34,989 nucleotides of DNA from Rhodopseudomonas sp. BR0M22. GTDB taxonomy: Bacteria > Pseudomonadota > Alphaproteobacteria > Rhizobiales > Xanthobacteraceae. The notes beneath the pieces were generated by a model. The model saw only the letters and a list, made by a program, of their open reading frames with translations. It did no database searches and was not told where the DNA came from. The stretch is taken from the NCBI RefSeq assembly GCF_010907035.1, contig NZ_QUMK01000062.1, positions 1 through 34,989 of the forward strand. Direction: 5' to 3'. Made by a program: the position numbers and the translations under genes. Positions 1-34,989 of the stretch are shown here, in pieces (positions within the stretch are counted from its first letter, which is position 1; every line of letters begins with the position of its first letter).

Positions 1-76
1 CGTACTCAGCGATCAGAAAACGCCACTTCTGGATGTAGTTTCTTTCAATCGTCCGATCGAAGCTGTTGTCGCGCAT
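1..76 (-). CDS. 5' end of an unidentified gene running off the left edge
   Basis: An ATG on the minus strand at 76 is preceded by a strong ribosome binding site (GGGAGG, with five bases before the ATG) and stays open to the window edge. About 25 residues are visible, beginning MRDNSFDRTIERNYIQKW. The peptide is polar and rich in Arg, Asn and aromatic residues. It faintly recalls the N-terminus of HTH/transposase-like proteins, but this is too little sequence to assign. The good Shine-Dalgarno sequence is the main support. The gene is truncated only by the window, so nothing can be said about its integrity. Confidence 0.45.
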   Translation of the reverse strand, partial: MRDNSFDRTIERNYIQKWRFLIAEY

Positions 77-127
77 CGAAGCCTCCCTGATGGGTGGATT
101 CGATCACCGAATTGTTGAACATGCACA

Positions 128-203
128 ATTGCGAGCGAAGCGAAGCAATCCAGCCTCGTGCACTGAAGCGGATTGCTTCGTCGCTTCGCTCCTCGCAATG
201 ACG
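128..203. repeat. Palindromic interspersed repeat, family 1 (copy A)
   Basis: The left arm (128-151) starts ATTGCGAGCGAAGCGAAGC and the right arm (170-199) ends CTCCTCGCAAT, so the two arms are inverted copies around a short variable centre. The right arm is the exact reverse complement of the left arm of a second copy at 29646-29728, so the two copies are in opposite orientation. It lies between a minus-strand gene start (76) and a plus-strand gene start (227). It reads through as an open frame beginning MLRRFAPRND that runs into the downstream gene and could be mistaken for its N-terminus. Confidence 0.85.
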
Positions 204-226
204 AAGAGACACTAGGAGTACTTAAG

Positions 227-1450
227 ATGCCCACCGAACGTTTCCAATTTCCAGGCAGCGGCGGGCATCAGCTTGCAGCGGCGCTTGATCTGCCGGATGC
301 GCAGCCGCTCGCCTATGCGCTGTTCGCGCATTGCTTCACCTGCAGCAAGGACAACTTGGCGGCGCGGCGGATCTCGGCGGCGCTGGCGGCGCGCGGCATC
401 GCGGTGCTGCGGTTCGACTTCACCGGATTGGGCGCCAGCGAGGGAGAGTTCGAGAACGCCACGTTTTCATCCAACGTCGCCGATCTGGTTCTGGCAGCCG
501 ATCATCTGCGGTCGACGCATCAAGCCCCGTCGCTGCTGATCGGCCATAGCCTCGGCGGCGCGGCGGTGCTGGCGGCTGCAGCACAAATCCCTGAAGCGAA
601 GGCGATCGCAACGATTGCGGCGCCGTCCGATCCGTCGCACGTCACCGGACTGTTTGCCGATCAGGTCGAAACGATCCGCAGCGAAGGCAGCGTCGATGTC
701 TCCCTCGCCGGCCGGCCTTTCACGATCAAGCGCGCGTTTCTCGACGATATCGCCGAACACAATCTGATGGCTGAAATCGCCAAGCTGCACAAAGCGCTGC
801 TGATCCTGCACGCGCCGACCGACGACACCGTCGGCATCGACAACGCCACCAAGATCTTCCTCGCGGCGAAGCATCCGAAGAGCTTCGTGTCGCTCGATCA
901 CGCCGACCATCTGCTGAGCGATCGTCGCGACGCGAATTACGCGGCCGGCGTGATCGCCGCCTGGGCGCAGCGCTACATTGATGCCGAACCGCCGGCCCCA
1001 ACCGCCGGTGCGCCGGAAGTGCCACGCCTCGTCACCGTGCAGGAAACCGGCGACGGCAAATTCCAGCAGCAGATCAGCGTCGGACCGCATCGGCTGCTGG
1101 CTGACGAGCCCGCCAACGTCGGCGGCCGCGACAGCGGTCCGGGGCCCTACGATCTCTTGCTGTCCGCGCTCGGCGCCTGCACCTCGATGACGATGCGGCT
1201 CTATGCCGAACGCAAGGCGCTGCCGCTCGATCGCGTCACGGTGACGCTGAGCCATGCCAAGATCCACGCCGAGGATTGCGCCGAATGCGAAACCAAGGTC
1301 GGCCTGCTCGACCGCATCGAGCGGGTGATCGGCATCGAGGGTGACCTGTCGGCCGAGCAGCGCGCCAAACTGATCGAGATCGCCGACAAGTGCCCGGTGC
1401 ACCGCACCCTCACCTCGGAAGTCAGCATCATCACGCGTAGCGTCGATTGA
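227..1450 (+). CDS. Alpha/beta hydrolase-OsmC fusion protein
   Basis: This 407-residue protein joins two enzymes. Residues 1-255 are an alpha/beta hydrolase: the nucleophile elbow GHSLGG places Ser108, an acidic pair lies at Asp199/Asp200, and His228 (in DHADHL) is the likely catalytic His. Residues 265-407 are an OsmC/Ohr-like domain with its two reactive cysteines, Cys318 in LGACTSMTM and Cys389 in DKCPVHRTL. OsmC proteins reduce organic hydroperoxides through such a cysteine pair; what the hydrolase half acts on is unknown. The start at 227 is chosen because AGGAG at 214-218 precedes it with good spacing and because the 18 codons upstream are repeat-derived. The fusion is a recognised bacterial architecture. 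A fatty acid desaturase follows 52 bp downstream on the same strand, which suggests a role in lipid or peroxide handling (inference). Confidence 0.88.
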   Translation: MPTERFQFPGSGGHQLAAALDLPDAQPLAYALFAHCFTCSKDNLAARRISAALAARGIAVLRFDFTGLGASEGEFENATFSSNVADLVLAADHLRSTHQAPSLLIGHSLGGAAVLAAAAQIPEAKAIATIAAPSDPSHVTGLFADQVETIRSEGSVDVSLAGRPFTIKRAFLDDIAEHNLMAEIAKLHKALLILHAPTDDTVGIDNATKIFLAAKHPKSFVSLDHADHLLSDRRDANYAAGVIAAWAQRYIDAEPPAPTAGAPEVPRLVTVQETGDGKFQQQISVGPHRLLADEPANVGGRDSGPGPYDLLLSALGACTSMTMRLYAERKALPLDRVTVTLSHAKIHAEDCAECETKVGLLDRIERVIGIEGDLSAEQRAKLIEIADKCPVHRTLTSEVSIITRSVD

Positions 1451-1502
1451 CGCTGCCGGCCGCTTCCCCGACACTGCGACAAACAAAATCAGGGAGGCGG
1501 CG

Positions 1503-2465
1503 ATGCCGGCCGTGGCGCGGATCGATCCGAAGACGATTTTCTCCGCCGACGAATGGGCGCGGCTGACGCATCGCAGCTCGGCTCGCGGCCTGTGGCTGGT
1601 GGCGCATGCCTGGGGCTGTATCGCTCTCGCCGTGGCGCTGGTGACGATCTGGCCGAACCCGCTGACCTGGCTGATCGCGGTGATGATCGTCGGCACCAGG
1701 CAGCTCGGTCTCGCCATCCTGATGCACGAGGCGGCGCATGGCGGACTACACCGCAATCCCAAGCTGAACGAGAGGATCGGGCAATGGCTATGCGCAGTGC
1801 CGGTCGGCGCCGATCTGCCGGCGTATCGGCGCTATCATTTGCAGCATCACAAATTCACCCAGCAGCCCGAGGATCCCGATCTGGTGCTGTCGGCGCCGTT
1901 CCCGATCAGCAAGGAGAGCTTCGCCCGCAAGGCGATCCGCGATCTCACCGGACAGACCTTCGTCAAGCAGCGGTTGCCGGCGCTGAAAGCGCTGTTCGCG
2001 CCGGTGGACAGCGGCGCGCCGAAGCACGACAGCTTCGTCGCCAGCGGCAAGGCGCGCACCCAGCGCTTCCTCGCCGCCAACGCGGTGCTGCTGGCGCTGT
2101 TCTGGCTGGCCGGTGCCGGCATCTGGTACGTCGGCGTCTGGCTGGTGGCGATGGCGACCTGGCTGCCGCTGGTGACGCGGGTGCGCAACATCGCCGAACA
2201 CGCCTGCACCTCGACCGGGGCCGATCCGTTCAGCCAGGCCCGCACCACGCTGGCCAATCCGCTGGAGCGCGCGCTGATCGCGCCGTATTGGGTCAACTAC
2301 CACGCCGAGCATCATCTGTTCATGTACCTTCCCTGCTACAATCTGCCGGAAGCGCACCGGCTGCTGCAGCAGAAGGGCCTGATCGGCCGTGTCACAGTGG
2401 CGCCGTCGTATCGCGACGTGCTGAAGCTGGCGACAACGAAGCCACGCGCGATGGCGGCGGAGTAG
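1503..2465 (+). CDS. Membrane fatty acid desaturase family protein
   Basis: A 320-residue integral membrane protein with the three histidine clusters of the fatty acid desaturase superfamily: HEAAHGGLH (from residue 75), HLQHH (112-116) and HAEHH (267-271), plus an AEH at 231-233. These ligate the di-iron centre that inserts double bonds or hydroxyl groups into acyl chains using oxygen. Hydrophobic segments fall near residues 30-50, 55-74, 188-205 and 206-224. GGGAGG at 1492-1497 is well placed before the ATG. It is probably co-transcribed with the hydrolase-OsmC gene. Substrate and regiospecificity cannot be inferred; beta-carotene hydroxylase-like or alkane-type activity is not excluded. 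Confidence 0.85.
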   Translation: MPAVARIDPKTIFSADEWARLTHRSSARGLWLVAHAWGCIALAVALVTIWPNPLTWLIAVMIVGTRQLGLAILMHEAAHGGLHRNPKLNERIGQWLCAVPVGADLPAYRRYHLQHHKFTQQPEDPDLVLSAPFPISKESFARKAIRDLTGQTFVKQRLPALKALFAPVDSGAPKHDSFVASGKARTQRFLAANAVLLALFWLAGAGIWYVGVWLVAMATWLPLVTRVRNIAEHACTSTGADPFSQARTTLANPLERALIAPYWVNYHAEHHLFMYLPCYNLPEAHRLLQQKGLIGRVTVAPSYRDVLKLATTKPRAMAAE

Positions 2466-2543
2466 CTCGCGCGGCTGCTGCTCGGATCAACGCCGGGCGG
2501 CTCTTCGTCGTCACCCGTCGCGTCCTTCATCACCCATTCCTCC

Positions 2544-2590
2544 GTCGTCATCCCCGCGCATACGGGGAATCCAGTACTCCGCATTTGCGG
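2544..2590. terminator. Hairpins in a convergent intergenic region, possible bidirectional terminator or half repeat
   Basis: Between the convergent desaturase and dabA genes (2466-2648) lie two short hairpins: CCCCG (2552-2556) pairing with CGGGG (2563-2567), and CCGCA (2579-2583) with TGCGG (2586-2590). The first stem and the following GGAATCCAGTA resemble half of a common dispersed repeat found in many proteobacteria. There is no T-tract, so a classical Rho-independent terminator is not shown. The rest of this 183-bp interval holds nothing I can assign. Confidence 0.4.
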
Positions 2591-2648
2591 ATGCGGGCGG
2601 CGGCTGCGTTCGCAGACAAGGACAGGCTGGATCGCGGCCGAGGGCGTT

Positions 2649-5078
2649 TCACTGCGGCGCGGCGGCCGGCCCGGCCGCTGTGTCGGCGCTCTCGATGGCT
2701 TGCCAATCGAGCCCCCCGGCATAGCGCCACGCCATCCGGCCACGCTCGTCGAGCGCGAACAGGTGCAGCCATTTGTTGTCGAACAGCGCTCTGACCTCCG
2801 GATGACGAGCGAGCACGGTCGCGATCGCCTCACGTGGCGCCGCGATCAGAACCGACAGCCGCAGCGGATCGTGGGTCAAGCGGGTGCCGTCATGCACCGA
2901 CTGCCACGGGAGCCCGGCGCGGAGCAGGCCGCCATTGCCTTCGACGACGCCGATGCCGCCGGTGACGTTGTGAAGCAGTTTGTTTCCCGCGCCCAGGACC
3001 GCCGGTGCGACGGTCGAGCCGTAGGACTGCAGACTGATCCAGCTCGCGACCACGACCGGCGCAGTCAGGATCAGCTCCAGAACACCCAGCTTTTCATCCT
3101 TGGCGTAGTCATAGTCGTGCAGAAACACCCGGCCCTCGAAATTGCAGCCCCTGGTCAGCTCCCGGGGCGCGGCGAGGAAGGCCTGACAGCCGGCGAGCGC
3201 CCATTCCGGCCGCACCTCGGCCCAGTCGCGCGCGCGCCGCGCGACTTCATCACCGCTCGAGGCCCGCGGCAGGCGGAGCGACCGCTCGCTCCGCGCCAGA
3301 GTGCCGGCAGCGGCGAGCCATGCTTTGGCCCGGTCCAGATCGACCCGATGCGCTGGCGAAGGCGCGTCGGCGTCGTACAGCGTGACCCGGTCGGTGACGG
3401 TGTCGTGGAGAGCAGCGACGAACCAGGTATCGACCGGGATCCTGATGTCCCGCCCGGCAAGCCCGGCCCGCACCTCGCGGTCGTTGAGCAGCGCGGCGAG
3501 CAGTCGAGCGTTGACGTCGCCGGAATGGCCGCCGCAGGCACCGCAGGCAAGCGCGCTGGCATGCGGATTGTTGAGGACCCCGGCGCCGTGGCCTGCGATC
3601 AGAACCAGCCGAGCGAACGGACCGGTCAGCGACATCGCCCTCAGCACAGTCTCGGCGGTATCGATGCGGACGGCGAGGTCGGGCGCCGGATCGAACCGCG
3701 GCGCAGCCTCGTCCGGCGCGGCGGGCTCGTCGAACCCGAGCCCATCCCACATCAGCTTGCCGACATAGACCGGTCCGGTGGCCTCGACAAAGGCGAAGGA
3801 CGAGATTGCGGCGAGCTTGAACCGTCCCCATGCGCGTTTGGCGCGCGCGGCGAGCCGCGCCGCGGCGTCGTTGCGCGCAAGCGCGCCGGCGTCCGTGCCG
3901 GTGCAGGTGAAGGCGCCCGGCGTCATCAGCACCGGAAACCGGTTCTCGACGACGTCCGAAGCAAACGCGCGATGCGCGATCCTGAGACCGAAGAAGCCGC
4001 CGAAGCCCATCGTCTCGATGCCGGAGTCGAGGCTCTCCAGCGCCCGCCGGAAAACCTCCGACCTCACATCGATGCAGAACGCCGCCTGCATCGCCGGGCG
4101 CTCGGCAATGGACACCACGGGTTGCCGAAGCAGCTCGGCCTGAAGCCGCCGCTGGCTCGCGCGCTCGGCGGCCTCCTGAAGGATCGCGTCGATATATTCG
4201 TCGGCGGTCGGCTGGACCGGATCAGCGAATGCCGCCGCAGCTTGCCGCCAAGCCGGTTCGATGGCCGCTGCGTAGTTCCGGAGCAGCGCCTCCTCCCAGA
4301 TCAGCCGGATGGCGAGCAGGTCGGTGAGCGCCGCGTCGGAGCCGCCGCCGAGTTCGGCCTGCCACAGCCGGTAGCGCGCGAACTGCGACCAGCCGGAAAG
4401 TCCGGTCAACAGCCGGTGGAAATAGCTCTCCAGGGCATCACCGCCCAGGCCGAGGGAGTTTGCCGCGCCGACCAGAGTTTCGGCGGACGAGGACGGCGCC
4501 GCTGCCACGCGTGACGCAAAACCTGCGAGCCCGAAGATCTCCGGGGTCAGGTCGTGGGTGGCGACAAGGCGCCAGGCCTGATAGGCGGAGGTTGCGTTCG
4601 GGGCCGCCCACAGCGCCTGGCCTTCGTCGAAATAGCCCGCCGCCCAATGTCCGATCCTCTCGGCGACGAAGCCCGTCCAGTCGAGGCCCGAGGCGGCACT
4701 GGCCAGCTCGGCGACCGTCGGCAGCGCCACGACCGGCGCCGCGGGCGCCCGCGCGGCGCGCTTCAGATCAGCCAATGTCGCGGGCCGCATCGCCGGCGGC
4801 GCCGCTTCGAGCGCGGCCGTGAGATCATCGTCGGCGATCTCACCGCGGTCGATGCGTTCGAGGTACCAGGCGCGCGGCATGGTCAGGCTGGCGCCGGCCG
4901 CACGCCGCCACCGTGCTGCGGCCACGGCCAGCGGCTCACCGGTCTGACCGAGAAACGGATTGACGGCGACGCTCGAAGTCAGCGGCCAGAGCGGCGGGAT
5001 GGCGCGGGCGGCGCGATCGGCCGCGGCGAGGACCAGTTCGTCGTCGGTCGACGAAATCTGCGGGGCGATCATCAGCAT
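2649..5078 (-). CDS. dabA: DabA, zinc-binding subunit of the DAB inorganic carbon transporter (UPF0753/DUF2309)
   Basis: This 809-residue protein matches the DabA (DUF2309) family, a cytoplasmic beta-carbonic-anhydrase-like subunit that, with membrane partner DabB, is proposed to hydrate CO2 vectorially and accumulate bicarbonate. The zinc-site residues described for Halothiobacillus DabA (Cys351, Asp353, His524, Cys539) have clear counterparts: Cys335 and Asp337 in FCIDVRSE, His497 in GHGAG, and Cys512 in [11 protein letters not shown]. The Cys-x-Asp spacing and the 15-residue His-Cys spacing are both kept. The start ATG has AGGAGG just upstream. It follows dabB by 16 bp on the same strand, so the two form an operon. 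Length is typical for the family. Role in this organism (autotrophic carbon supply) is inferred. Confidence 0.93.
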
Positions 5079-5094
5079 GGGCTCCTCCTGAGAT

Positions 5095-6669
5095 TTACGA
5101 CGGCTGCCGGGCGGACCAGCCGCCGAGCGCCCGATCGAGGGCTGCGTTGAGATAAAGGCCGTTCGCGAGGTGAACCCGGAGGCCGGCGGCGGCGGGATGT
5201 GCCGACCACAGCGGCAACAGGGCCTGCGCGATGGCGACGGTGCCGAAGCTCAGCACGGTCAGCGCAATCAGCGTCCATTCCAGCCGCGCCGGCGTCGGGG
5301 TCGGCGGCAGCGTACCGGCCGAGAGCCATTCCGCCGCGCTCTGCAGCGTGAAGTAACCAAGGCCGGCGGCCGCCGCGTAGGCACTGGTCTTTCGCGTCAG
5401 CACACGCGGTGCAGCGTCTGCCAGCCCCTGGGCGAGCAGATAGGCCACGCCGAAGATCAGGATCGCACCCAGCGCCCAGGATTGCGGTGGTTTATGCGCG
5501 GCGCCGAGTGCCAGATCGAAACCGACGCCGATCGCGACGTACAGGGCCAGCGCGGCCAGGAAGGCGCGGGCGACCGCGACGCCGTTCGGCACCGCCACCG
5601 GCCCCGGCCGACGGATCGCCGCGACCCGGCCGACGGCGCCGCCCGAGGTGAGAAAAGCGTGCGCCTTGTACAGCGAATGCGCCACGACGTGCAGCAGCGC
5701 CAGCGGAAACAGCCCGAGGCCGCATTCCAGGATCATGAACCCCATCTGCGCCACGGTCGACCAGGCCAGCGACGTCTTCACCGCCGGCTGCGTCAGCATC
5801 ACCACCGCGCCGAACAGAGCGGTGAAGCCGCCGACGATAATCAGCACGGCAAGCACGCCCGGCGCCATCACCACTACATCGGCGAACCGGATCAGCAGAA
5901 AGCCACCGCCGTTGACTACGCCGGCGTGGAGCAGCGCCGACACCGGCGTCGGCGCTTCCATCACCTCGGTGAGCCAGCCGTGAGTTGGAAACTGGGCCGA
6001 TTTCAGCAGCGCGGCAAGCGCGAGCAGCGCCGCCGCGGCGACGCCTGTCGCGCCGAGCTCGCCACCGGCCCGCGCCGCGGCGTTGATGCTGGCAATGTCG
6101 CTCGACCCGAAGTCGACGATCAGCAGGGCGGTCGCGGCCACGAGCGCGACCGCGCCGATATTGGAGAACAGCCGCTTCTTGCCCGCCGCGCGCTGCGCCG
6201 TAACACGCTCCGGATAGAACAGCAGCAGGCGGTGCAGACTCAAGCTGACGGCAATCCAGCTCACGATCAACTGGGCCAGGTTGCCGGCCTGCACCAGCAG
6301 CAGCACCGCCGCCAGCGTCGCGCACAGCCAGGCGGTGAACGCGCCGTGACGCGGCTCGCCATCGAGATAGCTGCGAGAAAACCGCACCACGATCCAGCCG
6401 ATGAACGCAACCAGCATCAGCATGGCGACGCTGACGACGTCGATGCGCGCCGAAAGGCCGACACCCGCCACGCCGATCAGCGGGCTCGTCGACGGGCCGC
6501 GGCCGATCAGAAGCGCCAGGGAGGCAATCGCGATCAGCAACGCCAGCCCGGCCGCGACCTCGGCCAGGACGGCGGTCGGGCGAGGCCGGTGCGGGGCAGC
6601 AAGCCCGGCCCTGCAGGCGGCGGCGACGAGTAGCAGAGGGGCTGCGAGAGGCAGAAAATCGAGCGGCAC
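5095..6669 (-). CDS. dabB: DabB, NuoL-like proton-conducting membrane subunit of the DAB transporter
   Basis: A 524-residue, very hydrophobic protein of the NADH-quinone oxidoreductase subunit 5 / Mrp antiporter type, with roughly 13-14 membrane segments. The conserved core [13 protein letters not shown] followed by [12 protein letters not shown] is typical of NuoL-like proteins and carries the Lys and His used in proton translocation. Paired with DUF2309, this type is DabB, thought to couple proton flow to DabA. I place the start at the GTG at 6669 because GGAGGA lies directly upstream; a longer ATG frame from 6723 gives an 18-residue Arg/Cys-rich extension with no binding site. It is divergent from a LysR gene. 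Confidence 0.9.
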
Positions 6670-6749
6670 GGGCTTCCTCCGGGAATGACAGAACGTCCGC
6701 CCTCCGCATAGCCGCGGCGTCATCGCGAATAAAATGCATTGTTTTCGAG

Positions 6750-6776
6750 ATATCGTTCGCTATTATCGAACGATAT
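6750..6776. promoter_or_regulatory. Perfect 10-bp dyad in the dabB-lysR divergent region, candidate LysR operator
   Basis: ATATCGTTCG (6750-6759) and CGAACGATAT (6767-6776) form a perfect inverted repeat with a 7-bp spacer, the general form of a LysR-type recognition site. The right arm contains the first two bases of the lysR start codon. A weaker second dyad, ATCGCGAA (6722-6729) with TTCGAGAT (6744-6751, one mismatch), lies toward dabB and touches the first, reminiscent of the recognition/activation site pairs of LysR regulators. Inferred role: autorepression of lysR and control of dabBA. No confident -35/-10 was found. Confidence 0.65.
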
Positions 6777-7671
6777 GATCCAGCTGAATTTCAATCACCT
6801 GCGTTACTTCTGGGCCGTCGCCCACGACGGCAACCTGACGCGGACCGCACAGCGACTGAATCTCACGCAATCGGCGCTGTCTGTTCAGATCCGCAAGCTA
6901 GAGCAGGAGCTCGGTCATCCGCTGTTCGAACGCCGCGGCCGCCAATTGCATCTGACCGAGGCGGGCCGCATCGCCCTCGATCACGCCGATGCGATCATCG
7001 CGACCGGCGACGAGCTGATCGGCACGCTTCGCGACGCCGGCATCGCGCGGCAGGCGCTGCGCGTCGGAGCGCTGGCGACGTTGTCGCGCAACTTTCAGAT
7101 GGCGTTTCTGCGGCCGTTGCTCGGCCGCGCCAATGTCGAGTTGATCCTGCGTTCTGGAAGCACCGCGGAGCTGTTGCAGTCGCTCGAGGATCTGAGCCTC
7201 GACGTCGTCCTGATCAACCACGCCCCGGCGCGTGACAAGCTGACACGCTTCGTCGCCCACCGCCTGGCCGAACAGGCCGTCAGCCTGGTCGGCACGCGCG
7301 CCCGTCTTCGGAAGAAGGGCAGCCTGATCGAGCGACTACGGCAGCATCCGCTGATCGTGCCGACGGCGGACAGCGGCATCCGCATCGGTTTCGACGCACT
7401 TGCAAATCGGCTCGGCGTTCGGCCGCAGATCGCCGCCGAGGTCGAAGACATGGCGATGATGCGACTGCTCGCCCGCGAGGATCTCGGCTTGGCGGTGCTG
7501 CCGCCGATCGTCGTCCGGGACGAAATCGCAGCGGGCCGCTTAGTCGAGGCCCACAAACTGCCGGGGCTCGCGGAGACCTTTTATGCCGTCACGATCGAAC
7601 GGCGCTTTCCCAATCCGCTGGTCGCTGAACTGATTCACCGAAAAGAAAAATGGGGCGTCGGACCGACATGA
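6775..7671 (+). CDS. LysR-family regulator divergent from dabBA
   Basis: This 298-residue protein has an N-terminal winged HTH (about residues 5-64, with TRTAQRLNLTQSALSVQIRKLE as the recognition region) and a C-terminal LysR substrate-binding domain. The N-terminus LNFNHLRYFW is of the NhaR-like type. Its position next to dabBA, with a shared 105-bp control region, points to control of inorganic carbon uptake, as CbbR/CcmR-type LysR proteins do elsewhere (inference). The start at 6775 fits the family alignment, but no Shine-Dalgarno sequence is visible, and the codon lies within the dyad. A TTG at 6739 in frame would add 12 residues and has no better site. Effector unknown. Confidence 0.88.
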   Translation: MIQLNFNHLRYFWAVAHDGNLTRTAQRLNLTQSALSVQIRKLEQELGHPLFERRGRQLHLTEAGRIALDHADAIIATGDELIGTLRDAGIARQALRVGALATLSRNFQMAFLRPLLGRANVELILRSGSTAELLQSLEDLSLDVVLINHAPARDKLTRFVAHRLAEQAVSLVGTRARLRKKGSLIERLRQHPLIVPTADSGIRIGFDALANRLGVRPQIAAEVEDMAMMRLLAREDLGLAVLPPIVVRDEIAAGRLVEAHKLPGLAETFYAVTIERRFPNPLVAELIHRKEKWGVGPT

Positions 7672-8116
7672 CACGTGAGATGGCCGTGCAGATCTGCCAT
7701 GTGGCATTTCCTGCCATCTCGGAAGCGATCCTTGCCGGCCAACGTCCGCTCCCGCCCGAAACCGGCTACCAGCGAGCGCGGAGCGGCAATGATTGCTACA
7801 CCGGACCACTGACTTAAGTTCGGGAGACCGAGGGCGAGCGGTCGTGTTCGCAGGCGAGTACGTTGCTATCCTCGCGCGCAGCGTCGCTGCTCTGGAATAA
7901 CGGGTCGCCCGGTCCGGCCTATCTGTGGGCGGCGGAAAAGCCTGCTCCGCAGATCAACGACGGCGGCGGACCAGCTCGGGGGGCGGGGTTCGCGAGCCGG
8001 CGCTCGCGCCTCGGAACGACGGAACGAAATCCTGACTGATGACATGGCGAAGCTGCGCGTTCGGACCGATCATCGCTTTGTCGCGCGACGAGGCGACACC
8101 GGCCGCGGCCGGCCCG
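7672..8116. other. Intergenic region with short hairpins and a degenerate repeat
   Basis: No convincing gene is seen. Just after the lysR stop, GAGATGGC (7677-7684) pairs with GCCATCTC (7713-7720), enclosing a smaller hairpin, TGCCA (7695-7699) with TGGCA (7702-7706); this could be a transcript end structure but has no T-run. At 7985-8022 lies what looks like a decayed half of the family 2 repeat. This interval also serves as the 3' side of the minus-strand gene ending at 8117. Confidence 0.45.
7985..8022. repeat. Degenerate half copy of repeat family 2
   Basis: The stretch begins GGGGTTCGCGAGC and ends CGCCTCGGAACGACGG, matching the right half of the family 2 elements (which read GGGTTCGCG...CGCCCCGGAATGACGG) with substitutions. 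It contains CGCGAGC (7991-7997) pairing with GCTCGCG (8002-8008). The left half is missing or unrecognisable. It sits in the convergent interval between the lysR and the minus-strand gene at 8117. Confidence 0.5.
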
Positions 8117-8854
8117 TCAACGCCGCCGGACGCCGATCGTGTAGGACGGCCGCTGCGCGGCCTCGCGCTGGCTTCGGATCAGGCGCAGATCGTCGTCGAG
8201 GTAGATGTTCTCCATCATCGGCTTGGCCTGGAACGACTTCGCCAGCCGTTTCGCAGACGCCGCGTCGAGGCCGCTGAGATCGGGAGCGCCCAGGGTGGCG
8301 TTCGGAGCGTCGGCGCGATCGAGCTTTTGCGCGAGCACGGAATCGAACCAGGCTTCGGCATCGTCGATGCTGAGGCCCTTGTCGCGGCGGCCGCGCGCGA
8401 CTTCGATGCCGATATTCTCGATCAGCCAGCGTCCGTCCGCGACTTCGAACCGCTGCACCAGCATCAGATTGCAGGCGAGGCCGAGCGGCGTGAGCCGGTG
8501 CAGCAGCGCGTTCTGATGGCCCGGCGCATGGTGCGCGACGTTGGCGTAGAAGCCGCGATCCCGGAAGATCTGGTAGGATTGCGAGGGAATCCGGCCCGGC
8601 AGCGCATGGTGAAACGGGATGGTCGACCACACCGGCGTCCACACCCCGATCACCGGCGCGACCTGATCCTCGGCGCGCGGATACGGATTGCGCCGCGTCA
8701 GCTCGTCGATATAGGGCGCGAGCGTGCCGTCCAGCAGTGCGAGCTTTTCGCTCAGCCGCCTGTCGTCCTGGCCTTCAACCAGTTGCAACAGTCGGGTCTT
8801 GAGTGCCTGGGTACTCAGCAACGCGAGATCGGCGCAGCTCACCTTGTCCAGCAT
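8117..8854 (-). CDS. Conserved hypothetical protein, possibly PAP/fibrillin-like
   Basis: A soluble-looking 245-residue protein starting at the ATG at 8854, chosen because GGAGGG lies just upstream; an upstream extension to 8908 is Arg-rich and unsupported. No membrane segment or signal peptide is visible. The middle part, with RNPYPR, GVWTPVWSTIPF and then GLACNLMLVQRFEV, resembles the PAP/fibrillin domain (Asn-Pro-x-Pro, then a Gly-x-Trp stretch), a lipid-associated lipocalin-like fold best known from plastids and cyanobacteria. This is a weak assignment made by eye. It stands alone, flanked by gene-free intervals of about 445 and 306 bp, so it is probably monocistronic. Confidence 0.75.
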   Translation of the reverse strand: MLDKVSCADLALLSTQALKTRLLQLVEGQDDRRLSEKLALLDGTLAPYIDELTRRNPYPRAEDQVAPVIGVWTPVWSTIPFHHALPGRIPSQSYQIFRDRGFYANVAHHAPGHQNALLHRLTPLGLACNLMLVQRFEVADGRWLIENIGIEVARGRRDKGLSIDDAEAWFDSVLAQKLDRADAPNATLGAPDLSGLDAASAKRLAKSFQAKPMMENIYLDDDLRLIRSQREAAQRPSYTIGVRRR

Positions 8855-9160
8855 GGACAGAGCCCTCCGGTGATGATCGAACCTCGTACCTCTCCTGCGA
8901 AACCTCAACTATCCTTGAACAAGCGAAGTTCCTGTTCTGAAGCCGGTATAATAAGCGGACAGATGCAAGGGCGCCGGGTGACGTTGCGGACGTTCACTCT
9001 CGCCTTTGGATTCGGCTCGATGCGACCTCTCCACCGCCATATCTGGACGTGCCAGCGGGGCTGGCCCGCTGACAGACACCGCGCGCATCCGCATTCCTCA
9101 TCACCGCGCAAGTCCGGGGCGATGATGGCAGAGCGTCTTTCGCAATGACACTTGAGAGAA
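8855..9160. other. Gene-free interval with a GC-rich hairpin
   Basis: This 306-bp interval lies downstream of the reductase gene ending at 9161 and upstream of the gene starting at 8854, both on the minus strand. CAGCGGG (9053-9059) pairs with CCCGCTG (9065-9071) and could end the reductase transcript, though no T-tract follows. A TATAAT hexamer at 8947-8952 on the plus strand lacks a properly spaced -35. The promoter for the 8854 gene must lie here but is not evident. Confidence 0.4.
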
Positions 9161-10177
9161 CTACGCGGGCTTGATGATCACACGGTCGCGGGACGAATTG
9201 GCGACGGCGCGGTAGGCCGCTTCCGCCTGCTCCAACGGGTAGATCGCACTGGCCTGAATCGGGAACGGCTCGAGATGCCCGCTGGCGAAGCCATCGCCGA
9301 GCGAGCGCAGCACCTCACCGGTCGCGATCGAGGAGAACGCCAACGTATCGATGCCGACGTAAGTATGCTGGCCGCGATAGAACGCGAGGATGTCGAACTC
9401 GACGATGCGATGCACCGCGGCGATCAGGATCTGACGGCCGCGCAGCGTTAGGCACTGGTTCGCTGCTTTGAAATACGGATCGCCGACGGTGTTGAACACC
9501 ACGTCGGCGCCCTTGCCGCCGGTGAGTTCGCGCACTTTGGCCGCGATGTCGGTGGACGACGAGTCGATGATCTCAACCGGCGCGCTGGCATGGCCCGCAT
9601 AGGGCTCCGCCTTGCGCACCACGCCGATCACCTTGGCGCCGCGCCAGGTGGCGATCTGCGCGGCCGCCTGCCCGACCTTGCCGTTGATGCCCATGATCAC
9701 CAGCGTCTCGCCGGCCGCGAGCGCGGCGCGGCGCAGACCTTCGGCGGCGGTGACGAACGGCACGCCGATGCCCGCCGCCTCCTCCCACGACACGCTCGCC
9801 GGCTTCTCGACCAGCGCGTCGGCTTCCACGACGAGATGCGTCGCATGCGTGCCGTCGCGGCGGATGCCGAGATCGCCGGACGAGCCGAACACCTCGCGGC
9901 CGAGCCATTCGGCCGGACCATCGATGACGCGGCCGGCGAAATCGCGGCCCGGTGTGCGCGGAAACACCGCGTAGGGCATCAGCCCGGTCGCGGCCTTGAC
10001 GTCGGACGGATTGACCGCCGCCGCCTTCACTTCGATCAACACCTCCGAAGCCCCGCGCCGCGCCAGCCGCAGCGTCTCGATCGTCGGCACGATCGCGGCC
10101 ACGTCGGCGGCTTTGGCGTTGATGCGGACGCAGCGCGCGTCGATCGACATCGCGTCGGCAACGGAAGATTCGGTCAT
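9161..10177 (-). CDS. Zinc-free medium-chain reductase (quinone oxidoreductase/enoyl reductase-like)
   Basis: A 338-residue MDR-superfamily protein. The N-terminal GroES-like domain shows VNPSDVKAATG and the conserved PGRDFAGRV. The central Rossmann domain shows MGINGKVGQAAAQIA as the NADP(H)-binding motif. The structural and catalytic zinc cysteines of alcohol dehydrogenases are absent, which fits the NADPH:quinone oxidoreductase branch. The ATG at 10177 is preceded by a GAGG. It starts 57 bp after the paaZ stop on the same strand, so it is probably co-transcribed with paaZ. It may deal with a reactive intermediate of phenylacetate breakdown, but that is inference; it is not one of the canonical Paa proteins. 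Confidence 0.85.
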   Translation of the reverse strand: MTESSVADAMSIDARCVRINAKAADVAAIVPTIETLRLARRGASEVLIEVKAAAVNPSDVKAATGLMPYAVFPRTPGRDFAGRVIDGPAEWLGREVFGSSGDLGIRRDGTHATHLVVEADALVEKPASVSWEEAAGIGVPFVTAAEGLRRAALAAGETLVIMGINGKVGQAAAQIATWRGAKVIGVVRKAEPYAGHASAPVEIIDSSSTDIAAKVRELTGGKGADVVFNTVGDPYFKAANQCLTLRGRQILIAAVHRIVEFDILAFYRGQHTYVGIDTLAFSSIATGEVLRSLGDGFASGHLEPFPIQASAIYPLEQAEAAYRAVANSSRDRVIIKPA

Positions 10178-10234
10178 GGTGGCAAACCTCGGCAGGAAGC
10201 GGGGCCGCGTTGTGCCAGATTCCGCGGCCTGCCG

Positions 10235-12274
10235 CTATGCGGCGGGCCGCGCGCTCATCGTCAGTAGATCGTAGCGTGCGACCGGCTCGCCGTTCTGGTT
10301 GACGACCTCGACGTCCCAGCGCACTTCGCCATATTCCGGCCGGCGCGCCGGCGATTTCTGCTTCACGGTCAGCTTCACCTTGATGCTGTCGTCGGGCGAG
10401 ACGGGTTTCAGGAAGCGCAGATTGTCGAGGCCGTAATTGGCGAGCAGCGGGCCCGGCGCCGGATCGACGAACAGGCCGGCGGCGAATGCCAGGATCAGAT
10501 AGCCGTGGGCGACGCGGCCGGGGAAGAACGGGTTCGCCTTGGCGGCGGCTTCGTCCATGTGGGCGTAGAAGGTGTCGCCGGTGAAATGTGCGAAGTGCTC
10601 GATGTCGTCCAGCGTGATCGGCCGGCTCGCGGTCTCGATGCTCTGACCGATCCGCAGCTCGTTGAAGTTCAGTTTGAACGGATGCACCTCCGCGGCGGTC
10701 GCTGGCGCGCCGCGGCTCCAGGTGCCGGTGAGTGCCGCCAGGCGCCGCGGCGACGCCTGGATCGCGGTGCGCTGCATGTAGTGATACACACTGCGCAGGC
10801 CGCCGAGTTCTTCGCCGCCACCAGCCCGGCCCGGACCCCCGTGCAGCAGCGCCGGCAACGGCGAGCCGTGGCCGGTGGATTCCGCCGCATCGTCGCGATC
10901 GACGATCAAGAGCCGGCCGTGGAACGGCGCCAGCCCGAGGATCATCTGCTCGGCAACGGCATCGTCATAGGTGAGCAGCGATGCCACCAAACTACCCTCG
11001 CCGCGCGCCACCAGCTCGATCGCCTGGGCGACATCGTCATAGGCCAGCACGGTGGCGACCGGCCCGAACGCCTCGGTGGCGTGAACGTGCCTGGCCTGCA
11101 TCGGCTCGCGCGCGCGTAGCAGCACCGGCGACAGGTAAGCGCCCGCCTTGGTGTCGATGCCCTCAGCTTCGCAGATGTTCGGGTCGCCGAACACGATCTC
11201 CGCTTCGCTCTGCAGCGTCGCGATTGCCGCCCGCACGGCCTCGCGCTGGCTGCGGTTGACCAAGGGGCCCATCGCCTTGTCGTCGCGGCGCGGATCGCCA
11301 AGCTTGACCTCGGCGAGCTTTGCCTTCAATGCGTCAATTACCGCGGCCTCCAACGCGCGCGGCACCAGCACGCGGCGGATCGCGGTGCACTTCTGCCCGG
11401 CCTTGGCGGTCATCTCGCGCACGATCTCGCGCACGAACAGATCGAATTCCGGCGCGTCGGGCGTGATGTCCGGCCCGAGGGTCGCGGCGTTCAGCGAGTC
11501 GCGTTCGGCGATGAAGCGGATGGCGTGGCGGGCGACGTTCGGATGCGCCTGCAGCTTCTCGGAAGTTTCCAGCGAACCGGTGAAGGCGATCACGTCCTGA
11601 CCGCTCAGGTGATCGAACAGATCGCCGGTGCCGCCGCAGATCAGTTGCAGCGCGCCCGGCGGCAGCAGCTTGGATTCGTCGATCAGCTTGACCAACGCCT
11701 CTGCCACATAGGCGGTCGCGGTGGCCGGCTTGGCGATCACCGGCACGCCGGCGAGCAGTGCCGGCGCCAGCTTTTCCAACAGCCCCCAGCACGGGAAGTT
11801 GAAGGCGTTGACGTGCACCGCCACGCCGCAGCGCGGCACGAGGATGTGCTGGCCGACGAAGCTGCCGCGCTTCGATAAGGATTCGACATCGCCCTCGGTG
11901 ATGAACGGCGTGTCCGGCAGCTCGCGGCGGCCACGCGAGGCAAACGCCGCCAGCGTGACGAGGCCGCCGTCGATATCGATCGCGTTGTCGCGGCGGTTGG
12001 CGCCCGTGTCGGCGGCGAGCGCGTACAGCTGCTCCTTGCGCTCGGTCAGATACGCGCCGAGCGCGTTCAACATGTCGGCGCGCTGATGAAACGACAGCTT
12101 GCGCAAATTCGGCCCGCCGACGTCACGGGCGTGCGCCACCATCGCCTTGAAATCCAGTCCCGCGCTGGAGGCGCGCGCCACCGCGCGGCCGTCGATCGCG
12201 CTTGCGATCTCGACCAGACCACTCTCCGGCGTCACCCAGCGATCGCAGACGAGGCTTTGCAGGGTGATGGTCAT
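10235..12274 (-). CDS. paaZ: PaaZ, bifunctional oxepin-CoA hydrolase / semialdehyde dehydrogenase
   Basis: This 679-residue protein is close in length to E. coli PaaZ (681). It cleaves the oxepin-CoA ring and oxidises the resulting semialdehyde to 3-oxo-5,6-dehydrosuberyl-CoA. The N-terminal aldehyde dehydrogenase carries Glu257 (IAERDSLN) and nucleophile Cys296 (AGQKCTAIR), one residue off the E. coli Glu256/Cys295. The C-terminal MaoC-type hydratase has GDTFYAHMDE with Asp567 and His572, matching E. coli Asp561/His566. The start at 12274 has GGGAGGA directly upstream. It is transcribed away from paaG-paaI-paaK across a shared control region, and a reductase gene follows. Confidence 0.95.
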   Translation of the reverse strand: MTITLQSLVCDRWVTPESGLVEIASAIDGRAVARASSAGLDFKAMVAHARDVGGPNLRKLSFHQRADMLNALGAYLTERKEQLYALAADTGANRRDNAIDIDGGLVTLAAFASRGRRELPDTPFITEGDVESLSKRGSFVGQHILVPRCGVAVHVNAFNFPCWGLLEKLAPALLAGVPVIAKPATATAYVAEALVKLIDESKLLPPGALQLICGGTGDLFDHLSGQDVIAFTGSLETSEKLQAHPNVARHAIRFIAERDSLNAATLGPDITPDAPEFDLFVREIVREMTAKAGQKCTAIRRVLVPRALEAAVIDALKAKLAEVKLGDPRRDDKAMGPLVNRSQREAVRAAIATLQSEAEIVFGDPNICEAEGIDTKAGAYLSPVLLRAREPMQARHVHATEAFGPVATVLAYDDVAQAIELVARGEGSLVASLLTYDDAVAEQMILGLAPFHGRLLIVDRDDAAESTGHGSPLPALLHGGPGRAGGGEELGGLRSVYHYMQRTAIQASPRRLAALTGTWSRGAPATAAEVHPFKLNFNELRIGQSIETASRPITLDDIEHFAHFTGDTFYAHMDEAAAKANPFFPGRVAHGYLILAFAAGLFVDPAPGPLLANYGLDNLRFLKPVSPDDSIKVKLTVKQKSPARRPEYGEVRWDVEVVNQNGEPVARYDLLTMSARPAA

Positions 12275-12365
12275 GGCGTCCTCCCGGTGGCGGCCCACGG
12301 TTCGCGGCGCGGTTTGACCTCCACGCCGGCCGTTGACACGATGTTGGCTTGGGCTAATAATTGAC

Positions 12366-12379
12366 TGACCGATCGTTCA
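12366..12379. promoter_or_regulatory. TetR-type operator candidate between paaZ and paaG
   Basis: TGACCGATCGTTCA is a 14-bp near-perfect palindrome (one mismatched pair) with the core ACCGATCGTT. It resembles the ACCGACCGGTCGGT-like sites of PaaR and related TetR-family repressors of phenylacetate and fatty acid catabolism. It lies 91 bp before the paaZ start and 46 bp before the paaG start, so one site could control both transcripts. No regulator gene is present in the window. The role is inferred from position and family knowledge. Confidence 0.55.
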
Positions 12380-12387
12380 ATTCAAGA

Positions 12388-12402
12388 GGCTTTTGAAAAG
12401 CC
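12388..12402. promoter_or_regulatory. 15-bp perfect palindrome in the paaG leader
   Basis: GGCTTTTGAAAAGCC is a perfect 7-bp inverted repeat around a single G. It lies 23 bp before the paaG start, between the TetR-type site and the ribosome binding site. As DNA it could be a second operator; as RNA its loop is too tight for a good hairpin. No function is shown. Confidence 0.35.
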
Positions 12403-12425
12403 CCGATACGGTGAGGGAGAGAAAC

Positions 12426-13211
12426 GTGGACGAGGTCCTGATCGACGATCGGGGGGCGTGGCGCGTGATCACGCTGAACCGGCCGGACCGGCTGAATTCG
12501 TTCAACGCGGCGATGCACCGTGCGCTGGCCGCAGCGCTCGACGCGGCGCGCGATCCGGCCTGCCGCGCGGTGCTGCTGACCGGCGCCGGGCGCGGCTTCT
12601 GCGCCGGGCAGGATCTCGCCGACGTCGCGGTGACCGAGGGCGCTGCGCCCGATCTCGGCGTCACCATCGAGGAGTTCTACAATCCGCTGGTGCGGCGCAT
12701 CCGGGCGCTGGACAAGCCGGTGGTGTGCGCGGTGAACGGCACCGCGGCCGGCGCCGGCGCCAATATCGCTCTTAGCTGCGACATCGTGCTGGCGGCGCGC
12801 TCGGCCAAGTTCATCCAGTCGTTCGCCAAAATTGGATTGGTGCCGGATTCCGGCGGCACCTGGTTTCTGCCCCGGCTGATCGGCGATGCCCGCGCCAAAG
12901 CGCTGGCGATGCTGGCCGAGCCGATCGGCGCCGAGACCGCGGCGGACTGGGGCCTGATCTGGCGCGCGGTCGACGACGATCAGCTCCGCGGCGAAGCCGA
13001 AAAGCTGACCGCGCATCTCGCCACCCAGCCGACGCAGGGGCTGGCGCTGATCAAGCAGGCGCTCGCGGCGGCGGCCACCAACACACTCGACGCCCAACTC
13101 GACCTCGAACGCGACCTGCAACGCAAGGCCGGCCGCACGCCGGACTATGCCGAAGGCGTCGACGCCTTCATCGGCAAACGCGCGCCGAACTTCACCGGGA
13201 GAGCATCGTGA
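12426..13211 (+). CDS. paaG: PaaG-type enoyl-CoA isomerase/hydratase (crotonase family)
   Basis: A 261-residue crotonase, close to E. coli PaaG (262), which isomerises ring-1,2-epoxyphenylacetyl-CoA to oxepin-CoA. GFCAGQDLADV and the GTAAGAGANIAL oxyanion-hole segment are clear. GLVPDSGGTW carries the Asp that distinguishes PaaG-type isomerases from hydratases, and the first hydratase Glu is replaced (Asn in GAGANIAL). The GTG at 12426 is preferred because GGGAG at 12415-12419 is well spaced; an upstream TTG at 12393 would run through the palindrome and has no binding site. Its stop overlaps the paaI start by four bases, and paaK follows, so paaGIK form one operon. Confidence 0.9.
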   Translation: MDEVLIDDRGAWRVITLNRPDRLNSFNAAMHRALAAALDAARDPACRAVLLTGAGRGFCAGQDLADVAVTEGAAPDLGVTIEEFYNPLVRRIRALDKPVVCAVNGTAAGAGANIALSCDIVLAARSAKFIQSFAKIGLVPDSGGTWFLPRLIGDARAKALAMLAEPIGAETAADWGLIWRAVDDDQLRGEAEKLTAHLATQPTQGLALIKQALAAAATNTLDAQLDLERDLQRKAGRTPDYAEGVDAFIGKRAPNFTGRAS

Positions 13212-13666
13212 CCGTGCAGGACGAGCTTTCGCCCGACGCGCTGGCGCGGGCCTGCGCCGACGCGATGTGGGCCAACGATCACGCCAGCAAGGGGCTCGGC
13301 ATGGAGATCGTCGATATCGGCGCCGGCTTTGCCACGCTGGCGATGACGGTGACCACCGAGATGGTCAACGGCCACGGCATCGCCCATGGCGGCTTCATCT
13401 TCACGCTGGCGGACAGCGCCTTCGCCTATGCGTGCAATTCCTACAACGACTCGACCGTCGCGGCGCAGGGCGCGATCAGCTTCATCCGCCCCGGCAAGCT
13501 CGGCGCGCGGCTGGTGGCGAGCGCGCGCGAAGTGTCGCGCTCCGGGCGCAGCGGCATCTACGACGTCCGCGTCACGTCGGGATCGGTGGTGATTGCCGAA
13601 TTCCGCGGGCATTCGCGCTCGATCGGCGGCGCGCTGGTGCCGCAACAGCAACAAGACCAACGTTGA
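13208..13666 (+). CDS. paaI: PaaI, hotdog-fold phenylacetyl-CoA-type thioesterase
   Basis: A 152-residue 4HBT-family thioesterase that hydrolyses dead-end hydroxyphenylacetyl-CoA esters and so recycles CoA in the phenylacetate pathway. The signature GIAHGGFIFTLADSAFAYACN is very close to the PaaI consensus, with catalytic Asp69 and the HGG at 60-62. The start is the GTG at 13208, which overlaps the paaG stop (GTGA), a sign of translational coupling; GGGAGAG lies just upstream inside paaG. The 14-bp gap to paaK contains that gene's binding site. Confidence 0.93.
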   Translation: MTVQDELSPDALARACADAMWANDHASKGLGMEIVDIGAGFATLAMTVTTEMVNGHGIAHGGFIFTLADSAFAYACNSYNDSTVAAQGAISFIRPGKLGARLVASAREVSRSGRSGIYDVRVTSGSVVIAEFRGHSRSIGGALVPQQQQDQR

Positions 13667-13680
13667 GGGAGGAGACGGCA

Positions 13681-15012
13681 ATGGCCGCGACGGTGCACCA
13701 GATCAAGCCCGGTACCTACAATCCCGAACTCGACGACGCCGAGCGCGCCTCCCGGGACGAGATCACGGCGCTGCAGACCAAGCGGCTGGCGTGGTCGCTG
13801 AAGCATGCCTACGACAACGTCGCGCACTATAGGTCCGCGTTCGACGCCAAGGGCGTACATCCGTCGGACTTCCGCCAGCTCTCTGATCTGTCGAAGTTTC
13901 CGTTCACGGTGAAGACGGATCTGCGCGACAACTACCCGTTCAAGATGTTCGCGGTGCCGCGCGAGAACCTGGTGCGGGTCCACGCCTCGTCCGGCACCAC
14001 CGGCAAGCCGATCGTGGTCGGCTACACCGCGAACGACATCGACACCTGGGCGACCGTGATGGCGCGCTCGCTGCGCGCCGCCGGGGCGCGGCGCGGCATG
14101 ATCATTCACAATTCTTACGGCTACGGCCTGTTCACCGGCGGCCTCGGCGCGCATTACGGCGGCGAGAAACTCGGCTGCACCGTGGTCCCCGTCTCCGGCG
14201 GCATGACCGAGCGGCAGGTGCAGCTGATCAACGACTTCCGGCCCGATATCATCACCGTGACGCCGAGCTACATGCTGGCGATCCTCGACGAATTCAAACG
14301 CCAGGGCCTCGACCCGCGGGCGTCATCGCTGAAATATGGCGTGTTCGGCGCCGAGCCGTGGACCAACGCGATGCGCGCCGAGATCGAGCAGGCGTTCGAC
14401 ATGGACGCCACCGACATCTACGGTCTGTCGGAAGTGATCGGCCCCGGCGTCGCGCAGGAATGCGTCGAGACCAAGGACGGCCTGCACATCTGGGAGGATC
14501 ACTTCTACCCCGAGGTGATCGATCCCGAGACCGGCGAGGTGCTGCCCGATGGCGAGAAGGGCGAATTGGTGTTCACCTCGCTGACCAAGGAAGCCTTCCC
14601 CGTCGTCCGCTATCGCACTCGCGACCTGACGCGCCTCTTGCCCGGCACCGCGCGGCCCGGGATGCGACGGATGGAAAAGATAACCGGCCGCTCCGACGAC
14701 ATGATCATCCTGCGTGGCGTCAACGTGTTTCCGACCCAGATCGAGGAAGTGCTGCTCGGCACCGATTGGTGCGGCGGCCATTTCATCATCGAGCTGACCC
14801 GCGAAGGGCGGATGGACGAGATGACGGTACTGGCCGAAGCCCGCGCCGAGAGCTGGGACGGCGCCGGCCTCGTCCCGCACGCCGAACGCGTCGCCGCCTA
14901 CATCAAGAACACGATCGGGATTTCGACCACAATCAAAGTCGTGCCGCCCGACACGCTGGAACGCTCGCTCGGCAAGGCCCGGCGGGTGTTCGACAAGCGG
15001 CCGAAGGGTTAG
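13681..15012 (+). CDS. paaK: PaaK, phenylacetate-CoA ligase
   Basis: A 443-residue adenylate-forming ligase that activates phenylacetate to phenylacetyl-CoA, the entry step of the pathway. The nucleotide loop SSGTTGKP is at residues 103-110. Further motifs include DIYGLSEVIGPGVA, the IWEDHFYPEVIDP stretch, YRTRDL and a GRSDDMIILRGVNVFPTQIE hinge typical of PaaK. The length fits the family (E. coli 437). GGGAGGAG lies directly upstream. Its stop codon overlaps that of the convergent MFS gene (15009-15012), so there is no room for a terminator between them. Confidence 0.94.
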   Translation: MAATVHQIKPGTYNPELDDAERASRDEITALQTKRLAWSLKHAYDNVAHYRSAFDAKGVHPSDFRQLSDLSKFPFTVKTDLRDNYPFKMFAVPRENLVRVHASSGTTGKPIVVGYTANDIDTWATVMARSLRAAGARRGMIIHNSYGYGLFTGGLGAHYGGEKLGCTVVPVSGGMTERQVQLINDFRPDIITVTPSYMLAILDEFKRQGLDPRASSLKYGVFGAEPWTNAMRAEIEQAFDMDATDIYGLSEVIGPGVAQECVETKDGLHIWEDHFYPEVIDPETGEVLPDGEKGELVFTSLTKEAFPVVRYRTRDLTRLLPGTARPGMRRMEKITGRSDDMIILRGVNVFPTQIEEVLLGTDWCGGHFIIELTREGRMDEMTVLAEARAESWDGAGLVPHAERVAAYIKNTIGISTTIKVVPPDTLERSLGKARRVFDKRPKG

Positions 15013-16238
15013 TCGGCGCCGCGCAGTCGCGAGGCCGCCAGCAGCACCAGGCCGGCACCGGCGACCGACCAGCACGCCACCGGCGCCCATTGCAGCAGCG
15101 GCGCGTAGTCCGGCAGCTTCTGCATCCCGCCGGCCACCGCCGCCATCCGCGCGAACGTCGCCAGCGCCAGCGCGGAGAAAACCAGGCCTGCGAGCTTGCC
15201 CTCGGCGCCGGTGCGGCCGATCGCGAGCGCGGCCGACACCGCGCTCATCAGCATGCAGCCCCACGCTGCGCCGGCGACGAATTGCGCAGCGATCAGTACG
15301 GTGAGCGAGCCGGCCAGTTCGGCGATGCCGACAGCTATCGCGCCGATCAGGCCGGCGACGCCCATCACGATCAGTCCGCCGCGATGCTTAACCACGAGGC
15401 TGGCCGGAAACAGCGCGAGGTTGAAGCCGATCCAGAACACCGGCATCAGCCATTGCAGATCGTCAGGCTCTGCGAAGCGCGAAAACAGATTGGCGCTGTT
15501 GATGCTGAAATGAAGCTGATAGCCGAGCGCAAGGATCAGCATCCCGGCGACGAACAGCGCCGGCACCTTGCCGAGCGGTTTGGCGACTGCGCGCGGCGGC
15601 GCTGGCGCGCGCCGCCCGGCGAGATCACGTTCGACCTTGATCAGCACCAGCGTGGTGAGCACCAGCACCACGCTGGAGATCATGAACGGCAGCAGCGGAT
15701 CGACGCCTCTTAGCACCACACCGAGATACGGCGACACCGCGCCGGCGAGGCCGTAGCCGAGCATGGTCAGCGCCGACAGGAACGGCAGCGACGGCCGCGC
15801 GCCGTATTTGCCGAACAGCGTCAGCGGCGGCGCACGCAGCACCGAGGAGCTCGCGGCCCACACCACGATCAGCGCGATCAACGCCGTTTGGGCGCCAGGC
15901 CCCTGCCCGGCCACCAGCGGCATGGCGGCAAAGGCGGCGCAGGACAGCGCCGCGACGATCGCAACGAAGATGCCGAGCCGGCCGACCAGTGCCGACACCC
16001 GGTCGGCGGCGATCCCCATCGCGGTGTCGGTGAGGGTGAAGATCGCCTGGTCGAGCATCAGGATCAGGATCACCGCGGCGGGCGCGATCCCGACCTCGGC
16101 GGCCAGCTTCGGCAGATAGATCACGTAGGTGGTCCACAGCAGCGTGAACAGCAATTGCAGCAACGCCACATAGACTCCGGCACGGGTGACGCCGCCGGCT
16201 GGCTTCGCCTCGACCTCGTCGTTCGCCAGATCGGTCAT
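15009..16238 (-). CDS. MFS transporter
   Basis: A 409-residue membrane protein with about 12 hydrophobic segments in two six-helix halves, separated by a charged loop around residues 205-230 (KVERDLAGRRAP). This is the major facilitator layout. The first helices contain the acidic stretch MLDQAIFTLTDTAMG followed by IAADRVSALVGR, consistent with the MFS cytoplasmic loop after helix 2. AGGGGGC precedes the ATG at 16238. It follows alkB by 37 bp and is probably co-transcribed with lysR and alkB. Direction and substrate are unknown; being beside paaK it could carry an aromatic acid, but the strand and operon argue against this. Confidence 0.85.
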   Translation of the reverse strand: MTDLANDEVEAKPAGGVTRAGVYVALLQLLFTLLWTTYVIYLPKLAAEVGIAPAAVILILMLDQAIFTLTDTAMGIAADRVSALVGRLGIFVAIVAALSCAAFAAMPLVAGQGPGAQTALIALIVVWAASSSVLRAPPLTLFGKYGARPSLPFLSALTMLGYGLAGAVSPYLGVVLRGVDPLLPFMISSVVLVLTTLVLIKVERDLAGRRAPAPPRAVAKPLGKVPALFVAGMLILALGYQLHFSINSANLFSRFAEPDDLQWLMPVFWIGFNLALFPASLVVKHRGGLIVMGVAGLIGAIAVGIAELAGSLTVLIAAQFVAGAAWGCMLMSAVSAALAIGRTGAEGKLAGLVFSALALATFARMAAVAGGMQKLPDYAPLLQWAPVACWSVAGAGLVLLAASRLRGAD

Positions 16239-16275
16239 GAGCCCCCTTTGCGTCGTACCTCTGAGCCGCGCGCCG

Positions 16276-16926
16276 CTACAGCGCCTTGCGGAAGGTGAGA
16301 TTGATCCGCTGCCGACCGAGCAGCGGATGCTCGCCGTCCTTGAGCGTCAGCACGCCATGATACACCAGCCGTGACGGCCCGCCCCACACGAACACATCGC
16401 CGTGACGGAGCTCGTAGCGCCGCGGCTTGTCGCTGCGGGCCATGCCGCCGAACTGAAACGTCGCCGGCAGACCGAGCGACACCGACACGATCGGCGCCGA
16501 GAAATCGACTTCGTCCTTGTCCTGATGTAGCGCCATCTTGGCGCCGGGGACATAGCGGTTGATCAGGCAGGCGTCGGGATCGAAGCCGGCAAAGCCGGCC
16601 TCGGCGGCGGCGCGCTGCGCCAGATCGCGCAGCACCGCGGGCATCTCCGGCCACGGCGCCGCGCTGTCCGGATCGTTCGGTGAATAGCGATAGCCGCGGC
16701 GGTCGGTGACCCAGCCTGCGCTGCCGCAGCTCGTCATTGCCACGCTCATGGTGTGGCCGCCCGGCGTCATCATGTGGCGGAACGGCGCGCGCGCGACGAC
16801 GGCGTCGATCGCGGCGAGCACGTCATCCTCGTTGTCGCAGGCAAAGCCGCGCAGCAATGCCGCACCGGGCGCGATGTCCTCGCGGCGCGGCAGCGGCGGA
16901 TCGAGACTGTCGAACAGATCCGCCAT
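16276..16926 (-). CDS. alkB: AlkB, DNA/RNA demethylating dioxygenase
   Basis: A 216-residue protein, the same length as E. coli AlkB, of the Fe(II)/2-oxoglutarate dioxygenase family that oxidatively removes methyl groups from 1-methyladenine and 3-methylcytosine. The iron ligands are His134 and Asp136 (HQDKDE) and His190 (VYHG). The 2-oxoglutarate-binding arginines are in GRQRINLTFRK (Arg207, Arg213). NRYVPGAKMALHQD matches the family signature. The ATG at 16926 overlaps the stop of the preceding lysR (TGATG), with GGGGAG upstream, so translation is probably coupled. An ada gene, the usual partner, is not present. Confidence 0.93.
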   Translation of the reverse strand: MADLFDSLDPPLPRREDIAPGAALLRGFACDNEDDVLAAIDAVVARAPFRHMMTPGGHTMSVAMTSCGSAGWVTDRRGYRYSPNDPDSAAPWPEMPAVLRDLAQRAAAEAGFAGFDPDACLINRYVPGAKMALHQDKDEVDFSAPIVSVSLGLPATFQFGGMARSDKPRRYELRHGDVFVWGGPSRLVYHGVLTLKDGEHPLLGRQRINLTFRKAL

Positions 16927-17843
16927 CACGCGCTGCTCCCCTTCACATTGCCGCCGAACTGCCAGTCCGCCGTCTCCACCGCAAGATCGATGAAGGCGCG
17001 CACCTTGGCGGAGAGCAGCCGCGCGGTCGGATACACCATCGTGATCGGCAGCGGCGGCACCTCGTAGTCGGCGAGCACGATCTGCAGCCGCCCTGCCGCG
17101 ATCGCGTCGGCGGCCTGATAGGCCAGCACGCGTGCGAGCCCGCCGCCGCGTTCGGCATCGAGAATTGCGACATCGGCGACGTTGCTGACGAGGCGCGGCA
17201 CGCACGGCACCCGGACGTCACGGCCATCGACCACGAAGCGCCAGTCCACCGGCGCACCGGTCTGGCCGAAATGCACGATGTCGTGGGCAGCGATCTCGGC
17301 GGGGGTCGCCGGTACGCCGCGCGCCGCCAGATAGTCCGGCGACGCCACCACGATCCGCCGCATCGCACCGAGCTGCCGCGCCACCAGACTGGAATCCGAC
17401 AGGTGCCCGATCCGGACCGCGCAATCGACGCCGTCTTCAACCAGACTGATCATCAGATCGGACAGCCGCAGTTCGCCGGTCACCTCCGGATAGCGCCGCA
17501 GATAGTCCGACAGCAGCGGCGCGACATAGCGCCGGCCGAAGCCGACCGGCGCCGACACCACCAACCGGCCCGACGGCGTGACGCGCTCGGCCGCCGCCGA
17601 GGCGTCGGCCTCTTCGAGATCGGCGAGAATCCGCCGCACCCGCTCCAGATAGCGCGCGCCCGTGTCGGTGAGCGCGACCGAGCGCGTCGTCCGCTGCAGC
17701 AGCCGGGTGCCGAGCCGCTGCTCCAGCGCGGCAACCAGCCGCGTCACCGCCGACGGCGACATCCCGAGTTTGCGAGCAGCCGGCGCAAAGCCCTGCAGCT
17801 CGGCAACGGCGACGAAGGCGCTCATGGTGTCCAGACGATCCAT
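16926..17843 (-). CDS. LysR-family transcriptional regulator
   Basis: A 305-residue LysR protein. The HTH domain (residues 1-60, with AARKLGMSPSAVTRLVAALEQRLG) is followed by the linker helix and a C-terminal effector domain beginning PSGRLVVSAPVGFG, typical of the CrgA/AaeR-like group. It is first in a run with alkB and an MFS gene, and is divergent from a flavin split-barrel gene with 102 bp between the starts, the usual LysR arrangement. The divergent gene is therefore its most likely target (inference). The effector is unknown. Its stop overlaps the alkB start by one base. Confidence 0.9.
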   Translation of the reverse strand: MDRLDTMSAFVAVAELQGFAPAARKLGMSPSAVTRLVAALEQRLGTRLLQRTTRSVALTDTGARYLERVRRILADLEEADASAAAERVTPSGRLVVSAPVGFGRRYVAPLLSDYLRRYPEVTGELRLSDLMISLVEDGVDCAVRIGHLSDSSLVARQLGAMRRIVVASPDYLAARGVPATPAEIAAHDIVHFGQTGAPVDWRFVVDGRDVRVPCVPRLVSNVADVAILDAERGGGLARVLAYQAADAIAAGRLQIVLADYEVPPLPITMVYPTARLLSAKVRAFIDLAVETADWQFGGNVKGSSA

Positions 17844-17863
17844 GGCACTATTTCAAATGGCGC

Positions 17864-17893
17864 AACAATGAAGTGTCAAATCAACTGATTGTT
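17864..17893. promoter_or_regulatory. Dyads in the divergent lysR/flavoprotein region, candidate LysR site
   Basis: AACAAT (17864-17869) and ATTGTT (17888-17893) are inverted repeats; extending them outward gives one mismatch then a match. Inside them AATCA (17879-17883) and TGATT (17886-17890) form another dyad with a 2-bp spacer. LysR regulators usually bind such AT-rich dyads between divergent genes. The assignment rests on position and symmetry only. Confidence 0.4.
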
Positions 17894-17945
17894 CCACGCG
17901 ACACAAATAACGATTTATCCGGGAGACATCGAGCAGGAGGCTCCC

Positions 17946-18566
17946 ATGACCGAAGCCCAGCAAATCTCCAGCGACATCGCCTTCACCCCGGCCGTCAAGG
18001 CGATCCAGGCGCGCAAGGGATCGCGCGAGTCCTACGCCCGCGTCGAACGCAACGGCGGCTGGGCAACCACGATCGACGATGGCCTCGCCGCTTTCCTCGG
18101 CGCCCAGACCAGCGTGCTGCTCGCCACCGCCAGCGACGACGGGCAGCCCTATATCCAGCATCGCGGCGGGCCGGCCGGCTTCCTGCATGTGCTCGACCCG
18201 CACACCATCGGCTTCGCCGACTTCAAGGGCAATCAGCAGTTCATCACCCAGGGCAATCTCGCCGAGAACCCGAAAGCCTATCTGTTCGTGATCGATTACG
18301 CGCACCGCCGGCGTATCAAGATCTGGGGACGCGCCAAGGTGGTCGAAGACGATCCAGAGCTGATCGCCCGGCTGATGCCGAAGGGCTACAAGGCCCGCCC
18401 CGAACAGGCGATCCTGTTCGAGGTCGCGGCTTGGGACAGCAACTGCCCGCAGCACATCCCGCAGAAGTTCGATGCGGCCGATGTCGCCGCTGCGATCACC
18501 ACCCGCGACATCCGGATCGCCGAACTTGAGGCGCTGCTCGAAGCCGCCACCCAGGCGCAAAAATAA
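17946..18566 (+). CDS. Pyridoxamine 5'-phosphate oxidase family flavin split-barrel protein
   Basis: A 206-residue soluble protein of the FMN-binding split-barrel group. TSVLLATASDDGQPYIQHRGG and IGFADFKGNQQFITQGNL are characteristic, and RRRIKIWGRAKVVEDDPEL follows in the second half. These proteins bind FMN (or sometimes heme or F420 in other branches) and are annotated as PNPOx-like, but true pyridoxine oxidase activity is unlikely at this divergence. AGGAGG at 17935-17940 fixes the start at 17946; an earlier ATG at 17889 lacks a site. It is divergent from a LysR gene that probably regulates it. Confidence 0.87.
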   Translation: MTEAQQISSDIAFTPAVKAIQARKGSRESYARVERNGGWATTIDDGLAAFLGAQTSVLLATASDDGQPYIQHRGGPAGFLHVLDPHTIGFADFKGNQQFITQGNLAENPKAYLFVIDYAHRRRIKIWGRAKVVEDDPELIARLMPKGYKARPEQAILFEVAAWDSNCPQHIPQKFDAADVAAAITTRDIRIAELEALLEAATQAQK

Positions 18567-18583
18567 TCGACACGTTCGTGGGG

Positions 18584-18622
18584 CCCGCGCCGGCCGCCGG
18601 TTTCCCCTGCGACCGGCGCGGG
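18584..18622. terminator. GC-rich hairpin between two plus-strand genes
   Basis: CCCGCGCCGG (18584-18593) and CCGGCGCGGG (18613-18622) make a perfect 10-bp stem with a 19-base loop. It lies 18 bp after the flavoprotein stop and 13 bp before the next ATG. There is no T-run, so it may be an attenuating leader structure or a Rho-dependent end rather than an intrinsic terminator. Confidence 0.45.
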
Positions 18623-18635
18623 ATAAGAGTGGGCG

Positions 18636-19028
18636 ATGAGCGCCCTCGCCCCGATCGATGCAAACCCTTGCCAGAGCTGCGGCGCCTGCTGCGGCTATTC
18701 AGAGAACTGGCCGCGCTTCACGATCGAGGATGATTCCGCGCTCGACGCCATTCCAGCCGCACTGGTCAATGCGCGGCAATCGGGGATGCGCTGCGAGGCC
18801 GATCGCTGCGCCGCGCTGAGCGGAACGATCGGGCAAGCGACCGCGTGCACGATCTACGCCTTACGCCCTGAGGTTTGCCGCGACTGCCAGCCCGGCGACC
18901 CGGAATGCGCCATGGCGCGGCGCAAGTTCCGGCTGCCGCCGCTGCCGACCACTCTGGCCGAGGACGAGGCCGATCAGTGGGCGGCGTCCGGACCTTCGCC
19001 TTCGCCGAGTTCCAACTCCGACTCCTGA
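18636..19028 (+). CDS. YkgJ-type cysteine cluster protein
   Basis: A 130-residue protein with the CxxCxxCC signature near the N-terminus (Cys12, Cys15, Cys18, Cys19) and further cysteines at GMRCEADRC, TACTIY and the segment EVCRDCQPGDPEC. This pattern defines the YkgJ/UPF0153 family, thought to bind a metal or Fe-S cluster; the biochemical function is not settled. RPEVCRDC is a typical family motif. The C-terminus ends in a Ser/Pro-rich tail (GPSPSPSSNSDS) that lies in the region overlapping the convergent gene and may be a recent extension. A weak GAGTGGG precedes the ATG. Confidence 0.85.
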   Translation: MSALAPIDANPCQSCGACCGYSENWPRFTIEDDSALDAIPAALVNARQSGMRCEADRCAALSGTIGQATACTIYALRPEVCRDCQPGDPECAMARRKFRLPPLPTTLAEDEADQWAASGPSPSPSSNSDS

Positions 19029-19381
19029 TCGAGCGGTGCGAAGCTGGCGAGCGGTGCGGTCGACAGCGTGATCGCCTTGCGCTGCGAGTAACTGCTGATC
19101 GCCGGCCGGCGCGTTTCATGCGCCAAGGCGTACAGCACGGAACCGGCGCGCCCGCCGGCCTGGATCAGATCGCGCTCGTCGCAGCTCGCCGCCACGGCCA
19201 GGGCCAGCGGCTGCAGGTGAGCGCGGCGGTAGCAGAACAGCGCCAGCATCGCCCGGACGTCGCCCGACACGCTGTCGACGAGTTGCGGCAATCCATTCTC
19301 GTTGGCGCGATACATCTGGCCCAGCAGTTCCTCACGGACCGGGCAAGCGTCGTTCTCGAAGGCTTCACGGCTGGACCACAT
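18974..19381 (-). CDS. Small conserved hypothetical protein
   Basis: A 135-residue soluble protein that I recognise only as a type seen in the Bradyrhizobium/Rhodopseudomonas group. It has a compact helical look: EELLGQMYRANENGLPQLVDSV, then AMLALFCYRRAHLQPLALAVAASC, then an acidic tail (ESELELGEGEGPDAAH). No known motif is visible. GGGAG lies upstream of the ATG at 19381. The last 55 bp overlap the 3' end of the convergent YkgJ gene, and the acidic tail falls exactly in the overlap. Codon use supports it as real. Function unknown. Confidence 0.7.
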   Translation of the reverse strand: MWSSREAFENDACPVREELLGQMYRANENGLPQLVDSVSGDVRAMLALFCYRRAHLQPLALAVAASCDERDLIQAGGRAGSVLYALAHETRRPAISSYSQRKAITLSTAPLASFAPLDQESELELGEGEGPDAAH

Positions 19382-19627
19382 CGGCGTTCTCCCGAACAGG
19401 TGACGATCGCGAAGATGCGGCCGATTTTGTTAATGAGCTCTTAACTACACAACCTGATACCAGTACCAGCCCCTGCGTCCAGAGCATGGAACTAAACCTC
19501 GATCACGTTTTGCGACCACGGTGGTTTTCGTCGTGACGCCGCCATTTAATGGGTTAATGATCAAGGTGCCGCCTTCAAGCGGCTTGCGGTTCAGTACGTT
19601 GATTCATCTGGCTTGATGGAGAGTACC

Positions 19628-20011
19628 ATGACTGATCCGGTCACGTTGTTCCCCGATCTGATCCAGCCGGCGGCCAAAACTTACGCCCCGATGGGGATTA
19701 AATTCTGGGAGAGTGAGGAGACTGTCCTCGATAACATGAAGGAATTCGCCGACGGCTGGTTCGAACGTCGGCGGATTGGAACCCGCGCCGCCCTCGAGAC
19801 GGCCCGGCGGATCGGCGAAGCGAGCAGCCCTTTCGACGCCTTTCGTGAGTATCAGGATTGGTTGGGCGGTGCGATGGCGCGATTGCTCGAAGACGGCATG
19901 GCGTTCCAGCAGCAATTCATGAAGACGAACGCCAAACTGGCCCCGCATCCGCCGCAACGCGAGGAACCAGCCGAGGCTGGCACCATACCGGAGTCGCGGC
20001 TGAGCGCGTGA
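19628..20011 (+). CDS. Small phasin-like protein
   Basis: A 127-residue, probably all-helical protein with no membrane segment. The middle part (DNMKEFADGWFERRRIGTRAALETARRIGEASSPFDAFREYQDWL) is an amphipathic helical stretch like those of phasins, which coat polyhydroxyalkanoate granules. The tail is Pro/Glu-rich. GGAGAG sits seven bases before the ATG at 19628; an in-frame ATG five codons earlier has no site. The upstream 246-bp gap holds its promoter, which I could not locate. The phasin assignment is by resemblance and is tentative. Confidence 0.65.
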   Translation: MTDPVTLFPDLIQPAAKTYAPMGIKFWESEETVLDNMKEFADGWFERRRIGTRAALETARRIGEASSPFDAFREYQDWLGGAMARLLEDGMAFQQQFMKTNAKLAPHPPQREEPAEAGTIPESRLSA

Positions 20012-20083
20012 ACTCCAATCGCGACCGGGCTGAGCGCCGCACGCGGCCAACCGGGACGATCCTCATCAAGCGATCGCCGGTCA

Positions 20084-22300
20084 TCACAGGGTCGGCGACA
20101 GTTCGAGCGGGTCGACCACAGACAGGCTGAGTTCGACCCGATTGCGACCATTGAGTTTGGCGCGATATAGCGCGTTGTCGGCGCGCGCGACGAGGGTTTC
20201 GGCGTTGTCGCCCGGAAGCACCTGGGCAACGCCGAAACTGGCGGTGACGGTACCGACCTGTTCAAAGATCGTATGCGAGACCAGAAGCCGCAGTTTCTTG
20301 GCAGTTTCATAGGCTGCCTGGGCATCGGTGTCGGCGAGCAGCAGGGCGAATTCCTCACCGCCCCAACGAACCAGCAGATCAGAGCGCCGCACGCTGGCCG
20401 CCACCGTCTGCGACAGCCGGATCAAAACCTGATCGCCCATCGGGTGACCGTAGACGTCGTTGACCTCTTTGAAGTAATCGATATCGAAAATGATCAGCGA
20501 GAACACTTGGCCGCTGCGCTCCGAACGTGCCAGTTCGCTGTCCAGCCGCTCGTTGAATGTCATGCGATTGAACAAACCGGTGAGCGCGTCCGTCGCGGCC
20601 TGACGCGCAAGATCCCGCGACCGGAGTTGCAGTTCCTCATGGAGCTGGCGCTGCAGTCGGTCGCGCACGCCGCTGTCGAGCCCGAAGAAATAAAATAGCA
20701 CCGCGATCGCGACCTGCAGCGTGATGAAGATACCGAGCAGGCGACTCGCCATAATGCCCCGCACCGGAGCTGCTACAACCAAGGACGCCTGAGTGTCGGC
20801 GATCCGCTGGCGCAGTACGTAGCTGCGTCGCCCGCCGAAATCCATCCAGCCGCCGCCGAACACTTCGCGTGGAAGCATCGTGGGCCGTTGTGGTTCACTG
20901 AGCTGTTCGGCAAGACGGAGCAGAGGCAGGTCCGGGCGGGGCCACAACGTCCGCAGAAACTCGTCGCTTCGGTTGGTGATGATGACCACGCCGTTCCGAT
21001 CGAGAACGAAGAACGCCTGATCGAATCGGGTCATCGTCGCCGCCAGATCCTCGAGCGAAACCTCCAGCACTGCAACGCCCTCGATGGTGTCTTCGGCGGA
21101 GCGGATCGGATAAGCTGTCAGATACGTCCTGAGGCGTTCAGGCGCGTCGACACGGAATTCCCGAGCCGCGCGACCTTCGATCGCCTGGACGAACCACCCC
21201 ACCGCACTCAGGTTCGACTGACCGAGCCAGCCCTTCGCGGCACTGTTCGACGACAGCACGACATTGCCGGAACGGTCGACGATGGAGGCGCGCACCGGAC
21301 GAAGCGCGCCGACTTCGAGATCGAGCAGTTCGCGCATCGCTTCCGGCCCGCCGCTCCTGCCTTTGCCGAGCAGCGGTTGCACCGATGGCGAGTTTGCGAG
21401 CACTTTGACCAACGCATCGGCGATGGCGATCTCACGCTCGACGCTGCCGACCAACAGCACCGCGTCGCCGGCCACCTCACTTTCAGTGTCCTGACGGTGG
21501 ATCTCGCCGAGATAGTTGGTCAGCACCCAGCCCAGCAGCAGAACACCCAGCAAGCTCGTCAGCACGCCGATGAATTGCCGCTTCAGATGCCGCGAGTAGC
21601 CCGGATAGTCGAGCGTCTGCATCACCCGGCGGCCCCAGGCCGTCCAGGCCAGCGCCGCCAGCATTACCGCGAGCAGCCCGCGCACGAGCTGGATCGGAAC
21701 GCCCGTGAGCCGCTGGAAGTTTTCCTGATTGACGATGTCGGCCGGCCAGAACGGCGCCGGCGCGACGATCACCCCGGCCGCCAGACCATAGCCGATGAAG
21801 CCGGCTGCAACCGCGGCCATCAGCCATCGCCCGGACTCCGGGTAATCGGCACGAAGCGAGTACAGCGCAAAGCCGACCGCGATCGCTCCCGGGGCGGCGA
21901 GCAGATAACGTGCGACCGCCTTGGCGGACCACACGCCGTCCAGCACGCCAACCGCAACAATCACCAGCAGGACCGGAATGAAGATCCACGGCCCGGGCAC
22001 CGGCAGACCACGCGACTGCAAGCCTTGCCGGCCAGCCTCGGCCAACAGCACGAACGACGCCGTCATCAGCACCCCGCGCGCGAGCAGAAACTCGCTGGCA
22101 TCGCCGGCCAGCAGAGCGCTCATATCGAGCCATTCGCTGGCGCCGTGGACACATCCGAACAGCCCAGTCAGACGGATCAGAGGACGGTGATCGTCGTCGA
22201 GCCTGCGCGCGAATGCCAAACACAACGCACCCAGCAGCATGAATGCCAGCCCGTAGAAGAAGAAGATGAAGTCGAGCTGGGATTCGAGATAACGTGCCAT
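20084..22300 (-). CDS. Membrane-bound diguanylate cyclase with periplasmic sensor
   Basis: This 738-residue protein probably makes cyclic di-GMP. Residues 10-225 hold about seven membrane segments. A further helix at 244-264 leads into a periplasmic region (265-512) of Cache-like character, with SIVDRSGNVVLSSNS and FVLDRNGVVIITN as two PAS/Cache-type strand pairs. A helix at 518-540 and a linker precede the GGDEF domain (568-730). The active site is GGEEF (647-651) and the inhibitory site RxxD is intact (Arg638-Asp641), five residues upstream. No EAL domain is present. The start at 22300 begins directly before the first membrane helix; the Shine-Dalgarno is weak, so a longer GTG start at 22384 remains possible. 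Confidence 0.92.
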   Translation of the reverse strand: MARYLESQLDFIFFFYGLAFMLLGALCLAFARRLDDDHRPLIRLTGLFGCVHGASEWLDMSALLAGDASEFLLARGVLMTASFVLLAEAGRQGLQSRGLPVPGPWIFIPVLLVIVAVGVLDGVWSAKAVARYLLAAPGAIAVGFALYSLRADYPESGRWLMAAVAAGFIGYGLAAGVIVAPAPFWPADIVNQENFQRLTGVPIQLVRGLLAVMLAALAWTAWGRRVMQTLDYPGYSRHLKRQFIGVLTSLLGVLLLGWVLTNYLGEIHRQDTESEVAGDAVLLVGSVEREIAIADALVKVLANSPSVQPLLGKGRSGGPEAMRELLDLEVGALRPVRASIVDRSGNVVLSSNSAAKGWLGQSNLSAVGWFVQAIEGRAAREFRVDAPERLRTYLTAYPIRSAEDTIEGVAVLEVSLEDLAATMTRFDQAFFVLDRNGVVIITNRSDEFLRTLWPRPDLPLLRLAEQLSEPQRPTMLPREVFGGGWMDFGGRRSYVLRQRIADTQASLVVAAPVRGIMASRLLGIFITLQVAIAVLFYFFGLDSGVRDRLQRQLHEELQLRSRDLARQAATDALTGLFNRMTFNERLDSELARSERSGQVFSLIIFDIDYFKEVNDVYGHPMGDQVLIRLSQTVAASVRRSDLLVRWGGEEFALLLADTDAQAAYETAKKLRLLVSHTIFEQVGTVTASFGVAQVLPGDNAETLVARADNALYRAKLNGRNRVELSLSVVDPLELSPTL

Positions 22301-22594
22301 GAGATCTGGACTTGCCGCTCCTTCCGCCACGGCTTCGCGCGGCCAACCTCGCCTGTTGATTGACGCGAAACTAGTCGATCGCACGTCATGCAGCGGTTAA
22401 TGCGCCACCGCGTACAACTACGTGCGCGACCAAACAGCCCAGCGATCGTGGCGCTATTGAAGATGATCGTAAGCTTTCCGTGGACAACAAGCCGCAAAAC
22501 TACGGCGAAACCCACCACAGGTTGCAGCAACCACCGAAATAACCCGCAATGCAGCGGTGTATCCGGCTGGACGCGCGCGATCAGAAGCCGACGA

Positions 22595-22999
22595 TCAAAG
22601 GTTGGCGGCGAGCACGATCGACAGACCGAAACCGGTCAGATGATGCAGCGCCTGGTCGGTTCCAATGAGCCACCAGAACCAGATATCCTGATTAGTCACG
22701 TCGAAGGTCGCGACGATAAAGCCCTTAAGGCGATCGATGGCGAGGTGAATCAGGAAATCGATCGGGCCGATGAACCAGAACTGCGGCGCCAGGATCAGCA
22801 TCAGCAGCGTCGTCATCACCAGGTGCACGCTGCAATGCGCAAGCAACGGCAGCGCCCAGCCAGTCTTGGCGTCCTTGCCCATCGCCATCCACTTGTTCTG
22901 GAAAATGAAGTCCGCGAACACATGTTTGACGGTGAGGAGCAGCATCCAATAGATCAGCGCTCCGACGGCAATCGACGACGACAGATCGGGAAGGATCAA
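22595..22999 (-). CDS. DUF3307 membrane protein
   Basis: A 134-residue membrane protein. The KHVFADFIFQNKWMAMGKD stretch, followed by LLAHCSVHLVMTTLLML and FLIHLAIDRLKG, matches the DUF3307 family (HxxxDFxxQ and later HxxxH/IDxxK motifs), whose function is unknown. Three or four hydrophobic segments are visible. I place the start at the TTG at 22999, eight bases after AAGG, because the longer frame to 23095 is Arg/Cys-rich and unlike a membrane protein start; this is uncertain. The flanking gaps (22301-22594 and 23000-23246) show no other gene or clear signal. Confidence 0.75.
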   Translation of the reverse strand: MILPDLSSSIAVGALIYWMLLLTVKHVFADFIFQNKWMAMGKDAKTGWALPLLAHCSVHLVMTTLLMLILAPQFWFIGPIDFLIHLAIDRLKGFIVATFDVTNQDIWFWWLIGTDQALHHLTGFGLSIVLAANL

Positions 23000-23246
23000 G
23001 CTCGCACCTTCGCTTCGGCTCGGCAGGCAGTGAAGGCGACGACAGCCGGCTTGCGGCCATTCGATCGTCCGACGTCCCGCACGAACGCATCGCAACGACG
23101 CCGGCCGGGATCGGCCAGCGCGTTTTTATGACATTTCCGGCGACCGAATGCACGCGGCGGACGGTGCGCCTGGTTGCCGAGCCTGTGAACTTCCCACGCC
23201 GCACCCGTCGCACACGACGATACCGGCAAGCCCTGCACGGCGACTC

Positions 23247-24131
23247 TCACGACGCCGCCGCCTGCGTCGCTGCGGCTCCGGACCGCGCCCGAATTGCGTC
23301 GATCGCGCGCTTCAGCTTGGTCTGCTTGCGTTCCGGCAGGGCGGCAGCGCGCGCATCCGCGATCGCCTGGGTCAACTCGGGCAGCTCCAAGCTGCCGTTG
23401 AGCGCCGGCTTCACCAAGGAATCGATGATCAGCGTCCAGTTCGCCATGCCATAGCGATAGCCGTCGCCATAGCCGCGAACCATGGTGGCGCTTTCGATCA
23501 CGGCGAAGGCCGCTTCCGGACGAACGGCCAGGCTGCGGTCGATCATGTGCAGCCAGCGCTCGACCCATCTGCTTTCCTGGGCGTAACGGATCGACAGCAG
23601 CCGCCAACGCCGCAGCCAGGAGATGATCCGCAGCTTACGGGTGCCGAGCCATCCGGCGGCGTTGAAGCGCATCTTCACCGGCATGTGCTGCCAGCCTAGA
23701 TAGTCCAGCACCTTGAGCGTCGGAGCGGCCACCACCACCGGCAGCGCCGCCACCACCTCGTCGATGCGGAAACGACATCTGCGGTCGATCCGCGGCTTCG
23801 CCCGGCCAGCAGGAGCGCTCGCCGCCTCCTGCAGCGTGAGCTGCGCAATCCGGATCGGGTCCTCGTAGGCCATCCGCATCGCCAGCAGCTCGGCGATCCG
23901 CAGCAACATCACGTCGTCGATGTCGCGGCGACCGACGAACCGCAACAACCGGTCGAGATACAACCGCGCGTAGCGGCGGCCCTGGTAGATCACCAGCCGC
24001 GCGGCCGCCTCCTCCAGGGCCTGCGCCACCGGTTGCGACACCTGAGCCGGGGCCGTCAGCACTACCACGCGATCGTTCTCGCCGAGCATTTCAGCGAGCG
24101 TGACACGAAGCGCGTCGATATAATCGGCCAC
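23247..24131 (-). CDS. Free-standing IorB C-terminal-like domain (DUF6537-type)
   Basis: A 294-residue soluble protein that resembles only the C-terminal part of indolepyruvate ferredoxin oxidoreductase subunit beta. The diagnostic stretches are LVIYQGRRYARLYLDRL, LRIAELLAMRMAYEDPIRIAQL, LDYLGWQHMPVKMRF and VRGYGDGYRYGMANW. The IorB catalytic region (pyruvate oxidoreductase gamma-type domain) is absent, so it cannot be a complete oxidoreductase. The GTG start at 24131 is chosen because GAGGA, eight bases upstream, overlaps the stop codon of the preceding cNMP-binding gene (10 bp between the genes), a typical coupled arrangement. The reading frame is intact. Function unknown; a regulatory or scaffolding role with its partner is speculation. 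Confidence 0.75.
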   Translation of the reverse strand: MADYIDALRVTLAEMLGENDRVVVLTAPAQVSQPVAQALEEAAARLVIYQGRRYARLYLDRLLRFVGRRDIDDVMLLRIAELLAMRMAYEDPIRIAQLTLQEAASAPAGRAKPRIDRRCRFRIDEVVAALPVVVAAPTLKVLDYLGWQHMPVKMRFNAAGWLGTRKLRIISWLRRWRLLSIRYAQESRWVERWLHMIDRSLAVRPEAAFAVIESATMVRGYGDGYRYGMANWTLIIDSLVKPALNGSLELPELTQAIADARAAALPERKQTKLKRAIDAIRARSGAAATQAAAS

Positions 24132-24141
24132 GTCGACGTCC

Positions 24142-24816
24142 TCAGCCGGTTCGGCCGACGACGTCGGTCCGCGGCGGCTGCGTGGTCTCGGCCAGCCTCG
24201 CCTGCAGTGACTCGATGTTCTCGAACAGCCGGGCACTGGCGAGCCGCAGGAAGTAGAAGCCGAATTCCGGATTCTGCACGTACAGCTCTTCGACCTGGCG
24301 ATAGCTCACGCTCAGCACCATCCCTGATTCGACGCATTCCAGCGTCTGCGTTCTGGTGTGGGTCGGCGACAGCATCCCGAGCTCGCCGACGATCGCGCCG
24401 ATCGGCAGCTCGATGCCGGATTCGACCAGCCGAAACCGGCCGCTGACGATGTAGAACATCTCCTCGGCCCGCTCGTCCTTGTAGAACAGTTCCTCACCGG
24501 CGACGCAGTTGCGTTTGGTCATGAACGGCTTCAGCCAATCCATCGACAGGTCGCTGCTGACCGATTTCTTCACATCGCGCACGAGCTGCAGCATCTGGTG
24601 CAGACGCCAGGCGTTGAGCGGCAGCAGCACCGCATGCAGCGCGAGTGTCGCGTAGTTATGAGTCGGGATCGACACTGCGATCAGCAGCGCATTGGTGAGG
24701 ATGCCGAACACCCGCAGGGGAATCATCGTCCGCATCGTGGCGGTGGCGAGCACGAAGATGGTCGCGAACACGCTGCTCGCCATGCCGGCATTCTGGGCGA
24801 TGAGAGACATATCCAT
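24142..24816 (-). CDS. Popeye-like cyclic-nucleotide-binding membrane protein
   Basis: A 224-residue protein with three predicted membrane helices (residues 9-27, 33-50, 54-72) followed by a cytoplasmic cyclic-nucleotide-binding domain (about 88-200). The phosphate-binding cassette is GELGMLSPTHTRTQT (144-158), with Arg155 as the likely phosphate contact. There is no DNA-binding HTH, so it is not a CRP-type regulator. The three-helix plus cNMP layout, and HAVLLPLNAWRL at the end of helix 3, resemble the Popeye-domain proteins of animals and their bacterial relatives. The start at 24816 follows GGTGGG. It is upstream of, and probably coupled to, the IorB-like gene. Whether it binds cAMP or cGMP is not known. 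Confidence 0.82.
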   Translation of the reverse strand: MDMSLIAQNAGMASSVFATIFVLATATMRTMIPLRVFGILTNALLIAVSIPTHNYATLALHAVLLPLNAWRLHQMLQLVRDVKKSVSSDLSMDWLKPFMTKRNCVAGEELFYKDERAEEMFYIVSGRFRLVESGIELPIGAIVGELGMLSPTHTRTQTLECVESGMVLSVSYRQVEELYVQNPEFGFYFLRLASARLFENIESLQARLAETTQPPRTDVVGRTG

Positions 24817-25120
24817 GTGGGACCCACCGTTGCTTGCGATCGAAGGCGACGAATCCAGCGGACACGGCCGAGGCACTGCTGCGAGCCGTCGCCGGACGCC
24901 GCGGAGCGTTACACGCTGGTGCGGACGGAATTATAAACCAGCCGCAGCGACTTACGCGAGCCGTGCTGTCCTTGCCAAGCACCGGCGAGTTGACGGCCAA
25001 CCGCTCGCCGGGCAGTTTGCCCCGCCGCTTTCCCCGTCCGCCGCCGCCCCCGCTGCGGCCTTTTGCAGGGTCGGCGCCCGATCCGGCAGCCGCCCGCTTC
25101 AATCTCAGGAGATTTTGCCG
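24817..25120. other. Divergent intergenic region without a recognisable gene
   Basis: This 304-bp region separates the start of the minus-strand cNMP gene from the start of the plus-strand crotonase gene, so it should hold two promoters. A TTGACG at 24990-24995 could be a -35 for the crotonase gene, but no good -10 follows. AGGAG at 25107-25111 is the crotonase ribosome binding site. The right part is very GC-rich and shows no gene. Confidence 0.4.
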
Positions 25121-25903
25121 ATGACCGACAGCGAACCCGCGAGCCCGCCGGTGCTGACCGTCGACGGTGCGCGCGCCACCATCCGGCTGAACCGACCCAA
25201 GCATCTCAATCGGCTGCAGCCGGACGATCTCGCCGTCCTGCTCGATCAGTTCGCACGAATCGACGCCGATCCCGCGGTGCGAGTGCTGGTACTCACCGGC
25301 ACCGGGCGGGCATTCTCGGCCGGCTTCGATCTCGGCGAGGTCGCCGAGCGCGCCACAGCCGAGGTCGAGGCCGAATCCCCGGGGTCGGCGTTCGAGGTCG
25401 TGGTCAACCGGCTGGAGGATCTGCGGGTGCCGACGATCTGCCGGCTCAACGGCGGCGTCTATGGCGGCTCGACCGATCTGGCGCTCGCCTGCGATTTCCG
25501 CATCGGCGTCGACACCGCAGAGATGTTCATGCCGGCGGCAAGGCTCGGGCTGCATTACTATCCGGGCGGCATCAAGCGTTACGTCTCCCGCCTCGGCATC
25601 GACAATGCCAAGCGGCTGTTCCTCACCGCGCAGCGGATCGACTCCGCCGAGATGCTGCGGATCGGTTATCTCACCGCGATGGTACCGATGGACCGGCTCG
25701 ACCGCGAAGTCGACGCCTTGGCGACGACGCTGGCCGGCAACGCGCCGAACGCGGTCGCCGGCATGAAGCGCGCCATCAACGAATTCGCCCGCGCCGCCTT
25801 CGACGAAAAAGCCGCCGACACCCGCGCCCGCGCCTCGATGCGCAGCGACGAGATCAAGGAAGGCATCGCGGCGTTTACGGAAAAGCGCGCGCCGAGGTTT
25901 TGA
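25121..25903 (+). CDS. Crotonase-family protein (enoyl-CoA hydratase/isomerase-like), atypical active site
   Basis: A 260-residue crotonase with the CoA-binding segments TGTGRAFSAGFDLGEV and RLNGGVYGGSTDLALACDF. The two catalytic glutamates of true enoyl-CoA hydratase are not where expected: the first position holds Asp (GGSTDLAL) and the second falls in LGLHYYPGGIKRYV, where no Glu is present. It may therefore catalyse isomerisation, hydrolysis or dehalogenation-type chemistry rather than hydration. AGGAG at 25107-25111 supports the ATG at 25121. It is convergent with the nitroreductase, with a pair of repeat copies between them, and is probably monocistronic. Substrate unknown. Confidence 0.82.
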   Translation: MTDSEPASPPVLTVDGARATIRLNRPKHLNRLQPDDLAVLLDQFARIDADPAVRVLVLTGTGRAFSAGFDLGEVAERATAEVEAESPGSAFEVVVNRLEDLRVPTICRLNGGVYGGSTDLALACDFRIGVDTAEMFMPAARLGLHYYPGGIKRYVSRLGIDNAKRLFLTAQRIDSAEMLRIGYLTAMVPMDRLDREVDALATTLAGNAPNAVAGMKRAINEFARAAFDEKAADTRARASMRSDEIKEGIAAFTEKRAPRF

Positions 25904-25930
25904 AGGCCACGCATCGCAGCCTCTCCGTCT

Positions 25931-26058
25931 TCATTCCGGGGCGCGAAGCCTATCCGCGAGTCATTCCGGGGCGCCGCGAAGCGGCGAACCCGGAATCTCC
26001 GGCGCTGTGCAAACATCAGATTCCGGGTTCGCGCAAACGCGCGCCCCGGAATGACTCG
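25931..26058. repeat. Palindromic interspersed repeat, family 2 (copy C, with a partial copy in front)
   Basis: A full element (25957-26058) starts CGAGTCATTCCGGGGCG and ends CCCCGGAATGACTCG; its inner arms read GAACCCGGAATC and GATTCCGGGTTC around a short centre. A partial copy of the left end (TCATTCCGGGGCGCGAAG, 25931-25948) precedes it. The element lies between convergent genes and could act as a bidirectional transcript end, but this is inference. Confidence 0.85.
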
Positions 26059-26069
26059 TTGAGAAGCCG

Positions 26070-26768
26070 TTACTTGTCCACGAACGTCGCGACCTCGCCG
26101 AGTGCGGCACGGTTGGTACGATACGAGTTCGCCTTGTGGTCGGGATCGGCGTAGCCGAACGAGATGCCGCAGACGACGCGGCGGTCGTCGCCGAGGCCGA
26201 AGTGGTTGCGGACCACACCGGCGTGAAACGCCAGCGCGGCCTGCGGCACCGTGGCGACGCCGAGCGCCTGGGCGGCGAGCATGAACGAGGTGACATAGCC
26301 GCCGCAATCGACCGCGCCATAGACGCCGAGCGCCTCGTCGGTGGTGATGATCGCCACATGCGGCGCGCCGAAGAAGTTGAAATTCTGCAGCGCCTGCTGG
26401 GCGGCCGCGGCCTTGTCGCCGCGGGCGATACCGACCGCGTTGTAGAGCTGGAAGCCGCTCTCGCGGCGGCGATCGAGATAGACCCCGCGATACTCGCGCG
26501 GAAACTCGAAATCGCCCGACATCGGCGCGCCGCCGGCGGCAGCCGGATAGATCACCTCGCGAAACTTCGCCGTCGCAGCGCCCGAAGTGATCACCACCTG
26601 CCACGGCTGGCTGTTGCACCACGACGCGGTCTTCTGCGCCGCGCCGAGGATGCGCTCGATGGTTTCGCGCGGCACCGGATCGGCTTTGAACGCCCGGCAG
26701 GAATAGCGCGCGGCCATCAGCTGTTCGAGGACGTCGATCGGAGCGGTGGTCGTGGGCGCGTCGGTCAT
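26070..26768 (-). CDS. FMN-dependent nitroreductase family protein
   Basis: A 232-residue protein of the nitroreductase/NfnB type, which uses NAD(P)H and FMN to reduce nitro compounds, quinones or other acceptors. The N-terminal RYSCRAFKADPVPRETIERIL is the family hallmark with the FMN-phosphate arginines, followed by TASWCNSQPWQVVI. Later motifs are VDCGGYVTSFMLAAQALGVATVPQAAL and GISFGYADPDH. GAGG lies upstream of the ATG at 26768. It is the last gene of the minus-strand catabolic series but is separated from the acyl-CoA dehydrogenase by a repeat, so co-transcription is uncertain. Confidence 0.9.
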   Translation of the reverse strand: MTDAPTTTAPIDVLEQLMAARYSCRAFKADPVPRETIERILGAAQKTASWCNSQPWQVVITSGAATAKFREVIYPAAAGGAPMSGDFEFPREYRGVYLDRRRESGFQLYNAVGIARGDKAAAAQQALQNFNFFGAPHVAIITTDEALGVYGAVDCGGYVTSFMLAAQALGVATVPQAALAFHAGVVRNHFGLGDDRRVVCGISFGYADPDHKANSYRTNRAALGEVATFVDK

Positions 26769-26790
26769 GATGGCCTCATTCCTGAATGGT

Positions 26791-26914
26791 CGTCATTCCG
26801 GGGCGCTCACGAAGTGAGCGAACCCGGAATCTGCAACGCGCGGGGCGCAGGCTCGAGTGCAAACAAGCTCGGGATTCCGGATTCGCGAGCTCTCGCTCGC
26901 GCCCCGGAATGACG
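26791..26914. repeat. Palindromic interspersed repeat, family 2 (copy D)
   Basis: The element begins CGTCATTCCGGGGCGCTCAC and ends CGCGCCCCGGAATGACG, with inner arms GAACCCGGAATC and GGATTCCGGATTCGC and a longer, unrelated centre. It fills most of the gap between the acyl-CoA dehydrogenase stop (26935) and the nitroreductase start (26768), just upstream of the nitroreductase binding site. Confidence 0.85.
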
Positions 26915-26934
26915 GCCCGTGGTTGATGATCGCC

Positions 26935-28179
26935 TCACCGCCCCTTGGTCGGGATTTTGTTGAACGGTACGTCCTTGTCGACCCGGATGTCACCAGGCAG
27001 GCCGAGGACGCGTTCGGCGATGATGTTGCGCAGGATCTCGTCGGTGCCGCCGGCGATGCGCATTGAGGGCGAACCGAGCAGCATCGCCTGGAAGCTGCCG
27101 CCGGCTTCGGCCTCGGCCGGATCGGTGAACACGCCCGCCGCGCCTTCCAGATCCATCGCGAACGCCGCGATGTCCTGCAGCATCGGGCCGGCGACCAGCT
27201 TGCCGATCGAGTTCTCTGGTCCAGGGCGCTGGCCCTTGGACAGCGCCGAGATTGAGCGATACGAGGTGTACTTCAGGCCGCTGGCCTTCACCGCCCAGTT
27301 CGCCAGCTTGCTGCGCACCGCCGGATCGTCGATCGCCGAGCCGTTCTCCGTCACCAGATCGTTGCAGAACGCGAAGATTTCCGGGAAGCCGGTGGCAAGC
27401 CGCGCGCCGATCGACATGCGCTCGTTCATCAGCGTGGTCAGCGACACGTTCCAGCCGTCGCCGACTTCGCCGAGCCGCTGGCTGTCCGGAATCCGCACGT
27501 TGGTGAAGAACACCTCGTTGAATTCCTGCATGCCGTTGGCCTGCTTGATCGGCTTCACCTCGACGCCGGGGCTCTTCATGTCCAGGAAGAACATGGTGAG
27601 GCCCTTGTGCTTCGGCACATTGGGATCGGTACGGGTGATCAGCAGGCCGTAGTCCGAGTAGTGCGCGCCGGAGGTCCAGATCTTCTGGCCGTTGATGATC
27701 CAGTCGTCGCCGTCCTTCTCGGCGCGGGTGCGCAGACCCGCGACGTCGGAGCCGCCGGCCGGCTCGGAGAACAGCTGGCACCAGATCTCTTCGCCGGAGG
27801 CGAGCTTCGGCAAATAGCGGCGCTTATGCTCCTCGGCACCGTAGGCCATCACGGTCGGGCCGCACATGCCCTCGCCGATCTGGAACGGCTGGGTGAGCTT
27901 GCCGTAGACGCCCTCTTCCTGCTGCCAGATCACCTTCTCGATCGGGGTAGCGCCGCGGCCGCCATATTCGCTCGGCCAAGTCAGGCAGGCCCAGCCGCCC
28001 TCGGCCTTCTTCTTCTGCCACGCCTTGCCGACTTCGACGATGTCGGCGTTCTTCAGGCTGATGCGGCCGAGACCGGACTTGGTCAGTTCCTGTTCGTACT
28101 GCTTCGGCGCGTTGGCATCGATCCACGCGCGAGCCTTGGCGCGGAACTCGGCTTCCTGCGGGGTATCGTCGAAATTCAT
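26935..28179 (-). CDS. Acyl-CoA dehydrogenase, large-subunit type (paralogue 1)
   Basis: A 414-residue flavoprotein that introduces an alpha,beta double bond into an acyl-CoA. FAD- and substrate-binding signatures are clear: QLFSEPAGGSDVAGL (from residue 135), NGQKIWTSGAHYSDYG, and the C-terminal GGTDEILRNIIAERVLGLPGD. The position used for the catalytic Glu in medium-chain enzymes (YEGT) is Gly here (IAGGT), while Glu253 in LMNERMSIG aligns with the alternative catalytic Glu of isovaleryl-CoA dehydrogenase-like enzymes. It is a close paralogue of the next gene upstream: 42 differences in the first 260 residues by hand count, no gaps. GAGAGG precedes the ATG. Confidence 0.9.
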   Translation of the reverse strand: MNFDDTPQEAEFRAKARAWIDANAPKQYEQELTKSGLGRISLKNADIVEVGKAWQKKKAEGGWACLTWPSEYGGRGATPIEKVIWQQEEGVYGKLTQPFQIGEGMCGPTVMAYGAEEHKRRYLPKLASGEEIWCQLFSEPAGGSDVAGLRTRAEKDGDDWIINGQKIWTSGAHYSDYGLLITRTDPNVPKHKGLTMFFLDMKSPGVEVKPIKQANGMQEFNEVFFTNVRIPDSQRLGEVGDGWNVSLTTLMNERMSIGARLATGFPEIFAFCNDLVTENGSAIDDPAVRSKLANWAVKASGLKYTSYRSISALSKGQRPGPENSIGKLVAGPMLQDIAAFAMDLEGAAGVFTDPAEAEAGGSFQAMLLGSPSMRIAGGTDEILRNIIAERVLGLPGDIRVDKDVPFNKIPTKGR

Positions 28180-28277
28180 CTCAGCCTCTCGTCACTTTGT
28201 TCTTGTCTCGGCCCCTCAGGATCAGGAGCGCGCAGCGCGCGCGTCGCGAACCATGAGACTAGTTTCGTTCGCAATTC

Positions 28278-28358
28278 GTAGGATGGGTTGAGCTGTCGCG
28301 AAACCCATCAATCACTTGCTGCTGGCCGATGGGTTTCGCTGCGCTCAACCCATCCTAC
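28278..28358. repeat. Long imperfect hairpin repeat, family 3 (copy F)
   Basis: GTAGGATGGGTTGAGC (28278-28293) pairs perfectly with GCTCAACCCATCCTAC (28343-28358), and inside it GCGAAACCCATC (28298-28309) pairs with GATGGGTTTCGC (28328-28339). This is a widespread type of dispersed repeat in alphaproteobacteria and other proteobacteria. It lies in the 186-bp gap between the two paralogous acyl-CoA dehydrogenase genes, 8 bp downstream of the 3' end of the second one. Confidence 0.88.
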
Positions 28359-28365
28359 AATCTTG

Positions 28366-29613
28366 TTACGCCCGCCCCTTGGTCGGGATCTGGTTGAACG
28401 GCACGTCCTTGTCGACGCGGATGTCGCCGGGCAGGCCGAGCACGCGTTCGGCGATGATGTTACGCAGAATCTCGTCGGTGCCGCCTTCGACCCGGGTCGC
28501 CGGTGAACGCAGCAGCATCGCCTGGAAACGGCCGGCGACTTCGGCATCCTCCGACCCGCTGAGTACGCCGGCGGCGCCCTGCAGATCGAGCGCGTACATC
28601 GCAACTTCCTGGATCATGCTGCCCGCGACCAGCTTGCCGATCGAGTTCTCCGGGCCCGGACGCTGGCCCTTCGACAGCGCCGAGATCGACCGGAACGAGG
28701 TGTAGCGCAGGCCGCTGGCCTTCACCGCCCAGTTCGCCAGCTTGCTCCGCACCGCGCGGTCGTCGAGCGCCGGCGTGCCGTCGAGCGTCAGCGACGAACA
28801 ATAATCGAACAGCTCCGGGAAACCGGTCGCGACGTTGGCGCCGATCGACATGCGCTCGTTCATCAGCGTCGTCAGCGACACGTTCCAGCCGTCGCCGACC
28901 GCGCCGAGGCGCTGGCTGTCCGGAATCCGCACGTTGGTGAAGTACACCTCGTTGAAGTCGGAATTGCCGTTGGCCTGCTTGATCGGCCGCACCTCGACGC
29001 CGGGGCTCTTCATGTCGAGGAAGAACATCGTCAGACCCTTGTGCTTGGGCACGGTCGGGTCGGTGCGGGTTATCAGGATGCCGTAATCCGAGTAGTGCGC
29101 GCCCGAGGTCCAGATCTTCTGGCCGTTGATGACCCAGTCGTCGCCATCCTTCTCGGCGCGGGTGCGCAGACCCGCGACGTCGGAGCCGCCGGCGGGTTCG
29201 GAGAACAGCTGGCACCACACCTTTTCGCCGGAGCCGAGCGGCGGCAGGTAGTGCCGCTTCTGCTCTTCCGAGGCGTAGGCCATCATGGTCGGCCCGCACA
29301 TGCCCTGGCCGATGATGAACATCGCCGTCAGCTTGCCGAACACGCCCTCTTCCTGCTGCCAGATCACGCGCTCGATCGGCGACGCGCCGCGGCCGCCATA
29401 TTCCTTCGGCCAGTGCGGCACGGCCCAGCCGGCATCGGCCTTCTTCTTCTGCCAGGCCTTGGCGACCTCGAGAATATTGGCGCCCTTCAGCACGACACGG
29501 CCGAGCGACGCCTTGCGCAGCTCGTCCTCGTATTGCTTCGGCGCGTTGGCGTCGATCCAGGCGCGCGCTTTGGCGCGGAATTCGGCTTCCTGCGGAGTAT
29601 CGTCGAAGTTCAT
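28366..29613 (-). CDS. Acyl-CoA dehydrogenase, large-subunit type (paralogue 2)
   Basis: A 415-residue acyl-CoA dehydrogenase with the same motifs as its neighbour: QLFSEPAGGSDVAGL, NGQKIWTSGAHYSDYG, Glu253 in LMNERMSIG as likely catalytic base, and GGTDEILRNIIAERVLGLPGD near the end. It differs from paralogue 1 mainly in the 31-100 region, the 261-282 region and the end of helix region 335-365, which could change substrate choice. The start is the ATG at 29613 (AGGTG upstream). The frame continues upstream for 21 codons into repeat copy B, giving a false MLRRFAPRND N-terminus that should be rejected. A tandem gene duplication produced this pair. Confidence 0.9.
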   Translation of the reverse strand: MNFDDTPQEAEFRAKARAWIDANAPKQYEDELRKASLGRVVLKGANILEVAKAWQKKKADAGWAVPHWPKEYGGRGASPIERVIWQQEEGVFGKLTAMFIIGQGMCGPTMMAYASEEQKRHYLPPLGSGEKVWCQLFSEPAGGSDVAGLRTRAEKDGDDWVINGQKIWTSGAHYSDYGILITRTDPTVPKHKGLTMFFLDMKSPGVEVRPIKQANGNSDFNEVYFTNVRIPDSQRLGAVGDGWNVSLTTLMNERMSIGANVATGFPELFDYCSSLTLDGTPALDDRAVRSKLANWAVKASGLRYTSFRSISALSKGQRPGPENSIGKLVAGSMIQEVAMYALDLQGAAGVLSGSEDAEVAGRFQAMLLRSPATRVEGGTDEILRNIIAERVLGLPGDIRVDKDVPFNQIPTKGRA

Positions 29614-29645
29614 GGCACACCTGCTATCGATGCGTTCAATTTTTC

Positions 29646-29728
29646 CGTCATTGCGAGGAGCGAAGCGACGAAGCAATCCAGCTCAGTGCACGGAGCCTCT
29701 GGATTGCTTCGCTGCGCTCGCAATGACG
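29646..29728. repeat. Palindromic interspersed repeat, family 1 (copy B)
   Basis: The element starts CGTCATTGCGAGGAGCGAAG and ends GCTGCGCTCGCAATGACG. The arms flank GAAGCAATCCAG / CTGGATTGCTTC. It is the same family as 128-203 in inverted orientation, and occupies most of the gap between the small and large acyl-CoA dehydrogenase genes. Confidence 0.88.
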
Positions 29729-29750
29729 GTTGGGCATTCACCGTCGCGCG

Positions 29751-30878
29751 TTACGCCGCGTTCTTCTGGCGCATCCGGTCGATCAGCTGATCTTCCCAAT
29801 ACGATTGGCTGCCGAGGCTGAGCGCCAGCGCGTTGGCGCGGCGATAGTACAGATGGCAGTCGAACTCCCAGGTGAAGCCCATGCCGCCGTGCACCTGGAT
29901 GTTCTGCTTGGCGCAGTGCTGGAACGCCTGAGTGGCGCTGATCCGCGCCGAGGCCGCGGCCTCCGGCAGCTCGGCGGCGTCGGTCGAGAGCGCCCACGCA
30001 CCGTAGTAGGAGTTCGAGCGCGCCAGCGTCGCCGAGACGTACATGTCGGCGAGGATGTGCTTGATCGCCTGGAACGATCCGATCTGCCGGCCAAAGGCGA
30101 TGCGGTCGAGCGCGTAGTCGCGGCCCATCTCCAGCGCGCGGTCGGCGCCGCCGACCTGTTCGAACGCGATCAGCACCGCGGCGCGGTCCATCACGCGCGA
30201 CAGGATGCTCCAGCCTTCATTGGCCGCACCGAGCGGCTCGGCCTTGGCGCCGGCAAACGTCAGCTCGGCCTGCTGCCGCGACGGATCGACGTTCTGCAAC
30301 GCCTTGGCGGTGACGCCGCCGGCCTTCAGATCGACCAGGAACAGCGACACATCGGTCTCGCGGCCGCTGTTGCCGGTGCGCGCCGCGACGATCGCGAAGT
30401 CGGCGATCGCGCCGTCGGCGACCGGCTTCTTGGTGCCGGTGAGCGTGCCGTTCGACACCGCGAGCTTGACGGCTGCCGGCGACGGATTGCCGGTGCCTTC
30501 GAACAGCGCCAGCGTGCCGATCGCTTCCCCTGAGGAAATCTTCGGCAGCCACTTCTGCTTCTGCTCTTCCGAACCGGCCAGTAGCAGCGCTTCGGCGGCC
30601 AGATACACGGTCGACGAGAACGGCACCGGCGCCAGCACGCGGCCGAGCTCCTCGGCGATCACGCAAAGTTCGAGGTGCCCCGCACCGGTCCCGCCGTATT
30701 CCTCCGGAATCGCCACGCCGAGGAAGCCCATCTCGGCGAGCCCCTTCCACAGGTCGCGGTCGTAATCCGCCTTGCCTTCGAGCACGGCACGCACCGCCTT
30801 CGGCTGGCACTTCTCGGCAAGAAACCGCCGCGCCTGATCGCGCAGTTGCTTCTGATCGTCGGAGAAATCGAAATTCAT
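29751..30878 (-). CDS. Acyl-CoA dehydrogenase, small-subunit type
   Basis: A 375-residue acyl-CoA dehydrogenase-fold protein of the PimD/FadE-like small-subunit type. The fold is shown by LAEMGFLGVAIPEEYGG, VIAEELGRVLAPVPF, the Arg-rich FGRQIGSFQAIKHILADMY and QVHGGMGFTWEFDCHLYYRRA. The usual AGGSD flavin motif is degenerate, and both catalytic Glu positions are missing: Asp231 (VMDRAAVLIA) replaces the Glu of the large paralogues, and no YEGT-like Glu follows. This fits a partner subunit of a heteromeric (alpha2beta2-type) dehydrogenase, as seen in pimelate and steroid catabolism. The start at 30878 has only a weak site. Confidence 0.88.
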   Translation of the reverse strand: MNFDFSDDQKQLRDQARRFLAEKCQPKAVRAVLEGKADYDRDLWKGLAEMGFLGVAIPEEYGGTGAGHLELCVIAEELGRVLAPVPFSSTVYLAAEALLLAGSEEQKQKWLPKISSGEAIGTLALFEGTGNPSPAAVKLAVSNGTLTGTKKPVADGAIADFAIVAARTGNSGRETDVSLFLVDLKAGGVTAKALQNVDPSRQQAELTFAGAKAEPLGAANEGWSILSRVMDRAAVLIAFEQVGGADRALEMGRDYALDRIAFGRQIGSFQAIKHILADMYVSATLARSNSYYGAWALSTDAAELPEAAASARISATQAFQHCAKQNIQVHGGMGFTWEFDCHLYYRRANALALSLGSQSYWEDQLIDRMRQKNAA

Positions 30879-30924
30879 GGGCGGAGTCCCGTTGTTGTTA
30901 GGTGTTGGTCTTGAATGTTGTCGC

Positions 30925-31006
30925 CGTCATTCCGAGGCTCGCCGGCAGGCGAGAACCCGGAATCTCGAGATTCCGGGTTCGCGCTGCGCGCGCCCCGGAA
31001 TGACGG
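30925..31006. repeat. Palindromic interspersed repeat, family 2 (copy E)
   Basis: The element starts CCGTCATTCCGAGGCTCG and ends GCCCCGGAATGACGG. Its centre (30953-30980) is a perfect 28-bp palindrome built from GAACCCGGAATCTC and its reverse complement, with no spacer. It occupies the gap between the ligase stop (31026) and the small dehydrogenase start (30878). Confidence 0.88.
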
Positions 31007-31025
31007 AGAGTTAAGTTCGCATCGC

Positions 31026-32900
31026 TCACTGCAGCACCATCACGTCCGAGTCGGGGTGTTCGGCGTACAGCCGCTCAACCAGGGCGGCGCGGCGTTCGAG
31101 GCCGGCGCGCTGGTTGATGTAGCCCTTGTCGGTGAGTTCGTTGCCGTCGATCGACGGCGGTTCGACCATCAGCATGGCGCGTGCGATCCGCATCGAGCTG
31201 GCGCCCTCGACCTCGCGGTTGTGCTTCTCGAGGCCGGCACGCAGCGCGGCGAGTACCGCCGGATGCTTGACCACATCCTCGAAGCTCGCATTCGGATCGC
31301 CGATCATCACCCGGCAGGCGTTGAGATTGGGCCACGCCAGCAGCGCGATGTAAGCGCGGTCCTGTCCGGCCACCAGCGCGTCCTGGATCACAGGGCTTGC
31401 GGCAGCGATCGAGTCGGTGCGCACCGTGCTGACGTGAACGAAGGTGCCGGTCATCAGCTTGAAGTCTTCGGCGACCCGGCCGGCGAAGATGATGCCCTTC
31501 ACCGGATCGTTCGGATCGACGAACACGCCGGCGTCACCGATCTTGTAGAAGCCTTCTTCGTCGAACGCCTTCTCGGTCAGATCCGGCTGTCCGTAATAGC
31601 CGGGCATCACGTTGATGCCGCGCAGCCGCAGTTCGTACTTGTCGCCGACCGGCAGCATCTTCAGTTCGACGCCGGGGAAAGGCAGCCCGATCAGGCCGAC
31701 GCGCTCGGTGTCCCAATAGGTGCCGGTCGAAGTCGGCGAGGTCTCGGTCGAACCCCAGCCGGTGTAGAAAACCAGCCGATGCCCGGTCGCGCGCACCGCC
31801 AGCGCCTGCATCCGCTCGTACAGATCGTCGGGCAACCGCGCGCCGCCGTAGGCCATCAGCTGCATGTCCTTGAAGAACGACCGGCACAGCGCGTCGTCCT
31901 TCTCCATCGCGCTGGCGAGCGCCGCGTAGCCGGCCGGCACGTTGGCGTAGTAGGTCGGGGAGATCTCGCGCAGGTTGCGCAGCGTCTCTTCGATCTGGCC
32001 CGGCACCGGGCGGCCGTCGTCGATGTACAGCGTGCCGCCTTCGATCAAGAGCGGATTGAACGCAGCGTTGCCGCCCATGGTGTGGTTCCACGGCATCCAG
32101 TCGAGCTGCACCGGCGGCGGACCGTTGGGATCGCGCGGCCGCACCTGCATCATCATCGCGGCGTTGGCGCACATCATGCGCTGGGTGTTGATCACCGCCT
32201 TCGGCATCCCGGTCGAGCCGGAGGTGAACAGGAACTTGGCAACGGTGTCCGGCGTGATCTTCGCGATCGAGGCTTCGACATCGGGCGTCACCTTGGTGGC
32301 CGCCATCTCGTCGAACGACAGGCTGGGGATGCCGTCGGCGGTCCCCTCGACGTGAATCACCGTGACACCGGTCAGACCCAGCGCATGCAGCGCCTTGGTG
32401 AACGGCGCGCCGTTCTGCACCATCACCGCCGCCGGCTTCACCAGATCGAACAGATACTTCAGCTTGAGGTGATCGTGGCTCATCAGCGAATACGCCGGCG
32501 ACACCGGCGCGGTCGGAATCCGCGCCTGCATCGCCGCCATCATCATGAGCGCGAATTCGATCGAATTGCCGGACAGCACCGTCAGCGGCCGACCTTCCGG
32601 CAGCTTCAGGTCGAGCAGCGCCTGGGTCAGCGAGTCGACGATGCGCTTGGCCTCGCCGTAGCTGACCTTGCGCCACTGCCGATCCGGCCCCTTGCGCTGC
32701 GCCAGCCAGATGTGGTCGGGGCGCTGTTTGGCCCACTTGGCCAGCGCCATCGGCAGATTTGGATCGTGGTCCATCAGCGGGAAGCGCGATTTCATCACGA
32801 TGACGCCGCCCTCGCGACGATCGACCTCGATCTCGCGCGGCAGCCAGTTCACCTTGCGGAAGGGCGGCTTGGTCAGCACCGCGGCTGCGCTGGCAGTCAT
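31026..32900 (-). CDS. Feruloyl-CoA synthase-type acid:CoA ligase
   Basis: A 624-residue ATP-dependent acid:CoA ligase of the adenylate-forming family. The nucleotide loop FTSGSTGMPK is at residues 225-234. DWMPWNHTMGGN, GGTLYIDDGRPVPG and NLREISPTYYANVPAGY are characteristic of the feruloyl-CoA synthase branch, followed by YTGWGSTETSP and ELRLRGINVMPGYY. The C-terminal TDKGYINQRA carries the family's lysine. It would activate an aromatic or phenylpropenoid acid, but other acids are possible. The start at 32900 has GGGAG upstream; a frame extending to 32996 is unsupported. It is 49 bp downstream of the crotonase gene and in the same run as the dehydrogenases. Confidence 0.88.
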   Translation of the reverse strand: MTASAAAVLTKPPFRKVNWLPREIEVDRREGGVIVMKSRFPLMDHDPNLPMALAKWAKQRPDHIWLAQRKGPDRQWRKVSYGEAKRIVDSLTQALLDLKLPEGRPLTVLSGNSIEFALMMMAAMQARIPTAPVSPAYSLMSHDHLKLKYLFDLVKPAAVMVQNGAPFTKALHALGLTGVTVIHVEGTADGIPSLSFDEMAATKVTPDVEASIAKITPDTVAKFLFTSGSTGMPKAVINTQRMMCANAAMMMQVRPRDPNGPPPVQLDWMPWNHTMGGNAAFNPLLIEGGTLYIDDGRPVPGQIEETLRNLREISPTYYANVPAGYAALASAMEKDDALCRSFFKDMQLMAYGGARLPDDLYERMQALAVRATGHRLVFYTGWGSTETSPTSTGTYWDTERVGLIGLPFPGVELKMLPVGDKYELRLRGINVMPGYYGQPDLTEKAFDEEGFYKIGDAGVFVDPNDPVKGIIFAGRVAEDFKLMTGTFVHVSTVRTDSIAAASPVIQDALVAGQDRAYIALLAWPNLNACRVMIGDPNASFEDVVKHPAVLAALRAGLEKHNREVEGASSMRIARAMLMVEPPSIDGNELTDKGYINQRAGLERRAALVERLYAEHPDSDVMVLQ

Positions 32901-32949
32901 GTCTTCGTCTCCCGTCTTTTCGGCCTCTTGCCGGGCCGACGTTATCTGG

Positions 32950-33756
32950 TCAGCGATTGCCGTAGACCGGCTTGCGCTTCTCGAGGAACGCGGCAACGCC
33001 TTCCTTGAAATCCTCCGAGCGCGAACACAGCACCTGATTGCGATCTTCCATCGCGATCACCTGCTCGATCGAACCGGCGTCCACCGCCATGTTGAGGCAT
33101 TCCTTCGACAGCCGCAAACCGACCGGCGACGCTGCCATCATCGCATCGACGAACGGCTGCGCCGCGGCTTCGAGCTGATCGTCTTCCACCAGTTCGGAAA
33201 CGAGCCCGGTCATCAGCGCTCGTTCAGCGCCGATGAAGCGGCCGGTGAGAATCAGTTCTGACGCCACCGAGACGCCGACGAGGCGCGGCAAAAAGTAGCT
33301 GGTACCGATGTCGCAGCCGCCAAGGCCGAGCTTGATGAACGCGCAGTTCATTCGCGCGCTGCGTCCGGCGATGCGGACGTCGGAAGCCAGCGCCAGCGCA
33401 AAGCCGCCGCCGGCGGCGGCGCCGCGGATCAGCGTAATGATCGGCTGCGGGCAGCGGCGCATCAGCATCACGATGTCGGCGATCCGGCGCTGCGAATCCA
33501 GCGACTCGGTGACGCCGGGTGCGGCGTTCTCGCCGGCGCGGCGCGCCATCGCATGTTTGAGATCGAGGCCCGCGCAGAAATTGGCGCCGGCGCCTTTGAG
33601 CACCACGACGCGGGTCTTGCGGTCGCGCTGCAACCGGCCGAAGTAATCGTTGAGCGCGTCGATCAGGCTGGGATCGAGAGCATTGAGGCTGTCCGGCCGA
33701 TTGAGCGTCACCCAATCGACCCCGTCACGATGATCGACCAGCAAGGCCTCGGTCAC
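32950..33756 (-). CDS. Crotonase-family enoyl-CoA hydratase/isomerase
   Basis: A 268-residue crotonase. GAGANFCAGLDLKHAM and IRGAAAGGGFALALASDV form the oxyanion hole. The first hydratase Glu is replaced (GGGFALAL), and the second position falls in LGLGGCDIGTSYFLPRL with Asp rather than Glu, so the reaction may be isomerisation or another crotonase chemistry, not certainly hydration. The start is the GTG at 33756, preceded by GGGAG. It is placed between the SDR and ligase genes in what looks like a beta-oxidation operon, where a hydratase would be expected. Confidence 0.87.
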   Translation of the reverse strand: MTEALLVDHRDGVDWVTLNRPDSLNALDPSLIDALNDYFGRLQRDRKTRVVVLKGAGANFCAGLDLKHAMARRAGENAAPGVTESLDSQRRIADIVMLMRRCPQPIITLIRGAAAGGGFALALASDVRIAGRSARMNCAFIKLGLGGCDIGTSYFLPRLVGVSVASELILTGRFIGAERALMTGLVSELVEDDQLEAAAQPFVDAMMAASPVGLRLSKECLNMAVDAGSIEQVIAMEDRNQVLCSRSEDFKEGVAAFLEKRKPVYGNR

Positions 33757-33939
33757 GCCGTCACTCCCGTCAGTTCTTGTTCTTATACGCCGCTGCCGCG
33801 ACGTTTAGTCGGATCGCCGTTCCGGCGATAGTCGCTCCCCTCCCAAATACAGGGAAAGAAACAGTCCTGCGCGCTTCGAATTCCGCCGCGCGAGAGATCG
33901 TCAATATCTGGCGAACTACACGCGGCGGAGAACGAAGAC

Positions 33940-33967
33940 TCACCCTCTCCCGAAACAGAGAGGGTGA
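33940..33967 (-). terminator. Hairpin downstream of the SDR gene, possible terminator
   Basis: TCACCCTCTC (33940-33949) pairs perfectly with GAGAGGGTGA (33958-33967) across an 8-base loop. It lies 11 bp after the stop of the minus-strand SDR gene and 183 bp before the next gene of the run. The T-tract is poor. The sequence also resembles a common dispersed GAGAGGGTG-type repeat, so it may be either or both. It implies that the crotonase gene has its own promoter in 33757-33939. Confidence 0.5.
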
Positions 33968-33978
33968 GAAGTGCGCGT

Positions 33979-34737
33979 TTAGCGCGGCGCCATGCGGATG
34001 GCGCCGTCGAGACGAATGGTCTCGCCGTTCAGCATCGGGTTCTCGACGATCTGCACCGCGAGCGAGGCGTATTCCGACGGATCGCCGAGGCGGGCCGGAT
34101 GCGGCACCTGGGCGCCGAGGCTCTTGCGGGCGTCTTCCGACAGACCCATCAGCAGCGGGGTGAGGAACAGGCCCGGCGCGATGGTCATGACGCGGATGTT
34201 CATCGAGGCGAGGTCGCGCGCCACCGGCAGGGTCATGCCGACGATGCCGCCCTTGGAGGCCGAGTAAGCGGCCTGGCCGATCTGGCCGTCGAACGCCGCC
34301 ACCGAGGCGGTGTTGATGCAGACGCCGCGCTCTTCGCCGATGGTCGGCGCGCTCTGCATGCGCTCGGCGACGAGACGGATGCAGTTGAAGCTGCCGATCA
34401 GGTTGACGTTGATGATGCGCGAGAAGTGATCGAGCGGATAGGCGCCGTTCTTGCTGACGGTCTTCACCGCGCCGCCGATACCGGCACAGTTCACCAGCAC
34501 GCGGACGATACCGTGCGCGGCTTCAGCCTTGGCGATCGCCTCCTTGACCGGGGCTTCCTGCGACACGTCGCCGACGCAGGCGACGCCGCCGATCTCGGCC
34601 GCAACCTTTTCGGCATTGTCCTTGTTCATGTCGAGGACGGCGACCTTGGCGCCCTTGGCGGCCATCGCCCGCGCGGTCGCGGCGCCGAGCCCCGAACCAC
34701 CGCCGGTGATGAGAACGGAGACGTCTTTCAACTGCAT
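33979..34737 (-). CDS. SDR, 3-hydroxyacyl-CoA dehydrogenase type II-like
   Basis: A 252-residue short-chain dehydrogenase. The cofactor motif is TGGGSGLG (residues 11-18), with Asp36 after strand 2 indicating NAD preference, NCAGIGG (83-89), Ser145 and the catalytic YSASK (Tyr158, Lys162). The segments [22 protein letters not shown] and PGLFLTPLL, and the end [16 protein letters not shown], closely follow the 17beta-HSD10/HADH type II group, which oxidises 3-hydroxyacyl-CoA, including branched chains. The start at 34737 has AAGGGAT upstream. It would do the third beta-oxidation step in this cluster; a thiolase is missing from the window. Confidence 0.93.
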
Positions 34738-34989
34738 TGGATATCCCTTTCCTTGGGCGCTTTCTTGAAGCCTTGTCTCGAACGCCACCGCACGCCGCTC
34801 TCGTGAGCGGCCGAGCCGACGACGTCCCGGGTGGTTATTGCGCTGTTGGTCCGGGCCTTCAACGGGCCCCTTGGGCGTTTCCCCGATCATAGCATCCGGC
34901 AAAAGGTCGCGACATGGGCCGCGGCCGATCCGGTTCGAGGTCTCTCCTTGGGTGGCGTTTCGTTGAGCTCGCGTTCCGACAGATTGCTT
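34738..34989. other. Upstream region of the SDR gene, to the window edge
   Basis: This 252-bp stretch should contain the promoter for the SDR gene and perhaps the whole catabolic run. No convincing -35/-10 pair or operator was found. An open frame from an ATG at 34914 runs off the edge on the plus strand but is Arg/Ser-rich and not persuasive. Confidence 0.35.

Follow-up and report, generated by a model that had tools for sequence, protein, structure and literature searches.

Among the cAMP and cGMP receptors known from bacteria, transcription factors of the Crp-Fnr type are the most prevalent, according to the accessible part of one account (PMC10127613). Membrane-bound receptors are represented by the Popeye (POPDC) proteins, for which the available text of a further source gives DSPE and FQVT as the motifs of the binding pocket (PMC6562197). 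In Pycsar, as set out in the accessible portion of its description, a cyclase (PycC) acts with a receptor that contains a cyclic-nucleotide-binding (CNB) domain, PycTM or PycTIR (PMC11224242). A fourth point of comparison comes from metabolism: indolepyruvate oxidoreductases of the IorB type (PRK08312) and the fused type (PRK13030) carry a C-terminal DUF6537, a domain that no paper found in our literature search mentions by name. Here we describe a pair of adjoining genes, P1 and P2, that shares features with each of these systems. The pair lies in a stretch of 34,989 nucleotides from Rhodopseudomonas sp. BR0M22, the whole of which is referred to as the window (Table 1).

Table 1. Features of the P1-P2 locus and of related proteins. 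Positions refer to the window unless a locus is given; aa, amino acids.
Feature	Position	Strand	Remarks
P1 gene	24142..24816	minus	ATG 24816, TGA 24144-24142; 224 aa; membrane-anchored CNB protein (predicted anchor)
P1 hydrophobic N-terminal part	24568..24816	minus	aa about 1-83; predicted membrane helices, third weak
P1 CNB domain	24274..24513	minus	aa 102-181; PF00027
P1 phosphate-binding cassette	24346..24387	minus	aa 144-157, with Glu145 and Arg155
P1-P2 junction	24129..24144	minus	P1 TGA, overlapping GAGG resembling a ribosome site, P2 GTG
P2 gene	23247..24131	minus	GTG 24131, stop 23249-23247; 294 aa; free-standing DUF6537
DUF6537 core of P2	23421..24026	minus	aa 36-237; PF20169
DUF3307 protein	22595..23035	minus	PF11750, 40.4 bits; start provisional
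CNB-MCP proteins	L254:7817-9295; L255:7811-9292; L256:7054-8532		three genomes of another alphaproteobacterial family, f37

P1 resembles Popeye proteins in its predicted layout of membrane helices followed by a cytosolic cyclic-nucleotide domain, with no enzyme domain, and to this extent the label "Popeye-like" of the initial annotation is apt. It does not extend to family membership: P1 gave no match to PF04831 at E up to 0.1 (hmmscan), neither of the two motifs given in the available Popeye text occurs as a string in its sequence, and it carries a CRP-type cassette instead. The cyclic-nucleotide domain that follows the hydrophobic N-terminus is borne out by a match to PF00027 of 36.5 bits (cut-off 27.5; hmmscan) and by the conserved cassette. 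In the alignment the latter reads Gly-Glu-Leu-Gly ... Arg with the spacing found in CRP, and G144, E145 and R155 are identical in all 108 P1 homologues examined (41/41 paired with P2, 67/67 unpaired). A second set of P1 residues, T27, F37, S85, V86, Y112, M148 and V180, is invariant where P1 is paired with P2 and seldom seen in the unpaired homologues. When the AF2 model of P1, which is of modest confidence, was searched with Foldseek, CRP-cAMP was the top match (E 4e-8); by sequence, the PDB entry closest to P1 is PycTIR, matched in its CNB domain (E 6e-7). These features support a canonical CRP-type cassette and predicted cyclic-nucleotide binding. In contrast to CRP/CAP, P1 begins with a hydrophobic stretch and matches no DNA-binding domain.

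Hydropathy (Kyte-Doolittle) places clear peaks at aa 10-28 and 32-50 of P1 and a weak third at 45-63 or 58-76, and the best 19-residue window reaches at least 1.6 in 80/80 named P1 orthologues. Of the three helices proposed earlier, two are thus well marked and the third is faint; three predicted membrane helices remain likely. The AF2 model has a mean pLDDT of 66 and is of low confidence in aa 1-30. Protein searches found P1 and P2 once each in their own genome.

The second protein had been described as an IorB-like domain, and this description can be made more precise: P2 is a free-standing DUF6537 (117 bits against PF20169, cut-off 27), a domain that forms the C-terminal part of indolepyruvate oxidoreductases of the IorB type, and it lacks the POR domain of the enzyme. 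Its alignment to PRK08312, an NCBIfam model of 514 aa (indolepyruvate oxidoreductase beta), covers residues 247-510 and scores 95.9 bits, far under the full-length cut-off of 348. For comparison, POR spans 15-203 and DUF6537 spans 241-446 in the IorB of locus L266. P2 is thus homologous to the C-terminal part of IorB and of the fused enzyme and unlike both in adjoining P1 in the sample. In a profile scan it had no match to POR (PF01558) or TPP domains; therefore it cannot be the enzyme. The AF2 model of P2 is mostly helical (mean pLDDT 89, pTM 0.84), and its fold has no informative structural match in the PDB, hence gives no clue to activity. A segment at aa 126-144 is as hydrophobic as the first segment of P1; because this level is reached by few P2 orthologues (8/80), as against all those of P1 (80/80), we read P2 as probably soluble.

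Many P2 residues are shared with 19 IorB tails, namely Q50, Y54, Y58, R61, R86, M87, D91, Q97, E125, R177, R182, E186, W193, G220 and G222, and this set suggests that an old binding function of DUF6537 survives in P2. Other fixed positions are specific to P2 and unlike the IorB tails (R9, R155, H195, D198 and K241); these may form the contact with P1.

The initial annotation placed the two genes 10 bp apart, with the binding site of the second over the stop of the first, and both details are correct. P2 lies downstream with 10 nt between the P1 stop and its GTG, and a GAGG at 24143-24140 shares bases with the TGA of P1 and is separated from the GTG by 8 nt. An alternative, longer reading of P2 begins at an in-frame start at 24236, inside P1. 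To compare junctions, we placed the start of P2 at the first start codon found in frame at or after -4 nt, relative to the P1 stop, which excludes earlier starts. Under this rule the start falls between -4 and +33 nt in 37/37 loci, where no second in-frame start was seen back to -60. The start is equally tight in 80/80 named loci (the best 80 of 254 confirmed P1 relatives), 27 of which have an extra in-frame start upstream, inside P1, the nearest at -44. No P1-P2 fusion was seen among the 37 and 80 junctions read; the P1 stop comes before P2 or just into it. The tightness of these junctions supports the translational coupling proposed earlier, which we grade as probable.

The pairing of the two genes was assessed in 149 genomes of the window's family, its own included, which were searched with P1 and P2. 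We used the 110 P1 matches with E up to 3e-29 and set aside a further 21 that were weaker and for the most part partial; the 110 correspond to 109 loci, as two close neighbours on one contig share L093. Every P1 orthologue of at least 60% identity (41/41, own included) has P2 just downstream on the same strand, whereas none of the 69 homologues below 60% has an adjoining P2, a difference that puts the pairing far beyond chance. The genera concerned number 11 and contribute 47 genomes to the sample, of which 41 carry the pair. P2 is present also at L066 and L184, where a frame overlaps it, and at L075 (genome G106) it is split over two open frames. Likewise, P2 adjoins P1 in all of the best 80 of 254 confirmed P1 relatives; these named loci, from Rhodopseudomonas, Bradyrhizobium, Nitrobacter and Tardiphaga and from metagenome assemblies, coincide in part with the 41 genomes and do not amount to an independent sample. 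Conservation of the gene pair, which had been put forward as a check, therefore favours the pairing.

Short DUF6537 frames without P1 were considered as candidates for a lone P2. L282 and L284-L287 proved to be truncations at contig ends, and L283 an IorB lying in several frames; in this last case (genome G056, about 2098-3581) the IorB gene occupies three frames and is decayed or mis-sequenced. Among 289 alphaproteobacterial genomes, the window's own and 288 others, P1-like genes occur in 8/288 at E up to 1e-15 and P2-like matches in 38/288. The latter comprise 44 rows outside the family, from a scoring of at most 8 candidates per genome, and every one lies in a frame 490 aa or longer, the length to be expected if these are IorB-type proteins; frame length was the criterion here. 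Within this sample, free-standing DUF6537 is limited to the family and tracks P1.

The paired P1 proteins form one side of one branch (SH-aLRT 99, quick search) in a tree of 113 rows, made up of 108 family loci, one locus having been omitted as too short, and five from outside the family. Similarly, 37 P2 proteins are separated by one branch from the 19 IorB tails (SH-aLRT 100, quick search). Both trees fit a single gain of P2 followed by joint inheritance with P1. Mean pairwise identity is 47% for P2 against 73% for P1; P2 thus diverges faster, and this does not speak for a tight complex.

The pair stays together while its flanks differ, in several gene neighbourhoods. In the window and its nearest relatives it is flanked by genes for acyl-CoA dehydrogenases, a nitroreductase and an enoyl-CoA hydratase, and in the g20 loci by other genes. 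Most g26 loci have a secretion-type ABC gene, an HlyD-like gene, a CHASE2 cyclase and a metallo-beta-lactamase-fold gene around the pair (the names ABC and HlyD were taken from sequence, without a profile). A cyclase lies directly upstream of the pair in g45, and a CNB channel near it in g43 and g17. Some gene rows recur with members of the P1 family: secretion-type ABC, HlyD-like, CHASE2 adenylate cyclase and metallo-beta-lactamase-fold genes lead up to a P1-family gene at L078, L198, L213, L217 and L218, as does this row at L209, with an intervening channel gene, and at L204, where the ABC gene is not in view. At L220, L221 and L223, distant P1 homologues stand between a GroEL gene (c24, named from sequence) and a c20 gene.

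Cyclases are frequent around the P1 family as a whole. Of the 109 loci, 27 have a class III cyclase no more than 5 kb away, against 1.8 expected from the cyclase count of each genome (Poisson-binomial tail 9e-25, uncorrected for ancestry; 13 genera), an expectation that is slightly low owing to seven genomes with at least 20 cyclases. Divided by pairing, the figures are 10/41 paired loci (0.8 expected) and 17/68 unpaired loci (1.0 expected), leaving 31/41 paired loci with no cyclase within 5 kb. Such enzymes are numerous in many of these bacteria. A strong match to the P1 family occurs in 85 genomes, and all of these have a cyclase except one, which is 80% complete. A profile built from the neighbouring class III cyclases found none at 16001-33800 of the window. 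The neighbouring enzyme often joins CHASE2 to the cyclase domain and is accompanied by a metallo-beta-lactamase-fold gene on the same strand (Pfam on one example). The cyclase of L069 has the Lys and Asp usual for ATP-using class III enzymes, which favours cAMP as the ligand.

A gene that combines an ion channel with a CNB domain occurs within about 1.1 kb in 14/109 loci (6 paired and 8 unpaired, uncorrected for ancestry); Ion_trans and CNB domains were confirmed by Pfam on three examples. At E up to 1e-15, channels of this kind number one to three per genome and are found in 70/149 genomes.

A related arrangement is seen at L254-L256. The section of the P1 profile that runs from about position 55 to the end of the CNB domain matches the N-terminal part of proteins of 492-493 aa that end in a methyl-accepting chemotaxis protein (MCP) signalling domain (MCPsignal; Pfam on two of three), and the hydrophobic N-terminal residues, outside the profile match, are similar in character. 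The products themselves are predicted intracellular cyclic-nucleotide chemoreceptors. In contrast to the pair described here, where a separate gene follows, their output is fused in one protein. Because the output region directly follows the CNB domain in these proteins, and the P2 gene holds that place here, P2 can be read as the output.

A DUF3307 gene (identified by Pfam on the copies of the window and of L085) follows P2 on the same strand in 32/41 paired loci. Of the nine loci without it, one is at a contig edge and the other eight are all of the g17 and g26 loci. It also stands divergently beside an unpaired P1 in 5/68 loci. The DUF3307 protein is a possible third member of the system and a good candidate partner.

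Our best reading, which we consider reasonably probable, is a system of two parts at the inner membrane, in which P1 and P2 together respond to a cyclic nucleotide. The initial annotation had proposed a system of this kind; the proposal has been strengthened by the constant pairing, the canonical cassette and the clustering with cyclases and CNB channels, and has lost its connection to the Popeye family. P1 would be the receptor, anchored by its hydrophobic helices, with a predicted cytosolic CRP-type CNB domain that binds a cyclic nucleotide, most likely cAMP, supplied by one of the class III cyclases of the cell. P2, probably made beside P1 by coupled translation, would be a detached output, derived from the tail of an oxidoreductase of the IorB type with loss of the catalytic parts; in this scheme it would touch P1, receive the signal from it, and be held or switched once the ligand binds. 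The likeliest guess for its action is the binding of a metabolite or of a metabolic protein. A more specific version, in which the borrowed 2-oxoacid oxidoreductase tail serves a membrane cAMP receptor as output and P2 still binds whatever metabolite or protein DUF6537 binds within the enzyme, is tentative, and we would not expect it to hold. Under this version the pair would integrate second-messenger signalling with how aromatic 2-oxoacid metabolism stands, and DUF6537 would gain its first known function.

The same observations can be accommodated in other ways. P1 could act alone in cyclic-nucleotide signalling, with P2 an unrelated protein on a shared transcript whose dosage must equal that of P1. 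The faster evolution of P2 fits such an arrangement, as do the distant P1 homologues, which manage without an adjoining P2 in every one of the 69 cases; however, co-occurrence in the sample is perfect even though the neighbourhood has changed several times, and none of the frames checked was an intact free-standing P2 without P1, and we regard this explanation as rather unlikely. P2 could also be a decoy or regulatory subunit of indolepyruvate oxidoreductase that mimics the DUF6537 tail and is held or released by P1 through cyclic nucleotide. Among the matches listed, at least one further PF20169 match occurs in 38/41 paired genomes; that of the window's genome is a fused oxidoreductase, a 1233-aa frame with TPP, POR and DUF6537. 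The core residues retained from IorB tails (e.g., Q50, Y58, R61, R86, M87, D91, W193 and G220) would suit a mimic as well. Against this, genomes G106, G112 and G139 (each 99% complete) have the pair and a single PF20169 match among the matches listed, and therefore P2 seems not to need a DUF6537-bearing oxidoreductase; moreover, P2 has fixed positions of its own. This role is unlikely in our estimation.

Least probable, and in our view very unlikely, is a Pycsar-like anti-phage pair, in which P1 would be a PycTM-type membrane effector opened by cyclic nucleotide and P2 an accessory or immunity protein. The logic of a cyclase with a CNB membrane receptor is alike in broad plan, the CNB domain of PycTIR is the best PDB match of P1 as given above, and the CHASE2 cyclase of L069 matches PycC models. 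Four PADLOC models, none of them named PycTM, match P1. The TIR-effector, PycTIR and PycC models match it in the CNB part only. Furthermore, the searched part of the window is without a cyclase, P2 is an extra partner, and the distribution of the pair over most sampled genomes of its 11 genera is that of one inherited group, whereas defence loci are patchy.

If the two-part system that we favour is correct, cyclic nucleotides would have a signalling route other than transcription in Rhodopseudomonas, Bradyrhizobium, Nitrobacter and Tardiphaga. The P1 family would then be membrane-bound receptors whose gene order connects them with cyclases and CNB channels, here with a fixed second protein. 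The pair would also give access to DUF6537 and DUF3307, both of them domains of unknown function.

Two further observations concern the surroundings. Downstream of the DUF3307 gene, the minus strand of the window encodes a 766-aa protein (20084-22384) with a GGDEF diguanylate cyclase domain and a Cache match below the cut-off, homologues of which lie near the pair in some relatives. Finally, the string APRND appears eight times in the six-frame translation of the window, often in similar surroundings (plus strand at 188, 8006, 26041, 26899 and 30990; minus strand at 25960, 26792 and 29647), which suggests a dispersed repeat.
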